Part shown: in pieces, positions 1 to 64,000 of the stretch | Numbering within the stretch: the stretch's first letter is position 1 | Layout: each line of letters opens with the position of its first letter | Source: an uncultured Alphaproteobacteria bacterium | GTDB taxonomy: Bacteria > Pseudomonadota > Alphaproteobacteria > HIMB59 | Assembly: GCA_902599045.1 (NCBI GenBank) | Contig: CACKEA010000001.1 | Location: 316,283-380,282 of the forward strand | DNA length: 64,000 nt | Reading direction: 5' to 3' | Made by a program: the position numbers and the translations under genes | Notes under the pieces: generated by a model | Database searches by the model: none | What the model was told of the DNA's origin: nothing | What the model saw: only the letters and a program-made list of their open reading frames with translations

Positions 1-518
1 AATTTTCCAGAGCCATAAACAGCAGTAGTTCGATAAAGATATCCCACGCTGTATAAAAGCTTAGTATCTGGTTGTATACCTTTAGACAGTTTATCTACTA
101 CATGTTCAAAAACTCGTATTGATTTGTTAGCTCGAGATAGGCAAAGTTCCTTTTCACTCACTCTTCCCTGCTCTTGGAGAGGAACATTAGCTTTAAGCCT
201 TTCAATATCCTCTTTAGCTGGAACTCCATCAAATAAAACAAAAGATGCATCCCATTTCGTAGCTATAACTCGATCAGATCTTTCGCTATCCTCAATATGA
301 TTAGAAAAACAAATCAGGGAGTATTGTTTTTGCCCATTATTTACAACATAAACAATATGACCAAAGCCTTGATTGTCTAAGTTGAATTCTTTAGTTTGAA
401 ATTCCCAATTCTTAAACTCTCTTATAAAACTTCTAAGAAAAGACAATTTAGATTGATGAAAGGACCCAAGTCGGTCTAATTTCATGACTAATTCTGGTTT
501 TCTTAAATCTATTTGCAT
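1..518 (-). CDS. Conserved hypothetical protein, 3' part cut by the window edge
   Basis: An open frame runs from an ATG at 518 to the left edge without a stop, giving about 172 residues of an unfinished protein. Its ATG overlaps the stop of the dipeptidase-like gene by one base (TAATG), so the two are probably translationally coupled as last genes of the proXWV operon. The visible part is soluble and mixed alpha/beta, begins MQIDLRKPELVM, and near the cut reads RTTAVYGSGK. I recognise no catalytic motif. From memory, Pseudomonas dimethylglycine-catabolism loci carry a renal-dipeptidase-like gene next to a hypothetical gene; this pair may be the equivalent, but that is inference. Function unknown. 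Confidence 0.75.
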   Translation of the reverse strand, partial: MQIDLRKPELVMKLDRLGSFHQSKLSFLRSFIREFKNWEFQTKEFNLDNQGFGHIVYVVNNGQKQYSLICFSNHIEDSERSDRVIATKWDASFVLFDGVPAKEDIERLKANVPLQEQGRVSEKELCLSRANKSIRVFEHVVDKLSKGIQPDTKLLYSVGYLYRTTAVYGSGK

Positions 519-1486
519 TAATCAAACTTTTTATAAAAATTGTACCAATTATTACCCAAGATGTCGTGCGTCTCATCTTCGCTGAAGCCAACATCTTTCA
601 GACCTTTATGGAGATTTTCAAAGCCTCTGGCATCTTCAAACCATGAGGGTTGTGGAGGAAAACCTGCATTATCTAAAGTTCCTTCACCAAAATCTTTTGT
701 CTTTGTCCAAGTACCATTTCTCATCCATTCAACTATGCTATCTGGATGATGAATACAAAGATCTGAACCAATACCAATTTGCTTTATAGATATTTTTTTT
801 GTACTTTCTGCAATCATCTCACAAAATGATTGTAGAGTGCAATTTGAAGCATCTTTAAGATGGTGAGGATATAATGAGAACCCGATCATTCCACCACTAT
901 CGTTTAATGCTTTTAATACCTTATCTGATTTATTTCGAACCCCCTGATGCCAAAACAAAGGATTGGCATGACTAACAACAATTGGCTGAATAGAAATTTC
1001 AATTGCTTCCAATGTTGAAAATTCTGCGGAGTGGGACATATCAATAATCATATTTACCCGGTTCATTTCTTTGATAACCTCTCTCCCCATTCGAGTAATA
1101 CCACTATCACGTTTCTCGTAACATCCAGTAGCTAGTAATGATTGATTATTGTAAGTAAGTTGCATAAATAGTACGCCCAATTTCTTTAGAGACTCAACAT
1201 AATCAATATTATCTTCAACAGGAGAGCAATTTTGTAACCCGTAAAAAATAGCAGTCTTATTCTCGAGCCTTGCTTTAGCAATATCTTTTGAACTTTTGCC
1301 CAAAAAAATTAAATCTTTATTTTTTTCAAAATAATTATTCCAAGTCTTTATATTAGAGAGAACTTCGTCGTAATCCTCGTGATAACAAATCGTGGCGTGA
1401 ACTGCATCTAATTGTGCTTCGTGATTAATTTCAAATATTTCTCTAGACCAGTTACAATACTGAAGATTGTCGACTCGAAAATTCAT
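518..1486 (-). CDS. Membrane dipeptidase-like protein (peptidase M19 family)
   Basis: 322 residues, close to the usual 320-400 of the renal dipeptidase/M19 amidohydrolase family, which cleave dipeptides with a binuclear zinc site in a TIM barrel. Seen motifs are IIDMSHSA in the middle, VVSHANP after it and GIGSDLC near residue 240, which supply the later metal and catalytic residues. The N-terminal HxD zinc motif of classical members is not evident; the region has LDAVHATI instead, so the metal site may be altered. It lies 7 bp after the aldehyde dehydrogenase and overlaps the next gene by one base. In a betaine-type operon its substrate is probably not a free dipeptide. Family certain, substrate unknown. 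Confidence 0.85.
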   Translation of the reverse strand: MNFRVDNLQYCNWSREIFEINHEAQLDAVHATICYHEDYDEVLSNIKTWNNYFEKNKDLIFLGKSSKDIAKARLENKTAIFYGLQNCSPVEDNIDYVESLKKLGVLFMQLTYNNQSLLATGCYEKRDSGITRMGREVIKEMNRVNMIIDMSHSAEFSTLEAIEISIQPIVVSHANPLFWHQGVRNKSDKVLKALNDSGGMIGFSLYPHHLKDASNCTLQSFCEMIAESTKKISIKQIGIGSDLCIHHPDSIVEWMRNGTWTKTKDFGEGTLDNAGFPPQPSWFEDARGFENLHKGLKDVGFSEDETHDILGNNWYNFYKKFD

Positions 1487-1493
1487 CCGAGAA

Positions 1494-2933
1494 TTATACG
1501 GACCCAGAATTAATGTAGGAAGTTTTTACTTGAGAGTAAAAGTCTCTTGCGTATGTTCCTTGTTCACGAGGACCAAAACTTGAGGCTTTTCTTCCACCAA
1601 AAGGCACATGATAGTCTAAGCCAGCGGTTGGTAAATTAACAGTTGTTACACCCGTTTTAATGTTTTGCTTAAAAAACTCAGCTTTAGCTAGAGACCGAGT
1701 AATAATACCACTAGAAAGTCCGAAATCTGTTTCATTAGCAATTTCAAGAGCATGATCTAAGTTCTTTGTTGGAATTACACATGCGATCGGTCCAAACATT
1801 TCCTCTTGGTTAATACGAGATTTATTATCTCCATCAATAAACAAGGTTGGTTCCATATAATATCCTAGGGTTCTCATATTCATAGGGTTTCCTCCAAACT
1901 CAAGTTTAGCCTCACCTTTACCAATATCGATATACTCCAAGTTTGACTCAAACTGAGATTGATTTGATGCAGGTCCCATTTGTGTCCCTTCATCTAAGGC
2001 ATGTCCTACTTTTAAATTTTTTATACTTTCTAATAAGCCTTTAACAAAATCTTTATAAATATTTTCATGAACAATTAATCTTGAGGAAGCAGTACACTTT
2101 TGACCCGTTCCACCATATGCTCCATTAACTGCACATGTAATGGCTGTTTTCAAATCTGCATCATCCATAACAACTAGAGGGTTTTTAGAGCCCATTTCCA
2201 TTTGCATTTTTTTCATGGTGGATGAGGAGTTTTGATAAAGTTTTTTTCCTACCTCAACAGAACCAGTAAAAGTTATTGCTGCTATCTTAGGATGAGTTGA
2301 TATTTTGTGGCCGATATCACTTCCAGAACCTAAAACTAAATTAAATAAACCAGCAGGGATATCTTGTTTAGCAATTATCTCAGTTAAAGCGATAGCACTT
2401 CCTATTGTTAGAGAGGCTGGTTTTAAGATCACTGCATTACCACACATCATTGCAGGTGCTGCTTTCCATGCGGGAATTGCTATCGGAAAATTCCATGGTG
2501 AAATAATACCAATTACACCAAGAGGCTCTCTTGAGATTTCAACCTGAAATCCAGGTCTAGTTGAAGGAATTTTCTCACCATATAAACGTAAACACTCTGA
2601 CCCGTAATACTGAAATTGTTGGCCAGCTCTTGCTACTTCCCCAATACCCTCGTTTAATGGTTTCCCCTCTTCGCGAGATAATAATTCTCCAATTTGTTGA
2701 GACTTTTGGATTAGTTCATTACCTATCTTTATAAGTATCTGTGATTTCTTTTCAATTCCTACGGTCTCCCACTCTTTTTGAGCGATAGCGGCAGAACGAA
2801 TAGATTGTTCAAATTGTTCATCAGTACAAGTAGTATACTCATCGATCAATTCGGAAGTGTCAGAAGGGTTAATATTTTTAATTGAACTGGTGCCCTCGAC
2901 CCACTGGCCTGCAATATAGTTAGATTTTTTCAT
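1494..2933 (-). CDS. NAD(P)-dependent aldehyde dehydrogenase
   Basis: 479 residues, full length for the aldehyde dehydrogenase superfamily. The Rossmann part contains SPWNFP (Asn about 148), the general-base Glu246 lies in MQMEMGSKNP, and the catalytic Cys280 is in GQKCTASS. The EMGSKNP form and overall sequence resemble alpha-ketoglutaric semialdehyde dehydrogenases and succinate-semialdehyde-type enzymes more than betaine aldehyde dehydrogenases; this is judged by eye. It follows proV by 3 bp and precedes the dipeptidase-like gene by 7 bp, so it is part of the transporter operon and probably oxidises an aldehyde formed while breaking down the imported compound. Exact substrate is not deducible. 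Confidence 0.9.
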   Translation of the reverse strand: MKKSNYIAGQWVEGTSSIKNINPSDTSELIDEYTTCTDEQFEQSIRSAAIAQKEWETVGIEKKSQILIKIGNELIQKSQQIGELLSREEGKPLNEGIGEVARAGQQFQYYGSECLRLYGEKIPSTRPGFQVEISREPLGVIGIISPWNFPIAIPAWKAAPAMMCGNAVILKPASLTIGSAIALTEIIAKQDIPAGLFNLVLGSGSDIGHKISTHPKIAAITFTGSVEVGKKLYQNSSSTMKKMQMEMGSKNPLVVMDDADLKTAITCAVNGAYGGTGQKCTASSRLIVHENIYKDFVKGLLESIKNLKVGHALDEGTQMGPASNQSQFESNLEYIDIGKGEAKLEFGGNPMNMRTLGYYMEPTLFIDGDNKSRINQEEMFGPIACVIPTKNLDHALEIANETDFGLSSGIITRSLAKAEFFKQNIKTGVTTVNLPTAGLDYHVPFGGRKASSFGPREQGTYARDFYSQVKTSYINSGSV

Positions 2934-2936
2934 ATA

Positions 2937-3959
2937 TTATCTTTTTAAGATCTCGGAAAGTTTTTTTGTAGATAAAAAACCTACATTTTTTTTGTCTTTG
3001 TCTTGAATAATTAAGTTATCGGGTTTATCAGAAATAACTTTATCAATAAAACGATCAATAAAATCATCTTGGTCTATTGGCATAGCCCCACTAAGATCTT
3101 GGCCATTAATTTCACTCATTATATGTTTTGCTTTAATCACTCTTGCTCTATTTACATCTTCTACGAAGTCTTTTACATACTTTGTTTTTGGATTTAGCAA
3201 AATCTCTGCGGGTATTCCCTCTTGATCCATAATTCCATCTTTTAAAATAGCAATACGGTCTCCAATTTTTAAAGCCTCGTCAAGGTCATGTGTAATAAAA
3301 ACAACTGTTTTATGAAGTTCGTCCTGAAGTTCTAAAAGTATATCTTGCATATCTTTACGGATTAAAGGATCCAGTGCACTAAAAGCTTCATCCATTAAAA
3401 GAATATCACCGTCATTAGTTAAGGCCCTTGCTAAACCAACGCGTTGTTGCATTCCACCAGATAAATGTTGAGGATATTTATCTTCATAACCTGATAAACC
3501 AACTCTTTCAATCCAACGAAGAGCACTTTTGTTAGCATCCTCTTCACTAATATTCTGTATATGAAGACCAAAAATGGTATTTTGCAAAACAGTTTTATGT
3601 GGAAGTAAGGCAAAACGTTGGAAGACCATTGCGGTTTTGCTTCTTCTAAAACTTCGAAGTTCCTCTTCATTCATTTTTAAAACTTCATCACCATCGACAG
3701 TTACACTCCCATCTGTGGGTTCAATTAACCTATTGATATGTCTAATTAAAGTTGATTTTCCAGATCCAGATAATCCCATAACAACCTGAACAGATTGAGC
3801 GTGAATATCGAGGTTAATATCTTTTAGTCCAAGAACATGATTATGTTTTTCCAGCAATTCATCTTTTCCAACTCCATTTTTTACGTTCTCCATTGCACCT
3901 TTGGGATTTTTTCCAAAGATTTTATAAAGATTTTTAATCTGTATTTTTGCTTCTGACAT
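2937..3959 (-). CDS. proV: Glycine betaine/proline-type ABC transporter, ATP-binding subunit ProV
   Basis: 340 residues. It has the N-terminal extension typical of ProV/OpuAA before the nucleotide-binding domain, Walker A GLSGSGKS at residues 62-69, the Q-loop VFQRFALLPHKT, signature LSGGMQQR, Walker B ILLMDEAFSALD and the switch His in FITHDLDEA. The last 70 residues are a short regulatory tail, less than two full CBS repeats. It energises uptake through ProW with substrate delivered by ProX. It abuts proW with no gap (proW stop and proV ATG adjacent) and is followed 3 bp later by the aldehyde dehydrogenase. The compatible solute (betaine, proline betaine, DMSP or similar) cannot be fixed from sequence alone. 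Confidence 0.95.
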   Translation of the reverse strand: MSEAKIQIKNLYKIFGKNPKGAMENVKNGVGKDELLEKHNHVLGLKDINLDIHAQSVQVVMGLSGSGKSTLIRHINRLIEPTDGSVTVDGDEVLKMNEEELRSFRRSKTAMVFQRFALLPHKTVLQNTIFGLHIQNISEEDANKSALRWIERVGLSGYEDKYPQHLSGGMQQRVGLARALTNDGDILLMDEAFSALDPLIRKDMQDILLELQDELHKTVVFITHDLDEALKIGDRIAILKDGIMDQEGIPAEILLNPKTKYVKDFVEDVNRARVIKAKHIMSEINGQDLSGAMPIDQDDFIDRFIDKVISDKPDNLIIQDKDKKNVGFLSTKKLSEILKR

Positions 3960-4850
3960 TTATACTATTTTACCGGAGCGATGTTTTTGAATACGTTGAC
4001 CATAAGACTGAGATACTCTATCAAAAACAATAGCCACGATTACTATGGCAAGTCCATATAATACACCTTTGGTAAAATATTGATTATATATAGATTGTAA
4101 AACTGGTTGGCCTAAGCCTTTCACACCTATCATTGAAGCAATAATAACCATTGCCAAAGCCATCATGATGGTCTGATTAATGCCAGCAAAAATTGTTGGT
4201 AAAGCCAAAGGGAGTTGAACCTGATATAGCTTTTGTTTTTTGGTAGCACCAAATGCATCTGCAGCTTCCAAAGCCTCTTTATCCACTTCTCGAATACCTA
4301 AATTAGTGAGTCTAATTAAAGGAGGTATTGCATAAATTACAACAGCAATCAATCCTGGTATCTTTCCAATGCCCATTAACATTACGATAGGTATCAAATA
4401 CACAAATGGTGGCATTGTTTGCATGACATCTAAAATTGGGGTAACTATACTTTGCGTACGATCAGATCTAGACATTGCTATTCCTGTCGGTAGGCCTATA
4501 ACAACGGACATAATCACTGAAGTAAGTATGATAGCAATAGTGCTCATTGTTTCATCCCACATCCTAAAGTACCCTATAAATACAAAAGCTAAAAAAGTTC
4601 CAATAACTAACTTAATACTCCTACTTCCCCAATAGGTAAGACCTAAAAGAACAATCATAAAAATTGGCCAAGGTGTAGCAATGAGGGTTTTTTCAAAAAA
4701 AACTAGCATTTTAAGGAGAGGATCAAACATTGCATCAATTAAATCTCCCCACTCACGAGCAAAATCTTTATAACTAGCATCAACGCCCTTTTTGAATTCG
4801 CGAAACTGCTTGTTAGGCATTTCTGGAAAATCTGTTAGAAAATTAGACAT
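3960..4850 (-). CDS. proW: Glycine betaine/proline-type ABC transporter, permease ProW
   Basis: 296 residues, with a soluble N-terminal stretch of about 50 residues and then six or seven hydrophobic segments, as in ProW. The EAA-like cytoplasmic loop that contacts ProV reads EAADAFGATKKQ around residue 200. It forms the membrane channel of the transporter. The gene lies directly before proV and 65 bp after proX; that gap holds a strong terminator, so proW is probably expressed by read-through at a lower level than proX. Confidence 0.94.
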   Translation of the reverse strand: MSNFLTDFPEMPNKQFREFKKGVDASYKDFAREWGDLIDAMFDPLLKMLVFFEKTLIATPWPIFMIVLLGLTYWGSRSIKLVIGTFLAFVFIGYFRMWDETMSTIAIILTSVIMSVVIGLPTGIAMSRSDRTQSIVTPILDVMQTMPPFVYLIPIVMLMGIGKIPGLIAVVIYAIPPLIRLTNLGIREVDKEALEAADAFGATKKQKLYQVQLPLALPTIFAGINQTIMMALAMVIIASMIGVKGLGQPVLQSIYNQYFTKGVLYGLAIVIVAIVFDRVSQSYGQRIQKHRSGKIV

Positions 4851-4876
4851 GTATGTATAAATTCATTTCAAAAAAA

Positions 4877-4899
4877 ACCTGGGGACATAGTCCCCAGGT
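4877..4899 (-). terminator. Rho-independent terminator/attenuator between proX and proW
   Basis: Read on the minus strand this is a perfect 9-bp GC-rich stem (4878-4886 with 4890-4898, extendable by one A-T pair), a 3-nt loop and then eight T residues (complement of 4870-4877). It lies 17 bases after the proX stop and before proW in the same operon, so it should partly stop transcription after proX. Confidence 0.88.
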
Positions 4900-4915
4900 A
4901 AAGTAATACAAGCTT

Positions 4916-5914
4916 TTATAGAGAGTTTTGTATATCTAGTTTTTGGTCAAATGGTACCCATTGTCCCCAAACATTAGAAAAATTCTCTAAGAAATAGTAA
5001 GCTGTCTCTTCAGCCTCAGCTTGATTTTCTTCTTTCCATGCGAGTATTTGACTTAGAAGAGTATTGTTAAAGCTTCTCTTCTCCAAGTATCCCATAACTT
5101 CAGAATTTCCTAGCATATCTTTACCAACATAAGTTTCCACTGTTGAGGCAGGATATTTATTTCTGCCTGGAGCTTCTACATTTAGATCATTGATTTCTGA
5201 AAGCCAAGTTTCTTGGTTGTGATCAACACCTTCATCAAGTTTTGTCATATCATACTTACCAAGGATAGCTGTTGGGCCCCAGTAGTAACCCATCCAACCT
5301 TCACCTTTGTTGTATGCCTCACCCATTGCACCTGAAAGAGCACCACCTGAACCTGGATCAATAAATTCAAATCCAGCATCAGCCATACCGAATGCCTTAA
5401 ACATTTGAGTTGTAGTAATCTGACAGTTCCAACCAGCAGGACATCCGTAGAAACCAGCTACACTTGAATCTTCAGGGTGTGGGAATAAATCAGGTCTTGC
5501 AAGAGCATCATCGATAGTAACAATACCATGTTCTTGAGCTATGTATGTTGGTATCCAAATTGCTTCCTCACCACCATCCTCAAACACTTTACCAACGTTT
5601 TTGATTAAACCCTCAGCTTCAGCAGGATCTAAGATTGGCTTAATATTTTGAGACCATAATTCAGGAGCTATTGAAGGCTCACCTTTTTCAACTAGAGATG
5701 TTGCTGTTGGCATAGTATCTCCAGGAATTAATTCCACTTCACATCCAAGTCCTCTTAAGAGAACAGCGTCGATGTGTGCGATGACCTGAGCAGAAGCCCA
5801 GTTCATTTCTGCAATTGTAACATTACTGCAGTGTGCCCCAGCTTTAACATTAGAAGAAATGGAGGTTATCCCTAATGCAAGGAAGAGCGCGGTAAATAAT
5901 CGTAAAATTGACAT
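4916..5914 (-). CDS. proX: Glycine betaine/proline-type substrate-binding protein ProX
   Basis: 332 residues with a signal peptide (MSILRLF followed by a hydrophobic core) that would be cleaved near NVKA/GAHC. The mature protein is an OpuAC-family periplasmic binding protein; early Trp residues in EMNWASA and PELWSQN and later ones such as WMGYYWGP are the kind that form the aromatic box for quaternary ammonium groups. It is the first gene of the operon and has a strong ribosome site, GGAGG, five bases before the ATG. A terminator follows it. In marine alphaproteobacteria such proteins are among the most abundant, which fits this layout. Confidence 0.94.
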   Translation of the reverse strand: MSILRLFTALFLALGITSISSNVKAGAHCSNVTIAEMNWASAQVIAHIDAVLLRGLGCEVELIPGDTMPTATSLVEKGEPSIAPELWSQNIKPILDPAEAEGLIKNVGKVFEDGGEEAIWIPTYIAQEHGIVTIDDALARPDLFPHPEDSSVAGFYGCPAGWNCQITTTQMFKAFGMADAGFEFIDPGSGGALSGAMGEAYNKGEGWMGYYWGPTAILGKYDMTKLDEGVDHNQETWLSEINDLNVEAPGRNKYPASTVETYVGKDMLGNSEVMGYLEKRSFNNTLLSQILAWKEENQAEAEETAYYFLENFSNVWGQWVPFDQKLDIQNSL

Positions 5915-6042
5915 ATTTCCTCCTTATGTAGATATATCTAAATATATATAAACATTTAGGACATAATCATGCAAATAGTATTTGTGTCTAAATTGTCTTA
6001 TAAGCTCTATTTATCTTGATTCATTTAATAAAAGTCATTTAA

Positions 6043-7041
6043 TTGATTATATTGCCTTATTTTAAAAAATCTCTGGCCAAAAATTTAGCTTCTGAAAAGC
6101 TGTTAAAATCAGGTTGCTCTGTAAAAAATTCCAAGGGAATAATTGATGGTATAATTGACGCCGAACATTGCAACATCAAAAGTCACGGTTTTCACTATTT
6201 ACCAATATATTGCAATCATCTTAAGATAGGTAAGATAAAAGGTAAAGCTTCCCCAACATTTGAACAAATTTCTAATTCATCGATCAAAGTTGATGCAGAT
6301 AATGGTTTTGCACACACAGCAATTTATATCGGTTTAAAGCATTTAATTGAAATGAGTTCCAACGAGGGAATTTCCTGCATGTCTATTTACAATTCATATA
6401 ACTGTGGAGTTCTTGGTTTTCACACCAAAAGAATAGCTGAAAAAAATTTAATCGGATTAGGTTTCACAAATGCACCAGCTTCAATAGCACCTATTGGAGG
6501 TATTAAACCAGTGATTGGAACTAACCCTTATTCAATAGCAGTACCCTTAAATGGAAAACCTTCAATTGTTATTGATCAATCTGCCAGCGTTGTAGCAAAA
6601 AGTGAAATTTCTGTAAGAGCAAAAACTGACGAGCCAATACCAAAGGGATGGGCATATGATAAAGATGGTAAAGTTACGACAAATGCAAAAGAGGCTCTTA
6701 AAGGAACAATGGCTCCTAGTGGTGGTTACAAAGGTTTTAGCACAGGATTATTGGTTGAAATCTTAACAGCATGTGTAGCTGGAGGAAACTTAGGCACACA
6801 AGCCTCATCATTTGCAGGTGAGGATGGCGGCCCCCCATCTACAGGTCAATTTTTTATAGCTATTAATCCAAAAAAATTTAATCAAGATTTTGAATCTCGT
6901 TTAGAGCAACTTCTTATTTCCATTGCATCCCAAGAAGGTTCCAGAGTGCCTGGTTCAAAGCGATTGAAAGCATTTGAAGAAAATATTAATAAAGATATTT
7001 TTATTTCAGATGAACTTATGAGTCGTATCGATCAAATTTAA
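6043..7041 (+). CDS. Malate/L-lactate dehydrogenase (Ldh2) family oxidoreductase
   Basis: 332 residues of the Ldh2/ComC/DpkA family, NAD(P)H-dependent enzymes that are not Rossmann-fold malate dehydrogenases. Seen features are IKSHGFHYLP near residue 50 (the family ASHG(x)xR catalytic His region), GTNPYSIAVP and APSGGYKGFSTGL, which line the cofactor pocket. Members reduce 2-keto acids or cyclic imines such as delta-1-pyrroline-2-carboxylate. It is divergent from proX, which could hint at proline- or hydroxyproline-derived substrates, but that is inference. A stop codon lies directly before 6043, so the start must be TTG 6043 or TTG 6052. Confidence 0.85.
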   Translation: MIILPYFKKSLAKNLASEKLLKSGCSVKNSKGIIDGIIDAEHCNIKSHGFHYLPIYCNHLKIGKIKGKASPTFEQISNSSIKVDADNGFAHTAIYIGLKHLIEMSSNEGISCMSIYNSYNCGVLGFHTKRIAEKNLIGLGFTNAPASIAPIGGIKPVIGTNPYSIAVPLNGKPSIVIDQSASVVAKSEISVRAKTDEPIPKGWAYDKDGKVTTNAKEALKGTMAPSGGYKGFSTGLLVEILTACVAGGNLGTQASSFAGEDGGPPSTGQFFIAINPKKFNQDFESRLEQLLISIASQEGSRVPGSKRLKAFEENINKDIFISDELMSRIDQI

Positions 7042-7626
7042 TTATTTTTTTGTAACAGCATATGGAGCAAACGTAGCATCAGTTTTTTTAGTTCCTGAAC
7101 TAATATTTTTAGCAGGGATACCAACCATAATTCCACCTTTAGGTACGTCTTTAGTAACAACAGCATTTGAACCAATACGTGCACAACTCTTTACTAAAAC
7201 AGGGCCCAATATTTGAGCACCAGATCCTACAATCACATCATCTTCAAGAGTAGGGTGTCTTTTAACGCCTACTTGTTCTGAGGATTTAATAGCAGGAGAT
7301 ATTCCACCTAAAGTTACTCCATGATAAATAGTAACGTTGTTGCCTATCTCAGCTGTCTCTCCAATCACAACACCCATTCCATGATCAATAAAAAAATTTT
7401 TTCCAATTTTTGCAGCAGGGTGAATTTCAATTCCAGTCAAAAATCTAGATAATTGTGAGATCATTCTTCCTAAAATTTTTAAATTAAGTTCCCAGATGAA
7501 ATTTGCTATCCGATGAAAGAACACTGCTTTAACTCCCGGGTATGTTAGAATAATAAGTAATAACGAGGTCGCTGCAGGATCTCTGGCTTTAATGGACTCA
7601 ATATATTTTTTTAAATTATCAAACAT
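7042..7626 (-). CDS. cysE: Serine O-acetyltransferase (short type)
   Basis: 194 residues. It makes O-acetylserine from serine and acetyl-CoA, the first step of cysteine synthesis. The first 60 residues are the short helical part (ARDPAA, FFHRIAN), followed by a left-handed beta-helix of hexapeptide repeats with the active-site [15 protein letters not shown] and the HGVTLGG segment, both hallmarks of serine acetyltransferases. It lacks the long N-terminal domain of E. coli CysE, as in SrpH/EpsC-like forms. It ends immediately beside the convergent upstream gene with no gap. Confidence 0.92.
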
Positions 7627-7720
7627 ATCTATTATACAGATAAGGCTTATCGCTCTAAGATCAAGTCTTTAATGAATAATTATATAAATGAATGCGATTA
7701 ATTGTTAGATTGATAGTTAA

Positions 7721-8149
7721 ATGTTCACAATAGAAAAACCAAAACAAATACATCTACAGAGTTGGAAGAATATAATCAATGAGAGTGCCTCATCAAATTC
7801 TTTTCAATTTGATGAAGTAAATTTTAGTTTATTTTGGACGTGTGTATTTCAGGATGACTACTTTGCTTTTGCAGCAAAAAATAAAGATAAATTTATGGGA
7901 ATTATTGTTGCAAAAATTAATGAGACTTATTATGAAAAAAATATTGTTTTAGATGTTTTGTACGTATTGCAAGATTTTAGAAAAATTGGTGTTGCAAGAT
8001 CTTTAATGAACAAAGTAGAAGAAATAGCAAAAGATCAAAAGCTTGATCTCATTATTAAAGGAGTAGAAAAAAGTAATTTACTCGCTCAGAAGCTTTTTAA
8101 AAATTACACTGTTGTTAATAGAACGAGATATCTGAAAAAGCATAATTGA
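7721..8149 (+). CDS. GNAT family N-acetyltransferase
   Basis: 142 residues, the normal size of a stand-alone GNAT domain. The acetyl-CoA pyrophosphate-binding motif A is visible as RKIGVARSLM (R-x-x-G-x-A) near residue 90, preceded by the beta-4 strand LDVLYVLQDF. A C-terminal YTVVNRTRYLKK matches the final strands of the fold. The acceptor (small molecule or protein N terminus) cannot be told. It stands alone between cysE and a tiny membrane-protein gene. Confidence 0.85.
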   Translation: MFTIEKPKQIHLQSWKNIINESASSNSFQFDEVNFSLFWTCVFQDDYFAFAAKNKDKFMGIIVAKINETYYEKNIVLDVLYVLQDFRKIGVARSLMNKVEEIAKDQKLDLIIKGVEKSNLLAQKLFKNYTVVNRTRYLKKHN

Positions 8150-8180
8150 TTTTGATTAATTTATATTATATTTAAATATT

Positions 8181-8321
8181 ATGGCTGATCCCGATAAAAA
8201 TGGTGAAAATTATGATAAGAAAAATAGATGGGTATGGATTATAATTGTTCTAATTACGTTGAGCTCAGTTTATGTAATGTCAAAAATATTTATTCAGACA
8301 CCTTGGCAGTACCTGCAGTAG
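8181..8321 (+). CDS. Small single-span membrane protein, 46 aa
   Basis: A 46-residue frame starting MADPDKNGENYD, with a polar N terminus of 16 residues, one hydrophobic segment (about 17-37, WVWIIIVLITLSSVYV) and a short tail. It begins 31 bp after the GNAT gene and its end overlaps the convergent SbmA-like gene by 32 bp. No ribosome site is obvious. The charged-then-hydrophobic layout is protein-like rather than random, but there is no recognised family and it might not be real. Confidence 0.4.
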   Translation: MADPDKNGENYDKKNRWVWIIIVLITLSSVYVMSKIFIQTPWQYLQ

Positions 8322-9285
8322 CTTTAAGTTTTCTCTCAAATTCTCTTAATCTTTTATAAACACTAGCTAACTCAATAATCGTTGGCCAAGATTTTAATAA
8401 ATATTGCATTGATCCTTCAACTCTTCCAAAGGCACGGATAATTTGTTGCATTACACCAAGAGTAATTACTCCTGCAACTATTGCTGGAGCTAAGAATACA
8501 TAAGCACTTAAAACATTAGCTTGTAAATAGGCAATTCTGCCAATATTAAAGTATAGGTAACGAATATATGAAACAAAATGAATTTTTCTTACGTCGTCAA
8601 ATAATTCTTCAATTGTTTTAGGACGAACAGTTTCATCATCTTCAGCAATCACCAACACTTTCCTGTAAGCTGCCTCTTGTTTTTGTAAATCATACTCTAC
8701 ACCTACAAGGCGAAGGATAATTCCAAGAAGTATTAAAAAAATAGTTCCACCAACTGACCATATTAATGCACCAACAACTAAACCGTATTCCCAATCACCA
8801 AAAAAGAATATTGGAATACCAGCGCTGAGTCCTAATAAAATTGGTAAGAATTGAACAATAATCATAACAGACTCAATTAAACTAGTTCCGAGACCCTCCA
8901 TTATTCTACCAAACTTTATAGTGTCTTCTTGAACTCTTTGAGCTGCTCCTTCAATTGTACGAGCATAGTTGTAAACGCTGTGATACCACTCCACCATTGC
9001 AGTTCTCCATCTAAATAAGAAATGGGCAGTGAAGAAACTCACTAAAACAGCAATAGCAACATAAATACCAGCAAGAGTAATAAAAGACATTAAGCCAGCC
9101 CAATATTCCTCAATAGTAATCGAATTAGGCTCAGCAAGAGCTTTTTGAATCATATCGTAAAAAGTTCCAAACCACTCATTGATTTTGACATCGATTTCTA
9201 CCTGAACCCATAGGCTTCCTAAAATCGCAGCTGATCCAGCCCAAGCCCATAAAAACCATTTTTTTGAATTAAAAAATCTGAACAT
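8290..9285 (-). CDS. SbmA/BacA-family peptide transporter-like membrane protein
   Basis: 331 residues with about seven hydrophobic segments. The sequence RTIEGAAQRVQEDTIKF is the characteristic SbmA/BacA element, and WRTAMVEWYHS before it also fits. SbmA/BacA proteins are proton-driven importers of peptides and related antibiotics in the inner membrane; in alphaproteobacteria BacA also affects very-long-chain fatty acid lipids. No ATPase domain is present, which separates it from BacA-related ABC (Rv1819c-type) proteins. It is transcribed away from the CBS gene. Length is somewhat below the usual 400, mainly at the ends. Confidence 0.88.
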   Translation of the reverse strand: MFRFFNSKKWFLWAWAGSAAILGSLWVQVEIDVKINEWFGTFYDMIQKALAEPNSITIEEYWAGLMSFITLAGIYVAIAVLVSFFTAHFLFRWRTAMVEWYHSVYNYARTIEGAAQRVQEDTIKFGRIMEGLGTSLIESVMIIVQFLPILLGLSAGIPIFFFGDWEYGLVVGALIWSVGGTIFLILLGIILRLVGVEYDLQKQEAAYRKVLVIAEDDETVRPKTIEELFDDVRKIHFVSYIRYLYFNIGRIAYLQANVLSAYVFLAPAIVAGVITLGVMQQIIRAFGRVEGSMQYLLKSWPTIIELASVYKRLREFERKLKATAGTAKVSE

Positions 9286-9373
9286 TTAATTTGCAACAAT
9301 ATGCGAAAAATTACATTTTTTGAAGAGTTAAGTGCTTCAATACGCTTAATTTATTTTAATACCTAATTAAATA

Positions 9374-9379
9374 TATAAT
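9374..9379 (+). promoter_or_regulatory. Candidate -10 box for the CBS/nucleotidyltransferase operon
   Basis: A perfect TATAAT ends six bases before the ATG of the CBS gene, so the transcript would start at or just before the start codon and be essentially leaderless. No good -35 hexamer is seen at 16-18 bases upstream, and TATAAT is easy to meet by chance in such AT-rich DNA. Confidence 0.35.
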
Positions 9380-9385
9380 AAGACT

Positions 9386-9862
9386 ATGCCAAATATTAAA
9401 GATATTAAAAAAATTAAATTAAATGATGAGTACGTATATTTTGGCCCTGAGTCAATTGTTAGTGAAATAGCTGACAGTATGGATTTAAAGAATATTGGAG
9501 CAGTTCCAATATTAGATGATCAAAAAATATTATTAGGTGTTGTATCAGAGAGGGATATAGTTCGGAAATGTGTTAAAGATGGAAGAGATCCAGATTTAGT
9601 ATCAGCATCAGACATTATGACCACTGAAATTATAACTGTAGATTTAAAAATGTCCTCAGAAATAGCAATTAAAATTATGGGTGAAAATAATATTAGACAC
9701 CTTCCAGTTGTTGATGACCAAAATAAATTAATTAATTTTATATCTCACAGAGACCTAATTAGTTCTGTAAGAGGGAGCACTAAGCTAAATATAATTTTGA
9801 TTACTTTTATTTGTATGATCATCCCAATAGTATTTTTGACTAAATCATTTGGCTGGATATGA
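9386..9862 (+). CDS. Two-CBS-domain protein with C-terminal membrane anchor
   Basis: 158 residues: two CBS repeats (about 8-65 and 75-130), with GVVSERDIVRK closing the first and FISHRDLISS closing the second, then a hydrophobic helix at about 136-156. CBS pairs bind adenine nucleotides or SAM and act as sensors. The membrane tail is unusual for small stand-alone CBS proteins. The stop overlaps the start of the next gene (ATGA), so both are co-translated; the CBS protein could report on energy or nucleotide state to the nucleotidyltransferase, but this is inference. Confidence 0.88.
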   Translation: MPNIKDIKKIKLNDEYVYFGPESIVSEIADSMDLKNIGAVPILDDQKILLGVVSERDIVRKCVKDGRDPDLVSASDIMTTEIITVDLKMSSEIAIKIMGENNIRHLPVVDDQNKLINFISHRDLISSVRGSTKLNIILITFICMIIPIVFLTKSFGWI

Positions 9863-10740
9863 AAACTAAAGGGATTATTCTTGCCGCTGGTAAGGGTACA
9901 AGATTAATGCCAGCTACAATTCCTGCCTCAAAGCCATTATTGCCATTGTATGATAAGCCAATGATTTATTATCCTTTGGAAACATTAATTAGATTGGGTA
10001 TTAAGGATATCTTATTTATCGTTCAGGAGGATGACCTTTTAATATTTAAAAAAACATTTGGTTCTGGTTCTGATGTAGGTCTTAATTTTTCTTACGAAAT
10101 ACAAAATATACAAAAAGGTATAGCTGATGCATATTTTATTGCTGACAAGTATTTAGATGGGAACCCCTCAGTTTTAGCATTGAGTGATAATGTCTTTCTT
10201 GGCAAAAAATATTTTGATTATGCTAATTCAGCTCTTCTTAAGATGCAAGATGTAGGCGGAAGTGTATTTGGATTACCAGTTCCGGATCCAGAAAAATTTG
10301 GTGTAATAGAATTAGATGAAAATAATAATATTATTGGCATAGAAGAAAAGCCATCGAAGCCTAAAAGTAATTTGATAATTCCAGGGTTTTATTTTTTTGA
10401 CTCAGATGCCTCAGAGTATGCAAAGACACTTAAACCGTCGAACAGAGGCGAGTTAGAGATAACTGATTTAATTGAGATTTATTTATCCAAAAAAAAACTA
10501 GCTTTGGAAATTTTAGATGACTCAATTGTCTGGCACGATACTGGAAATGCTAACGCTTTATTAGAAGCAGCCCAAAAAGTAAAACTATATGAAGAGAATA
10601 ATGAATTAAAAATTGGTTCTTATGAAATTGCTTCTTTTGAACAGGGGTTTATCAATAAAAATGAATTAAATAACATAGCAGAAAAATTAATTAAATCTGA
10701 TTATGGAAAATATATAAAAGAATATTTAACTAATATCTAA
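9859..10740 (+). CDS. rmlA: Glucose-1-phosphate thymidylyltransferase-like nucleotidyltransferase
   Basis: 293 residues, full length for RmlA. The signature loop is AAGKGTRLMPAT, with the RmlA-type KPMIYYPLETLIRLGI, DNVFLG for the metal-binding Asp region, FGVIELDENN, EEKPSKPKSN and RGELEITDL, in the usual order. It would form dTDP-glucose (or UDP-glucose) from a sugar 1-phosphate. The rmlB, rmlC and rmlD partners are not beside it, and it sits 17 kb away from the polysaccharide island, so its product may feed that island or another pathway. It overlaps the CBS gene by 4 bp. Confidence 0.85.
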   Translation: MKTKGIILAAGKGTRLMPATIPASKPLLPLYDKPMIYYPLETLIRLGIKDILFIVQEDDLLIFKKTFGSGSDVGLNFSYEIQNIQKGIADAYFIADKYLDGNPSVLALSDNVFLGKKYFDYANSALLKMQDVGGSVFGLPVPDPEKFGVIELDENNNIIGIEEKPSKPKSNLIIPGFYFFDSDASEYAKTLKPSNRGELEITDLIEIYLSKKKLALEILDDSIVWHDTGNANALLEAAQKVKLYEENNELKIGSYEIASFEQGFINKNELNNIAEKLIKSDYGKYIKEYLTNI

Positions 10741-10742
10741 TT

Positions 10743-12194
10743 TTAATCCCATTTTGCTGACTCATTGTTTAAAAAGGTTATAACTTTTTGTTTAAACTGA
10801 ACTTTCTCATTTTCATCTGTTATCATTTTATCTAAGTCAGTGTCTAAGCTAGAAAGTATCTTGTTTTTAGAATTCCATTTAGATTTATCATCATCATTAA
10901 AACGTTCTTTTATTTCAAATTCATAATTTCTCTTTTCATTTTCAGGTAGAGTATGAGGAGCTATTTCATATAAAATTCTTATTGCAATTTCTTTATATCG
11001 GTCGTCTTTAAAGTGTTTTGCAATTTCATACTTCTTCTCATTCGAAGAAGTATGAAAATCAATCATTAGTTTTTTATCTTGATGTGATGGAAAGCTTTCA
11101 AAAATTCTATCTTCAACATTAAAAGGCTCAGGCCACTCTTTTTGATTAGAAAGATGGAGTTTGATCAACCTTGAGCAAAACTGTTCATTTTTTTTTATAA
11201 CATTTGCTCTCTTTCTTAACTCATCCACACCTAATTCTGCATATTTAGTATCTTTGAATGAATAACTTTCATTCAAAAGTGTTTTTGATTTTGAGCCATC
11301 AAAAACCTCACAAATTCTCTTTGCCCCATCATTCATCTTTTTAAGTAGATCTTTGTCATCCAAATCCATAAGCTTAGTTGGATCAGTATGCAAATTATAA
11401 ACTAGATAGTGATGATTTCTTCCTGGAATACCACCTATAAGAGTTTGAGATTTAATCGTCGGTCTTCTTCCCCAAAAAGTAGTATTGGTGAACACTAAAT
11501 TTTCTAACATGAATTTTTTAGGAGTATCTCTATTACGAAATTCATAGGCTGCATTCCAAATTTTTGGACATCTCACATTTAGTATCTTATTAAGCTCTAA
11601 GGTGACAAGGCTATCAAAAACAGCATCATGTGGTCCTGCTTCATAGCTTATTGAAATCTTGTTGAGCTTAAAAATTTCTTCTAATTTGAGTATGGGGTAA
11701 CCTTGATCGTCAGTATTAAATTTTATATGTTCTGGGCTGTATACTGAGACTAATCTTAATATATCAAAAACGTCCATACGCACATTATTGTTTGTTACTG
11801 TCATATAAATCTCAGGTAACAAATTTTGATAAAGTGCCTGTCTTAAAAAGGGCTCATCAAAGTTTATATTATTAAAACCTACAAAAATTGCAGATGACGA
11901 TGACCATTCTTGAAAAGTTTCATACAATTGAGCGCTTGCTTCGTAATAATTTGGATAATTATTTTGAATTAAACTTCTTGGATCAACACCAGTTGTAATT
12001 AACGCACCTGGCTCAAACCATTTTCCCTCTCTTAATTTGCTATGTATTTCTAATTTATCTTTCACTTCAAAGTTATGATCTGTTAATACAGCGCCTACTT
12101 GAGTTATTTGATTAAATTTATCATTTCGCCCTGTCGTCTCCAGATCCCAAAAAATAAAACGATCACTCATATTTAAAAAATTATATGCATTCAA
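10743..12194 (-). CDS. sbcB: Exodeoxyribonuclease I (SbcB/ExoI)
   Basis: Up to 483 residues, the size of E. coli exonuclease I, a 3'-5' single-strand DNA exonuclease used in recombination and mismatch repair. The DEDDh catalytic motifs are present: FWDLETTG near the N terminus (Exo I), FNNINFDE (Exo II) and HDAVFDS (Exo III). The rest fits the SH3-like and C-terminal helical parts that surround the ssDNA groove. The start is uncertain: an internal ATG at 12170 (MSDRFIFWDLETTG) suits the family better than 12194, and neither has a clear ribosome site. It is convergent with rmlA, 2 bp apart. Confidence 0.9.
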   Translation of the reverse strand: MNAYNFLNMSDRFIFWDLETTGRNDKFNQITQVGAVLTDHNFEVKDKLEIHSKLREGKWFEPGALITTGVDPRSLIQNNYPNYYEASAQLYETFQEWSSSSAIFVGFNNINFDEPFLRQALYQNLLPEIYMTVTNNNVRMDVFDILRLVSVYSPEHIKFNTDDQGYPILKLEEIFKLNKISISYEAGPHDAVFDSLVTLELNKILNVRCPKIWNAAYEFRNRDTPKKFMLENLVFTNTTFWGRRPTIKSQTLIGGIPGRNHHYLVYNLHTDPTKLMDLDDKDLLKKMNDGAKRICEVFDGSKSKTLLNESYSFKDTKYAELGVDELRKRANVIKKNEQFCSRLIKLHLSNQKEWPEPFNVEDRIFESFPSHQDKKLMIDFHTSSNEKKYEIAKHFKDDRYKEIAIRILYEIAPHTLPENEKRNYEFEIKERFNDDDKSKWNSKNKILSSLDTDLDKMITDENEKVQFKQKVITFLNNESAKWD

Positions 12195-12245
12195 TTTGCA
12201 TAATAAAGTTCTACTTAAAAAATTTAATATTTTGAAAATTTAAAT

Positions 12246-12299
12246 AAAACTAGCTCCGGAGGAATAAGTAAGAATAGGAATAAGGTTGGAGCTAGTTTT
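12246..12299. other. 12-bp perfect inverted repeat with purine-rich 30-nt loop
   Basis: Arms 12246-12257 and 12288-12299 are exactly complementary. The loop is almost all purine on the plus strand and carries a direct repeat GGAATAAG at 12261 and 12277. It sits in the gap between exonuclease I and a small cysteine-rich gene, both transcribed leftwards. It could be a structured leader or small RNA, or a weak bidirectional terminator; the large loop is unlike a normal terminator. Confidence 0.55.
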
Positions 12300-12393
12300 A
12301 CGAATGACTATAAGTACTAATATTCTGTTTAAAATTAAATTGCAGAAATTAAAAAGTAGCTGTGCAAAATATGCATAGCTATAAATATTGATT

Positions 12394-12552
12394 TTATTGA
12401 ATTTTAAATAATTTTTTAATTTTCTTATAATAAATTAGTGAGCAACCAGCACCGCAAAAAAATACTTTTTTTGGGATATTATAAAATTTTGGATCGGCCC
12501 AATATAGTGTTTCTATAATTTTCTTTTTGCATACTTCACAATTATTATTCAT
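12394..12552 (-). CDS. Small four-cysteine, putative zinc-binding protein, 52 aa
   Basis: A 52-residue frame that starts MNNNCEVCKKK and contains Cys5-x2-Cys8 and Cys33-x3-Cys37 (FFCGAGCS), then a lysine- and tyrosine-rich basic tail. The spacing of the two cysteine pairs suggests a treble-clef or TRASH-like zinc finger. It begins 9 bp after the stop of the PTP-like phosphatase gene on the same strand, so the two are probably co-transcribed. No family is recognised. The regular cysteine pattern makes a chance frame unlikely. Confidence 0.6.
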   Translation of the reverse strand: MNNNCEVCKKKIIETLYWADPKFYNIPKKVFFCGAGCSLIYYKKIKKLFKIQ

Positions 12553-12561
12553 AAAATTATC

Positions 12562-13068
12562 TTAAAAATTTAATTCTACAATTCTACTTTCTTCAATTGG
12601 TTCAGGGTTAAAATAAGGAACAGACCCATAAAGTCTGTTGTTTAAGTCCAATATTTCATCATAATACTTCATCATAATTTTATTAGGACTAGCATGTGGG
12701 GCTATTTCTTTCAGATTTTCAATGATTAATTCAATGTTCTCAGGTGCAAATTTTCCTGCAACCCCTAAACTTGTTGCGGTAGAGCGACTTATGCCCATAT
12801 GGCAATGAATTAATATAGGTTTGGTTTTATCCCAGTCATCAGTAAAATCTAATAATTCTTGAGCATGATGTTTTTCAGGTAATATAAATCCATCTCTAGG
12901 CTCAGATATATCATCAATTAACATTTTAAGGTGTCTATTTTTATCCATACCTTGGGGTGTCTCAGGTTCAAAGTTTTTATTAATGATGGTTAGCATTTTA
13001 TCCGGATTGTATTTATCAACACAATATTGAATATCTGCTAATCCACATATAATTATTTTTTTTTGCAT
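12562..13068 (-). CDS. Protein tyrosine/dual-specificity phosphatase-like protein
   Basis: 168 residues. The phosphatase loop HCHMGISRS at residues 88-96 matches HCxxGxxRS, with nucleophile Cys89 and phosphate-binding Arg95; the preceding PILIHC strand and a likely general acid in the DDWDKTKP region fit the fold. Such small alphaproteobacterial proteins are annotated as tyrosine phosphatase family; real substrates are mostly unknown. It is divergent from transaldolase and followed by the 52-aa cysteine-rich gene. Confidence 0.82.
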   Translation of the reverse strand: MQKKIIICGLADIQYCVDKYNPDKMLTIINKNFEPETPQGMDKNRHLKMLIDDISEPRDGFILPEKHHAQELLDFTDDWDKTKPILIHCHMGISRSTATSLGVAGKFAPENIELIIENLKEIAPHASPNKIMMKYYDEILDLNNRLYGSVPYFNPEPIEESRIVELNF

Positions 13069-13124
13069 AAGAAGTTTTATTAATATATAGCTTTAATAAG
13101 TATTAAGAAACAATATTTATTTTC

Positions 13125-14084
13125 ATGATATCTCAATTAGAAAGTCTAAAAAAATTCTCATCAGTTGTTGCTGATACCGGAGATATAGACAGTATACAAA
13201 AATTTAGCCCTGATGATTGTACGACAAATCCATCTTTAATATTTAAAGCAGTTCAATCCAATAAATATAAAAAACTTTTTGATGAAGTATTAGCTAATTC
13301 AAAAAGTAGAAAATTTAATCAATTAAATGATCAAGTTGATTATATTGCAGATCAACTTGCAATAGCTTTTGGAATAGAATTGACAAAAATAGTGCCAGGT
13401 TACGTTTCAACCGAGGTGGACTCTGATTTATCATTTAATACAGAGGCAACTGTTGAAAAAGCCAAACAAATTATCAATAGTTACGAACAATCTGGTGTTC
13501 CTAGAAATAGAATTTTAATAAAAATAGCTGGAACTTGGGAAGGTATTCAAGCTGTTAAAAAATTAGAAGCGGAGGGAATATCATGTAATTGCACATTGAT
13601 ATTTTCTTTAACCCAAGCTGTAGCGTGTGCAGAGGCGGGTGCTTTTTTGATATCACCATTTGTTGGAAGAATTCTTGACTGGTTCAAAGCAAACAGCTCA
13701 AAAGACTATGATGCAACTAACGATCCTGGTGTCGAAAGTGTTGAGAAAATTTATAATTATTTTAAGAAGTACAATTATAATACGATTGTAATGGCTGCAT
13801 CTTTTAGAAACAAAGAGGAAATAATCAATTTAGCAGGATGTGATAAATTAACAATAAGCCCACCTCTGCTTGAAGAATTAAATAAATCAGAAGGCGATTT
13901 GGATCAAAAACTATCACAAAATCAATCTAGCCAAATAGATATTGATAGAATAAATGTAAACGAAAGTTCTTTTCGTTGGCATCTAAATGAGAATCAAATG
14001 GCTTCCTTTAAGCTTGCTGAGGGAATTAGATTATTCAACAAAGACCTACATAAACTCAAGGAAACTATTAAAGAACAATTATAA
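13125..14084 (+). CDS. tal: Transaldolase
   Basis: 319 residues, the size of the E. coli TalA/TalB type. It moves a dihydroxyacetone unit between sugar phosphates in the non-oxidative pentose phosphate pathway. The Schiff-base lysine lies in RILIKIAGTWEGI, the N-terminal catalytic Asp in VADTGD, and TTNPSL and SFRN are family hallmarks. It could also provide sedoheptulose 7-phosphate, the precursor of the heptose made by the island downstream. It begins 56 bp from the divergent phosphatase gene. Confidence 0.95.
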   Translation: MISQLESLKKFSSVVADTGDIDSIQKFSPDDCTTNPSLIFKAVQSNKYKKLFDEVLANSKSRKFNQLNDQVDYIADQLAIAFGIELTKIVPGYVSTEVDSDLSFNTEATVEKAKQIINSYEQSGVPRNRILIKIAGTWEGIQAVKKLEAEGISCNCTLIFSLTQAVACAEAGAFLISPFVGRILDWFKANSSKDYDATNDPGVESVEKIYNYFKKYNYNTIVMAASFRNKEEIINLAGCDKLTISPPLLEELNKSEGDLDQKLSQNQSSQIDIDRINVNESSFRWHLNENQMASFKLAEGIRLFNKDLHKLKETIKEQL

Positions 14085-14122
14085 TTATTGCCAAACTTCA
14101 AACAAAATTATAAATAATATCT

Positions 14123-14671
14123 ATGCAAAATAGAAAAAATATCACAATTCTCAGTCAATATTTATCTAGTAATGTTTCGAAATTAGGTTTTTTCTTATTA
14201 GGCATTATTCTTTTGTCTGTATCTAGCAAAATAAGTATTCCATTTTACCCAGTTCCTATGACTCTTCAAACCTTTGTGGTTTATTTTATTGCTGCCTCTA
14301 TGGGGATGGTTGGGTTCTACTCAACTTTATCCTATGTTATTCTCGGGTTAATAGGACTGCCTATTTTTGCTGCTGGTGGAGGATTTGGCTATATGATGTC
14401 GCCAACCTTTGGCTTTTTGTATGGCATGGTTTTAGCTTCTTTTGTAATCGCTTATTTTTCAAAAAATTTATTTAATAAAAATTTACTAAAGGTCACTTTT
14501 TCGGTATTAATTGGGGCGGCTATAATTTTTGTTTGTGGATTATCTCATCTTGCTGGTTTTATTGGTTTTGAAAAATCAATTAAAGCTGGTTTATATCCTT
14601 TTATTTACAGCGAACTTTTAAAAATAGCATTAGCTATCTCAATTTCTTATTTGTTAATAAAAAAAAATTAA
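14123..14671 (+). CDS. bioY: Biotin transporter substrate-binding subunit BioY
   Basis: 182 residues, with about six membrane segments. The conserved BioY N-terminal pattern is visible: KISIPFYPVPMTLQTF near residue 35 and GGGFGYMMSPTFGFLYG near residue 90. BioY is the S-component of an energy-coupling factor transporter and can also work alone. No bioM/bioN genes are nearby, so it is either a solitary carrier or shares an ECF module elsewhere. Its presence suggests dependence on external biotin. It overlaps msrB tail to tail by 4 bp. Confidence 0.93.
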   Translation: MQNRKNITILSQYLSSNVSKLGFFLLGIILLSVSSKISIPFYPVPMTLQTFVVYFIAASMGMVGFYSTLSYVILGLIGLPIFAAGGGFGYMMSPTFGFLYGMVLASFVIAYFSKNLFNKNLLKVTFSVLIGAAIIFVCGLSHLAGFIGFEKSIKAGLYPFIYSELLKIALAISISYLLIKKN

Positions 14672-15126
14672 CTTGGAATAAACTTTAAAGCAAAACCATT
14701 ATTGCAGTATCTTAGTCCAGTTGGTTCTGGACCATCTTTGAAGACATGACCATGATGACCACCACATCTTGCGCAATGATATTCTTTTCTTGGTATTACA
14801 ATTTTAAAATCTGTTTTAAAACCCAATGAATTTGGAATGTAATCAAAAAATGATGGCCAACCAGTTCCACTATCAAATTTCATATCAGAATTAAATAAAG
14901 GAAGATCACATCCAGCACACTGATAGACACCGTTCCTTTTTTCATTATTTAAGACGCTTGAGCCAGGGCGCTCTGTTCCTGACTGTCTAAGTATATAATA
15001 TTCCTCTTCTGTGAGTTTTGCTTTCCATTCTGTTTCTGTTAGCACTAATTTTTCCATAGATAATAAAGATTTCAACCCAACTAAACACCCTCCTAAAGTA
15101 AAAGTTAAAAAAAATCTTCTATTCAA
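14668..15126 (-). CDS. msrB: Peptide-methionine (R)-S-oxide reductase with export signal
   Basis: 152 residues. It reduces methionine-R-sulfoxide in proteins. The two zinc-binding CxxC pairs are in CAGCD and CARCGGHHGH, and the catalytic Cys is in RYCNNGFAL. Before the domain is a signal-like N terminus, MNRRFFLTFTLGGC, with a twin-arginine motif (RRFFLTF), so the enzyme probably works in the periplasm or on the membrane rather than in the cytoplasm. No MsrA domain is fused. It overlaps the end of bioY. Confidence 0.92.
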   Translation of the reverse strand: MNRRFFLTFTLGGCLVGLKSLLSMEKLVLTETEWKAKLTEEEYYILRQSGTERPGSSVLNNEKRNGVYQCAGCDLPLFNSDMKFDSGTGWPSFFDYIPNSLGFKTDFKIVIPRKEYHCARCGGHHGHVFKDGPEPTGLRYCNNGFALKFIPS

Positions 15127-15171
15127 AATATTAGTTTTATTTTAAGAATAAAAAATTAAAAATGAACATAA

Positions 15172-15255
15172 TTATTTCTTTTTCGCTCTTCGTTTAGCGC
15201 GACGTTTTCGAGAACCGATTTTACGTCTACCACGATGTTTTTTAGGATAACCCAT
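15172..15255 (-). CDS. 27-aa extremely basic peptide, ribosomal-protein-like
   Basis: A 27-residue frame with 16 Lys/Arg and a His, starting MGYPKKHRGRRKIG and ending in KRRAKKK. Its DNA is clearly richer in G+C than the flanks, as expected if arginine codons are under selection. The composition recalls the tiny basic ribosomal proteins (bTHX, bS22/AURKAIP1-type). A TATTAT box ends eight bases before the ATG, so the message may be leaderless. No certain homologue is known to me; a ribosomal or nucleic-acid-binding role is inferred. Confidence 0.65.
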   Translation of the reverse strand: MGYPKKHRGRRKIGSRKRRAKRRAKKK

Positions 15256-15313
15256 GACGGCGTATAATAGATATTTAACTTAAAAAATAAACATATTTTT
15301 TTTCTACCATTAA

Positions 15314-15319
15314 TATAAT
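15314..15319 (+). promoter_or_regulatory. Candidate -10 box upstream of the MFS gene
   Basis: A perfect TATAAT lies two bases before ATG 15322 and eight before the in-frame ATG 15328. A transcript from it would begin near 15326, so translation would start at 15328, leaderless. No -35 match is seen. Confidence 0.35.
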
Positions 15320-15321
15320 TT

Positions 15322-16524
15322 ATGCGGATGAAATCGTTTTTCCTCATATTAATCAGTGGATTAATACTATGTGTAGGTAATGGTTTTAGAATGTCTTTAG
15401 GTATTTACGTTCCTGATTTATTAGGCTCAACTGTTTTTAGTGCTTCATTAATTGGACTTACATATGGAATTTTTAACTTACTGTGGGGCTCCATGTCACC
15501 TATAGCAGGGGCATTTGCTGAACAAAAAGGGTATGTAAAAACTCTCTGTGTAGGATTTATCGGTGTCTCTTTATCATTTTATGTTGCATCTTCCGCTGTT
15601 GACCCGATTCATTTCTTATTTGGTATTGGCGTTATAGGTGGACTTTCAGCTGGAGTAATTTCTGTACCAGTTATTATTGGAGGCGTGTCAAAGTTTTATG
15701 CAGATGATAAAACACAAAGTACTGTAACAGGGATATTAATGTCTATTGCTGCGTCTGGTATGTTCATATTTACACCGATAAATCAATTTTTAGTATCCAC
15801 ATATCAATGGAGTTTATCATTTCAAATAACATCAATTTTTTTCTTATTTATGATACCTTTATCTCTAATTTTTTTACTACCTAAACCTGAAAAGAAAAAT
15901 AAAAAAGAATTTACCAAAAGAAAAATCTCAGATGTTCTTCAAGAGGCTTTCAAAGATAAAAGTTATAAATATTTAATCTTAGGATTTTTTGTTTGCGGCT
16001 TACATGTAGCTTTAATCTCAAATTATCTTCCAGTTTTTACAAAATTAAAAGGACTTGAAACTACTATTGCCGCAACAGGATTAACATTAATTGGAATATT
16101 TAACATGATGGGTACTTTGATATCAGGAAAGATTTCTGGAATTATTAAAAAAAAATATGTCCTTTCTTTTATTTATTTTTTAAGGAGCATAGTAATATTC
16201 TTACTATTAATGTTACCAACTAATAATTTTGTTGTTATTGGCTTTAGTTGCTTAATTGGCTTACTCTGGCTTTCAACAGTTCCTCCAACTTCAGGTATTG
16301 TTGCAAATAGATTTGGAACACGATACCTATCAACTCTTTTTGGTATTGTAATGGTTTCTCATCAAGCAGGTGCTTTTTTTGGATCTTTTGTGGGTGGCTT
16401 AGTAATAGATGCTTATGGTTCTCTTGACTTAGCATGGATAATGGCAATAGTTATCTCATTATTTTCTGCTTTTATTCACCTACCTATTGTAGAAAAAGAA
16501 AAATCAGAAGAAGTTTTTGCCTAA
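15322..16524 (+). CDS. Major facilitator superfamily transporter
   Basis: Up to 400 residues with about 12 hydrophobic segments split by a lysine-rich central loop (near residues 190-205). The N-terminal half has GLTYGIFNLLWGSMSPIAGAFAEQKG, in which the loop after the second helix has the family-like G-x3-D/E-x2-G pattern. It resembles the OxlT/monocarboxylate-type MFS carriers, so an organic anion is a reasonable guess, but the substrate is not determinable. The true start may be ATG 15328. It overlaps the following EamA gene by 8 bp. Confidence 0.88.
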   Translation: MRMKSFFLILISGLILCVGNGFRMSLGIYVPDLLGSTVFSASLIGLTYGIFNLLWGSMSPIAGAFAEQKGYVKTLCVGFIGVSLSFYVASSAVDPIHFLFGIGVIGGLSAGVISVPVIIGGVSKFYADDKTQSTVTGILMSIAASGMFIFTPINQFLVSTYQWSLSFQITSIFFLFMIPLSLIFLLPKPEKKNKKEFTKRKISDVLQEAFKDKSYKYLILGFFVCGLHVALISNYLPVFTKLKGLETTIAATGLTLIGIFNMMGTLISGKISGIIKKKYVLSFIYFLRSIVIFLLLMLPTNNFVVIGFSCLIGLLWLSTVPPTSGIVANRFGTRYLSTLFGIVMVSHQAGAFFGSFVGGLVIDAYGSLDLAWIMAIVISLFSAFIHLPIVEKEKSEEVFA

Positions 16525-17386
16525 AATTAACCCATTCTTTATTTTAATAATAGGTGCCATTGCGATTGCTTTCTCCCCGATCTTTGTAAGATTTTCTGAT
16601 GTAGATCCAATTATGACTGCTTTTTATAGAATTTTTATAAGCTTGCCCTTTTTTTTATTTTTTTCATCTTTCAATATAATTGAGAAAGTTAAATTTCCTG
16701 AATTTAATAATAGTTACGTAATTTTTCTAGTTTCAGGTATTTTTTTTGCTCTAGACTTGATTTGTTGGCACTGGTCAATAAAACTTACCACTGTCTCGAA
16801 AGCTACCTTTTTATCAAACCTCGCTCCAATAGTAGTTATCATCTTTTCCTTAATTTTTTTAAGAGAGAGATTTTCTAAATTTTTTTATTTAGCAGTATTA
16901 CTGTCTATGGTGGGAATGTTAATGTTACTTAGTGAGAGCTTTCAATTTAATAAATCACAATTTATAGGAGATCTTTTAGGAGTGTTAACAGCAGTCTGGT
17001 ACGGAAGTTACATAGTTACAATTAGTCAATTAAGAAAAAAATATAACTCAACTTCTATTATGTTTATTTCAGGAACAGTGACAGCAATAATTCTTTTAAT
17101 TGTTTCAATCTCTTTTGAGCAAAGTTTAATCCCACAATCCTTATTTACAATTACAATAATATTTCTTTTAGGATTTATTTGTCAATTTATGGGACAATCA
17201 TTTATTACTTATTCTTTGGCATATTTATCTGCATCTCTCTCATCTCTATGTCTTTTAATTCAACCCATCGCCGCAACAGTTCTAGCCTACTTCTTTTTTC
17301 AAGAAAAACTGACTACAATTCAGTTTTTTGGAAGCGCATTAATATTAATGGGAATTTATACCGCTCGAACAAAATATGAGAAATAA
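16517..17386 (+). CDS. EamA/DMT-family permease
   Basis: 289 residues with ten hydrophobic segments arranged as two five-helix EamA repeats. Typical features are SPIFVRFSDVDP after helix 1, TFLSNLAPIVVIIFSLIFLRERF ending the first repeat and the matching second repeat ending in FFQEKLTTIQFFGSALI. Family members export amino acids, nucleotides or other metabolites. Start is TTG at 16517, inside the end of the MFS gene; the next gene overlaps its end by 11 bp, so MFS-EamA-Nudix-dehydrogenase form one operon. Confidence 0.88.
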   Translation: MPKINPFFILIIGAIAIAFSPIFVRFSDVDPIMTAFYRIFISLPFFLFFSSFNIIEKVKFPEFNNSYVIFLVSGIFFALDLICWHWSIKLTTVSKATFLSNLAPIVVIIFSLIFLRERFSKFFYLAVLLSMVGMLMLLSESFQFNKSQFIGDLLGVLTAVWYGSYIVTISQLRKKYNSTSIMFISGTVTAIILLIVSISFEQSLIPQSLFTITIIFLLGFICQFMGQSFITYSLAYLSASLSSLCLLIQPIAATVLAYFFFQEKLTTIQFFGSALILMGIYTARTKYEK

Positions 17387-17789
17387 CATTATAAATGTTG
17401 TAGGAGGTTTGATTATTAAAAATCAAAAACTATTAATCTGTCAGAGGACAAAGAATAAAGATCATGGTTTAAAATGGGAATTTCCTGGAGGTAAAATTGA
17501 GGATAAAGAAACAAAGGAGATAGCACTAACTAGAGAAATACAAGAGGAGCTATCAATAACTATTCAAAATTATAGTTTTTTGACAGACTACTTTTATACA
17601 TACAAAGACTTAGATAAGAACATTCATTTAAATTTCTATTTGATTTCAAAGTATAAAGGTGAAATTAAAAATAATTTGCATAATAATCTGAATTGGATTG
17701 AAAAAGAGGACTTACCTAGCTATGATTTTCTTGATGGTGATAAAAAAATTATAGATCAAATTATCAATAATGAGCTTAAAATTTACTGA
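17376..17789 (+). CDS. mutT: Nudix hydrolase, MutT-like
   Basis: 137 residues. The Nudix box GGKIEDKETKEIALTREIQEEL fits Gx5Ex7REUxEExGU almost fully. The N-terminal VGGLIIKNQKLLICQRTKNK and FPGGKIED match MutT-type 8-oxo-dGTP diphosphatases, which clean the nucleotide pool. It overlaps both the upstream permease (11 bp) and the downstream dehydrogenase (20 bp). Confidence 0.9.
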   Translation: MRNNIINVVGGLIIKNQKLLICQRTKNKDHGLKWEFPGGKIEDKETKEIALTREIQEELSITIQNYSFLTDYFYTYKDLDKNIHLNFYLISKYKGEIKNNLHNNLNWIEKEDLPSYDFLDGDKKIIDQIINNELKIY

Positions 17790-18804
17790 TTTAAAACAAG
17801 ATGGATACGAAAGGGTATTACTAGCTGAAGAGCATATAACGGGTTTTTATTCTATAATAGCTATTCATAATACAAAAAGAGGTCCTGCTCTAGGGGGATG
17901 CCGTTTTTTTGACTACCATGGTGAAGATGATCAAAAAAAAGATGTTTTGAAACTCTCAAAAGCTATGACCTATAAAAATTCTTTAGCTGACTTAGATTTT
18001 GGAGGTGGAAAAGCTACTATTAACTCTAGGGTTTCTAAAAATACAATGTATGAACTTTATGGAAAAATGCTGGATCATCTTGATGGTTCATACATTACAG
18101 CTGGAGATATAGGCATCGTAGATCAAGATTTGGTCGAACTAAAAAAATATACTAATTATGTTTGTAGTACAAAAGGAACAGACTCAGGTCAAAGCACAGC
18201 ATACGGTGTTTTTAATGCGATATTGGGCTACAATGAATTTAAATATGACTCAAGTTCAATTGAAAATAAAAAAATTGTTCTTAAAGGATTTGGAAAAGTT
18301 GGATCTAGACTAGCTCATTTTTGTAAAGAGGCAGGGGCTATAGTAGAGATTGTTGATTTTGAGGCTAATAGAAGTCTTATTGAGAACGCAGGATTTAAAT
18401 TCCTCTCAAAATATCAGAATACATCTTTCGATAGCATAGATATATTCTCTCCTTGCGCAACAGGAGGAGATTTAAATACAGAATTTATTGAGTTTGCAAA
18501 TTCTGTTAAAATCGATTGTGTTATTGGTGCAGCAAATAACCAATTAGAAAATAATATTATTGAGAAAAATTTATTTGATATGGGTATCACTTTTTGTCCT
18601 GATTACTGTGTAAATGCAGGAGGGGTAATTATTTTAGCGTTACGTTCAAGTATTAAAGAGGATATGGAATATTTAGATACCGAAGCAAAAAATAAACTTA
18701 TTGGTATTAAAAATCAGCTCATTAAAATTTTAACTCTTTCAAAAGAAAAAAAACAACTCACAACTGTCTCTTCAAATGAACTAGCTGAGGCAGGATTTCA
18801 ATAG
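17770..18804 (+). CDS. Leu/Val/Phe-type amino acid dehydrogenase
   Basis: 344 residues, the size of leucine, valine and phenylalanine dehydrogenases, which are shorter than glutamate dehydrogenase. It deaminates a hydrophobic amino acid with NAD. The substrate-binding Lys is in KLSKAMTYKNS, the glycine loop and second Lys in FGGGKATI, a catalytic Asp in ITAGDIGI, and the Rossmann fingerprint is GFGKVGSRLA. The C-terminal CVNAGGVI is conserved. The start overlaps the Nudix gene. In an amino-acid-consuming marine cell it is a plausible route into branched-chain degradation. Confidence 0.92.
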   Translation: MSLKFTDLKQDGYERVLLAEEHITGFYSIIAIHNTKRGPALGGCRFFDYHGEDDQKKDVLKLSKAMTYKNSLADLDFGGGKATINSRVSKNTMYELYGKMLDHLDGSYITAGDIGIVDQDLVELKKYTNYVCSTKGTDSGQSTAYGVFNAILGYNEFKYDSSSIENKKIVLKGFGKVGSRLAHFCKEAGAIVEIVDFEANRSLIENAGFKFLSKYQNTSFDSIDIFSPCATGGDLNTEFIEFANSVKIDCVIGAANNQLENNIIEKNLFDMGITFCPDYCVNAGGVIILALRSSIKEDMEYLDTEAKNKLIGIKNQLIKILTLSKEKKQLTTVSSNELAEAGFQ

Positions 18805-19161
18805 TTGAATTATTTTCAAATATTTTCTCGGCCAGATCAAGTTGAACGGATGACATTTCTTGGATATTGGATACTTTCTTTAATTATTTGGTCTTTTATG
18901 ATGAATATAAGTCTTATTATAGTGATTTTATTCAGTATTCTTGGATATCATTTAGTTTGCAAACCCTTGGCCTACGTTCTTCATAAATCAAAAAAAGTTG
19001 TAATCAAATATTTATTTGATGGATTTAATATTTTTGAAGCCTATTACACTGGTTTTGAGCCAGGAAGAATAGTAAGAATATTTTTAAAGTTAATATTCTT
19101 TTTTATTACTTTAGTTATAGCAAAAATATTTATGGAAGGATATTTAGCTTTTATCAAATAA
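18805..19161 (+). CDS. Hypothetical membrane protein, 118 aa
   Basis: Starts at TTG directly after the stop of the amino acid dehydrogenase. It has three hydrophobic segments (about 20-36, 36-55 and 92-112) joined by a basic loop with KSKKVVIKYLFDGF. No family recognised. The tight junction supports co-expression with the dehydrogenase. Its end overlaps the convergent CDP-alcohol transferase gene by 8 bp. Confidence 0.65.
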   Translation: MNYFQIFSRPDQVERMTFLGYWILSLIIWSFMMNISLIIVILFSILGYHLVCKPLAYVLHKSKKVVIKYLFDGFNIFEAYYTGFEPGRIVRIFLKLIFFFITLVIAKIFMEGYLAFIK

Positions 19162-19768
19162 ACTCTTTGTAACAAACAACAACTCTAGAGATGAAAGTTA
19201 TTAAACATAAAATTCCAAATATTGTTGATATAAGAATATAAAAATTAGGTAGTAATAGACACAAAATCATAAAAATAATTGTTTCAGTGCCTTCAATTAA
19301 CCCAGTGGAGTAGTAAAACCCTTTGGGTAATTCTTGATTAGACTCTGAGCTAGCAGTAATTTTATCTAACTGTGTTTGAAGAGCTGCTTGTGCAAGAAAA
19401 GTTGTACCTGTACCTATATATAAAAAAAGTAAAACCATGGATATGATTGTGTAATTATTATTACTTAATCCAAAAGCTAAAACAAATCCTGAGTAGATTG
19501 TAAAATCAAAGACAATATCTAAGTATCCCCCCAAAGGTGTAGGATTAGTAAGTCTTGCCATTGTTCCATCTAAGCCATCACATAATCTATTTAGTATTAA
19601 AAGTATAAGAGCAGGAAGATAAAATTGAAAAAAAACTAAAACACACATCAATATACCAAATATGAAACCTAATATGGTCATATGATTGGGTTTTATTAGT
19701 TTTACAAAAGTTTTTGCTATGACAGCTAGTGGTTTTTGAGTAAATTTTTGAATTTGGTGATCAAACAT
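19154..19768 (-). CDS. CDP-alcohol phosphatidyltransferase family protein
   Basis: 204 residues, about six membrane helices. The family motif DGx2ARx8Gx3Dx3D is present as DGLDGTMARLTNPTPLGGYLDIVFD (residues about 68-92), giving the metal-binding aspartates. Such enzymes exchange CMP on CDP-diacylglycerol or another CDP-alcohol for a second alcohol in phospholipid synthesis. It could be a PgsA-, PssA- or inositol-type enzyme; the acceptor is not determinable. It is divergent from ccdA, 40 bp apart. Confidence 0.9.
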   Translation of the reverse strand: MFDHQIQKFTQKPLAVIAKTFVKLIKPNHMTILGFIFGILMCVLVFFQFYLPALILLILNRLCDGLDGTMARLTNPTPLGGYLDIVFDFTIYSGFVLAFGLSNNNYTIISMVLLFLYIGTGTTFLAQAALQTQLDKITASSESNQELPKGFYYSTGLIEGTETIIFMILCLLLPNFYILISTIFGILCLITFISRVVVCYKEFI

Positions 19769-19808
19769 CTGTGTTATTGTAAGAATAGTATAATGATATT
19801 ATAATTTT

Positions 19809-20537
19809 ATGGTTCAAGATATTCCTCTAATTATTGCTTTTTTAGCTGGTATTTTAAGCTTTCTTTCTCCTTGTGTTTTACCTATTGTTCCAGGATTTAT
19901 ATCATACATAGTAGGTAAATCTTTTGCTGATTTACAAAACTCATCAAGTGTGAACAGTCTTAAGTTGCTCCCATATGTCTTGTTATTTACTCTAGGTTTC
20001 TCTTTTGTTTTTATAATTATGGGAGCTTCCATTGATTTTTTAAGTGATATTTTTTTTGATTTTAAAAGGCAATTAAATTTTATATCAGGAATATTAATTA
20101 TTACTCTGGGACTCTACTTTATTGGTATAATTAAAATACCTTTTTTGGATTTTGAACGGAAATTGAAGTTACAAGGGTTTCAAAATAATCATTTTTTTCC
20201 TTTTTTAATAGGAGTTGCATTTGCTTTTGGTTGGAGCCCATGCATAGGACCAATTTTAGGATCAGTATTGGCTGTTGCTATTAAAGATAGTGTAAATGGA
20301 GTTATATTATTGTCTTTTTATTCAATAGGTTTGGCATTACCTTTTATAATTGTTGGTCTTATGATGAGTAAATTATTGATCATGACTAGTTTTTTAAATA
20401 GATACATTCGCTATTTTCAATTTATTACTGGTATAATTTTACTTATCACAGGTGTGTTAATTTTTAATGGGTCAATTCAATCTTTAGGTTTTCAACTTAA
20501 TTCAATTTTACCTTCATTAGAAATGCTTCTAATCTAG
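19809..20537 (+). CDS. ccdA: CcdA-type thiol-disulfide membrane electron carrier
   Basis: 242 residues with six hydrophobic segments. It has the two membrane cysteines of the CcdA/DsbD transmembrane family: SPCVLPIVPGF in helix 1 and SPCIGPILG in helix 4. These carry electrons from cytoplasmic thioredoxin to periplasmic partners, often for cytochrome c maturation. The stop shares a base with the GTG start of the next gene (TAGTG). Confidence 0.93.
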   Translation: MVQDIPLIIAFLAGILSFLSPCVLPIVPGFISYIVGKSFADLQNSSSVNSLKLLPYVLLFTLGFSFVFIIMGASIDFLSDIFFDFKRQLNFISGILIITLGLYFIGIIKIPFLDFERKLKLQGFQNNHFFPFLIGVAFAFGWSPCIGPILGSVLAVAIKDSVNGVILLSFYSIGLALPFIIVGLMMSKLLIMTSFLNRYIRYFQFITGIILLITGVLIFNGSIQSLGFQLNSILPSLEMLLI

Positions 20538-21232
20538 TGAATTTATCAAAAAAATTATTAATTTTTTTTTTATTTATAATAATAGCAATTTTATGGACGA
20601 TATATTTTTTAAATAAAGATTTTTTTAAACTTCAAACCTTTTTTTCTAATTTAGAAATTATACAAAACTTCATATTACAGAATTTCTTAATTTCAATATT
20701 TATAGTTATTCTTTCATATAGCTTTTTAATAATGTGTAATTTTCCGTTTGCTTCTTTGTTATCTATGATTAATGGTTTTCTTTTTGGTACATGGCTAGGG
20801 GGTGCTATATCTATAGTTGGAGGTACGATTGGTGCTCTTGGTGTTTTTTTAATTGCTAAATTCTTTTTTTTAGATTTTATCAAAAGAAAATTCTTGAATA
20901 AATATTCATATATAGAAAATTATTTTAACAAAAATGATTTAGAGTTAATGATATTAATCCGTATTGTCCCTGGAACTCCCTTTTTTTTACAAAATTTAAT
21001 TCTAGCAGGGCTCGGAGCCAATAATAAAAAATTCTTTTATACTACTCTAATTGGACTGGCCCCTTGGTCATTTATTTTTGGAAGCATAGGTCAAGGTTTA
21101 GAAGAAATTTTTGTCAACGAAACTGAACTTAGCTTTTCTCTTATAGCACAGCCAGAGTACTTAATACCTATAGGCTTTATAGCTTTTTTAATTATTATGA
21201 TAATTCTTTTTAAAAAAAAGTTTAAAAAATAA
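20537..21232 (+). CDS. VTT/DedA-like (TVP38/TMEM64) membrane protein
   Basis: 231 residues. The hallmark of the SNARE-associated/VTT family is present: NGFLFGTWLGGAISIVGGTIGALGVFLIAKF followed by RIVPGTPFFLQNLILAGLGA. Related bacterial proteins act in lipid translocation across the inner membrane and in membrane energetics. The GTG start overlaps the stop of ccdA by one base. It is convergent with the SelD fusion gene. Confidence 0.88.
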   Translation: MNLSKKLLIFFLFIIIAILWTIYFLNKDFFKLQTFFSNLEIIQNFILQNFLISIFIVILSYSFLIMCNFPFASLLSMINGFLFGTWLGGAISIVGGTIGALGVFLIAKFFFLDFIKRKFLNKYSYIENYFNKNDLELMILIRIVPGTPFFLQNLILAGLGANNKKFFYTTLIGLAPWSFIFGSIGQGLEEIFVNETELSFSLIAQPEYLIPIGFIAFLIIMIILFKKKFKK

Positions 21233-21237
21233 GTTTA

Positions 21238-23394
21238 TTAATCAATTACATTTATTAATTTACCCCCAGACTTTTTGAATTTTCCAATAAGTATAGGCCT
21301 AAATCCAAGTTTTAATTGAAATTTCTTCTCAAATTCAATTTGATCTTTTTCATGAATAGATAATAAAAGGGGGCCATTAGTTTGAGGGTCATATAGAATA
21401 TTTTTTAACTTATTGCTATCAGATATTAAAATTTCATTTACAGTAGAAGAATAATTATTATCAAACCCTGTGCTTTTAAAGTTTTCTAATATCTCAATAT
21501 TTTTATTAATCAGTATCTCTTTATTGAGTTTAATTTCAGCAGATAATTTTGAAGATTTACAAATATCTGATAAGTGAGATGCCAAACCAAATCCACTAAT
21601 ATCAGTTGTGATATTACTTTTAAAACTCTTTGAAATTTCGGATGCTTGACTATTTCCTTTTTTAAGCCACTCAAGTAAATTTTGAAAATCGATACTTGAT
21701 AGAAAGTCTGAATTATTAAAATATGCAGCTAAAAGATATCCAGTACCTAAAGGTTTTGAGAGATAGATAAGATCATCTTCTCGTCCTTGGTTTTTAGAAA
21801 TTTGTTTATCAAAGACCCCATTCATAGTAATTGTAATACCAGGTTCTTTTGACTGATAACTATGTCCTGAAACAATAATTGAGTCGTCTTTAATGGACTC
21901 CGATTTTATACCCTTCATAAAATATTCCATATAAAAGTTTTCTATTATCCCCTCTGAGAAAGGTAAGGCTTGTGAAACACTGATTGTTTGAACAGTACCC
22001 CCACTTGATAAAATATCATTTTGAGAATGTAGATAGCTAATAATTCCAAAATCATAAGGGTTGAGTGATGTAAATAATTTTATGTGATCAATACTTTGCA
22101 GTAAAGATGAGGTATTAGTATTTATGATTGAGGCATCTGATAACTCAGGATTTGAATTTTCAGCTTTTAAAAAATTAACTAGGGTATCTTTTGAAACTTT
22201 AGAACCGCAACCTTGACAATACATTTTAATATTTTTAGATTTTTCTAATTTAAAATTTTTTTTGGCCATGTTTATGCTATTAGAAAATTTAAATTTGTTA
22301 ATAAATCCCTTATCGATCCATTCTTTTAATTTCCAGCACCATCGACCATGAAAAGATAAGAAAAAATAGTTTAATAATGCATAATTTTTATAAGTACCAA
22401 TTAAATAAAGCCAATTTTTTTGAGGCCTAAATTTAATAAGAGGCCTACCAGTTAATTTATAAAAAATATTTTCCTTTAATACCTGTCCTTGACGAACTGC
22501 CATCACTCCCGATTTTGGCCTAAAATTATTTTCTACACTGCAGGCATCACCTGTAACAAAGACATTTTTATCATTAGTAGATAACAGATTATTATTAACT
22601 GCTATAAATCCATTTTTATCTTTTTTAAAGTTGCTCTTAGACAACCAAGTTTCAATATCAGCACCAGAAGAGACTAAACTTATATCATATTCAAACATAT
22701 CACCATTTTTTAAAGTTAGATGTGTTTCTGATATTAAAACTACTTCTCCTTGAATCTCTTTAATACCTAAATAGTTTGAAATCTTTTTTAAATTTTTTTT
22801 TGTTTTTTTATTTAAGTTTTTCTCTTTTAAAATATTTTTTCCTAAAATAGTTATTTCTAAATTATTTTCATATCTTCTTGATAAGCTAAAAGCTAATTCA
22901 TAAGAAGCTACTCCTCCACCTATAATGGCAATTTTATTTTTTTTATTTTTTATAATTTGATCAATCTTACTTAAATTTTTTACAAGTAAGCTAATAGGTT
23001 TAACAAGAAAACATCTAGATGAATTTTCTATTTTTATTCCTCCAGTACTTGAGATAGAACCAGTATTGATTGACAATAAATCGTAATGCACTGATGGTAA
23101 ATTATGCAATTCTAATTTCTGATAGTTGTTATCTATCTTTACGACTTTATCTTTGATAAATGTTGCACCCGCATTAAAACATAGTCTTTGAAGATCGATA
23201 CTTATTTCCTCTTTACTAAAATCTTTATGAATATATCCAGGAGTCATACCTGAATAAGTTGCCTCGAAATGCTCACTTATTAAAATAGTATGTAATCCTT
23301 TTATTCTGTTCACACTTAGTTTTTTAAGAACTTGAACATTTGCATGCCCACCACCTATCAAAACTAACTGTTTAGTGAAATTATTTTCAAACAA
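21238..23394 (-). CDS. selD: Fusion of FAD-dependent oxidoreductase and selenide, water dikinase-like (SelD) domain
   Basis: 718 residues. The N-terminal 370 form a pyridine-nucleotide-disulfide/NDH-2-like flavoprotein: LIGGGHANVQ (11-20) for FAD, IAIIGGGVASYE (155-166) for NAD(P)H and VFVTGDAC (278-285). The C-terminal part from about 390 is SelD-like; GCGSK (395-399) keeps the catalytic Cys396 and Lys399, and NDILSSGG and GHSYQSKEPG match the ATP-magnesium and glycine-rich motifs. SelD makes selenophosphate. Such fusions are known in other bacteria, often without obvious selenocysteine genes. Start is TTG at 23394. No selA, selB or selU is in this window. Confidence 0.85.
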   Translation of the reverse strand: MFENNFTKQLVLIGGGHANVQVLKKLSVNRIKGLHTILISEHFEATYSGMTPGYIHKDFSKEEISIDLQRLCFNAGATFIKDKVVKIDNNYQKLELHNLPSVHYDLLSINTGSISSTGGIKIENSSRCFLVKPISLLVKNLSKIDQIIKNKKNKIAIIGGGVASYELAFSLSRRYENNLEITILGKNILKEKNLNKKTKKNLKKISNYLGIKEIQGEVVLISETHLTLKNGDMFEYDISLVSSGADIETWLSKSNFKKDKNGFIAVNNNLLSTNDKNVFVTGDACSVENNFRPKSGVMAVRQGQVLKENIFYKLTGRPLIKFRPQKNWLYLIGTYKNYALLNYFFLSFHGRWCWKLKEWIDKGFINKFKFSNSINMAKKNFKLEKSKNIKMYCQGCGSKVSKDTLVNFLKAENSNPELSDASIINTNTSSLLQSIDHIKLFTSLNPYDFGIISYLHSQNDILSSGGTVQTISVSQALPFSEGIIENFYMEYFMKGIKSESIKDDSIIVSGHSYQSKEPGITITMNGVFDKQISKNQGREDDLIYLSKPLGTGYLLAAYFNNSDFLSSIDFQNLLEWLKKGNSQASEISKSFKSNITTDISGFGLASHLSDICKSSKLSAEIKLNKEILINKNIEILENFKSTGFDNNYSSTVNEILISDSNKLKNILYDPQTNGPLLLSIHEKDQIEFEKKFQLKLGFRPILIGKFKKSGGKLINVID

Positions 23395-23535
23395 TTATTA
23401 AAGCCAATCTTTGAAAAAACAATAAATAATGAATAATTCAGCTAAGTTGTTTAATTTTAAGCTATTATGCATATACGGATAATCGTGTAATTAGGAAGAG
23501 ATTTCAATATTTTTCATTATTTCTAGCATTTTTCC

Positions 23536-23563
23536 CTTGAAACCAGAAATATATTTACCATTT
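23536..23563 (+). promoter_or_regulatory. Sigma-32-like heat-shock promoter of groESL
   Basis: CTTGAAA at 23536-23542 and CCATTT at 23558-23563, with 18 bases after CTTG, resemble the alphaproteobacterial RpoH consensus (CTTG, 17-18 bases, CYTAT-type). Transcription would begin just upstream of or within the CIRCE element. Confidence 0.55.
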
Positions 23564-23574
23564 ACTATTATGAT

Positions 23575-23601
23575 TTAGCACTCTATAAAAGTGAGTGCCA
23601 A
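23575..23601 (+). promoter_or_regulatory. CIRCE element (HrcA operator)
   Basis: TTAGCACTC at 23575, nine bases, then GAGTGCCAA ending at 23601. It matches the CIRCE consensus TTAGCACTC-N9-GAGTGCTAA with one mismatch. It lies 31 bp before groES, so the repressor HrcA should control this operon. HrcA itself is not in the window. Confidence 0.93.
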
Positions 23602-23631
23602 AAACTAAATTTTAGATATAGAGGTAAAAAA

Positions 23632-23922
23632 ATGAATTTAAAACCCTTACACGATAGAGTCTTGGTCGAAAGAGTCGAACAAGAAGATCGTACAAAAGGC
23701 GGTATCATTATTCCTGATACTGCTCAAGAAAAACCTATGGAAGGTAAAGTTATTTCTGTAGGTGGTGGTGCTAGAAACGAAAACGGACAAGTTGTTGCTT
23801 TAGATGTAAAAAAAGGTGATCGAATTTTGTTTGGTAAATGGTCTGGTACAGAAGTTAAAATTGATGGTAAGGAGCTTCTAATTATGAAGGAGTCAGACAT
23901 CATGGGAATTATTGAAAAGTAA
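23632..23922 (+). CDS. groES: Co-chaperonin GroES (Hsp10)
   Basis: 96 residues, normal length. It caps the GroEL ring during protein folding. The N-terminal [16 protein letters not shown], the mobile loop [18 protein letters not shown] and the C-terminal [14 protein letters not shown] are canonical. A ribosome site AGAGG lies before the ATG, and CIRCE plus a heat-shock promoter precede it. groEL follows 17 bp later. Confidence 0.98.
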
Positions 23923-23939
23923 TTGAAAGGAATTTATAA

Positions 23940-25595
<1,656 letters not shown>

Positions 25596-25616
25596 TCTAA
25601 ACTTAAATTAAAATAT

Positions 25617-25646
25617 AAAAAAGCCGCCTTGTGCGGCTTTTTTTTT
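25617..25646 (+). terminator. Rho-independent terminator of groESL
   Basis: A GC-rich stem (AAGCCGC, 25621-25627, with GCGGCTT, 25633-25639), loop of five bases and a run of nine or more T residues, 21 bp after the groEL stop. The A-rich left flank lets it work on the other strand too. Confidence 0.93.
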
Positions 25647-25666
25647 AATCTAAAATAAAATTATTA

Positions 25667-26758
25667 ATGCAAATTTTTGAAAATTTTTTTACTCAAATTA
25701 GAACTGTTATTGATAACGGCGTTTTTGGCATTAGTTTATTAGATTTAGGGATAATTCTTATATCAATAATTTTTGCTTTGCTTATCAGAAGTTTCTTTGC
25801 AAAGCTGATTGTTACAAAAGTAAAAACGTTTGTCAAAAAAACTACTACTGAAGTCGATGATCATTTATTTGATGCTCTTATTCCACCTTTTAAATTATTA
25901 CCCATTGTTTTAGCTTTTCTTACTATAACTTTATATTTTGAAATTGACTCAACTTTAGGTCTATATTTTCAAAAAATAAACAATACGCTTTCCACGATCT
26001 TTGTTTTTTGGCTTATTCACCAATCTCTAATTCCGTTTTCAAATTTTTTCTCAAAATTAGAAAAAATTTTAACTAAAGCATTGGTCCTATGGATTATCCG
26101 ATCTTTAAAGTATTTAATTATTTTTCTTGGGATAGTTGCTGTTCTAGAAGTCTGGGGCATCAAAATTGGACCAGTGATTGCTGGTTTAGGTCTGTTTGGC
26201 GTTGCAGTAGCATTGGGCGCTCAAGATTTATTTAAAAATTTAATTTCTGGAATTATGATTTTATTAGAAAAAAGGTTCCATATAGGTGATGTTATTAATG
26301 TTCCTGGCCATACGGAAGGAACAGTTGAACATATCGGCTTTCGATCTACTTTAATCAGAAAATTTGACTCGACACCAATCACTATTCCTAATTATATTTT
26401 CGCGGAAGCCCCGATTCTAAATTACACAAATAGAACAAATCGAAGAATTAATTGGATTATAGGCATTGAATATAATTCAACTTTAAATCAAATCAAAAAT
26501 TTAACAAATCATATCAATGGCTATATTGAAAATAGTGAAAATTTTATTGTAAACGATAGTTATAAAGCATTTGTTAGGTTAGATAAGTTCAATGATAGTT
26601 CAATTGATATTTTGATTTATTGTTTTACCTCTACAAACGAATGGGATAAATTTTTAGAAATTAAAGAAAATCTTGCCTTAGAAATTAAAAAGAAAATAGA
26701 GGAGTTAGGTTTAAATTTTGCCTATCCTAGTCAGTCAATATATATTGAAAAAAATTAA
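25667..26758 (+). CDS. MscS-family small-conductance mechanosensitive channel
   Basis: 363 residues. Four or five membrane helices come first; the pore-lining helix is GPVIAGLGLFGVAVALGAQDLFKNLISGIMILLEKRF with the Gly/Ala packing of MscS TM3, followed by the beta domain with IGDVINVPGHTEGTVEHIGFRSTLIR. It opens under membrane tension to release solutes after osmotic downshock, a natural companion to solute accumulation by ProXWV. The start ATG is 20 bp after the groEL terminator. Confidence 0.92.
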   Translation: MQIFENFFTQIRTVIDNGVFGISLLDLGIILISIIFALLIRSFFAKLIVTKVKTFVKKTTTEVDDHLFDALIPPFKLLPIVLAFLTITLYFEIDSTLGLYFQKINNTLSTIFVFWLIHQSLIPFSNFFSKLEKILTKALVLWIIRSLKYLIIFLGIVAVLEVWGIKIGPVIAGLGLFGVAVALGAQDLFKNLISGIMILLEKRFHIGDVINVPGHTEGTVEHIGFRSTLIRKFDSTPITIPNYIFAEAPILNYTNRTNRRINWIIGIEYNSTLNQIKNLTNHINGYIENSENFIVNDSYKAFVRLDKFNDSSIDILIYCFTSTNEWDKFLEIKENLALEIKKKIEELGLNFAYPSQSIYIEKN

Positions 26759-26767
26759 AATAAATTA

Positions 26768-27466
26768 ATGAATGTTAATCTATTTTTATTGATTATTGGT
26801 TCAATGAGCCTATCTCTGACCTTCATTCTCACAACATTTTCTTTCAAAATAAAAATACTTGGTGCTATCAACGATATTAATGCAAAAAGTTGGAATTTAG
26901 CTTCGGCTGTTACTCTTTTAAATAGTTTATTTATAGCAATAGCCCTTGCGATTATTGCTTTCTTTTTAGACACTTTTCCAAATTTTAATTTTTTAATAAT
27001 ATTTTTTTTAATGAACACGCTGATAGTTCTTTTTGGACATATTTTTATGTTTTATAGACCCTCCTCATCTTTTTACTTAATTAAATATATTACAGATATT
27101 TATTTTACAAAAAATCTTTTAAATAAAGATTTTAAAAAAAAATTTATAAATTATTCATTTGATTCGTTCTCTTTTGTTGCATGGTTTTCTTTTTTGATTG
27201 GTTTTATTTTTCCAACTTTTTTAGCAATTTTTTTTAATGAATATAGAGCAACGCTATTTCAACTTAGTTTTATATTTAATTCTTTCGGAACATTAATTAC
27301 AATAGTAATTACTGATAAAAAAGCCTCACTTTTAGCAGATAGTAATATCTCCAAAAGTGAAAAAGATATTAAAATTACTGATTACTTATCTCTAGTTATA
27401 ATTAACAGAATATATGCTTCATCTGTTGTTTTGCTAATCTTACTTTTGATACTCTTTATTAAATAA
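26768..27466 (+). CDS. Hypothetical polytopic membrane protein, 232 aa
   Basis: About six hydrophobic segments (roughly 3-25, 45-67, 73-95, 133-157, 163-185, 213-231) with a basic central loop near residues 105-130. I do not recognise the family with confidence. The first 60 residues vaguely recall Amj-type lipid II flippases, but this is weak. It starts 9 bp after mscS and ends just before the first glycosyltransferase of the polysaccharide island, so it could belong with either. Confidence 0.7.
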   Translation: MNVNLFLLIIGSMSLSLTFILTTFSFKIKILGAINDINAKSWNLASAVTLLNSLFIAIALAIIAFFLDTFPNFNFLIIFFLMNTLIVLFGHIFMFYRPSSSFYLIKYITDIYFTKNLLNKDFKKKFINYSFDSFSFVAWFSFLIGFIFPTFLAIFFNEYRATLFQLSFIFNSFGTLITIVITDKKASLLADSNISKSEKDIKITDYLSLVIINRIYASSVVLLILLLILFIK

Positions 27467-27467
27467 T

Positions 27468-28286
27468 TTGACCAACAGTAATAAAATAAATCTAAATATC
27501 AGTGTATTAATTGCTATCCATCATGAAATTAAGGCTAATCAAGCAAAAATATCAATCGAGTCTATCTTTCTTCAGAAAAATATTCCTAGAGAAATAATCA
27601 TAATAGCAGATGGTCCAATAAATATGGAATTATCTGAATATCTTTCAGATATAAGTTTAAAATATAATCAAATCGTAATTTTTTATTTAAAAAAAAATAA
27701 AGGCCTTGCTTATACTTTAAATTATGGTTTGCAAAAATCAAATTTTGAATTAATTGCTAGGCTAGATCCTGATGATATAGTTGTGAAAAATCGTTTTTTT
27801 GAACAAAAAAAAGAGTTTGACAAAAATAAAACTTTATCTGTTTGTGGTTCTTATGCTCAAGAAATATATGAAAACAATAAAAAAAAAATTTTAAAAAAAC
27901 CTTTAACAGATAATGAGATTAAGGTTTCACTGAAAATAAAAAACCCAATAATACACTCGACTGTAATGTTTAAAAAATCTGATATTCAATTAGTAGGTGG
28001 TTATCCAATAATTTATAAATGCCAAGATTACCTATTATGGATTAAATGTATGGAAAATAGTCTTATGTTTAAAAATCTTAATAAAGCATTGGTTATAACT
28101 AAACTAGATAAAAGTCTCATGAAAAGGAGGGATTTAAAATACTTCAAATTTGAAAAAATAATTTATAGCTATATGCTAGAAAAAAAAATCATTAATAAAT
28201 TTTTGTTTTTTTTGAATGTCGTTTTCAGATTTATCCTTAGGTCTTTACCTTATCCTTTGAAGTTTTTGCTATATCAAATCCGCTAA
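27468..28286 (+). CDS. Family 2 glycosyltransferase
   Basis: 272 residues. GT-A fold: NISVLIAIHHEIKANQAKISIESIFLQ at the start, the nucleotide-binding IADGPIN, and the metal-binding ARLDPDDIV near residue 103. A later HSTVMFKKSDI and YPIIYKCQDYLLWIK match GT2 acceptor-domain patterns. It adds one sugar in the polysaccharide repeat, in the cytoplasm. Start is TTG at 27468, two bases after the previous stop. First clear gene of the island. Confidence 0.9.
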   Translation: MTNSNKINLNISVLIAIHHEIKANQAKISIESIFLQKNIPREIIIIADGPINMELSEYLSDISLKYNQIVIFYLKKNKGLAYTLNYGLQKSNFELIARLDPDDIVVKNRFFEQKKEFDKNKTLSVCGSYAQEIYENNKKKILKKPLTDNEIKVSLKIKNPIIHSTVMFKKSDIQLVGGYPIIYKCQDYLLWIKCMENSLMFKNLNKALVITKLDKSLMKRRDLKYFKFEKIIYSYMLEKKIINKFLFFLNVVFRFILRSLPYPLKFLLYQIR

Positions 28287-28299
28287 AACTATTATAAAA

Positions 28300-29562
28300 A
28301 TGAAAAAAATGAAAATTCCTCTAGAAGGTTCTTGGCATCTTAAGTTTATTTCATACTTGCTAATTTTGCTTCCTATAGCAATGGTAACAGGTCCATTTTT
28401 GCCAGATTTATTTTTATCAATCATTGGTTGCTATTTTATATTTGTAACATTTAAGTACAGATTATTTAATTATTATAAGAATTTATTTGTTTATATTTTT
28501 TGTCTTTTTTATTTTTATTTACTTATACGAGGTTTACTTTCTAATTATCCTTATGAGTCATTAATTAAATATAATGGTCCTATATTTTATTTTAGATATA
28601 TTTTTTTTATTTTATGTTTGAAATATCTGCTTAAAGAAAATCAAATTTTATTAAAATATTTTACTTATTCATTACTAACAGTTATTTTATTTGTTTCTAC
28701 AGATGGCTACTTTCAATGGATGACTGGTTATAATTTTTTTGGATTTCAATCACCCTCTATAAGAGTTACTGGTGTGTTTAATTCTGAAGAAATACTGGGT
28801 CATTTTTTAGCTCATATTACTCCACTTTTGATTGTCTTATTAACTTTTCTTCATGGCACTAATAAGAAACAAATATTTTTTTATCTTTCGATTTTAATGT
28901 TTGTAGAGATCATGATTTTTATTTCTAATGATAGGGCTGCATTCTTAAAAATTTTTCAATTTACTCTTTTATTAATTATTTTGAGTTCTCACTTCAAATT
29001 ATTTCGTCTTTTATCATTTATTATATCTACAATTATTATCATATTTTTGATTAAATTAGCTCCTGACTCAGCTGAGCGTTTTCAACATACAGTTTCTGAT
29101 GTCTCAAGTACAAAAATCCCTTATATGCCTTGGGCACCCTCTCATGAAACACATTTTGCAATAGCTTTTGATATGTTTTTTCAAAACCCAATATTTGGTC
29201 AAGGACCTCAACTATTTAAAACTTTATGTCAAATTACACCAGAATATCTGAGTGGATGTACTTCTCATCCTCATAATTATTATTTCCAAACTCTTGGAGA
29301 AATGGGTATTATCGGCTTCTTATTTATTTTTATATTTTTCATCTATATTTTTGTTCAATTGTTTAAACATTTTATCTCTTTGTGGTTCACTAAATCAAAG
29401 AAAAACATTTTGCCTGATTACTATCTTTTTCTAGTTAGCTTTGTTTTCATTTTACTTTGGCCATTGATACCCCACCAATCTTTTTATAATAATTGGTTGA
29501 ATGTAATGATTTTCACTACTTTGGGCTTTTATCACTTTTTTACACAAAAAATAAAAAGTTAG
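28300..29562 (+). CDS. O-antigen ligase/polymerase-like membrane protein
   Basis: About 420 residues with ten or more hydrophobic segments. The large periplasmic loop near residues 270-330 contains PSHETHFAIAFDMFFQNPIFGQGPQLFK and SHPHNYYFQTLGEMGIIG, the Wzy_C/WaaL-type signature (HNxYLxxLxExG). It either ligates the finished chain to lipid A core or polymerises repeat units. The start could be ATG 28300 or 28309. The end overlaps the convergent WecA-like gene by 4 bp. Confidence 0.88.
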   Translation: MKKMKIPLEGSWHLKFISYLLILLPIAMVTGPFLPDLFLSIIGCYFIFVTFKYRLFNYYKNLFVYIFCLFYFYLLIRGLLSNYPYESLIKYNGPIFYFRYIFFILCLKYLLKENQILLKYFTYSLLTVILFVSTDGYFQWMTGYNFFGFQSPSIRVTGVFNSEEILGHFLAHITPLLIVLLTFLHGTNKKQIFFYLSILMFVEIMIFISNDRAAFLKIFQFTLLLIILSSHFKLFRLLSFIISTIIIIFLIKLAPDSAERFQHTVSDVSSTKIPYMPWAPSHETHFAIAFDMFFQNPIFGQGPQLFKTLCQITPEYLSGCTSHPHNYYFQTLGEMGIIGFLFIFIFFIYIFVQLFKHFISLWFTKSKKNILPDYYLFLVSFVFILLWPLIPHQSFYNNWLNVMIFTTLGFYHFFTQKIKS

Positions 29563-30599
29563 TCCCTATTTGGTATAGATTTATAGTAAAAATTATAAGT
29601 TAAAATCAAAATAGCAATGAACAAAATTGTTAAATGAGAAAAAAAATATGTCCAAACTATCATTATGCTTGGTATAATCCAAAAAGGCATTAAGCAAACA
29701 GTTACAAAAGAATTAAATCTTATTGATCTTTCTTTATCTGCTTTTAAAAAAAAGTAGAGTTTTATATGGAGATGATTTGTATCCGCTTGAAATGGTGACT
29801 TGCCAGAATAAATTTTTCTCGTAAAAGAAAAAATAACCTCATAAATAGGATAAAATAAAATAAGCAAAGCGCCCCAAGTGTTTAACGGAAATTTAGCATA
29901 AATCTCGATTACCAATACTCCTAGGATCCAACCAATCCAATAAGCACCAGAGTCGCCCAAAAAGATTTTTCCAAAAGGAAAATTAAATAATAAAAAAACA
30001 ATTAAAATAATTATGAGTAAAGAAAGTTCTGCAAAGTAAATTTCTATTCCCCCATACAAAGTCAAAATTGAGGAAATTGCCAAAATTATTGATAATGATG
30101 TCATGCCGGCAAGTCCATTCATGCCATCAACCATATTCATCCCATTTGCAAGAATAGTTAACCCAAATGCATAAAATAATTCTTCAGCAAAAGGTATATT
30201 ATTTAAAATAATTTCAAGTATTGGCACCTCTATTTCAGGAAGACTTTTTTGATAAGTAACAAAAATTAATGAAGCTATAAAAATTGTCATTAACCTATAA
30301 ATGGGTTTTATTTTTCCAGAAAAGTCCTCCAATAAACCAATCAACAAAATTAATATAGAGCCAGCGAATACATGTATTTGATTAGTAAAAAGGCTTTCTG
30401 AGTAAAATAATATGCTTAAATAAAAAGCTAAAAACATTATTAAACCTCCAACAGGAGGTACATAACCTTCATGAATTTTTTGAATAGCATTGTACTGAGA
30501 ATATATTTTAAAGAGATATTTTTTGTATTTTAAACTTAATAAAATAAGAAAGACGCTAACAAAAAAAGCTAATAAGTAACTATTTAGCAAGACAAACAT
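29559..30599 (-). CDS. WecA/MraY-family undecaprenyl-phosphate sugar-1-phosphate transferase
   Basis: 346 residues, ten or eleven hydrophobic segments. The family motifs are seen: NMVDGMNGLAGMTSL (catalytic Asp cluster), FPFGKIFLGDSGAYWIGW and, near the end, DTNHLHIKLYF in place of the HIHH loop. It starts lipid-linked assembly by putting a HexNAc-1-phosphate or similar on undecaprenyl phosphate. This gene and the next five run on the minus strand as one block. Confidence 0.9.
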   Translation of the reverse strand: MFVLLNSYLLAFFVSVFLILLSLKYKKYLFKIYSQYNAIQKIHEGYVPPVGGLIMFLAFYLSILFYSESLFTNQIHVFAGSILILLIGLLEDFSGKIKPIYRLMTIFIASLIFVTYQKSLPEIEVPILEIILNNIPFAEELFYAFGLTILANGMNMVDGMNGLAGMTSLSIILAISSILTLYGGIEIYFAELSLLIIILIVFLLFNFPFGKIFLGDSGAYWIGWILGVLVIEIYAKFPLNTWGALLILFYPIYEVIFSFTRKIYSGKSPFQADTNHLHIKLYFFLKADKERSIRFNSFVTVCLMPFWIIPSIMIVWTYFFSHLTILFIAILILTYNFYYKSIPNRD

Positions 30600-30601
30600 T
30601 A

Positions 30602-31561
30602 TTAATTATTTTTGTTTTGACTCCAAGAGTCTCTACACATACTTTTATAGTCATGCTTAGGTGACCAATTAAATCTATTTTTGAATTTAGATGTATCTGC
30701 ATAAGATATAGCTGCATCTCCTGGTCTTCTTTCTCCAAATTCAAAATTCACTTTAACTTTATTTGCATTTTCGAAAGCACTGATCAGCTCTAAAACACTA
30801 ATACCCATACACAATCCTACGTTAAAAGTATCATATCTTATATTACTAAAATTTTTTAAACATATTAGATGGGCCTCAGCTAAATCCATAACATGAATAT
30901 AATCCCTTAAACAAGTGCCATCAGCTGTTGGATAATCATTTCCAAAGACAGTTAATTTCTTCCCAAAAACTGAATCAACAATAAGAGGCATTAAATTTAG
31001 AGGTTTTCCCTTAGGCCTATCACCTAGCGAACCATCATGATAAGCACCTATAGGATTAAAATATCTTAAAGATATAGCTGAAAAATTTGAATAACTGGCA
31101 CAACAATTTTGAATAATATCTTCAATAATAATTTTTGTATGCCCATACGGATTTATTGACTGTGTAGGAAAATCTTCTTTTAGGGGACTTTTATTTTTAT
31201 TGCCATAAACTGTCGCAGATGAAGAGAAAATCAATTTGTTTACATTGAATTGAGTCATCGCTTGTAACAACTCTACTGATGAAATTACATTATTGGAGTA
31301 ATAGTCTAAGGGGGAGACTATTGAGTCATTAACAGATTTGGATCCTGCTAAATGAATTACTGAATCAATACTATAATTTTTAAATATCTTACAAACATTT
31401 TTATAATTCAAATCCTCTATGAAAACATCTGCATTAGGTAGTATTTTTTTATAATTTAATTCAGAATTTGACTGATTGTCAATTATTACAACTTTTTCAT
31501 TAGCGATTTTTGAAATATGTGAACCAATATATCCTAAACCTCCAGTAATTAATATAGTCAT
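30602..31561 (-). CDS. galE: UDP-glucose 4-epimerase
   Basis: 319 residues of the extended short-chain dehydrogenase family. NAD-binding TGGLGYIGSH at the N terminus, catalytic SSATVYG and YGHTK (Tyr-x3-Lys), and GLCMGISVLELI with RRPGDAAISYAD at the C-terminal substrate domain are all GalE-like. It makes UDP-galactose (or UDP-GalNAc) for the glycan. It is 2 bp before the WecA-like gene and 5 bp after gmd. Confidence 0.93.
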   Translation of the reverse strand: MTILITGGLGYIGSHISKIANEKVVIIDNQSNSELNYKKILPNADVFIEDLNYKNVCKIFKNYSIDSVIHLAGSKSVNDSIVSPLDYYSNNVISSVELLQAMTQFNVNKLIFSSSATVYGNKNKSPLKEDFPTQSINPYGHTKIIIEDIIQNCCASYSNFSAISLRYFNPIGAYHDGSLGDRPKGKPLNLMPLIVDSVFGKKLTVFGNDYPTADGTCLRDYIHVMDLAEAHLICLKNFSNIRYDTFNVGLCMGISVLELISAFENANKVKVNFEFGERRPGDAAISYADTSKFKNRFNWSPKHDYKSMCRDSWSQNKNN

Positions 31562-31566
31562 AAAAT

Positions 31567-32529
31567 TTACTGAATTTTATTCATCCAATACTCTATCATT
31601 TCCTCAATCATTGATTCAAAAGTATATTGTGGCTTCCATTTTAACTTTTTTCTTATCTTGCTTGAGTCTCCTTTTAAATATTTAAGTTCTAATGGTCTCA
31701 AGAATTTTTTATTTTGAACAACATAATCTTTGTAATTTAAACCAACTAATTTAAATGCGTAACGACAAAAATCTCTTATGGATCTTGTTTCTTCTGTAGA
31801 CACTATCCAATCTTCGGGGCTTTTATAATTCATAATCAAGTACATAGCTCTAACATAGTCTTTAGAATGTCCCCAATCTCTCATAGAGTCTAGATTGCCA
31901 AGTTCTAATTTTTTAATGATATTTTTTTTTATCATTACTATAGATTTTATAACCTTGTTAGTTACAAAGTTCGACCCCCTTCTTGGAGACTCGTGATTAA
32001 ATAATATTCCATTACAATAGAATTTATTATAAGCGTTTCGATAGTATCTTATTAAATTATATGCCATAACTTTCGAACAGCCATATGGGCTTACAGGGTT
32101 CATTGTAGTAGATAATCTTTGAAAACCATCTTTGTCTATGCTGTTGCCAAACATCTCAGATGAACTTGCTTGATAAATCTTAGCTTCAGGGCATATTTCT
32201 TTTGCTAATTCTAAAAGTTGCATCACTGCTAAAGAATTTGTCTTCACAGTAAAAATTGGTAACTCATTACTAATTCCAACATGACTCATTGCAGCTAGAT
32301 TATAAATTACATCAGGTTTTACTTTTCTTAATATTTTGAATAAACTTATCTCATCCGTCAATTCACCATAGTAAGTTTTAACGTCCATATCTTTAATTCT
32401 AACATCTTGATTTTCAGCTACAGAATGCCTTCTTAAAATTCCATGAACTTGATAACCTTGTTTAATAAGATATTCAGATAAGTAGCTTCCATCTTGACCG
32501 TTGATCCCTGTTATAAGAGCTTTCTTCAT
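31567..32529 (-). CDS. gmd: GDP-mannose 4,6-dehydratase
   Basis: 320 residues, somewhat shorter than the 370 of E. coli Gmd. It converts GDP-mannose to GDP-4-keto-6-deoxymannose, the branch point for fucose, rhamnose, perosamine and colitose. Diagnostic motifs are TGINGQDGSYL, SSSEMFG, YGCSK, FNHESPRRG, MRDWGHSKDYV and STEETRSIRDF. No GDP-fucose synthase is visible in the window, so the end product is open. It overlaps the short DegT-like gene by 4 bp. Confidence 0.94.
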   Translation of the reverse strand: MKKALITGINGQDGSYLSEYLIKQGYQVHGILRRHSVAENQDVRIKDMDVKTYYGELTDEISLFKILRKVKPDVIYNLAAMSHVGISNELPIFTVKTNSLAVMQLLELAKEICPEAKIYQASSSEMFGNSIDKDGFQRLSTTMNPVSPYGCSKVMAYNLIRYYRNAYNKFYCNGILFNHESPRRGSNFVTNKVIKSIVMIKKNIIKKLELGNLDSMRDWGHSKDYVRAMYLIMNYKSPEDWIVSTEETRSIRDFCRYAFKLVGLNYKDYVVQNKKFLRPLELKYLKGDSSKIRKKLKWKPQYTFESMIEEMIEYWMNKIQ

Positions 32530-33128
32530 TTTGATTTAAATACTTTCATCTTTGATAGATCAGGATAGTCCAACCAGCTCCAATTTTTTGGATTTTTATT
32601 TTTTACTTTGGCAAATATATTAATTCCTAATTCAGCATTTTCTGGAGTCATATAATAGTGGTAACCTATTTTAGATATATTTTGCTTTCTCCAAGGTTTA
32701 TTTCTTTGTCTTCCATCATAAGATAATTTTATAAGATTATTATAATCCATTTTATTATCGAGCAAAATCATTCCACCTCTTCCTATATTTAAATGTTTTT
32801 GATATTGAAAACTTAGACACATCATAGTTCCTTGAATATAAGAATTTTTTCTCCATAAAACAGCAGCATCAATAATATTTGTCTTACTTAAAGTATAGAA
32901 ATTTTCCCACCTTCTCTCAACAAGTTTCCAATTCAAACCAAGTTTAAAACCCAGTAATGGTACACCTACATAAGTATGTTTTGGAAATTCTACTTTACTA
33001 ATATTTTGGTATCTTAAACAAAGCTCAATAGCATGGGTACAACTATCTGTTGCTACAGCATATTTACTTCCAAAAAAATCTGCAATTAAATTTTCAAATT
33101 TTTCTACCAAATCGAATGACATATTCAT
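32526..33128 (-). CDS. Short DegT/DnrJ-like PLP-binding protein (large domain only)
   Basis: 200 residues, about half of a normal sugar aminotransferase. The PLP domain is intact: VATDSCTHAIEL near residue 30, ring-binding Asp87 in NIIDAAV, and the Schiff-base Lys111 in SFQYQKHLNIGRGG. The C-terminal small domain that completes the active site is missing. No frameshift is evident, because it ends normally and overlaps gmd by 4 bp and the methyltransferase by 4 bp. Beside gmd, a role as a minimal perosamine-type aminotransferase is possible, but inferred. Confidence 0.75.
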   Translation of the reverse strand: MNMSFDLVEKFENLIADFFGSKYAVATDSCTHAIELCLRYQNISKVEFPKHTYVGVPLLGFKLGLNWKLVERRWENFYTLSKTNIIDAAVLWRKNSYIQGTMMCLSFQYQKHLNIGRGGMILLDNKMDYNNLIKLSYDGRQRNKPWRKQNISKIGYHYYMTPENAELGINIFAKVKNKNPKNWSWLDYPDLSKMKVFKSK

Positions 33129-33655
33129 TTTTCACATTCAAGATTTAGACTGATAAGAGTTCCATTTTCTTTATCCATATGAGGGATATAAGCTTGAGAG
33201 TGATCATCATAAACTCCATGATCAACTTTATTGTGATCCCATTTTCTTATATTTCTAAAATCTAATTTTTTTAATAATTTAGTTAATGTTTGTTCATCAT
33301 AACAAAATTTATGATAGATTTCATTATTATCAGATTCCATTCTTCCGTATAATGGACCAACGAAAGCATTTAAACTCATACCTCGTGAATATAGTTCACA
33401 AATTTTTTTAAAATCTGGAACAGCAAGTCTCAGCACTCCTCCACTTTTTAATTTCTTTTTCCAGTATTCTAATAAAACACAAACCTCATCAACGTTGAAA
33501 TAACTTATCAAATGAGAGGCATAAATTAGGTCAATATTTTCATAAGGAAAATCAAGAATATCATTATGATCAATATGATCATAATTTTCGGAGTCAATAT
33601 GTTTCAAACTACTACCAAAATATCTTTTACCACAACCCATATTAATTTTTATCAT
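33125..33655 (-). CDS. Class I SAM-dependent methyltransferase-like protein
   Basis: 176 residues. It opens directly with the SAM motif INMGCGKRYF, continues with HIDHNDILDFPYENIDLIYASHLISYF and LKSGGVLRLAVPDF, the pattern seen in predicted SAM methyltransferases of glycan clusters. It overlaps the short DegT-like gene by 4 bp and shares one base with the cupin gene, so they form one translational unit. The acceptor is unknown. Confidence 0.82.
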   Translation of the reverse strand: MIKINMGCGKRYFGSSLKHIDSENYDHIDHNDILDFPYENIDLIYASHLISYFNVDEVCVLLEYWKKKLKSGGVLRLAVPDFKKICELYSRGMSLNAFVGPLYGRMESDNNEIYHKFCYDEQTLTKLLKKLDFRNIRKWDHNKVDHGVYDDHSQAYIPHMDKENGTLISLNLECEK

Positions 33656-34074
33656 TATTTGATATTTAGAGGCTCTTTATCTAACTCTAAACCAAAATAT
33701 GGACCGGTTTTAAACTCATAAACTAAAGTATTTTCTTCCAGTGAGGTATAATTATGTCCACCTCTCAAAGTAACCGTACAATCCCCATCATTGAGTATTA
33801 CGCTTTTTAAAAGAGAGTCATCCAAATCATAGTAGTCAACTTTTACAGAGCCATTTATAATGACCCATGATTCTTGAGCAATGAATTGTTTGAATGTGGT
33901 TTTTTTCCACTTATGTTTATGAGGTTTAAACGTTTGATCCTTTTTTAACTCTATACTTGCCAGTTGGATAAATTCTAATGGGTCTATCAAATCTTGTCTT
34001 TTTGAAAAATCATTTTTCATGAAGGTTATATGAAGTAGTTGCCTATCATTTATTTTTGAGTATATTTTTTCCAT
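33655..34074 (-). CDS. Cupin-fold protein
   Basis: 139 residues. A single cupin domain: FKPHKHKWKK supplies two metal-type histidines, followed by AQESWVIINGSVKVDYYD and LNDGDCTVTLRGGHNY. Small cupins in glycan clusters are sugar isomerases, epimerases or regulators (WbuC-like). The ATG is only 12 bp from the divergent glycosyltransferase start, so no promoter fits between them. Confidence 0.75.
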   Translation of the reverse strand: MEKIYSKINDRQLLHITFMKNDFSKRQDLIDPLEFIQLASIELKKDQTFKPHKHKWKKTTFKQFIAQESWVIINGSVKVDYYDLDDSLLKSVILNDGDCTVTLRGGHNYTSLEENTLVYEFKTGPYFGLELDKEPLNIK

Positions 34075-34086
34075 TGTATTAAACTA

Positions 34087-34947
34087 TTGTATACTATTCA
34101 TTTTACAAGTGGACTAGGAAATCAACTTTTTCAGTTTTTCTTTGGAGAGTCCTTAAAATTATTATATCCAGAGATTCAAATAAATTATAAAAATTCATTA
34201 TTGCCACCACAGCAATTAAAAATTAATGATATATTCTATTCTCCTATTGATAAAATATTAGAGAATAATGATCATAAAAATTTTACAAACTATTTACAAA
34301 TTAATTTTTTTAGATTAGCGATCAAATATAACTTTAATGAACTTTTTAATATCTACTCAGATAACACTTTACTAAAAAACAATATAAGCTCTCTAAATAT
34401 TGATAAAAATAAAATTTTCTATGGATATTGGCAAAACTATAATTATTTTAAAAACAGCTTCGAAGAAATAAGACAAAAATTGATATTTAAAAAGGAAATA
34501 TTTATCAATGAATTCAATGAAATCAAAAGTTATTCAGATATTGTTGGCGTACATTGTCGAGGAGGAGATTATAAAAAAAAAGAAAATAAGCGTTTATTTT
34601 ATCAAATTGAAAAAAATTACTATAAAGAAAATATTGGTAAGCTTTTAAAAATATTAAAGAAACCAATATTTATTTTCTTTACCGATGACTATTCATATAT
34701 AAAAAATTTAACGAGCAATTTAAATATTCCGCATTTTTTTGTAAAAGATCTCAATAACGATAGATTTGATGATTTTCAATTATTAAGCCAGTGTGATCAT
34801 TATATAATACCTAATAGTACATTTTCACTATGGGCAGCTTATTTATCTAGACAGAAGAATAAAATTGTTTTAACCCCTAAACAGTGGTTTAAAAAAAATA
34901 AATATAATTTTGAATTTTATCATAAAGGATGGTTTACTACTATTTAG
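34087..34947 (+). CDS. Family 11 glycosyltransferase (alpha-1,2-fucosyltransferase-like)
   Basis: 286 residues. It begins with the GT11 signature FTSGLGNQLFQFFFGESL and has the GDP-sugar site VGVHCRGGDYKK (HxRRGDY type, with the second Arg as Gly) and IPNSTFSLWAAYLS near the end. GT11 enzymes use GDP-fucose; here the donor may be another GDP-6-deoxyhexose from the Gmd branch since no fucose synthase is seen. Start is TTG 34087, fixed by the family N terminus. Confidence 0.88.
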   Translation: MYTIHFTSGLGNQLFQFFFGESLKLLYPEIQINYKNSLLPPQQLKINDIFYSPIDKILENNDHKNFTNYLQINFFRLAIKYNFNELFNIYSDNTLLKNNISSLNIDKNKIFYGYWQNYNYFKNSFEEIRQKLIFKKEIFINEFNEIKSYSDIVGVHCRGGDYKKKENKRLFYQIEKNYYKENIGKLLKILKKPIFIFFTDDYSYIKNLTSNLNIPHFFVKDLNNDRFDDFQLLSQCDHYIIPNSTFSLWAAYLSRQKNKIVLTPKQWFKKNKYNFEFYHKGWFTTI

Positions 34948-35000
34948 AAAATTATCTAAATTATATTTTAAATTCAAAAAATTATTGTTAATTTAAAGCT

Positions 35001-36206
35001 ATGAAACTAAATGTATATTATGGAAAAAGCGTTCATGGAAAAGATGAAATAGATGCAGTTGTTAAAGTACTTCAAAAATCAACTCAAATGGGTGAAAATG
35101 TAAAAAAATTTGAAAAAAAAATTAGTAATTTATTTGACAAGAAATATGGTGTTATGGTTAATTCTGGCTCTTCTGCCTTACTTCTGGCTTTTGAAGCTCT
35201 GAATTTACCAAAAAATTCTGAAGTTATAACTCCCGTATTGACGTTTTCAACAAGTGTTTCTTACATTATAAAAAATAATCTCAAACCTGTTTTTGTTGAT
35301 GTTAACAAACAAACATTATGTATAAGAGAAGATCAAATTCAAAAAGCACTTTCTAAAAAAACTGTTGCTATAGTAGTACCCAATTTATTAGGAAATTTAC
35401 CTAATTTATTAAAAATTAAAAAAATCATAAAAAGTTATAATAAGAAAATAATTATAATCGAAGACTCCGCTGATTGCTTAGGTTCAAAATTTAATGATAG
35501 GCCAAGTGGATACTATTCAGATATTAGTATCACAAGTTTTTATGGTTCACATATTATAAATTGTGCGGGAAATGGAGGTTATATAGGTCTCAATAGTAAA
35601 TATTTGTATAATAAGATTAAACTTTTAAGATCATGGGGGAGATCTTCTTCTCTTTTTGATGAAAGGTCTGAAAAAATAGAAAACAGATTTAATATTAAAT
35701 TAGATGGAATAAATTACGACAAAAAATTTGTATTTCAAGAAATTGGCCATAATTTAGAACCATCTGAATTAGGAGCAGCATTTGGTCTTGTACAACTTCA
35801 AAAATTAAAAGACAATTTGAATAAAAGAAAAAAAATTTTTCAGAAGCATTTAAATTTCTTTAGGAATTATACCAAACATTTCATTCTTCCTGTTGAGTAC
35901 AATAACACCAATACAGGTTGGTTAGCTTATCCTATATTAATAAATGATAATACCAAAATTGACAGAAAGGCTTTGCAGATTTTTTTAGAAAAAGCAAATA
36001 TACAAACCAGAGTAATTTTTACCGGGAATATATTAAGACAACCAGGTTTTAAAAATATTAATAAAAGAATAATAAAGAAAGAATATGATGAAGCTGATTA
36101 TGTAATGAAAAATGGAATTTTAATCGGCTGCCACCAAGGAATGACAAACCAAATGGTTGAATATGTTCATAATAGAATTAAAAAATTTATAAATAATTAT
36201 AAGTAA
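35001..36206 (+). CDS. RfbH/ColD-like PLP-dependent nucleotide-sugar 3-dehydratase
   Basis: 401 residues of the DegT family, but the Schiff-base lysine is replaced by His184 in SFYGSHIINCAGNGG. This is the mark of 3-dehydratases (RfbH/DdhC, ColD), which use PMP to remove the C3 hydroxyl of a 4-keto-6-deoxyhexose. RfbH-type segments KFVFQEIGHNLEPSELGAAFG, RVIFTGNILRQPGF and LIGCHQGMTNQMVEYV are present. The cysteines that hold the 2Fe-2S cluster in RfbH are absent after RSWGRSSS, so it should work as ColD does, with glutamate and no reductase. Substrate may be CDP- or GDP-linked. Confidence 0.88.
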   Translation: MKLNVYYGKSVHGKDEIDAVVKVLQKSTQMGENVKKFEKKISNLFDKKYGVMVNSGSSALLLAFEALNLPKNSEVITPVLTFSTSVSYIIKNNLKPVFVDVNKQTLCIREDQIQKALSKKTVAIVVPNLLGNLPNLLKIKKIIKSYNKKIIIIEDSADCLGSKFNDRPSGYYSDISITSFYGSHIINCAGNGGYIGLNSKYLYNKIKLLRSWGRSSSLFDERSEKIENRFNIKLDGINYDKKFVFQEIGHNLEPSELGAAFGLVQLQKLKDNLNKRKKIFQKHLNFFRNYTKHFILPVEYNNTNTGWLAYPILINDNTKIDRKALQIFLEKANIQTRVIFTGNILRQPGFKNINKRIIKKEYDEADYVMKNGILIGCHQGMTNQMVEYVHNRIKKFINNYK

Positions 36207-37057
36207 TTCTTAATTTCAATTTGTACCGCTTGTCTTAAAGAGTCAATAAAATCAGCTTTACTTTGAAACTTTTTCATTAATATTTTATCGCATGTAAATT
36301 TATCGAACTTCCTTTCGTTTAATCTATTAGGAAGAGATCCAAATAATAATTTCCTATTATAATTATCATTATTTATATTTTTTAATTCACTAATTATTAC
36401 CCATATAAATTCTTTTAATCTTATTTCATATCTAGAACCCAAGTTTATTGATTTTGAACCTATAGAATTAATATTTTTTAAGATAAATATAATTTGATTA
36501 ACAATTGTATCTACAGGAGAAATATTTCTAAATTGATTACATTTGCTGAGTTTAATAGTTTTGTTTAATATTAGTAAATTATATAAAAAATTATCAAAGA
36601 ATCTTCCATCCTTATAACCAAACATAATATCTAAATTTAAGTTAATAATTTTTATTTTTCCTTTATTAAAATTATAAATATGTTTTAAAAAAACATCTTT
36701 TGTAAATGAGTATTTATTTAAGTTTGGTGACAATACTGTAGAAAGATTAAAAAAATATTTTGCATTAGTTTCTTCAGCAAATTTAAATAACTTAATGCCA
36801 AAAATTATATTTGCATTATAAATATCAATATCTAAATCTACTTCATTATCATATAATGTAGCTAAATGAATAATATATTTGAATTTGTTTTTATATTTTT
36901 TGATTGTTGTTTTTTTTGCTGTCGAATTTATATGAATAAAGTTTTTTCTTTTTTTTATTCTATTAGAACATATAAAATATTTAATATTATTACTTTCGAT
37001 TTTTTTTATTAAATTTTTTCCGAGAAAACCACTTGAACCTGAAATTAAAATTGTCAT
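36197..37057 (-). CDS. RfbJ-like nucleotide-3,6-dideoxyhexose 4-ketoreductase (SDR family)
   Basis: 286 residues. NAD(P)-binding SGSSGFLGKNL, then IIHLATLYDNEVD and ANIIFGIKLFKFAEE, which strongly recall CDP-abequose synthase RfbJ, and the catalytic YSFTK (Tyr-x3-Lys). It would reduce the 4-keto group of a CDP-3,6-dideoxy sugar. It is inverted alone between the 3-dehydratase (tail overlap 10 bp) and a glycosyltransferase whose start is 9 bp from its own start. Identification as RfbJ-like is by eye, moderately sure. Confidence 0.72.
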   Translation of the reverse strand: MTILISGSSGFLGKNLIKKIESNNIKYFICSNRIKKRKNFIHINSTAKKTTIKKYKNKFKYIIHLATLYDNEVDLDIDIYNANIIFGIKLFKFAEETNAKYFFNLSTVLSPNLNKYSFTKDVFLKHIYNFNKGKIKIINLNLDIMFGYKDGRFFDNFLYNLLILNKTIKLSKCNQFRNISPVDTIVNQIIFILKNINSIGSKSINLGSRYEIRLKEFIWVIISELKNINNDNYNRKLLFGSLPNRLNERKFDKFTCDKILMKKFQSKADFIDSLRQAVQIEIKNYL

Positions 37058-37066
37058 ATTTATTTA

Positions 37067-37963
37067 ATGTATGATTTGTCTATAATTATATTATCACATA
37101 ATAGACCAAAATTTTTAAAAGAGACTATTAATTCTTTTATCAATAATAAATTTCCTAATGAAATCATTACTATCCAAGATAATTCTAATTCACAATTCAA
37201 AGATCAAATATCCAATATTTCAAAAAAATATAATATTAATATAACTTTTAATAATACTAACTCTCTTTTTGAAAATTTTAATGACGCGGTAAGAAATAGT
37301 TTCTCAAAATATTTAATTATTTTTCATGATGATGATATGATAGATATTGATTTTAAAAACTTTTATGCAAATTTAAATTTATTTGAGGAGTATTGTAACT
37401 GCATATGTTTAAATTTTAATGCTCAAAATTTTAAAGATAATTTAATTTTCTCAAAAGAAACTTGGTTATCTAAGGAAAAGATTCTTAAATTATCCAAAAA
37501 AGAGCTAGTTATAAGATATTTAGATAACGATAGTGGAGGCGTAGCTCCGTGGTCTGGATATATTTACAATTTATCAAAATATAAAAAAATTATTTTAAAT
37601 ATTATGACTAAATTAGACAATAAAGACGCTTACTTTGATACTCACCTCATAATAAACTTATTAAATTATGGAGAAATTTATTGGATCAACAAAGTTTCGT
37701 ATATTATTAGATTACATAGTCATAGTATCTCATATAAAACTCTAATTTCATATAAAAAATTTATTAATTATGTATATAAATTTCATAATTCAATTAATGA
37801 AAAATCAATTTTAAAATATAGATATAGAAATCTATTAGTATTATTATCAAAAAAAAATAAAAATTATTATTTACAAATATATTTTATAATCTACCTTTGG
37901 TTTAATTCTCCTGTACTAAGAAAAAAAATGAACAAAAAGCTTTTGAGATTTTTTAAACTTTGA
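37067..37963 (+). CDS. Family 2 glycosyltransferase
   Basis: 298 residues. GT-A start MYDLSIIILSHNRPKFLKETINSF, the metal-binding IIFHDDDMID near residue 88 and GGVAPWSGYIYN further on fit a GT2 enzyme. The C-terminal 60 residues are very basic and aromatic, probably lying on the membrane. It starts 9 bp from the divergent RfbJ-like gene and is followed 10 bp later by gmhA. The added sugar is unknown; given the position, a dideoxy sugar or a heptose is possible. Confidence 0.87.
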   Translation: MYDLSIIILSHNRPKFLKETINSFINNKFPNEIITIQDNSNSQFKDQISNISKKYNINITFNNTNSLFENFNDAVRNSFSKYLIIFHDDDMIDIDFKNFYANLNLFEEYCNCICLNFNAQNFKDNLIFSKETWLSKEKILKLSKKELVIRYLDNDSGGVAPWSGYIYNLSKYKKIILNIMTKLDNKDAYFDTHLIINLLNYGEIYWINKVSYIIRLHSHSISYKTLISYKKFINYVYKFHNSINEKSILKYRYRNLLVLLSKKNKNYYLQIYFIIYLWFNSPVLRKKMNKKLLRFFKL

Positions 37964-37973
37964 AAATAATTAT

Positions 37974-38519
37974 ATGAAGATATCTGCATACTCTGAGTTA
38001 ATTGAACTTTCACTTTCATCAATTGACAGAAAAAAATTTGACATACTCAAGAAATTAATTATTAAAACATATGATAAAAATAGTATCTATATTTGTGGTA
38101 ATGGGGGAAGCGCTGCTAATGCTAACCATATATGCAATGACTTAAGTCATTTGAGATCTAATAAATTTATAAAAGGTTTTTCAGCGTATTCTTTATCCGC
38201 AAATGATTCTTTGTTTAGTTGTTATGCTAATGACTATGGTTACAAATATTCTTTTTCAAAGCAATTAGAAAATCATGCTAAGAAAAATGATTTATTAATA
38301 GTTTTATCCTGTAGTGGAAATTCAGAAAATATATTAGAAGCATCAAAAGTTGCACTATCGTTAAAAATGAGAACTTTTGGAATTATAGGATCTAAAGACT
38401 CAAAAATTAAAAATATTTTAAAGAACATTATCTATACAAATATTCATGATGTTCAAGCTTCAGAGGATTTTCAAACAATAATTTTTCACATTTTGGCTAA
38501 ACAATTAAAAAATGAGTAA
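37974..38519 (+). CDS. gmhA: Sedoheptulose-7-phosphate isomerase (SIS domain)
   Basis: 181 residues, the usual GmhA size. It converts sedoheptulose 7-phosphate to D-glycero-D-manno-heptose 7-phosphate. The SIS-domain motifs ICGNGGSAANANHICNDL, LIVLSCSGNSENILEA and ASEDFQTIIFHIL (catalytic Glu and the region of the catalytic His) match GmhA. Partners are the HldE-like gene at 53285 and the nucleotidyltransferase at 54695. It overlaps the next gene by 8 bp. Confidence 0.9.
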   Translation: MKISAYSELIELSLSSIDRKKFDILKKLIIKTYDKNSIYICGNGGSAANANHICNDLSHLRSNKFIKGFSAYSLSANDSLFSCYANDYGYKYSFSKQLENHAKKNDLLIVLSCSGNSENILEASKVALSLKMRTFGIIGSKDSKIKNILKNIIYTNIHDVQASEDFQTIIFHILAKQLKNE

Positions 38520-39501
38520 ATTTTTAGTTATAGGTTCTAACTCATTTTCTGGGCAGTCTTTCATAAAATATATTTTAAAAAAAAAAGATGTAAAAAAAGT
38601 TTTTTGTGTAAGTAGATCATCTAATAAAAAATTCTCACCAGAAGAATTTAACAAATTTTCAAAAAAAGTTTTTTTTATAAAAATTGATATAAATAATGAA
38701 AAATCATCAAAATTAATTAAAGAATTAATTATAAAAAATAAAATTAGTTATATTATTAATTATGCTTCCCAGAGCATGGTTGGTGAGAGTTGGATTTACC
38801 CAATAGACTGGTATAGAACTAATGTAATCGGTACAATATCACTTGTAGAGGGGCTTAAGGGTGTTAATTGTATTAAAAAATTTATTCATTTTACTACCCC
38901 AGAAGTTTATGGTTCTCAGAATAAATTTCAGAAAGAGAGTTTTAACTTTAACCCAAGTACACCATATGCTGTTTCAAGAGCTTGCTCTGATTATCATTTA
39001 AAACTTCTAAACAAAGAATTTAGTTTTCCTGTTATTTTTACCAGAGCTTCAAACGTTTATGGAGAGTTTCAAGATTTTTATAGATTAATTCCAAAAGCTT
39101 TTATATTCGCAAAAAATAAAATGATATTTCCACTTCAAGGATCGGGTATTTCTAAAAGAAATTTTATCCATATAGATGATGTATCTGATGCTATTTATCA
39201 AATTTTCAAAAAAGGCAAAATTGGAGAAACCTATCACATTTCTTCAAAAAATATGCACTCAATAAAAAATATAGTTGAAAAAATCTATAAACTATATGAT
39301 TTAAATCCAAAGAACTATTTAGATATAAAAGAAGAAAGAGTGGGTAAGGATTTATTTTATAAACTTGACTCAAGTAAATTGAGAAAAAATATAAAATGGA
39401 GCCAAAAAATATCTCTTGAAGATGGATTAATAAGGTATAAAGATTGGTTCCAAAAAATTAAATTAAAAAAATTAAAAACAGATTATATTCATAAAAAATG
39501 A
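38512..39501 (+). CDS. RmlB-like nucleotide-sugar dehydratase/epimerase (SDR family)
   Basis: 329 residues. NAD-binding VIGSNSFSGQSF, then NYASQSMVGESWIYPIDWYRTN and TTPEVYGS, where the Glu is a dehydratase hallmark, suggesting a 4,6-dehydratase or related enzyme. The catalytic Tyr-x3-Lys is Tyr-x3-Arg here (PYAVSRAC). FIHIDDVSDAIYQIF and LEDGLIRYKDWF are typical C-terminal elements. It is co-transcribed with gmhA and the next SDR gene, overlapping each by 4-8 bp. Exact reaction unknown. Confidence 0.82.
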   Translation: MSKFLVIGSNSFSGQSFIKYILKKKDVKKVFCVSRSSNKKFSPEEFNKFSKKVFFIKIDINNEKSSKLIKELIIKNKISYIINYASQSMVGESWIYPIDWYRTNVIGTISLVEGLKGVNCIKKFIHFTTPEVYGSQNKFQKESFNFNPSTPYAVSRACSDYHLKLLNKEFSFPVIFTRASNVYGEFQDFYRLIPKAFIFAKNKMIFPLQGSGISKRNFIHIDDVSDAIYQIFKKGKIGETYHISSKNMHSIKNIVEKIYKLYDLNPKNYLDIKEERVGKDLFYKLDSSKLRKNIKWSQKISLEDGLIRYKDWFQKIKLKKLKTDYIHKK

Positions 39502-40454
39502 AAAAAAAAATAATTGTTACAGGTTGTTGTGGTTATGTTGGGACAGAGCTATGTAAATTACTGATTAAAAATGATTATGAAGTTCTGGGTATTGATACAT
39601 GTTGGTATGGAAACAGTTTAAAGGAAAATAATAATTTTAAGTTATTGAAATTAGATATTAGAAATATTGAAGATATCTCCTTTTTAGGTTACGAGGCCGT
39701 AGTTCACTTGGCCAATATAGCTAATGATCCAGCTGTAGAATTAAAACCTGACCTCTCTTGGGAAGTTAATGTCTTATCATCAAAATTGCTAATAGAAAAG
39801 TCAATAAAAGATAAAGTTTCTAAGTTTATTTATGCTAGTAGCGGTAGTGTTTATGGACTAAAAGATGAATTAAATGTTACTGAGGAACTAAGTTTGGTAC
39901 CTATTTCTGTTTACAACAAAACAAAGATGATTTCAGAAAGGGTTTTATTAAGCTACGTGGATAAGATAAATATCAATATTTTAAGACCAGCCACGGTTTG
40001 TGGTTACTCTGATAAAATGAGACTAGATTTAAGTGTGAATATGTTAACTTTTCAAGCACTTAAAAATAAAAAAATCAATGTATTTGGGGGATCTCAAATT
40101 AGACCGAATGTTCATATATTAGATATGATAAACGCATATTTGTTGTTCTTAAAAGAAGATGTAAGTGAAAATATATTCAATATTGGTTTTGAAAATATCA
40201 GTATATTAGATATTGCGAAAAAAATTAAGAGTAAGGTTGATACTGTTATTAATATCACTGACTCTAATGACCCTAGAAGCTATAGATTAAATTCAGATAA
40301 AATTATGTCTGTTGGATTTAAAAAAAATTATGACATAGATTTTGCAATAGATGAGTTAATCCAATCTTATAATGATGGAAAAATCAAAGAGTCTGACGAT
40401 TTATATGCAATTAAAAAATTAAGGAAATTAGTTGAAAATGGGAAAGTCTATTAA
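39498..40454 (+). CDS. NAD-dependent epimerase/dehydratase (SDR family)
   Basis: 318 residues. NAD-binding VTGCCGYVGTELCKLL, VVHLANIANDP, catalytic Ser/Thr in YASSGSVYG and Tyr-x3-Lys in VYNKTK, so the active site is complete. The family of such proteins, with NIANDPA after the fourth strand, is common in glycan clusters and includes 4-ketoreductases and 4-epimerases. It overlaps the preceding SDR gene by 4 bp and the next methyltransferase by 17 bp. Confidence 0.83.
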   Translation: MKKKIIVTGCCGYVGTELCKLLIKNDYEVLGIDTCWYGNSLKENNNFKLLKLDIRNIEDISFLGYEAVVHLANIANDPAVELKPDLSWEVNVLSSKLLIEKSIKDKVSKFIYASSGSVYGLKDELNVTEELSLVPISVYNKTKMISERVLLSYVDKININILRPATVCGYSDKMRLDLSVNMLTFQALKNKKINVFGGSQIRPNVHILDMINAYLLFLKEDVSENIFNIGFENISILDIAKKIKSKVDTVINITDSNDPRSYRLNSDKIMSVGFKKNYDIDFAIDELIQSYNDGKIKESDDLYAIKKLRKLVENGKVY

Positions 40455-41097
40455 TTTATTAGAAAACTATCCTCAAACAAAAAGAGATACTTCTGAAAGA
40501 GCAACATTAAAAAATGATAAAATTAGAAATATTGCTAGAAAGTTTGGTGAAGAATTTTTTGATGGAGATAGGGCCTATGGATATGGCGGCTTTCACTATA
40601 ACTCTAGATTTTGGGAACCCGTAGTCCCTACTTTTAGAGATTATTGGAATTTAGACTCAAACAATTCAATACTAGATATTGGATGTGCTAAAGGGTTTAT
40701 GATTTATGATTTTATTAATCAAATACCAGGTATCAAGATGAGAGGTATAGATATTTCTAAATATGCTATAAATAATTCAAAATCTGAAGTGAGTAATTTA
40801 TTGGCCGTGGGAGATGCAAAGACTCTTAATTTTGATGACAACTCTTTCGATTATGTTATTTCAATTAATACTATTCATAATTTAGATTATGACGATTGCC
40901 TACTATCACTGAGAGAAATTGAAAGAGTATCAAAAATAAGTTCTTTCATAACTGTTGATGCATACAATAATGAAGATGAAAAGAAAAGAATGTATGAATG
41001 GAACCTAACAGCAAAAACTATTATGTCCACTAAAGAATGGATTAATTTCTTCGATAAGGCAGGGTATACTGGAGATTATTATTGGTTTATTCCTTAA
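40438..41097 (+). CDS. Class I SAM-dependent methyltransferase
   Basis: 219 residues from ATG 40438; an in-frame TTG at 40432 is possible but MGKSINLLENYPQTKRD is the family-like start. FGEEFFDGDRAYGYGGFHYN is a distinctive segment that I associate with methyltransferases of sugar clusters, followed by SAM motif ILDIGCAKGFMIYDF, then DAKTLNFDDNSFDYVISINTIHNLDYDD. It probably methylates a nucleotide-bound sugar. It overlaps both neighbours and so is co-translated with the SDR and E1-alpha genes. Confidence 0.85.
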   Translation: MGKSINLLENYPQTKRDTSERATLKNDKIRNIARKFGEEFFDGDRAYGYGGFHYNSRFWEPVVPTFRDYWNLDSNNSILDIGCAKGFMIYDFINQIPGIKMRGIDISKYAINNSKSEVSNLLAVGDAKTLNFDDNSFDYVISINTIHNLDYDDCLLSLREIERVSKISSFITVDAYNNEDEKKRMYEWNLTAKTIMSTKEWINFFDKAGYTGDYYWFIP

Positions 41098-42044
41098 CAA
41101 ATCAAGATATTGAAAAAATATATAAAAAATTTATTGAGATAAGATTTTTAGAACTAGAGATTTCGAAAAGATACTCAGAGGGTAAGATGAGATGTCCCGT
41201 TCATTTGTCCGTCGGTCAAGAGATTGTACCTTCTATATTATCATTATTTGTTAAAAAAGCTGATAATTTTATAAGTACACATAGAGGACATGCTCATTAT
41301 ATAGCAAAAAACGGCAACATTCCTGAAATGATATCTGAAATTTATGGAAAAAAAACTGGTACTTCTGAAGGTAAAGGCGGTTCCATGCATTTGATTGATA
41401 CGAAAGTTAATTTTATGGGCACATCAGCTATCGTGGGAAATAGTATTCCAGTTGGGGTAGGTCTTGGATTATCAAATAAAATTAATAAAAAAAATTCTTT
41501 ATCATTTGTCTTTTTTGGTGATGGTGCTACTGAAGAGGGTGTTTTTTATGAGTCAATAAACTTTGCTGCGCTTAAAGAAATTCCTGTTGTGTTTATTTGT
41601 GAAAATAACAAATACTCAGTATATTCACCGCTAGATGTTAGACAGCCAAAAAATAGAAATATTCATAAAATACTAAATGGCATTGGAGTAAAATCATTTT
41701 TTTCTAAATCTAAGTCAGTTGAAGAAATATATTCAACTTTAGAACAAGCTATTAGATACAGCAGATCAAAAAGAAAACCTGTTTTTATTGAATGTATGAC
41801 AAGTAGATGGTTAGAACATTGCGGCCCAAATGAAGATAATGACTTAAACTATAGAGATATAAAAGAACTCGATGCTTATAAAAAAAACGACTTTCAAAAA
41901 AAACTAGAAAATAAACTTAAAATAACCTATATAAAAAAAACTCAAAAACAAATAATTAAAAAAATAAATTCTGCTTTTAAATTTGCTGACTTGTCATCTA
42001 CACCAAAAAAAGAAGATCTTAAAAAAAATGTGTTCAAAAATTAG
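41082..42044 (+). CDS. ThDP-dependent E1 alpha subunit (pyruvate/acetoin dehydrogenase-like)
   Basis: 320 residues. RGHAHYIAKNG, GTSEGKGGSMHL, then the ThDP motif FFGDGATEEGVFYESINFA to CENNKYS, all typical of E1 alpha subunits of 2-oxo acid dehydrogenases. No E2 (lipoyl) or E3 gene is nearby, so it and the beta subunit probably do not feed a dehydrogenase complex. In the middle of sugar-modifying genes they may transfer an activated aldehyde to a sugar. Start is TTG 41082, inside the methyltransferase gene. Confidence 0.88.
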   Translation: MVYSLTNQDIEKIYKKFIEIRFLELEISKRYSEGKMRCPVHLSVGQEIVPSILSLFVKKADNFISTHRGHAHYIAKNGNIPEMISEIYGKKTGTSEGKGGSMHLIDTKVNFMGTSAIVGNSIPVGVGLGLSNKINKKNSLSFVFFGDGATEEGVFYESINFAALKEIPVVFICENNKYSVYSPLDVRQPKNRNIHKILNGIGVKSFFSKSKSVEEIYSTLEQAIRYSRSKRKPVFIECMTSRWLEHCGPNEDNDLNYRDIKELDAYKKNDFQKKLENKLKITYIKKTQKQIIKKINSAFKFADLSSTPKKEDLKKNVFKN

Positions 42045-43098
42045 AAATATTACTTATATAAACGCAATAAATTCTGCACTTCATCAATCTATGGATAAAG
42101 ATAAAAAGGTAATTAGTTTTGGTTTAGGTATTAATGACCCAAAAAGAATATTTAATAGCACTAAGGGTTTAGTAGAAAAATTTGGAATTGAGAGAGTTTT
42201 TGATATTCCTACATCAGAAAACGCATTAATGGGAGTTTCTATAGGTCTTGCAATGAGTGGTATGAAACCTATTTATATGCATCAAAGACTAGATTTTTTT
42301 TTGTTAGCAATGGATCAGTTAATTAATGGGGCATCAAAGTGGCACTATATGTTTGGAGGTAAAGTAAACTTACCAATCACTGTAAGGCTTATAATAGGGA
42401 GGGGATGGGGTCAGGGCCCAACACATTCGCAAAATCTTCATGCTTGGTTTGCTCATGTACCAGGTTTAAAGGTTATAATGCCATCAAACCCATACGATGC
42501 TAAAGGGTTATTATTAAAATCTATTTTTGATCCTAATCCAGTAATTTTTTTAGAGCACAGATGGTTACATAATTCCATAGGAAAAGTTCCTGATAAATAT
42601 TATGAATTAGAAATTGGTAAAGCAAAAATTATAAATAAGGGTAATGATGTAACAATTATTGCTAGTTCTTATATGGTTGCTGATGCTATTAATTTTATAA
42701 AACATTTTGAAAAAATTAATTTAAAAATATCTATAGAATTAATCGATTTAAGATCCATAAAACCACTAGATAAAAATTGTATTTTAAAATCTGTAAAAAA
42801 AACAAAAAGAGTAATAGTTTTAGACCCTGGTTTTAGTTTCTGTGGTTTTGCATCAGAAATAATCTCAATTATCTCACTTAGCTTAATAAACGAACTAAAA
42901 TACAAGCCAATCAAAATTACAGTTCCTGATATTCCAGAACCAACTAGTAGATTTTTGGTTAAATACTATTACCCCTCTATTAATAACTTATATAGATCTG
43001 TTTGTAAGATGTTTAATCTAAAAACAAATAACAAAATAAATTTAGATCAAAATAGGCAGGTTGATGTGCCAGGAGACTGGTTTAAAGGCCCTTTTTAG
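42028..43098 (+). CDS. ThDP-dependent E1 beta subunit (transketolase C-type)
   Basis: 356 residues from ATG 42028, chosen because RNITYINAINSALHQSM is the normal E1 beta N terminus; the frame is open up to 41983. Motifs include FDIPTSENALMGVSIGLAMSG, GRGWGQGPTHSQNLHAWFAHVPGLKVIMPSNPYDAKGLL and LIDLRSIKPLD, matching E1 beta. The C-terminal 35 residues (ending VDVPGDWFKGPF) go beyond the usual end. It overlaps the alpha gene by 17 bp. Reaction inferred as two-carbon or acyl transfer in sugar synthesis. Confidence 0.87.
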   Translation: MCSKIRNITYINAINSALHQSMDKDKKVISFGLGINDPKRIFNSTKGLVEKFGIERVFDIPTSENALMGVSIGLAMSGMKPIYMHQRLDFFLLAMDQLINGASKWHYMFGGKVNLPITVRLIIGRGWGQGPTHSQNLHAWFAHVPGLKVIMPSNPYDAKGLLLKSIFDPNPVIFLEHRWLHNSIGKVPDKYYELEIGKAKIINKGNDVTIIASSYMVADAINFIKHFEKINLKISIELIDLRSIKPLDKNCILKSVKKTKRVIVLDPGFSFCGFASEIISIISLSLINELKYKPIKITVPDIPEPTSRFLVKYYYPSINNLYRSVCKMFNLKTNNKINLDQNRQVDVPGDWFKGPF

Positions 43099-43127
43099 AG
43101 AAATTAAATGATTATTGAAATCCTCAA

Positions 43128-43156
43128 TTGACATTTTGATTTTATATTTTTTAAAT
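43128..43156 (+). promoter_or_regulatory. Candidate sigma-70 promoter before the radical SAM gene
   Basis: TTGACA (43128-43133, perfect -35), 17 bases, then TTAAAT (43151-43156, four of six for -10). It lies in an 82-bp gap, large for this island, just before the ATG at 43181. Confidence 0.5.
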
Positions 43157-43180
43157 TAGCTATATATTAATCGTTAAGGC

Positions 43181-44269
43181 ATGAATCAAAATACAGAATA
43201 TTTTCAAGTTAGACAAAAAAAAGCTCTAGAAAATTATGAAAATGATATCAAATATCCAAATAGATATGTTTTTGTATTAACAAATAAATGCAATTTAAGA
43301 TGTTCTTTCTGTTTTCAGGTTAAAGATAATTTGCCTGGAGCGTTTACTCTTGATGATTGGATATCTGTTTTAAACCAAATTCCTGAAAATTCTTGGATTA
43401 CTCTAACTGGAGGAGAACCAATAGTATTCAAAGGTTTTAATGATATTTTTCTCAAAGTTACTGAAAAGCATAGATGCAATATGATTTCAAATGGCATCAG
43501 ACTTTCAGAGGATATAATTGATATGTTAATTAGCAGAAATAATTTTAAAACTCTTTCTATTTCAGTTGATAATGTTGGAAATACTTTAAGAGATGTCAAA
43601 GCCCTTCAATGGGAACACGCTGAAAATATGATGCGTCTTTTTTCTAAGAAAAAACTAATTGCAGGAAGAACTGATTTAATCTTAGATACTAAAACTGTTG
43701 TTTTGGATGAAAATGCAAATGATTTATTCGATATACACAAGCACTGCATTGAGGACTTGAGTGCGGATACTCATTCATTTCAATTTTTAAAAGGCGCCCC
43801 AATTCAATTTTCAGATCATTTTTATCCTTTTGAAGATAGTAGAAAAAGTGTAAAGGCTTATAAGTATAAAAATTGGGATATAATTAAAGAGCAACTATAT
43901 AAAGTAAAAGAATACAATGTTAAAAATTCGGTTAGGGGTTTTTTACATCCTAAATTTGATGATTTATTAAACTTAGAACCTATAAATGATGACTCTTTAG
44001 ATAGGTTAAATTTAGAGGATCATGATCCAAGCTTATATAAAAAATGTATGGCTCCTTGGGAAAGTGTTCATATTAATAATGATGGTAATTTATTCCCATG
44101 CATGGCTATAAGTATGGGAAATCTAAAAGAAAACTCGCTTGATGAAATACTTAATGGAAGTATTTTTCAAAATTTTAGAGAAATGATTAGAGGTTGTGGC
44201 ACTGTAGAGGGATGCAATAGATGCGGTTATCTTAAGCCCAATGATCTTGAAAATTATAAAACACTCTAA
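43181..44269 (+). CDS. Radical SAM/SPASM-domain protein
   Basis: 362 residues. The radical SAM cluster motif CNLRCSFC (Cys37, Cys41, Cys44) is followed by ITLTGGEP and NMISNGIRL. The C-terminal SPASM region has CMAPWESVHINNDGNLFPCMA, GNLKENSLDEILNG and CGTVEGCNRCG, which bind auxiliary iron-sulfur clusters. Relatives modify peptides or carry out carbohydrate epimerisation and dehydration. Its neighbours are sugar enzymes, and no precursor peptide gene is seen, so a nucleotide sugar or glycan substrate is more likely. It has its own candidate promoter. Confidence 0.9.
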   Translation: MNQNTEYFQVRQKKALENYENDIKYPNRYVFVLTNKCNLRCSFCFQVKDNLPGAFTLDDWISVLNQIPENSWITLTGGEPIVFKGFNDIFLKVTEKHRCNMISNGIRLSEDIIDMLISRNNFKTLSISVDNVGNTLRDVKALQWEHAENMMRLFSKKKLIAGRTDLILDTKTVVLDENANDLFDIHKHCIEDLSADTHSFQFLKGAPIQFSDHFYPFEDSRKSVKAYKYKNWDIIKEQLYKVKEYNVKNSVRGFLHPKFDDLLNLEPINDDSLDRLNLEDHDPSLYKKCMAPWESVHINNDGNLFPCMAISMGNLKENSLDEILNGSIFQNFREMIRGCGTVEGCNRCGYLKPNDLENYKTL

Positions 44270-44271
44270 AA

Positions 44272-45057
44272 ATGTACATTCTTGGTGGTGGATTTATTGG
44301 AAAATCTATAAATGAGAGATTTAAAGACTCCGATTTAATTTCTATAAGAAAACTTCCAAAAAAAATTAAATTAAATAAATACAAAACTCTTGTAATTTGT
44401 TGTGGAATTTCAAGATTAGTCAAAAATGATAGTTCAATTCTTTATTCTGAAATCAAGAAAATAGACTGGATAATAAGTAATTTTAAAAAACATAATCTAA
44501 TTAAAGTAATTCTATTAAGTACAATTGATTTATATTCTAAAAATAAGCGACTTATAAATGAGGAAACACCCACTGAAATTAGCGATTATTACACACTCAC
44601 CCAGCTCTTATATGAAAAGTCTATGACTGATTTTTTTAAAAAAAAACTTATGATCTTAAGGCTCACAGGTGTATACGGAGCTTTGGATAACAAAAACAGT
44701 TCTATTTCAAAAATGATAAATCAGGCACTTTTTAGCGATACGATTTACTTATCAAACCATAAGATTCAAAGAGACTACATATATATTGATGACTTCTTAA
44801 ATATTTTTAAAAAAATTATAAATAAAAAATATTACGGGATACTTAACATAGGTAGCTTTGAGTCACAATCTATTTTGTCTTATGCTAAAATGGTTTCTAA
44901 AATAACTGGAAAAAAAATTATAAAAGAGCCGATTAGAAAGAATCTGAGGACTTACAATGTACAAATTGATAGTGAAAAATTAAATTCCTTGATAGGTTTT
45001 TATAATCATAATCATGAAAATAATATTAAAGAACTTATAAGAATTAGAAAATCATGA
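44272..45057 (+). CDS. Short SDR-type NAD-dependent epimerase/dehydratase-like protein
   Basis: 261 residues. NAD-binding ILGGGFIGKSI begins the protein; LLSTIDLYSKN is the catalytic Ser/Thr strand and DYYTLTQLLYEK the helix, where the catalytic Lys of Tyr-x3-Lys is Gln. MILRLTGVYG and RDYIYIDDFLNIF are typical later elements. The missing Lys suggests a changed or weak redox activity. It starts 2 bp after the radical SAM gene and overlaps the FkbM gene by 4 bp. Confidence 0.78.
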   Translation: MYILGGGFIGKSINERFKDSDLISIRKLPKKIKLNKYKTLVICCGISRLVKNDSSILYSEIKKIDWIISNFKKHNLIKVILLSTIDLYSKNKRLINEETPTEISDYYTLTQLLYEKSMTDFFKKKLMILRLTGVYGALDNKNSSISKMINQALFSDTIYLSNHKIQRDYIYIDDFLNIFKKIINKKYYGILNIGSFESQSILSYAKMVSKITGKKIIKEPIRKNLRTYNVQIDSEKLNSLIGFYNHNHENNIKELIRIRKS

Positions 45058-45899
45058 ATAACTTTTTTGAAGATATATTGTTATTACTGCCTAAAATAAC
45101 AAATCATCATATTTTTGGTAGTAGTATTTATCACTCACTTGATTTGGAAATTAAAAATTACATAAAAAAAATAAAAACAATTAATGGATATAAAAAAATT
45201 GAATTTTTTAATAAAAATATTAAATGGCCTGTAAGAAAATTTGGAAATGTAAGTAGTAATGATAGTTTTTCATTAAATCAAATGATCTATTATTCTTATT
45301 ACTACAAGCACAGAAATAATTATGAAATCGTTGCAGACTTTGGATCACATACTGGTGAAGATGCAATATTCATGAGTATGTGTGGATATAGAGTTTATGC
45401 TTATGAACCTGATAAAGTAAGTTTTAAATTATTAAAAAAAAATGTTGCTTTGAATAAATGTAAAAAAATTACTTTAATTAATAAGGCAATTTCAATTAAT
45501 CAAGAAAATTTAAAATTTATCAATGTCAAAGGAAATACTCTTGCAAACCATGTTTCTCATAGTAGAGAATTCTATGGGGACTATAGTATACAAAATGTTC
45601 AAGCAGAAGATTTCAATAAACTAAAGTTCAAACCTGATCTAATGAAAATTAATATTGAGGGATTTGAAAAAAAATTAATACCTATAATAAAAAAAACTTT
45701 TTGGAAAAATACAGACTCTTTTGTAGAACTACATGGTAAAGATTGCGCGGAAGTATTATTGAAATATTGCAAAATACTAAATCTAAATATTTACTCCCAA
45801 AAAATTGCATGGAATAAGGCAAAAAAAATTAAAGATTTGCCATTAAATTGGAGCGAGGGTTGTATATTTTTAACTAAAAAAAATAAAATGAAATGGTAA
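45054..45899 (+). CDS. FkbM-family methyltransferase
   Basis: 281 residues. SAM motif EIVADFGSHTGEDAIFMSMCG, VYAYEPDKVSFKLLKKNVALN and the FkbM hallmark LMKINIEGFEKKLIPII, which corresponds to the KIDVEGxE motif. FkbM enzymes O-methylate sugars, polyketides or other hydroxyls. It overlaps the SDR gene (4 bp) and the propeller gene (7 bp). Confidence 0.87.
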   Translation: MNNFFEDILLLLPKITNHHIFGSSIYHSLDLEIKNYIKKIKTINGYKKIEFFNKNIKWPVRKFGNVSSNDSFSLNQMIYYSYYYKHRNNYEIVADFGSHTGEDAIFMSMCGYRVYAYEPDKVSFKLLKKNVALNKCKKITLINKAISINQENLKFINVKGNTLANHVSHSREFYGDYSIQNVQAEDFNKLKFKPDLMKINIEGFEKKLIPIIKKTFWKNTDSFVELHGKDCAEVLLKYCKILNLNIYSQKIAWNKAKKIKDLPLNWSEGCIFLTKKNKMKW

Positions 45900-47305
45900 A
45901 AAGACGGATAAAATTTATTTTTTTTTTAATTGCTTCAATAATTGCCATCTATTTTGCATTGTCATTAAGTGTAAATAACAATAATCCTTTAATGCTGTAT
46001 ATTAAAGATTTTGTTCCTTCGGATATCAAAAACTACATTAAGTACAATTTTTTTAAATCTAGAGTTTTAATTGATGAAAATGATTTTTTAAAAAAAGAAA
46101 ATGAAAAATTAAATTCAAGAATTGTTGATTTAGAAAAAGTAAAAAATTTAACCAATAAAAAAATTTTCCCACAAACTCAATTTCTAAATTTAGATTATAG
46201 TGAAATCAATATTGATACTCTAGATTTTAGAAAAGGAAAAATTTTTGGAAAAATAAAATCTGAATTTTATATTGAAACAATTGATAATTACATATTGTTA
46301 ATTGGATCAGATGGTAAAATTTTCTATGCAAATTATAAAGATAATACCAACATAACCTTTAATTCAACTTTTCATAATATTGATTTTGAAATTGATGTTA
46401 CTGATTCTATGATTTATGAAAATAAACTCTATTTATCTTTTGCAAAAATTAATTCTGATTGTTCTTCAGATACTTTTTTTATATACAGGGCTGATTTAAA
46501 TTTAAATTCACTTCAATTTGAAGAATTTTTTTCACAAGAAACCCCGCTTGATATTGACAGTCAATATATTGATGATAATGAAAATTTAGACTGTCCTGAA
46601 GTCGGCGCTCGTGGCGGAAGAATGAGTATTTATAAACAAAATCAAAAAGATTATTTAATTTTATCTATACAAGATGAAAAGAACTCAAATAAAAATTATT
46701 TTTTACCTCCCAATAATAAAAATGATAATATTTTTAAAACATATAAATACTGTTTATTCATTCTTATTGATCTTGAGTCAAAAGAAAAAACTATTTTTTC
46801 AAGTGGTCATAGAAATCCAACCGGTTTATTAGTTACAAAAAATAACCATATTATATCCTCTGAGCATGGACCAAGGGGTGGTGACGAATTGAATTTAATT
46901 AAAATGGGAAAAAATTATGGTTGGCCAACAGTTTCTTACGGTGAACCTTATGAAAATGATATAAATCAACCTTATCATTATAAAAAAAATCATATTGAAT
47001 TAGGGTTTGAGGAACCAATTTTTTCTTTTATCCCTTCCATTGGCACATCTCAAATTATTGAATTAGATGATAGTTTTTCAGATAAATGGGAAGATAATCT
47101 CTTACTAGCTTCTCTAAAAGATGGTTCAATATATAGAATCGAAATCAATTACGATTTAAATAAATTAGTTTATTTTGAAAGAATTCATTTAGGAAAAAGA
47201 ATTAGAGACTTAACTTATAATAAAAAAAATAGAATTATCTTTTTGGCTTTAGAAGATAATGATGGGAAAATTGGGATAATAAAAACAGATGAAAACACCA
47301 ACTGA
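45893..47305 (+). CDS. Membrane-anchored PQQ-sugar-dehydrogenase-like beta-propeller protein
   Basis: 470 residues: one N-terminal membrane helix (about 6-26), a coiled-coil-like stretch (about 60-90), then a six-blade propeller domain. GHRNPTGLLV, SSEHGPRGGDELNLIKMGKNYGWP and YGEPYENDIN are the glucose/sorbosone dehydrogenase signature. The catalytic His normally in HxGGR is replaced: the segment reads GARGGRM (238-244), so it may bind sugar without oxidising it. It would face the periplasm. Overlaps both neighbours (7 and 17 bp). Confidence 0.83.
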   Translation: MVKRRIKFIFFLIASIIAIYFALSLSVNNNNPLMLYIKDFVPSDIKNYIKYNFFKSRVLIDENDFLKKENEKLNSRIVDLEKVKNLTNKKIFPQTQFLNLDYSEINIDTLDFRKGKIFGKIKSEFYIETIDNYILLIGSDGKIFYANYKDNTNITFNSTFHNIDFEIDVTDSMIYENKLYLSFAKINSDCSSDTFFIYRADLNLNSLQFEEFFSQETPLDIDSQYIDDNENLDCPEVGARGGRMSIYKQNQKDYLILSIQDEKNSNKNYFLPPNNKNDNIFKTYKYCLFILIDLESKEKTIFSSGHRNPTGLLVTKNNHIISSEHGPRGGDELNLIKMGKNYGWPTVSYGEPYENDINQPYHYKKNHIELGFEEPIFSFIPSIGTSQIIELDDSFSDKWEDNLLLASLKDGSIYRIEINYDLNKLVYFERIHLGKRIRDLTYNKKNRIIFLALEDNDGKIGIIKTDENTN

Positions 47306-48512
47306 AGAAAAATTATTCATAAAAGGAGGTCCAAAGCTAAGAAATAAGCCTATGCCTTTTAGAGAGCAATTTGGTAAAAAAGAATTAAATGCAGTTATAA
47401 ATGTTTTTAAAAAAAGCTGGAAAGATAAGAGAGACTTTTCATCAGAAGGTTTTTTTGAAAATAAATTCAATAAAGAATTCAGTAAATTTCATGGTGGTGG
47501 ATTTGTAGATACAGTAAATTCAGGAACTTCTGCTGTTTATATTGCATTAAAATCTTATGGAATAAAAAAAAAAGATGAGGTAATTATTTCACCTGTATGC
47601 AATCCCGGTGGAACTATGCCAATAGCTCTTGCGAGCTCTAACTTGGTTATTCCTGACTCTGCTAAAAATAGTTTTAATATTTGTCCAGAAAATTTTGCAA
47701 AATCAGTAAATAAAAATTCTAAATTTGCTGTAATTACCCACTTAGGTGGACATTCAGTCGAGATAGAAGAAATATCTAAAATATGTAAGAAAAATAAAAT
47801 TATATTAATTGAGGATTGTTCTCAAGCGCATGGCGCAAAATACAAGAATAAATATTTAGGAACTTTTGGAGATACCTCCACCTGGTCTACAATGTTTAGT
47901 AAAACGTTATCAACTGGAGGAACAGGCGGAGTAATTTTGACAAAAAAAAAAGATCAATATTGGAAAATAAGATCAATAGCTGATAGAGGAAAGCCATTTA
48001 ATAAAAAGAACTTTAATTTCAGAAATACTGACGAGTATTTATTCCCCTCATTAAATTACAATATTGATGAATTGAGTTGTGCGATTGGTAGCTCAATTCT
48101 TTCAAGATTAAAATACATCATAAAAAAAAGACAAGAACTTGCTACAAAATTAGATCAAAAATTAATTTCTTTAAATGGATTTTCGTCAACCAATTTGCAA
48201 ATTAAGAATTCTTACTCCTCAATTTTCTTTCATACCATAAAAATTAATTTAGAAAAATTCAAAACTTCAAAAGAAAAAATCGTCAAAGCTATTGAGTCGG
48301 AAGGTATCGAAATTAATGGTAATTACAAAGATATAGTATGTGAATGGAAATGGATAAATAAATATACAAAAAAAAAATATTACAGTGAAAATGCAATAAA
48401 TTTTAGAAATAATACATTTAATTTACTTTATAATGAAAAGTACACACTTCAAGATATTCAAGATATATTTAATGTTTTGAAAAAAGTTGAACATAACTTA
48501 ATTAAAAATTGA
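47289..48512 (+). CDS. DegT/DnrJ/EryC1-family sugar aminotransferase
   Basis: 407 residues. All PLP residues are normal: NSGTSAVYIAL (phosphate site), Asp176 in IEDCSQAHGAK and Schiff-base Lys205 in WSTMFSKTLSTGGTGG, so it is an aminotransferase, unlike the His-bearing homologue at 35001. It would put an amino group on a keto sugar nucleotide. The N-terminal LFIKGGPKLRNKPMPFR is typical of the subgroup that acts on cyclic ketones and 3-keto or 4-keto sugars. It overlaps the propeller gene by 17 bp. Confidence 0.88.
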   Translation: MKTPTEEKLFIKGGPKLRNKPMPFREQFGKKELNAVINVFKKSWKDKRDFSSEGFFENKFNKEFSKFHGGGFVDTVNSGTSAVYIALKSYGIKKKDEVIISPVCNPGGTMPIALASSNLVIPDSAKNSFNICPENFAKSVNKNSKFAVITHLGGHSVEIEEISKICKKNKIILIEDCSQAHGAKYKNKYLGTFGDTSTWSTMFSKTLSTGGTGGVILTKKKDQYWKIRSIADRGKPFNKKNFNFRNTDEYLFPSLNYNIDELSCAIGSSILSRLKYIIKKRQELATKLDQKLISLNGFSSTNLQIKNSYSSIFFHTIKINLEKFKTSKEKIVKAIESEGIEINGNYKDIVCEWKWINKYTKKKYYSENAINFRNNTFNLLYNEKYTLQDIQDIFNVLKKVEHNLIKN

Positions 48513-49594
48513 ATAAGTATTTCAATTTCCTTTGGCTATTTTTTAGAATACTAAAAGAATTTCAAACACCTTCAAAAAAAATAACCCGAAAATTATTTAA
48601 TTTTTTTTTTTCATTTAAAAAAAAAATTAAATCTGATCAAATGATCGCAGTATATGACTTAAATACAAATGCTATAACCTATAATTTTGCAGAATTTTTA
48701 GTCTTATGTAATAATGAAGCTCGAGAAAAAAAATTTCATCACTTTAAATTAATTTTTATTAATAAAAATTATGACTCAGTAAGTTTTAGATACCTAAAAA
48801 ATAAGACTTACTATCTTGAAGATGACAAATATGGCCAAAATAAAAGAATCCACAATATAATAATTCCTCTAATAAGCTTAGTGGGAAAAAAGTGTTTAGG
48901 TTATGAATTTTTAAATAGTATTCATGAGTTAAACAAAAATTTAAGTTTATACTATATTTATCCTAATTATTACAACGGCTTTTTTAAACCTACTCATGAC
49001 ATAGAATATTTACATAACCTCGAATCAATATCTCACATTTCTCTTAAAGCTACAAATGAATCAATTACAATAATTAATGAATTTTTTAAAAAAAATAAAA
49101 TTGATAAAAAAAATATTATAACCATAACTATAAGACAACAAAAATACGATCAAGCAAGAAATTCAAATCTCTCCTCATGGATTAAATTTACTAAATTTCT
49201 TATTTTGAATAATTTTCAAGTCCTTGTGATACCTGACACTGAAAATATTAATAGTTTGGATGCACTGTTAAATACTAAAAATATTTTTAAAGAAGCGGCA
49301 AAGGATCTAAATTTAAGAATGGCATTGTATCAAGAGAGTTTTTTTAATTATTTCACATCTGGTGGTCCATCGGCTTTATGTTATTTAAATTATCAAGCTA
49401 AATATTGTGTTTTTAATCATGGCCCAATTAGTGACTCCATTGTTAATACAAAAAATGCATTTAATCACTTAGAAAAAGATAAAAATTACAAGTTTATTAA
49501 AGGGAAATTCCAATCATTAAAATGGGAAAAAGATGATTTTAAAAATTTATTGAAATCTTATAATGAATTTTTTGATAACAAGATCCAAATATAA
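48509..49594 (+). CDS. Hypothetical protein, possible glycosyltransferase, 361 aa
   Basis: Starts at TTG 48509, overlapping the aminotransferase stop by 4 bp. The N terminus is basic and aromatic, without a clear membrane span. The middle has NIITITIRQQKYDQARNSNL followed by SWIKFTKFLILNNFQVLVIPDTEN, then SFFNYFTSGGPSALCYL and CVFNHGPISDS. These recall the C-terminal half of GT-B-like enzymes found in glycan clusters, but I cannot name a family. The neighbourhood supports a glycan role. Confidence 0.7.
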   Translation: MNKYFNFLWLFFRILKEFQTPSKKITRKLFNFFFSFKKKIKSDQMIAVYDLNTNAITYNFAEFLVLCNNEAREKKFHHFKLIFINKNYDSVSFRYLKNKTYYLEDDKYGQNKRIHNIIIPLISLVGKKCLGYEFLNSIHELNKNLSLYYIYPNYYNGFFKPTHDIEYLHNLESISHISLKATNESITIINEFFKKNKIDKKNIITITIRQQKYDQARNSNLSSWIKFTKFLILNNFQVLVIPDTENINSLDALLNTKNIFKEAAKDLNLRMALYQESFFNYFTSGGPSALCYLNYQAKYCVFNHGPISDSIVNTKNAFNHLEKDKNYKFIKGKFQSLKWEKDDFKNLLKSYNEFFDNKIQI

Positions 49595-49606
49595 TAAGTT
49601 CATACA

Positions 49607-50611
49607 ATGAAATTAAATTCTTTTAAAGCAGCAGTTCTTTATAAAATTAACACTCCTTTAAAAATAATTGATTGTAAGTTTCCATCTTTAAAAAAAGGTC
49701 AAGTATTAGTTAAAAATTTATATTCAGGGATATGTCGAAGTCAGATTATGGAAATTGATGGGCTGAGAGGCATAGATAATTGGTTGCCACATTTATTAGG
49801 TCACGAAGGAGTAGGTGAAGTGATTCAAATTGGGAAAGGTGTTTCTAAAGTAAAAAAAGGAGATACGATTATATCTTCATGGATACAAGGAGAGGGTTTG
49901 GATGTAAATATCGATAATATTTACTCTACTTCAGGAGAAAAAATAAATAGTGGAAAAATAACTACCTTCAGTGAGTTTTCAATTATTTCTGAAAATAGAC
50001 TTTTTCGGAAACCTAAAAATATAAGTATTGAGATTGCCTCATTACTAGGTTGTGCTATTCCTACAGGATGTGGAAAAATATTTAATTTAAAAAAAAGAAT
50101 TCCATATGAAAGCAAAATTTTGGTATTTGGATTAGGCGGCATAGGCTTACTAACCTATTTGGCATTAAAAAGTTTTGGATATAAAAACCTCTATTTTAGA
50201 GAAATTAACAAAAATAAGATTAATTTAGTTCAAAAATATCTTGATGGTAAAAATGGAAATAATTTTGATAACTTTGATTTCATATTTGAGTCTGCAGGAT
50301 TAACCTCTACTATTGAAGAGTCGTTTTCACTCTTAAAGAAAGATGGAACTTTATATTTTTCTTCTCATCCAGATAGTTCTAGAAAAATTTCAATTAATCC
50401 ACATGAATTAATATCTGGAAAAAATATATATGGCGTATGGGGAGGCATGATGAATATGGATAAACAGTTAAATTCTTTAACTAATAAAATTTATAAAGAT
50501 TTAAATAATATAAAATCCCATATTTTAAATTATTATGAATTTAAAGATATAAATAAAGCGATATCTGATCTTAAAAATAATAAAGTTGTAAGACCTATTA
50601 TTAAATTTTAA
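49607..50611 (+). CDS. Zinc-type alcohol dehydrogenase-like (MDR) oxidoreductase
   Basis: 334 residues. SGICRSQIMEI supplies the catalytic zinc Cys, LLGHEGVGEV the GHE motif, and VFGLGGIGLLTYLAL the NAD(P)-binding fingerprint. The four-cysteine structural zinc lobe of classical alcohol dehydrogenases is missing. In glycan clusters such enzymes oxidise or reduce sugar or polyol hydroxyls. Its stop overlaps the convergent sulfotransferase gene by 4 bp. Confidence 0.87.
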   Translation: MKLNSFKAAVLYKINTPLKIIDCKFPSLKKGQVLVKNLYSGICRSQIMEIDGLRGIDNWLPHLLGHEGVGEVIQIGKGVSKVKKGDTIISSWIQGEGLDVNIDNIYSTSGEKINSGKITTFSEFSIISENRLFRKPKNISIEIASLLGCAIPTGCGKIFNLKKRIPYESKILVFGLGGIGLLTYLALKSFGYKNLYFREINKNKINLVQKYLDGKNGNNFDNFDFIFESAGLTSTIEESFSLLKKDGTLYFSSHPDSSRKISINPHELISGKNIYGVWGGMMNMDKQLNSLTNKIYKDLNNIKSHILNYYEFKDINKAISDLKNNKVVRPIIKF

Positions 50612-51663
50612 AAGCTATCATAAAAAAAATTTAATGCCTCATTTTTTAAATGATCGTCAATAGACTCTGAAATTTTTTGATCATATTTTTGTTTTTTAAT
50701 GAAATTTTTTATTATCAATTTTTTATCTTCTTTAAAATCAATTTCTAAAAAATTTTGAATATAATCTAGATTTTTTTCAATTTCTTCGGATAAATTATCA
50801 TAATTAATAAAAAGTATATTTTTATTAGTTTTAAATTTTATTAAATAACTATATAAATTTATCCATTCATTTAAATATCCATTTATATTTTGATTTTTAC
50901 CCCAATAACTTTTTGTTTTTTCACAATTAAGAAATAGTAATGGTTTTCTATTAATGCCAAATTCAAAATGACATAATTGACTTATATTAAAATCAAAATA
51001 TTTGTTCGTTTTTGACTCATTTATAAACTTGTAATGAAGTTTAGATAGTGATTTAGCGGTTTCAATTGGATTTCTAACGCATATAATTATTTTTGCATTT
51101 TTGAATATACTTAGAATATATTCTATTCGAGAAACTAAGTAATTTATTTTAGATAAAAATCGCGGTTTTTTTCTAAGTTTATTGACTTTATTAATTGTTA
51201 ATATTAGTTCCTTTTTTAAATTTATGTTTTTATAGTTTGATTTTAATAATTGAGAAAAGCCATTCTCATCATAATTCTCTATATTATTTTTAAATATAAT
51301 CTCCAAAAAAGCATCTGGGCTATTTTGTGTTATTATCAAACCATCTTTATGAAATCTTTCAATTTCTTTATTTTTGCCATAAATAAATTTGTTAAATAAA
51401 TTCCAAACTAAAGGAATTTCTATAAATGGCAGATCTCTATATTCTAAAGATGAAAACTCATCAGTAAAATATAGCATCTGAGTAATAGGAGTTGTTCCTG
51501 ATCTTGCTAAACCACAAACAAATACTGGTTTATCTATTTCATGATTATTTGTTAAATATTCTTCAAAATTTTTAACAATTTCAATAGTTTTTCTATTTTT
51601 ATTTATATAATTAAAAGCTTTATAATAAAATTTTTGATTTTTTTCTTCAAAAGTATTACTCAT
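50608..51663 (-). CDS. PAPS-dependent sulfotransferase family protein
   Basis: 351 residues. The 5'-phosphosulfate loop is FVCGLARSGTTPITQML near residues 46-62, and the 3'-phosphate site is IIICVRNPIETAKSLSKL near 195. The rest fits the sulfotransferase_3-like group. It would transfer sulfate from PAPS to a glycan hydroxyl in the cytoplasm. It is the second gene of a minus-strand pair with the arylsulfotransferase-like gene (8-bp overlap). Sulfated polysaccharides are frequent in marine bacteria. Confidence 0.87.
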   Translation of the reverse strand: MSNTFEEKNQKFYYKAFNYINKNRKTIEIVKNFEEYLTNNHEIDKPVFVCGLARSGTTPITQMLYFTDEFSSLEYRDLPFIEIPLVWNLFNKFIYGKNKEIERFHKDGLIITQNSPDAFLEIIFKNNIENYDENGFSQLLKSNYKNINLKKELILTINKVNKLRKKPRFLSKINYLVSRIEYILSIFKNAKIIICVRNPIETAKSLSKLHYKFINESKTNKYFDFNISQLCHFEFGINRKPLLFLNCEKTKSYWGKNQNINGYLNEWINLYSYLIKFKTNKNILFINYDNLSEEIEKNLDYIQNFLEIDFKEDKKLIIKNFIKKQKYDQKISESIDDHLKNEALNFFYDSF

Positions 51664-53068
51664 CGATTAAAGTAAAATCATAAATTCTTTCCTTTTTCAT
51701 ATTTTCATTAAAAAGTAAATCGCTTACTTTACAACTACTTAAATTAGCAACACTATCTTCACAATATACCCTTACAATTGTTCCAGTATCACTAAATTGA
51801 ACTATTAATTCATTCTTATTAATTATATCTAAAACACCTCTACTTTCTGTGATATATTTTTTATCAAAGTTAAATTTTGTAATATTATTGTTTTTGGGAT
51901 TAAAATTTACTAATTGTGAAAAACATTTAATTTCATTATTCTCAGATCGCTCACAAGCACTATTATTGAAATATAATAAGGTTCCTGTTGGAGTTATTCT
52001 TGGACTATGTACATGTCCATTAGTTAAAACACCTGAAAACCATTTTACAAAATGTGTTTTATGATCAATAACGAAAAAATGATGTGCAGCACCCGATATC
52101 AGTAAGTCACCGGGACTTGCATTATAAAAAAAACTATGAATTTCATCTTTTAAAACTCTGATATCGTTTAAATGTAAAGTATCATTGCAGTCAAATGTAT
52201 AATCTTGAATAGGAGCTCCTTTTAAAACAGGTGGAGCAGGCTCTTTTAAAAAGTTTTCACTCAAGATTGTTGGAAAGCTATTAAAAATTGATTGAAATAG
52301 ATCAATATTACTAATGTAATCTCCAGTCTTATAATCTAAAACTGTAAGATAATCTAATATAGACATTTCTGAATCGCATTTACCATAATCATATTCTGAA
52401 AATAAATCAGTATAGTTATTAGGTTGTTTTTTAAATTTTTTTTCTAAGACATAAATTTTTTCATCGTGTACTTGACCCCAATGATGTGGATATCCATCTA
52501 ATTTTTTCATCCAATTAAGTTTATTTTCAATTATGTTGTAACTAATCAAATATTTTGTATCTTCAAAATATCCAATTAGTGTATTATTTGAAAAGTGAAT
52601 TGGATAAATTTCTCCAATTTCAAATAAAGTCCTAAATTTTTTTTCTTTATGATTAAAAAATGTTACTGGCTGATAATCCATTTTAATCATAAAACTGTTA
52701 TTTCTTATTTCTGAATTAAATAATTTTTCATCTACTTTAATATCTGATTTTATGTAATTTCTTAAACTACTTTCTAAACTAAAAAATGTGTGATTTAAAA
52801 ATCTTAATTCTTTAACGGAATTTTTCTTAAATTGAAAATAAGACTCAGAATAGCTGATAAAGATTAAGTCAAGTATCAATAAAAAAATTAAAATAAATAA
52901 TTTTTTTTTGAATAAAAATAAAGAAATAGTTATTAAAATAACTAAAGCAAAATATACACTTTTTGATACAAGGGCGATGTGCCCTAACAAAAATACTATT
53001 GGAATGGAGCGAATTAAGTGTATTGTAGTGTTTTTAATAATTGTAGAAGTTTTAATATATGAAGACAC
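51656..53068 (-). CDS. Arylsulfotransferase (ASST)-like membrane-anchored beta-propeller protein
   Basis: 470 residues. Two or three N-terminal membrane helices (about 20-75) precede a propeller domain. HLNDIRVLKDEI, SPGDLLISGAAHHFFVIDHKTHFVKWFSGVL, GHVHSPRITPTGTLLYFNNSA follow the ASST pattern (HxND, GD..S....D..T..V.W, H....NG..L.FDN). ASST enzymes are PAPS-independent and usually act in the periplasm. It shares 10 bp at its start with the divergent small membrane protein gene. Activity on glycan is inferred from context. Confidence 0.75.
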   Translation of the reverse strand: MSSYIKTSTIIKNTTIHLIRSIPIVFLLGHIALVSKSVYFALVILITISLFLFKKKLFILIFLLILDLIFISYSESYFQFKKNSVKELRFLNHTFFSLESSLRNYIKSDIKVDEKLFNSEIRNNSFMIKMDYQPVTFFNHKEKKFRTLFEIGEIYPIHFSNNTLIGYFEDTKYLISYNIIENKLNWMKKLDGYPHHWGQVHDEKIYVLEKKFKKQPNNYTDLFSEYDYGKCDSEMSILDYLTVLDYKTGDYISNIDLFQSIFNSFPTILSENFLKEPAPPVLKGAPIQDYTFDCNDTLHLNDIRVLKDEIHSFFYNASPGDLLISGAAHHFFVIDHKTHFVKWFSGVLTNGHVHSPRITPTGTLLYFNNSACERSENNEIKCFSQLVNFNPKNNNITKFNFDKKYITESRGVLDIINKNELIVQFSDTGTIVRVYCEDSVANLSSCKVSDLLFNENMKKERIYDFTLIDE

Positions 53069-53283
53069 TATCTCTTGTATTTACATTTGTTTTTATTTTT
53101 GTTCCGAGTGCATTTGCCTATCTAGGTCTTGGACCACTATTACCCGTAATCGCAAGCTCTGTTCTATGGCTCTTCGGTATAATTATTAGTATTATAGCAG
53201 TTTTTTTTACCTTCTTTAAAGGAATTTTTTTCAAAAAAAAAAATAAAGTACCTAACCCCGATGATAAAAAGATAAATCAATAA
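53059..53283 (+). CDS. Small exported or membrane protein, 74 aa
   Basis: A signal-peptide-like N terminus (MKTLSLVFTFVFIFVPSAFA) with a likely cleavage after AFA, then a second hydrophobic helix (about 28-58) and a basic polar tail FFKKKNKVPNPDDKKINQ. No family is named, although similar tiny proteins occur beside O-antigen genes in other marine bacteria as far as I recall. It is divergent from and overlaps the ASST-like start by 10 bp and is followed 1 bp later by the HldE-like gene. Confidence 0.7.
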   Translation: MKTLSLVFTFVFIFVPSAFAYLGLGPLLPVIASSVLWLFGIIISIIAVFFTFFKGIFFKKKNKVPNPDDKKINQ

Positions 53284-53284
53284 A

Positions 53285-54691
53285 TTGAGAGTTTCTTTTA
53301 TATCAGGTGTATTTAACGTACTACATTTAGGCCATTTAAGTTTATTTAATTACGCTAAATCAATATCAGATAAATTAGTTATTGGAATAATAGATAAACC
53401 TGAAGAGGGTTTTGATAATTTAAATTCTTTGAAATACAGAAAACAACTTCTCAATGAATGTGAATATGTTGATGAAATAACAGTGATTAAAGATAACTTA
53501 TTAGAAAATTTATACCAAATAAAACCAGATCTGATTATTAAAGGAAAAGAATTTCAGAATAAATTTAATATTGAAGAGTCCTATGTAAAAGAAAATAATA
53601 TAAAAATTATTTTTTCTTCTGGTGCTGGCTCGATGCCAATTAATTTTGATAAAGTTGCAAATAATAATATTCAACTTGATAAAGATTATTTATTTAGAAA
53701 TAAATTAGATATAAAAAAAATAAAAAAAACTATTAATGATTTTGAAAAACTAAAAGTTTGTGTCATCGGGGAGACAATTATTGATGAGTATATCTATCAT
53801 GAAACAATGGGAGTGTCTCAAGAGGACTTTATTAGTGTTTTAAGACCCAGATATTCCAATAAATATCTTGGTGGGGCTTCCATTGTTGCAAGTAATTGTG
53901 CGAAGCTTGGAGCCAAGACAAGTTTTATTTCTATTGGGGGCAATAAAAATTATGAACAATATGTGCAAAATCAGTTAAAAAATTTAAAAATAAAAGCTAA
54001 ATTTTTTCAAGATGAAAATACTCATATTATCTATAAACAGAGATTTATGAATGAAGAACATACTGTATTTAGGGTAAATCACTTTAACCGTGACGAGATT
54101 TCTCTAAATACTCAAAATTTAATTTTAGATTATTTTGAAAAGAACTGCAGAGATTTTGATGCGCTAATTATCTCTGATTTTAACTATGGTTGTATACCAA
54201 AAAATTTATACCAAAATATATTAGATTTATGTAAGAACAAAAAAATAAAATTATTTACTGATAGTCAACTATCATCCCAAATTGGAGATATAACAAGATT
54301 TACCAATTCACATATCTCTTTTCAAACAGAATATGAAATAAGAACAACTCTTAAAAACAGCCATGATTCTCTTAATGAGATTTCATACAAATTTTTTAAA
54401 GCGGTAAATTCAAAAAATGTTTTATTAAAATTAAATTCAAACGGCATTTTGATAAATTCATTTTTTAGTCACAATTCTTCTTATACAGATACGATTAAAG
54501 CTTTTAATAAAAATCCAATACATACATCTGGTGCGGGAGACTCATTACTATCCACAACATCATTAGCATATACAATAACTGAGGATATAGCGCTATCATC
54601 ATTTATAGGATCACTTGCTGCTGCTCTTCAAATATCTGAAAAAGGATCAATCCTAATCTCTAGAGAAAATCTATTTGAATATTTAAATTAA
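53285..54691 (+). CDS. HldE-like bifunctional protein with reversed domain order (nucleotidyltransferase then PfkB kinase)
   Basis: 468 residues. The first 140 form a cytidylyltransferase-like domain: FISGVFNVLHLGHLSLFNYA (HxGH motif) and IIKGKEFQNKFN. From about 150 there is a ribokinase-type domain: VCVIGETIIDEYIYHE, YLGGASIVASNCAKLGAKTSFIS and the catalytic HTSGAGDSLLS. E. coli HldE, which makes ADP-heptose, has the kinase first; here the order is swapped. With gmhA at 37974 it probably serves heptose activation. Start is TTG 53285. Confidence 0.87.
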   Translation: MRVSFISGVFNVLHLGHLSLFNYAKSISDKLVIGIIDKPEEGFDNLNSLKYRKQLLNECEYVDEITVIKDNLLENLYQIKPDLIIKGKEFQNKFNIEESYVKENNIKIIFSSGAGSMPINFDKVANNNIQLDKDYLFRNKLDIKKIKKTINDFEKLKVCVIGETIIDEYIYHETMGVSQEDFISVLRPRYSNKYLGGASIVASNCAKLGAKTSFISIGGNKNYEQYVQNQLKNLKIKAKFFQDENTHIIYKQRFMNEEHTVFRVNHFNRDEISLNTQNLILDYFEKNCRDFDALIISDFNYGCIPKNLYQNILDLCKNKKIKLFTDSQLSSQIGDITRFTNSHISFQTEYEIRTTLKNSHDSLNEISYKFFKAVNSKNVLLKLNSNGILINSFFSHNSSYTDTIKAFNKNPIHTSGAGDSLLSTTSLAYTITEDIALSSFIGSLAAALQISEKGSILISRENLFEYLN

Positions 54692-54694
54692 TTT

Positions 54695-55399
54695 ATGAAG
54701 GCTATACTTTTAAGTGCAGGAAAAGGTTCCCGTTTAGGATTTGTTGGCAAAAAGATACCCAAAGCTCTGTTGAAGATTAAATCTAAAACAATTTTAGAAA
54801 TATGGATTGAAAAAATGATTACCGTTGGTGTAAGTGAAGTTATTATCAATACTCATCATCTAAAAGAAAAAATTGAAAAGTATTTAGATAAAAAAAAATT
54901 TCCTATAAAAATTACTTTAGCTAATGAGCCAAATTTACTAGGAACAGGAGGTACCTTAAAAAAGAATTTAAATTTGATAAAAAATAATACTACTTTTTTA
55001 ATTCACACCGATAATTTTAACTTAGAAAATTTAAAAAATTTTTTGAATTTTCATAAGTTAAGAACAAAAAAATTTTTATTTTCAATGATGCTTTTTTATA
55101 CAGATCGACCTAAAACATGCGGAATTGCAAGTATTGATAAAGAAGGCAAGCTAGTGTCATTTATTGAGAAACCAAAGAAACCTCAGTCTAATCTTGCAAA
55201 TACTGCAATATATATTTTGAGTCCTAAATTTATAAATGAATTTGAAAAAAAATTTAAACATAAAAAATATATTGATTTTAGCAATGACGTAATACCCTTA
55301 TATATAAAAAAAATTAAGTGCTATGTATCAAAAAAAAATAATATAGATATAGGCTCCATTTATGGATTGAAGAAAGCAAGAAATATTTCAAAAAATTAA
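54695..55399 (+). CDS. Sugar-1-phosphate nucleotidyltransferase, HddC-like
   Basis: 234 residues, a stand-alone nucleotidyltransferase. LLSAGKGSRLGFVGKKIPKALLKI is the signature, with LLGTGGTLKKN, IHTDNF (metal site), FIEKPKKPQSN and IDIGSIYGLKKA at the end. The size and order match HddC/RmlA-short enzymes that make GDP-D-glycero-D-manno-heptose or related NDP sugars. It is 3 bp after the HldE-like gene, so a heptose role fits. Confidence 0.84.
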   Translation: MKAILLSAGKGSRLGFVGKKIPKALLKIKSKTILEIWIEKMITVGVSEVIINTHHLKEKIEKYLDKKKFPIKITLANEPNLLGTGGTLKKNLNLIKNNTTFLIHTDNFNLENLKNFLNFHKLRTKKFLFSMMLFYTDRPKTCGIASIDKEGKLVSFIEKPKKPQSNLANTAIYILSPKFINEFEKKFKHKKYIDFSNDVIPLYIKKIKCYVSKKNNIDIGSIYGLKKARNISKN

Positions 55400-55417
55400 T
55401 TTAATGCTTTTAATTTC

Positions 55418-55423
55418 TATAAT
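55418..55423 (+). promoter_or_regulatory. Candidate -10 box before rfbF
   Basis: A perfect TATAAT 15 bp upstream of the rfbF ATG, in the 39-bp gap after the HddC-like gene. The best -35 (TTAATT, 16 bases upstream) is weak. Confidence 0.3.
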
Positions 55424-55438
55424 GATATATCTAATTTA

Positions 55439-56230
55439 ATGCTAAAAATTAAAGATATCCCGTGTGTTATACTTGCAGGTGGTTTTGGAACTAGATTATC
55501 TGAGGAAACTATAAACAAACCCAAACCTCTTGTAGAAATAGGTCAATTTCCAATAATTTGGCATATAATGAAATTGTATTCATACTATGGTGTAAGGAAA
55601 TTTATTATTAGTTGTGGTTATAAATCTAATTTAGTAAAAGATTTTTTTGTAAATTATCAAAATTATTCGAATGATATCTTGATTGATTTACAAAACAATT
55701 CAAAAAAAATAATTTCAAAAAAAAGTGAAGAATGGGAAATTATTTTATCTGACACAGGTTTAAGTACCAATACAGGAGGTAGAATTCTAAATATTAAAAA
55801 ATATTTAAAAAAAAATGAAATATTTTTTTGTACCTATGGTGATGGAGTTTCTAATATTAATCTTAAAAAATTACTTAATACTCATCTAAAACATAATAAA
55901 ATAGCTACTCTAAGTGCTGTTAAACCTTATGGTAGATTTGGTGAATTAAAAATTGAAAATAGTTTAGTAAAAATTTTTAAGGAGAAGATAAATATCAAGC
56001 CAACATATATTAATGGCGGATTTTTTGTTTTCTCTAAAAAAATATTTAATTTTATAAAAAATAAAAATAGTTCTTTAGAGGAGCAAACATTAACTGAATT
56101 ATCAAGAAATAAACAGTTAGCTGCTTTCAAACATAATGGATTTTGGTCCGCAATGGATAACGTTAGAGATATGAGATATTTGAATGAATTATGGAATGAT
56201 AATAAAGCTGAATGGAAGATCTGGGATTAG
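55439..56230 (+). CDS. rfbF: Glucose-1-phosphate cytidylyltransferase
   Basis: 263 residues, the size of RfbF/DdhA. It forms CDP-glucose, the start of all CDP-3,6-dideoxyhexoses. Signature VILAGGFGTRLSEETINKPKPLVEIGQFPIIWHIMKLYS is nearly as in Salmonella; FISCGYKSNLVKDFF, ILSDTGLSTNTGGRI, YGDGVSNI and NGGFFVF follow in order. It overlaps the next gene by 19 bp. The other pathway genes are rfbG next door and the RfbH/RfbJ-like pair at 35-37 kb. Confidence 0.94.
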   Translation: MLKIKDIPCVILAGGFGTRLSEETINKPKPLVEIGQFPIIWHIMKLYSYYGVRKFIISCGYKSNLVKDFFVNYQNYSNDILIDLQNNSKKIISKKSEEWEIILSDTGLSTNTGGRILNIKKYLKKNEIFFCTYGDGVSNINLKKLLNTHLKHNKIATLSAVKPYGRFGELKIENSLVKIFKEKINIKPTYINGGFFVFSKKIFNFIKNKNSSLEEQTLTELSRNKQLAAFKHNGFWSAMDNVRDMRYLNELWNDNKAEWKIWD

Positions 56231-57285
56231 ATAAAAATTTTTGGAAAAATAAAAGAGTTTTAGTTACAGGAAATACTGGATTTATGGGCTCTTGGCTCTT
56301 TTTATGGCTCAATATTTTAGGTGCTAAAGTCTTAGGCTACAGTCTCAATAAATCATTCGATAAAAATTTATTTAGCTGTTTTCCAAGAGATTTAAAATCA
56401 AAAACAATTTTTGGTGATATTAGAGATTATGAAAAATTAAAAAAAACTATAAATAATTTTAAACCAGAATTTATTTTTCATCTAGCTGCTCAACCTTATG
56501 TATCTGAGGGCTTTTTAGATCCTATATATACTTATCAAGTAAACATAAATGGAACTTTGAATATCCTAGATATATTAAAGAACAAAAATTTTTGTAAATT
56601 TATTTTAAATGTTACTTCAGATAAATGTTATTTTAACAACGATAGTCGTAAAAATGTATTTAATGAGGAGGATAGAATTTGTGGCGATGATCCTTATAGT
56701 AATTCAAAAAGTTGTTCTGAACTTATAAATCATACTTTTATTAAAACTATATATTCTAAAAAAAATATAAGATTATGTTCAGCTAGATCAGGAAATGTTA
56801 TCGGCGGTGGAGATAGAGGAATAAATAGAATTTTTCCTGATTTAATGTCTTATTACTTTGACAATAAAAAGTTATATATAAGATCATTGCATTCTACTAG
56901 ACCATGGCAGTATATCCTTGACTTAATTAGAGCTTATCTACATTTAGCTAAAAAATCATCTTTAACAAATAAAAAAATTTTTGAGGGACCCTGGAATTTT
57001 TCAAGTGATCTAAATAATCATAAAAGTGTTTTTGATATGATAAATTTTTTAGATAAAAAATATAAAACTATAAAATATAAAAAAATGAAAAATACTATAA
57101 AAGAAAAAAACTATCTGCACATTAGCAATCAAAAAGTCAAAACAATCTTAAATTTTAAATATAAATATAATTTCGAAGAAATGCTCTCAGAAAGCCTTGA
57201 TTGGTTTAAATTTCAATCTTTGAATTCAAAAAAGGAATTATTTAATTTTTCCATAGAGAAAATTGAAACGTACTATCATAAATAA
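56212..57285 (+). CDS. rfbG: CDP-glucose 4,6-dehydratase
   Basis: 357 residues. It makes CDP-4-keto-6-deoxyglucose. RVLVTGNTGFMGSWLFLWL, FIFHLAAQPYVSEGFLDPIYTYQVNINGT, TSDKCYFN with the catalytic residues, DPYSNSKSCSELI (Tyr-x3-Lys) and SARSGNVIGGGDRGINRIFPDL are diagnostic of RfbG/DdhB. It begins inside rfbF and ends 3 bp before a methyltransferase gene. Confidence 0.95.
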   Translation: MEDLGLDKNFWKNKRVLVTGNTGFMGSWLFLWLNILGAKVLGYSLNKSFDKNLFSCFPRDLKSKTIFGDIRDYEKLKKTINNFKPEFIFHLAAQPYVSEGFLDPIYTYQVNINGTLNILDILKNKNFCKFILNVTSDKCYFNNDSRKNVFNEEDRICGDDPYSNSKSCSELINHTFIKTIYSKKNIRLCSARSGNVIGGGDRGINRIFPDLMSYYFDNKKLYIRSLHSTRPWQYILDLIRAYLHLAKKSSLTNKKIFEGPWNFSSDLNNHKSVFDMINFLDKKYKTIKYKKMKNTIKEKNYLHISNQKVKTILNFKYKYNFEEMLSESLDWFKFQSLNSKKELFNFSIEKIETYYHK

Positions 57286-57288
57286 AAA

Positions 57289-58185
57289 ATGATTTCTTTT
57301 GAAAAAGAACTATCAATTGAAGATGGGATAAGGATTTACGTTAAAGATAAACATTATAGTGATAGTTTTGGATGGCAATGGAAAAAATTTTCAAAGACTC
57401 AAATAGATGATCAAGAACATAATAATTCTTATTTGAGATTATTAAATGAATGTGGCGGTGACTTATCAATATTCAATAACAAGACTGTTTTAGAATTAGG
57501 TTCTGGGGCAGGCAGATTCACAAATATTCTTTTAAAACATACATCAGCAACTGTTTACTCTGTTGATTCATCCGAGGCAGTTAAAGTTAATAGGGAAAAT
57601 AATGCAAGTTTTATAAATAAAAGATTATTTATATTTAAAGCATCTTTATATGATCTTCCTTTTGACAAAAATCAGTTTGATATAGTTTTATGTTTAGGTG
57701 TACTACAACACACTCCTGATCATATTAAGAGCATGAACTGTCTTGTTGAAAATATAAATAAAAATGGAATGTTAATTTTAGACTTTTATCCTTTAAATGG
57801 ATTTTGGACATATATCCATGCTAAATATATTTTTAGACCTATAACTAAAAGGTTAGACAAAAATAAACTCTTAAAAATGTTAGATAAGTATTTAGACTTG
57901 ATGATCAAAATGTCAGAAATTTTTATCAAACTAAAAATACATCATTTGAATAGATTTATTCCTATAGCTGATATCAAAAATGCAATCCCTGATAATTTAG
58001 AACATAATCATAGAAGAGATGTAATATTACTTGACACTTTTGATATGCTCTCTCCAGAAAATGATCGACCTTTAAAGATAAAAAAAGTTTCAAAGTATTT
58101 ATCTAAATTTTTAGATATTAAATTTGCAGGTAAAATAAAATATAAAAATTTTAGTTCAGCCGTAGTTAGAGGTATCAAAAATTAA
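57289..58185 (+). CDS. Class I SAM-dependent methyltransferase
   Basis: 298 residues. The N terminus has YSDSFGWQWKKFSKTQID, a segment often seen in methyltransferases of LPS clusters, then motif I VLELGSGAGRFTNILLKH, DSSEAVKVNRENN, LPFDKNQFDIVLCLGVLQHTPD. The C-terminal 100 residues are helical. It probably methylates the growing glycan or a nucleotide sugar. Its stop overlaps the ATT start of the next gene. Confidence 0.86.
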   Translation: MISFEKELSIEDGIRIYVKDKHYSDSFGWQWKKFSKTQIDDQEHNNSYLRLLNECGGDLSIFNNKTVLELGSGAGRFTNILLKHTSATVYSVDSSEAVKVNRENNASFINKRLFIFKASLYDLPFDKNQFDIVLCLGVLQHTPDHIKSMNCLVENINKNGMLILDFYPLNGFWTYIHAKYIFRPITKRLDKNKLLKMLDKYLDLMIKMSEIFIKLKIHHLNRFIPIADIKNAIPDNLEHNHRRDVILLDTFDMLSPENDRPLKIKKVSKYLSKFLDIKFAGKIKYKNFSSAVVRGIKN

Positions 58186-59401
58186 ATTCAGTAATTTATA
58201 TTTAACTTATGACGGCCTTAATGACCAATTAGGTCACAGTCAAATAATACCTTATATAAATATATGTTCTAAATTTTCGAACAAATATTATGTTTTATCT
58301 TTTGAAAAAAAAAATTTAAACAAAAAAGATATAGAACATATTAAAAAAGAATTAAACAGTAATGTTGTATGGAAATATTTAATTTTTAATTCAAAAGGAA
58401 ATAAATATTTAAAATTAATAGATATTATAAAATTTTCTCTTTTTACATTATTTGTCTTAATAAGGAGAAACCCTAAATTGGTTCATTGCAGAGGGCATAT
58501 GCCTATAATTTGTTGTGTCTTATTTAAATTTTTCTTCAAATTTAAATTGATATTTGATTTTAGAGGTTTATGGGCTGATGAAAAAGTAGACTCAGGTATA
58601 ATAAAAATCGATAAAAAAATTGATAAAATTATTTATTACTTTATTAAGAGGATTGAGAAATATTCCCTCAAGAAATCAGATGCAGTTATTTTCCTAACAA
58701 AAAAAGTCGAAAAATTCTTCAAAAATAAATTTGATTATTTTTCGCACGTAATACCATGTTGTGCAGATTTTGATAAATTCAAAATTTATGATGAAAATGA
58801 CATTTATTTCAAAAAACTAAAATCTAAACTGAATTTAAAATCTGAAGATTTTATTATTGGTTATATTGGTACTTTTAGCCAATTATATTTACCTGAAAGT
58901 ATGTTTTTATTTGTCAATGAATGTATCAGAAAGAATAAAAATACTAAGTTTTTAATTATCACAAAAGAAGATAAAGAAAGCGTTTTAAGTAATTTAAATA
59001 GAAACAGATATTTTAACATAAATCTAGAAAATCTTATTATCCAAAATTCAAGTTCATCTGAAATGCCAATCTATATTAATTTATGTCATGTTACTCTATC
59101 ATTTGTTAGAGATACTTTTGCAAGAATGGCTTCATCTCCAACAAAAATAGCAGAGTCTTTAGGTTGTGGGGTACCTGTAATTTGTAATAAAAACGTAGGT
59201 GACACGAATGAAATCTTTAAAAATTTTGAATTATTTTTAGTTGATGCACATTCAGAAGAAGAATTGACTCATAGGGCAAAAGATATATTTAATTCATTCT
59301 CTTTCAATAAATACGATCTTAGAATAAGTTTTATTAATGAACTCTCATTAGATACAGCTAAATTAAAATATAGTGATGTTTATAAAAAGCTATTAAATTG
59401 A
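58181..59401 (+). CDS. Glycosyltransferase (GT4-like, GT-B fold) with apparent ATT start
   Basis: The frame is open from 58166 and encodes a family-typical N terminus, KFSNLYLTYDGLNDQLGHSQIIPYI, but contains no ATG, GTG or TTG until 58478, far inside the domain. ATT at 58181, overlapping the upstream stop (ATTAA), is preceded by AGAGG eight bases away and puts Met exactly where the family starts, giving 406 residues. FDFRGLWADEKVDS, IGYIGTFSQLYLPES and MASSPTKIAESLGCGVPVICNKNVGDTNEI are GT4-like. Confidence in the gene is high, in ATT as start moderate. Confidence 0.85.
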   Translation: MKFSNLYLTYDGLNDQLGHSQIIPYINICSKFSNKYYVLSFEKKNLNKKDIEHIKKELNSNVVWKYLIFNSKGNKYLKLIDIIKFSLFTLFVLIRRNPKLVHCRGHMPIICCVLFKFFFKFKLIFDFRGLWADEKVDSGIIKIDKKIDKIIYYFIKRIEKYSLKKSDAVIFLTKKVEKFFKNKFDYFSHVIPCCADFDKFKIYDENDIYFKKLKSKLNLKSEDFIIGYIGTFSQLYLPESMFLFVNECIRKNKNTKFLIITKEDKESVLSNLNRNRYFNINLENLIIQNSSSSEMPIYINLCHVTLSFVRDTFARMASSPTKIAESLGCGVPVICNKNVGDTNEIFKNFELFLVDAHSEEELTHRAKDIFNSFSFNKYDLRISFINELSLDTAKLKYSDVYKKLLN

Positions 59402-60646
59402 TAATTTATTCTTGATTGGTAAAAAATCTTTTAAATCAATGATTACTGATTTCTCATCTTTTAAATAATTTTCTATTTTTAATTTCAAAAACTTATCATG
59501 TTTGACGCATAAAATTATAACATCAAATGCTTTAATATGGTTATTTATATTTTTTATAAAATTAAAATCTTCATCAAATTTAAATTTAATTAATGGATCA
59601 AAAATAAATACTTTATTTCCAAAATATTTTGTTAAATCTAAATATAAATTTTTAACACCGGTATTTCTAGTATCTGTGCAATTTTCTTTAAATGTATATC
59701 CTAAAATTAATACTTTTGGATAACTCTTTTTTTTAGAAGTAGTTATTTTTCTTATTCTTTTTGATACAAACTTATAATAGTTATCATTAGTTTTTCTAGC
59801 GGTAGATATTAATTCTAAATTTTGATTTATTTTTTTTGCTTTTTCCATTAAGTAATAAGGATCAACACTTATACAATGCCCACCTACCATACCCGGTTCA
59901 AAATTTAAAAAATTCCATTTGGTGTTTGCTGCTTTTAAAATATCATAAATGTTTAGATTCATTTTTGAAAATAACTTATTAATTTCATTCATAAAAGCTA
60001 CGTTCAAATCTCTTTGTGCATTTTCAATAACTTTCGCAGCTTCTGCTACTTTAATTGATTTTGCAATATGAACATCAGCATTAATTATTGATTTATATAA
60101 ATTAGAAATAACTTTTGTTGAGTATTTATTTGATCCTGATACTACTTTATTAATAGTTTCAAATTTATTTTTTTTATCTCCAGGATTAATTCTTTCCGGT
60201 GAATAGCCAATAAAGAAATCTTTATTATAAAACAATTTCGATTTTTTAAGAATAGGTAGACATATTTCCTCACAAAAACCAGGGTAAACTGTAGATTCAT
60301 AAATTATAATTGAGCCCTTTTTCATATAATTTTGAATAAGTTTTGTTGCAGCTATAACATATCTCTTATCAACGGTCTTATTTTTAAAAACAGGAGTTGG
60401 AACAGTGACTATAAATATTTTAACTTTTTTTAATAAATTATTATCATTTGTAAATGTTATATACTTTGATTTAAGAAAATCTTTATATTTAAATTCATTA
60501 TTTGAGTCATATCTATTTGTTAATTCTTTAACTCTTTTTTGATTTACATCATACGCAACGGTTTGATAATTTTTTGCAAAAGCTAGAGCGATTGGCAATC
60601 CAACATATCCGAGACCAATTATACCAATTACATTTTGTGAGTTCAT
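59393..60646 (-). CDS. UDP-HexNAc 6-dehydrogenase (WbpO/TviB-like)
   Basis: 417 residues of the UDP-glucose/GDP-mannose dehydrogenase family. NAD site GIIGLGYVGLPIALAFA, VPTPVFKNKTVDKRYV, ESTVYPGFCEE, YSPERINPGD, ENAQRDLNVAFMNE, and the catalytic Cys in GMVGGHCISVDPYYL. YSPERINPGD and the ENAQRDLN element resemble WbpO/TviB, which oxidise UDP-N-acetylgalactosamine or -glucosamine to the uronic acid. It is inverted alone, overlapping the glycosyltransferase tail by 9 bp. Confidence 0.9.
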   Translation of the reverse strand: MNSQNVIGIIGLGYVGLPIALAFAKNYQTVAYDVNQKRVKELTNRYDSNNEFKYKDFLKSKYITFTNDNNLLKKVKIFIVTVPTPVFKNKTVDKRYVIAATKLIQNYMKKGSIIIYESTVYPGFCEEICLPILKKSKLFYNKDFFIGYSPERINPGDKKNKFETINKVVSGSNKYSTKVISNLYKSIINADVHIAKSIKVAEAAKVIENAQRDLNVAFMNEINKLFSKMNLNIYDILKAANTKWNFLNFEPGMVGGHCISVDPYYLMEKAKKINQNLELISTARKTNDNYYKFVSKRIRKITTSKKKSYPKVLILGYTFKENCTDTRNTGVKNLYLDLTKYFGNKVFIFDPLIKFKFDEDFNFIKNINNHIKAFDVIILCVKHDKFLKLKIENYLKDEKSVIIDLKDFLPIKNKLSI

Positions 60647-60691
60647 TACAATTATGATAAAAAGATGTCATAATAAATAATAAATTATTTT

Positions 60692-61846
60692 ATGAAAGTA
60701 TTAATTTTTAATGGAGGCAGAGGCGCCTCAAAACTCATTCATTTTTTAAATAAAATAGAGGATATCGAACTCACCTCTATAGTAAACACTTTAGATGATG
60801 GTAAGTCCACAGGAGTAATAAGAAACTTATTCAATATGTATGGTCCGTCTGATATAAGAAAAACTCATAATTCTTTATTAAACTCAAATCATAATAACTA
60901 TTCGCTTTTTAAAAAAATTTTTCAAAGTAGATTTAATTTGAACAGAACTAGCTTTTTAAAACTCAAATTATTTGTTGATAATTTTGAAAAAAAATTTTTT
61001 TTAGGTATAGATTTTACAAATTTCAATAAATTACATGTTTTTAAAAATCTTTTAAGCAAAACATTAACAAAACTTAATAATCATAATATTAAAGATTTAT
61101 CCTTAATTAATCTTATTTACGCTGGAGCATTTATTGAGTCTAAGAAATCTACTTACTATTCTATAAAAAAAGTTGAAAAACTTTTTTCAATTCATAACTC
61201 AGTTCTACCTGTAACAAATGAAAACTGTTATTTATCTGCCATTAGAGAAAATGGAAGAATTCTTTATGATGAAGCTTCAATTGTTGAGATTAGATCAAAT
61301 GAAGTAATTAAAAGAATTTTTATTACTAAAAAAAAACTTAAACAAATAAATGAAACAATTCCTTTTTTTCAAAAAATAAAGTTAATTGAAAAAAAATCAT
61401 ATTTTCCAATTTTGAATTCTCAGTTATCTAAAAAAATTTCAAGATGTGATTTAATAATATTTGGCCCAGGCACTCAACATTCATCTCTATTTCCATCATA
61501 TCTAACTAAAGGAATTTTAAAAGAAATGATGAAAAATCCTAAATGCAAAAAGATATTTATTACCAATATTGGGGCAGATTATGAGACTCCACATTTTTGT
61601 TCCTCAGATTATATAGAAAATGCTACAAAATATTTAAACTTAGGCTCTAAATCTAATTATAAATCATCTGAAATTTTTGATTTTAATTTCATTAATATAA
61701 ATAAAAATAATTTAGATAGAGTCTATATTGATGAATTAACATTTAATAATGGCATAAATAATATTGTAAAAAATTTTGAATCATCAAACAGTCCAGGGTA
61801 TCATGATCCAAAAAAAATATATGATTTAATAAAAAAAATAATTTGA
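60692..61846 (+). CDS. CofD/YvcK (UPF0052)-like protein
   Basis: 384 residues. FNGGRGASKLIHFLNK, then VNTLDDGKSTGVIRNLFNMYGPSDIRKTHNSLL matches the DDGGSSGRLR...PPGDIRN element of YvcK, and CDLIIFGPGTQHSSLFPSYLTKGI plus FITNIGADYETPHFCSSDYIENA match the second half. CofD transfers 2-phospholactate from a nucleotide carrier; YvcK binds UDP-sugars and controls envelope metabolism. Here it lies between glycan genes, not next to rapZ/whiA. It may act on a nucleotide-activated group of the glycan. It overlaps the next gene by 4 bp. Confidence 0.83.
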   Translation: MKVLIFNGGRGASKLIHFLNKIEDIELTSIVNTLDDGKSTGVIRNLFNMYGPSDIRKTHNSLLNSNHNNYSLFKKIFQSRFNLNRTSFLKLKLFVDNFEKKFFLGIDFTNFNKLHVFKNLLSKTLTKLNNHNIKDLSLINLIYAGAFIESKKSTYYSIKKVEKLFSIHNSVLPVTNENCYLSAIRENGRILYDEASIVEIRSNEVIKRIFITKKKLKQINETIPFFQKIKLIEKKSYFPILNSQLSKKISRCDLIIFGPGTQHSSLFPSYLTKGILKEMMKNPKCKKIFITNIGADYETPHFCSSDYIENATKYLNLGSKSNYKSSEIFDFNFININKNNLDRVYIDELTFNNGINNIVKNFESSNSPGYHDPKKIYDLIKKII

Positions 61847-62730
61847 AAATACTTGTTTCTGTTTTAACTTTTAATAGATTAGATCTTTTAAAAAGATGCA
61901 TTAAGAATCTAAATGAGCTTACATATAAAAATTTTGATTTATTGATTGTTGATAATGGTTCAACAGATGGTACTCAAAATTATTTAATAGATAATAATTA
62001 TATTTACATATTGAATGAGTCCTCAGGCTCTGCTTTAGGTTGGTATAAATGTATAAATTATGCTTTAGAAAACGATTATGATTTTATATGGATGATGGAT
62101 GATGACGGTTATCCAAAAAATAATGCACTTGAGATATTAATTAATAATTTAGAATTAAAAGATAATAATACTATCTGCTTATCTTCAATACTTGTTTCTG
62201 AGAAAAATTTTAATGATCTTGTATTTGAACTTCCCAAATTTAAAAATAATTTTAATTTTTTTTTTAGGTCTAATTATAAAAAATTAAATGAGATAAAAAC
62301 TCCCTTAATTAATCATGTTCATCTTTTTAACGGGTCCTTATTAAAAATAAAATTATTAAAAAAAATTGGTAATGTTGATACCGACTTTTTCCACCATGGT
62401 GTTGAAGTTGACTATCATTATAAATTAAGTCAAAAATATAACCTATACACTGTTACTGATGCGGTACACTATCATCCAGAGGTAAAATTTAGAGTTATAG
62501 GTAAAATGTGGGTTTATTATTATCTTAAAAATTCAATTATAAATAATTTTAAATATTCTAAATTTCCTATATTGAAATCTCTTGTCCATATTTTTTTATG
62601 TGTATTGAGAATATATAAGCGAAATGGGTTATTAGATATGTTCTCTTATTTAATTGGAAGAAAAAGTAATATTTTTTATTTGGCAATTTTTGATGGTTTT
62701 AAAAATAAAATGATTAAAAGAATGTTCTAA
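61843..62730 (+). CDS. Family 2 glycosyltransferase
   Basis: 295 residues. VSVLTFNRLDLLKRCIKNL, LLIVDNGSTDGTQNYL and the metal motif IWMMDDDGYPKNNA are typical of GT2 galactofuranosyl- or rhamnosyltransferase-like enzymes. GVEVDYHYKLSQKYN and VTDAVHYHPEVK fit the acceptor half. Start is TTG 61843, overlapping the CofD-like gene; the next nucleotidyltransferase gene starts after 1 bp. Confidence 0.9.
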   Translation: MKILVSVLTFNRLDLLKRCIKNLNELTYKNFDLLIVDNGSTDGTQNYLIDNNYIYILNESSGSALGWYKCINYALENDYDFIWMMDDDGYPKNNALEILINNLELKDNNTICLSSILVSEKNFNDLVFELPKFKNNFNFFFRSNYKKLNEIKTPLINHVHLFNGSLLKIKLLKKIGNVDTDFFHHGVEVDYHYKLSQKYNLYTVTDAVHYHPEVKFRVIGKMWVYYYLKNSIINNFKYSKFPILKSLVHIFLCVLRIYKRNGLLDMFSYLIGRKSNIFYLAIFDGFKNKMIKRMF

Positions 62731-62731
62731 G

Positions 62732-63427
62732 ATGCTAAGAGTTTTAATCCCTGCTGCAGGTTTAGGAACAAGAACTAATCTTAATTACCCTAAAGCCATA
62801 CATAAATATAAAAAAATTCCTATCATTGTAAGAATTTTAAAAAAAACTTATAAATATGACAATAAACCAATAATTGTCCTAAATAAAAAAAATCAAAATC
62901 AAATCTCAAGGGTAATAAATAATTATGGATTTGAATTTCAAAAAACAATACAGAATAAACCTTCTGGAATGCTAGATGCTATCTTAACAATAAACAAAAT
63001 TAAAAATATTAAGTTATCAAATGTAATTTTAATATGGGGAGATCTTTGTAATCCACAAAGAGTTACAATTAATAAGTTATTATCATTACATAAAAAATAC
63101 TCAAATGACTTAACTATAGCCTCTATTATGACAAATCATGCTTATACTGAAATTATAAGGAAGAAAAATAACTCTATAAAAAAAATTTTAGAAAATAGGA
63201 ATAAAATTAAATTTAATAAGGGTGAAAGAGATGTTGGAATATTTATATTAAATAAAAAATATTTAAATTATCTATTTAAAAACAAAAAAAAATTTATCAG
63301 TAATAATGAATTTAGTTTTTTAAAATCAGTTGAATTTGCATTAAAATATGGTCTCAAAACAAATGCCTATCAAGTTGCTACTCATAAAGATACTATTTCT
63401 TTTAATAAAATGGACGACTTAAAATAA
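62732..63427 (+). CDS. Nucleotidyltransferase (MobA/GlmU-N-like)
   Basis: 231 residues. LIPAAGLGTRTNLNYPKAIHKYKKIPII is the pyrophosphorylase signature and ILIWGDLCNPQ carries the metal Asp. The protein is shorter than RmlA-type enzymes and has a basic second half. It could activate a phosphorylated small molecule as CofC does for CofD two genes upstream; this is inference. The next gene starts 1 bp after it. Confidence 0.82.
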   Translation: MLRVLIPAAGLGTRTNLNYPKAIHKYKKIPIIVRILKKTYKYDNKPIIVLNKKNQNQISRVINNYGFEFQKTIQNKPSGMLDAILTINKIKNIKLSNVILIWGDLCNPQRVTINKLLSLHKKYSNDLTIASIMTNHAYTEIIRKKNNSIKKILENRNKIKFNKGERDVGIFILNKKYLNYLFKNKKKFISNNEFSFLKSVEFALKYGLKTNAYQVATHKDTISFNKMDDLK

Positions 63428-63428
63428 A

Positions 63429-64000
63429 TTGAATATCTACCTATTTCTAATTGTTATACCATACTTAGTTTATTTACTTCCCTTTTTTAATTCTTTAAAA
63501 AATAATAATTATTTTAACTTTTTTTTATTATTTATATTTTTATTTGTATCTTTTAGATACTATGTAGGCCCTGATTGGTATGTTTCAAAATCAGTTTTTA
63601 AAAATTTAATTTCTAACGATTTTATATACTTATTTTACAATAGGGAATTTGTTGCAAATTTAATTAGTTTCATCTCGCACTTTTTAGGTTTAAATATGTA
63701 TGGTTCGTACTTTATTTTTGCATGCCCTATTTTTATATCATTTTACATATTTTGTAGAATTTATGAAAATAAACTAGCAAATTTGATATTTGCATTACCT
63801 TTTTACTTATTATTCATACCTATAAATTCTCCTCGCCAGTCATTTGCAATAGGTATTTTACTTTTAACAATTTTATTAGCTTCAAGGGATAAAAAAATGA
63901 TCCTTTTTTTGTTATTTTTAAATTTATTGGCAATTTTTGTTCATAATAGTTATATATTTATTATACCTTTATCATTATTTTTAATTTTTTATGAAAATTT
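63429..64000 (+). CDS. EpsG-family polysaccharide polymerase-like membrane protein, cut by the window edge
   Basis: About 190 residues visible, starting TTG 63429, one base after the previous stop, and still open at the edge. Strongly hydrophobic with six or more segments. FRYYVGPDWYVS near residue 45 and INSPRQSFAIGILLLT near residue 140 match the EpsG/Wzy pattern (R...G.D..Y and R....AIG). It is probably the polymerase for the repeat unit. Its 3' end lies outside the window. Confidence 0.82.
   Translation, partial: MNIYLFLIVIPYLVYLLPFFNSLKNNNYFNFFLLFIFLFVSFRYYVGPDWYVSKSVFKNLISNDFIYLFYNREFVANLISFISHFLGLNMYGSYFIFACPIFISFYIFCRIYENKLANLIFALPFYLLFIPINSPRQSFAIGILLLTILLASRDKKMILFLLFLNLLAIFVHNSYIFIIPLSLFLIFYEN

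Follow-up and report, generated by a model that had tools for sequence, protein, structure and literature searches.

An orphan E1-type thiamine enzyme pair in a polysaccharide-type island of an uncultured alphaproteobacterium, a candidate alphaKADH2-type sugar carboligase

The alphaKADH2 enzymes act on pyruvate and ketone acceptors, as shown in vitro for KbDH (PMC12247030), and E1-type sugar-branching enzymes of this kind are already published for actinomycete antibiotics (PMC12247030, PMC4425429, PMC4802897). Their members include AviB1/AviB2 of avilamycin, Pau11/Pau12 and Plm8/Plm9 of paulomycin, EvdU5/EvdS3 of everninomicin and KbDH-alpha/beta of kibdelomycin. Transfer of a C2 unit from pyruvate onto a sugar ketone is published, proposed or hypothesised for these pairs in PMC4425429, PMC4802897, PMC10338323 and PMC12247030. 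The acetoin:DCPIP oxidoreductase AcoA/AcoB, a related E1 pair, ligates acetyl to activated ketones in vitro (PMC12247030). The yersiniose O-antigen has YerE, a single flavoprotein that depends on TPP and falls within the decarboxylase superfamily (PMC4753412, PMC12247030), and a 2016 paper contrasts the actinomycete E1 pairs with this flavoprotein, which installs the yersiniose branch in Gram-negative bacteria (PMC4753412).

The window, a stretch of 64,000 nucleotides from an uncultured alphaproteobacterium, contains an E1 alpha/beta pair within a sugar-biosynthesis island. The genes of the island are listed below, with bit scores against the cut-offs of the families and, where counted, the number of related loci (of 78) that show a homologue.

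35001..36206, + strand, RfbH-like DegT-family protein with His for the PLP lysine (298.8 bits, cut-off 423), a possible 3-dehydratase
37974..38519, + strand, SIS-domain, GmhA-like isomerase (TIGR00441 103.9 bits, missing the cut-off of 209; 32/78 loci)
38512..39501, + strand, dTDP-glucose 4,6-dehydratase-like SDR (DH46), with TPE for the RmlB TDE triad (56/78 loci)
39498..40454, + strand, epimerase/reductase-type SDR (SDRb; 60/78 loci)
40432..41097, + strand, class I SAM methyltransferase (MT; 55/78 loci)
41082..42044, + strand, orphan ThDP-binding E1 alpha with family-invariant residues (320 aa, TTG start; Pfam E1_dh 174 bits)
42028..43098, + strand, conserved E1 beta (ATG 42028, 356 aa; Pfam Transket_pyr 102 bits, Transketolase_C 95 bits)
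43181..44269, + strand, radical SAM/SPASM protein, separated from the end of E1 beta by 82 bases (only 3/78 loci)
44272..45057, + strand, SDR-type protein, by domain match
45054..45899, + strand, FkbM-family methyltransferase (TIGR01444 62 bits, cut-off 37.7)
47289..48512, + strand, DegT/DnrJ aminotransferase with the PLP lysine present
49607..50611, + strand, Zn-dependent alcohol dehydrogenase (ADH; 38/78 loci)
53285..54691, + strand, HldE-like fusion in reversed order, nucleotidyltransferase domain first and kinase second (46/78 loci)
54695..55399, + strand, sugar-1-phosphate nucleotidyltransferase (NT), with HddC among its matches, all below cut-off
55439..56230, + strand, RfbF, glucose-1-phosphate cytidylyltransferase (326.7 bits, cut-off 300.25), of a possible alternative acceptor route
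56212..57285, + strand, RfbG, CDP-glucose 4,6-dehydratase (339.3 bits, cut-off 278.45), of the same possible route

The original prediction described complete E1 alpha and beta genes that overlap sugar genes and lack E2 and E3, and the ORFs at 41082-42044 and 42028-43098 confirm it. The ORF list starts E1 beta at TTG 41983; the start taken here is ATG 42028, and the beta residue numbers given below count from the TTG (minus 15 for the ATG start). The six ORFs from 37974 to 43098 show head-to-tail overlaps, which suggests one operon. E1 alpha shows the motifs KMRCPxHLSxGQE, GDG..NN and EHCGPNxD, and E1 beta shows HxRxDF, GRGWGQGxTHSQ and a C-terminal GPF tail; judged by these sequences the pair is intact and retains the ThDP motif as well as the catalytic histidines of PDH. 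Chance is excluded, because 7990 of the 7999 candidates that were scored count as homologues at E<=1e-3 and E1 beta directly follows E1 alpha in 73/78 loci. The domains of the pair are E1_dh, Transket_pyr and Transketolase_C, in two chains, and the YerE-type TPP_enzyme_N/M/C set has no match in it except TPP_enzyme_C, with 26 bits. The predicted chemistry, a C2 unit from pyruvate onto a keto sugar, and the LPS-type locus are like those of YerE, whereas the window enzyme is E1-type and encoded by two genes. A three-domain TPP enzyme family is present in 18 related loci (one member domain-scanned), but not in the clusters of the window.

The family motifs are EHCGPNxD in alpha, and GRGWGQGxxHSQ, an invariant Arg and a C-terminal GPF tail in beta. 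EHCG is present in 120/120 among the homologues listed, and the alpha motif is absent in L010 and L086. Several residues are conserved in the family and differ in the PDH of the same genome: R37, P39, H67, D106, E151, C173 and G248 (79/79 each) and E245 and C247 (78/79 each) in alpha, and R102, G141-W142-G143-Q144, R193 and W194 (74/74 each) in beta. Pairs taken from actinomycete-like genomes show [EA]HVGP and G[RH]GWGQG in all seven cases, and four of the seven are near deoxysugar genes: RfbA/RfbB (L190), an NDP-hexose 2,3-dehydratase and an RfbH over its cut-off (L191), an RfbH-like blast match (L192) and an activator-dependent glycosyltransferase (L193). With the queries or annotation applied, sugar genes are not seen around the remaining three (L194-L196), nor around the plasmid pair of S. 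griseofuscus (L008). The window pair and the Streptomyces plasmid pair are 35% (alpha) and 39% (beta) identical.

These shared loop motifs tie the window family to the published alphaKADH2 enzymes (AviB1/B2, Plm8/9, KbDH), which were compared by description only. Both show split E1 alpha and beta genes among keto-sugar genes, and the actinomycete-like pairs that lie in similar clusters carry the motifs of the window family. In contrast to an antibiotic cluster, the window is a polysaccharide-type island of a Gram-negative genome, and its partner set contains the GmhA-like and reversed HldE-like genes. The orphan pair thus likely belongs to a known kind of enzyme, the alphaKADH2 type; the possible new class of sugar C-C ligase that had been put forward does not hold, since sugar-branching alphaKADH2 enzymes are already in print (PMC12247030, PMC4425429, PMC4802897).

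The preferred reading, with a probability of about 0.6, takes this orphan thiamine enzyme of the E1 type for an alphaKADH2-type carboligase, which is predicted to decarboxylate pyruvate and then couple the C2 unit to a nucleotide-activated sugar at its ketone. A C2-branching role, acetyl or hydroxyethyl, had been foreseen and fits both the gene context and the relatives. The acceptor would be built by the GmhA-like isomerase, the HldE-like kinase/nucleotidyltransferase and the 4,6-dehydratase-like SDR, and hence would probably be a keto-heptose. With pyruvate as the putative donor, the pair would give this ketone an acetyl branch, which could be reduced by the Zn-alcohol dehydrogenase, the candidate for this step, or by an SDR. 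The adjacent methyltransferase would methylate the product, and the finished sugar would enter a surface glycan. DH46 shows TPE at the place of the TDE triad of RmlB, so it may not be a true 4,6-dehydratase.

It is very improbable that the pair is a spare or divergent pyruvate/acetoin dehydrogenase E1 which feeds the E2 of the cell's PDH, even though it shares the E1 family, the ThDP motif and the catalytic histidines of PdhA/PdhB, among solved structures its sequence matches E1 chains of PDH and 2-oxo acid dehydrogenase best, and an E2 exists elsewhere in the genome. Both chains miss the NCBIfam PDH E1 cut-offs (alpha, 242 vs 393.85 bits; beta, 285 vs 321 bits), pocket residues are replaced, and so is the loop carrying the PDH phosphorylation site. 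The pair is found in only 6/52 genomes of the taxonomic family, and every one of the 78 loci has at least one homologue of the six cassette partners (SDRb, DH46, MT, HldE, ADH, SIS). Linked lipoyl E2/E3 genes in relatives, or normal PDH genes missing elsewhere, had been named as findings against a sugar role; neither was found. Using the PDH E2, the E3 and the OGDH-linked proteins of the same genome as queries, blastp finds no E2 or E3 in the window ORFs from 28 kb on and gives zero matches in the ORFs of 82 related loci. A genome-wide family search (the genome is 94.8% complete) shows 2-oxoacid_dh (E2) genes at only two places, one adjoining the OGDH E1 and the other within a separate full operon, eno-pdhA-pdhB-E2-E3-lipA (gene names by homology and by eye). 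Replacement of the cell's PDH by the pair is rejected because this operon is complete. The Aco-like pair of the same genome (L002; label by eye) is a related E1 pair, but it lacks the EHCGP and GRGWGQG motifs that the window pair carries. An earlier position in the pathway, as a DXS- or transketolase-like ligase making the sugar phosphate for the GmhA-like isomerase and the HldE-like kinase, would agree with the linkage to an isomerase and a sugar kinase and with the weak alignment of E1 beta with DXS and transketolase. This, too, is improbable: on chemical reasoning a 1-deoxyketose is not isomerisable to an aldose by a GmhA-type enzyme, the actinomycete-like pairs have no HldE-like match nearby (the queries covered HldE and not SIS), and three of them have NDP-deoxysugar genes over cut-off.

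As acceptor, a CDP-3,6-dideoxy-4-keto sugar made by the same island had been proposed, and the pair could branch CDP-3,6-dideoxy-4-keto-glucose from RfbF, RfbG and RfbH to a yersiniose-like sugar. For the window itself this part of the proposal stands as a possibility: RfbF and RfbG exceed the curated cut-offs, and the island also encodes an RfbH-like protein in which His replaces the PLP lysine. In the actinomycete-like L191 the pair has a neighbouring RfbH that exceeds its cut-off. The RfbH-like protein of the window, however, fails its cut-off, and the E1 operon carries another dehydratase-like SDR instead. Elsewhere E1 pairs seldom lie beside rfbFGH-like genes, the arrangement that the original prediction had proposed to search for: RfbF occurs in 5/78 loci and RfbG in 4/78, and outside the window only three loci (L013, L070, L075) show the His-type RfbH-like motif. 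These rare genes are therefore not the usual partners of the pair; their product is rejected as the usual acceptor, and the yersiniose-like route is unlikely, if less so than the PDH and ligase readings. The recurrence of SDRb, DH46, MT, the reversed HldE-like fusion, ADH and the GmhA-like isomerase suggests a heptose-derived acceptor for the putative alphaKADH2-type carboligase. The GmhA-like and HldE-like proteins are family-like and the best such matches of the genome, in which the only other gmhA match is weak (31.5 bits); the HldE-like fusion is the best rfaE_dom_I match, yet below cut-off. Since GmhA-like, HldE-like and NT proteins all miss their cut-offs by far, "heptose" is a guess.

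At least three of the six cassette partners are present in 57/78 loci, and of the 75 loci that have an ORF upstream of E1 alpha, 41 have an MT homologue immediately before it. The link to NDP-keto-sugar genes is given by DH46 (56/78), whose reaction is presumed, by SDRb (60/78) and by RfbF and RfbG in the window. The 162 genomes of the order include 14 with E1, 9 with DH46 and 25 with MT; seven have both E1 and DH46 (p=2e-7), and 12 have both E1 and MT (p=9e-10). These Fisher tests ignore relatedness, and the set contains many incomplete genomes, several weak MT matches (27-37% identity) and some MT matches on contigs other than that of E1. DH46 and MT are present without E1 in G481 and G553.

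Many groups of bacteria have largely the same set of genes. Tentatively, the isomerase, reversed HldE-like fusion, TPE-type dehydratase, SDR, methyltransferase, E1 alpha/beta and Zn-dehydrogenase could be a horizontally spread cassette for an undescribed acetyl- or hydroxyethyl-branched heptose in surface glycans of SAR11, cyanobacteria, Campylobacterota, Alteromonadaceae and small-genome archaea. If so, E1-type sugar ligation would be a strategy of general use in glycans and not a peculiarity of antibiotics. With a large E1 family linked to a glycan cassette that recurs across many phyla, antibiotic-type branching would become part of ordinary cell-surface biology, ocean bacteria would be expected to have branched sugars, probably derived from heptose, and many candidate carboligases for chiral tertiary alcohols would be at hand. 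The papers listed by the literature searches give no prior description of E1 pairs in O-antigen or polysaccharide loci, which does not establish absence from print, and no activity of any member of the polysaccharide-linked branch; the E1-pair terms tried do not occur in a Pelagibacterales O-chain paper (PMC11898729).

Plasmid searches were run for annotated relatives; the records L157-L159 have no annotated features in the stretch. A phage origin is unsupported, the phage search giving, among the matches listed, only distant E1s, the best 31% identical. The actinomycete-like genomes also have a second E1 family (13 retrieved, L197-L209), which is without the alpha motif. Trees used 78 of the 79 family ORFs (L087 is absent from both); control rows L094, L129, L132, L137 and L139 were badly extracted and dropped from the first, and the second adds L094, L129 and L139, re-extracted by tblastn, and L093, L095 and L098. 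The family alone does not form one side of a branch, with L125 (without the motif) inside and L121 (with EHCGP) outside, and the starred branches require at least two changes. In the second tree, rooted on the PDH of the same genome, 88/88 family rows and one control (L125) form one group (SH-aLRT 82); the Streptomyces-type pairs are basal in it, so the unrooted split joins them with the controls and the one-group reading depends on the PDH root. In 396 genomes of the phylum around L036, the places found by the search are mostly in loci where a pattern scan does not show the alpha motif, which is present in L121 and L122.

The two genes encoding the subunits of the thiamine diphosphate (ThDP) enzyme are complete and lie in the sugar-biosynthesis island of the window as follows:

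41082-42044, + strand: E1 alpha, complete gene; Pfam E1_dh, 174 bits
42028-43098 (from ATG), + strand: E1 beta, complete gene; transketolase pyrimidine-binding and C-terminal domains

Neither reaches the curated pyruvate dehydrogenase (PDH) cut-offs. Four genes are upstream of the pair, encoding a SIS-domain isomerase (SIS, GmhA-like), a dTDP-glucose 4,6-dehydratase-like SDR (DH46, 38512-39501), another SDR (SDRb) and a methyltransferase (MT), and since they and the pair overlap head to tail, we infer that 37974-43098 is one operon. The gene run of the island also contains a glucose/sorbosone-dehydrogenase-domain protein (45893-47305), of which no relative was found in 78 E1 loci, and a CofD/YvcK-like protein, assigned by eye, is encoded within the sugar island (60692-61846).

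The genome (1.37 Mb, 94.8% complete) shows on contig 8 a normal PDH operon, eno-pdhA-pdhB-E2-E3-lipA (gene names by homology and by eye), from which the E1 pair is distinct. A blastp search with the PDH E2 and E3 of this genome and OGDH-linked proteins (E<=1e-5) found no E2 or E3 in the ORFs of 82 related loci, some of them short, nor in the window from 28 kb on. The original observation of an E1 pair amid sugar genes without E2 or E3 is right, and neither finding named as refuting the prediction applies: no linked E2 or E3 was found in the relatives, and the pair need not fill the PDH role. A genome-wide family search found only two E2 genes, one adjoining the OGDH E1 and one within the PDH operon; an E2 partner may be encoded apart from the pair in a genome of this completeness. 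Another E1 pair of the same genome, Aco-like by eye (L002, C4:146444-150337), directly follows an M24-type gene, creatinase- or DddP-like by eye.

The 79 alpha sequences (78 loci and the window) and 74 beta sequences (73 and the window) retain the ThDP and catalytic positions but differ from the PDH of this genome in one set of residues. In alpha, this set contains R37, P39, H67, D106, E151 and G248 (each 79/79), E245 and C247 (each 78/79) and C38 (75/79), and these changes presumably fall in the loop bearing the PDH phosphorylation site. In beta, numbered from the TTG at 41983, it contains R102, G141, W142, G143, Q144, R193 and W194 (each 74/74), and the C-terminal G369, P370 and F371 are each found in 69 of 74; R102 is presumably three residues ahead of a Phe in the PDH active site.

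The database search gave 7990 of 7999 scored candidates at E<=1e-3, and EHCG is present in all 120 of the best listed homologues. The genome scan confirmed 536 places, of which the best 80 were kept; these span many bacterial phyla, among them Pseudomonadota, Cyanobacteriota, Campylobacterota, Bacteroidota, Chloroflexota, Bdellovibrionota and Verrucomicrobiota, and two archaeal lineages; many of these genomes are MAGs or single-cell genomes, and some placements may be binning errors. With the window genome counted, the pair is present in 6 of 52 genomes of its family and 14 of 162 of its order (E<=1e-60). It is an accessory trait, which probably spread horizontally.

Partners were counted in the 78 loci that have an ORF for E1 alpha, assigning homologues of the window genes by best blastp, and separately in the 40 of these that span 20 kb or more:

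Caption: Loci containing homologues of window genes (all 78; the 40 that span 20 kb or more)
SDRb (39498-40454): 60; 32
DH46: 56; 31
MT (40432-41097): 55; 29
HldE-like: 46; 30
Zn-ADH (49607-50611): 38; 24
SIS (37974-38519): 32; 23
NT (54695-55399): 22; 15
RfbF: 5; 4
RfbG: 4; 4
radical SAM: 3; 2

At least one of SDRb, DH46, MT, HldE-like, Zn-ADH and SIS is present in 78/78 loci, at least three in 57 and all six in 12. MT is the gene immediately before E1 alpha in 41 of the 75 loci having an upstream ORF, and looser clustering places SIS in 43 of 83 records when the window is counted. Within the order, DH46 is found in nine of 162 genomes, seven also with E1 (p=2e-7), and MT in 25, 12 also with E1 (p=9e-10), both values uncorrected for relatedness; against this linkage, DH46 and MT occur in two genomes that have no E1 (G481 and G553), and several of the MT matches either score weakly or lie on contigs other than that of E1. 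Several E1 loci also encode a three-domain TPP enzyme, a split transketolase or both (L076:16289-18112 and cluster c10, in 18 loci; clusters c19 and c20, in nine and eight loci, e.g. L037 and L053), so that as many as three types of thiamine enzyme can lie together in a single glycan island.

The HldE-like fusion (53285-54691) shows the nucleotidyltransferase domain first and the kinase second in 43 of 48 cluster members, presumably the opposite of the order in E. coli HldE. Within the whole genome, the GmhA-like and HldE-kinase matches that score highest lie in this island, and a HAD-type phosphatase family that could act as GmhB occurs in 10 related loci (one member scanned). For these reasons a heptose precursor seems the most natural reading, though the GmhA-like and HldE-like scores are far below curated cut-offs. 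The DH46 subfamily shows TPE in 47 of 55 members where RmlB has TDE; its label as a 4,6-dehydratase is therefore uncertain, and it possibly catalyses a different reaction.

A C2-branching role of the pair is plausible. On the favoured reading, ThDP-bound pyruvate would be decarboxylated, and the hydroxyethyl carbanion would attack the ketone of an NDP-keto sugar from the cassette to form a tertiary alcohol with an acetyl branch; the acetyl branch could be reduced by Zn-ADH or an SDR and the branched sugar methylated by MT. The acceptor proposed originally, made by RfbFGH, is possible in this island but not usual in relatives (RfbF 5/78, RfbG 4/78). The sugar C-C ligase idea is plausible as C2 branching, but the enzyme class is already known. 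Published E1-type pairs of actinomycetes attach a C2 branch from pyruvate to sugars, or have been proposed to do so (PMC4425429, PMC4802897, PMC10338323, PMC12247030): AviB1/B2 and Pau11/12 (PMC4425429), Plm8/9, with 2,6-dideoxy and 2,3,6-trideoxy sugars as acceptors (PMC4802897), EvdU5/EvdS3, as a hypothesis (PMC10338323), and KbDH, with activity in vitro, in a review naming the class alphaKADH2 (PMC12247030). The apparently new element is the E1-type branch within a glycan cassette that is widespread in Gram-negative bacteria and also present in some archaea; the literature searched showed no earlier description of it.

The likeness to these enzymes follows their descriptions, and substitute actinomycete-like pairs were used for sequence comparison. 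They come from 394 genomes of the family of G135 (9.7 Mb genome), taken to be a Streptomyces-like actinomycete group from genome size and from identity to Streptomyces plasmid proteins; among the places listed, seven share 62-75% identity with the pair on the Streptomyces plasmid (L008), and all seven and 13 of the weaker ones were fetched. In the alpha tree (126 rows, rooted on the PDH of the window genome), a branch with an SH-aLRT of 82 sets apart the 88 family rows together with one control (L125), and no branch sets apart the family without L125; L121 has EHCGP yet is placed among controls. At least two changes are required by the starred branches, against a mean of 32 in 500 shuffles, none of which was as low. 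The nine Streptomyces-type rows group in a single clade (100), which is basal in the family with this root and, unrooted, has the polysaccharide branch on one side and the controls on the other. Kinship is therefore supported, not proven.

All seven close pairs show [EA]HVGP and G[RH]GWGQG. Near them, L190 has RfbA and RfbB, L191 an NDP-hexose 2,3-dehydratase and RfbH, and L193 an activator-dependent glycosyltransferase, all over cut-off, and L192 an RfbH-like match by blast; the query set found no sugar genes around L194-L196. The 13 weaker pairs (L197-L209), in which neither the alpha motif nor the beta pattern was found, make up an E1 pair family of their own, whose loops are of the RFEGHHTMERR type; the query set used found no E2/E3 or sugar gene within about 9 kb of them. 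The Streptomyces griseofuscus plasmid stretch, without annotated sugar genes, contains a family-motif E1 pair (L008:19998-22044) whose neighbours are polyketide genes and a gene for a condensation-domain protein.
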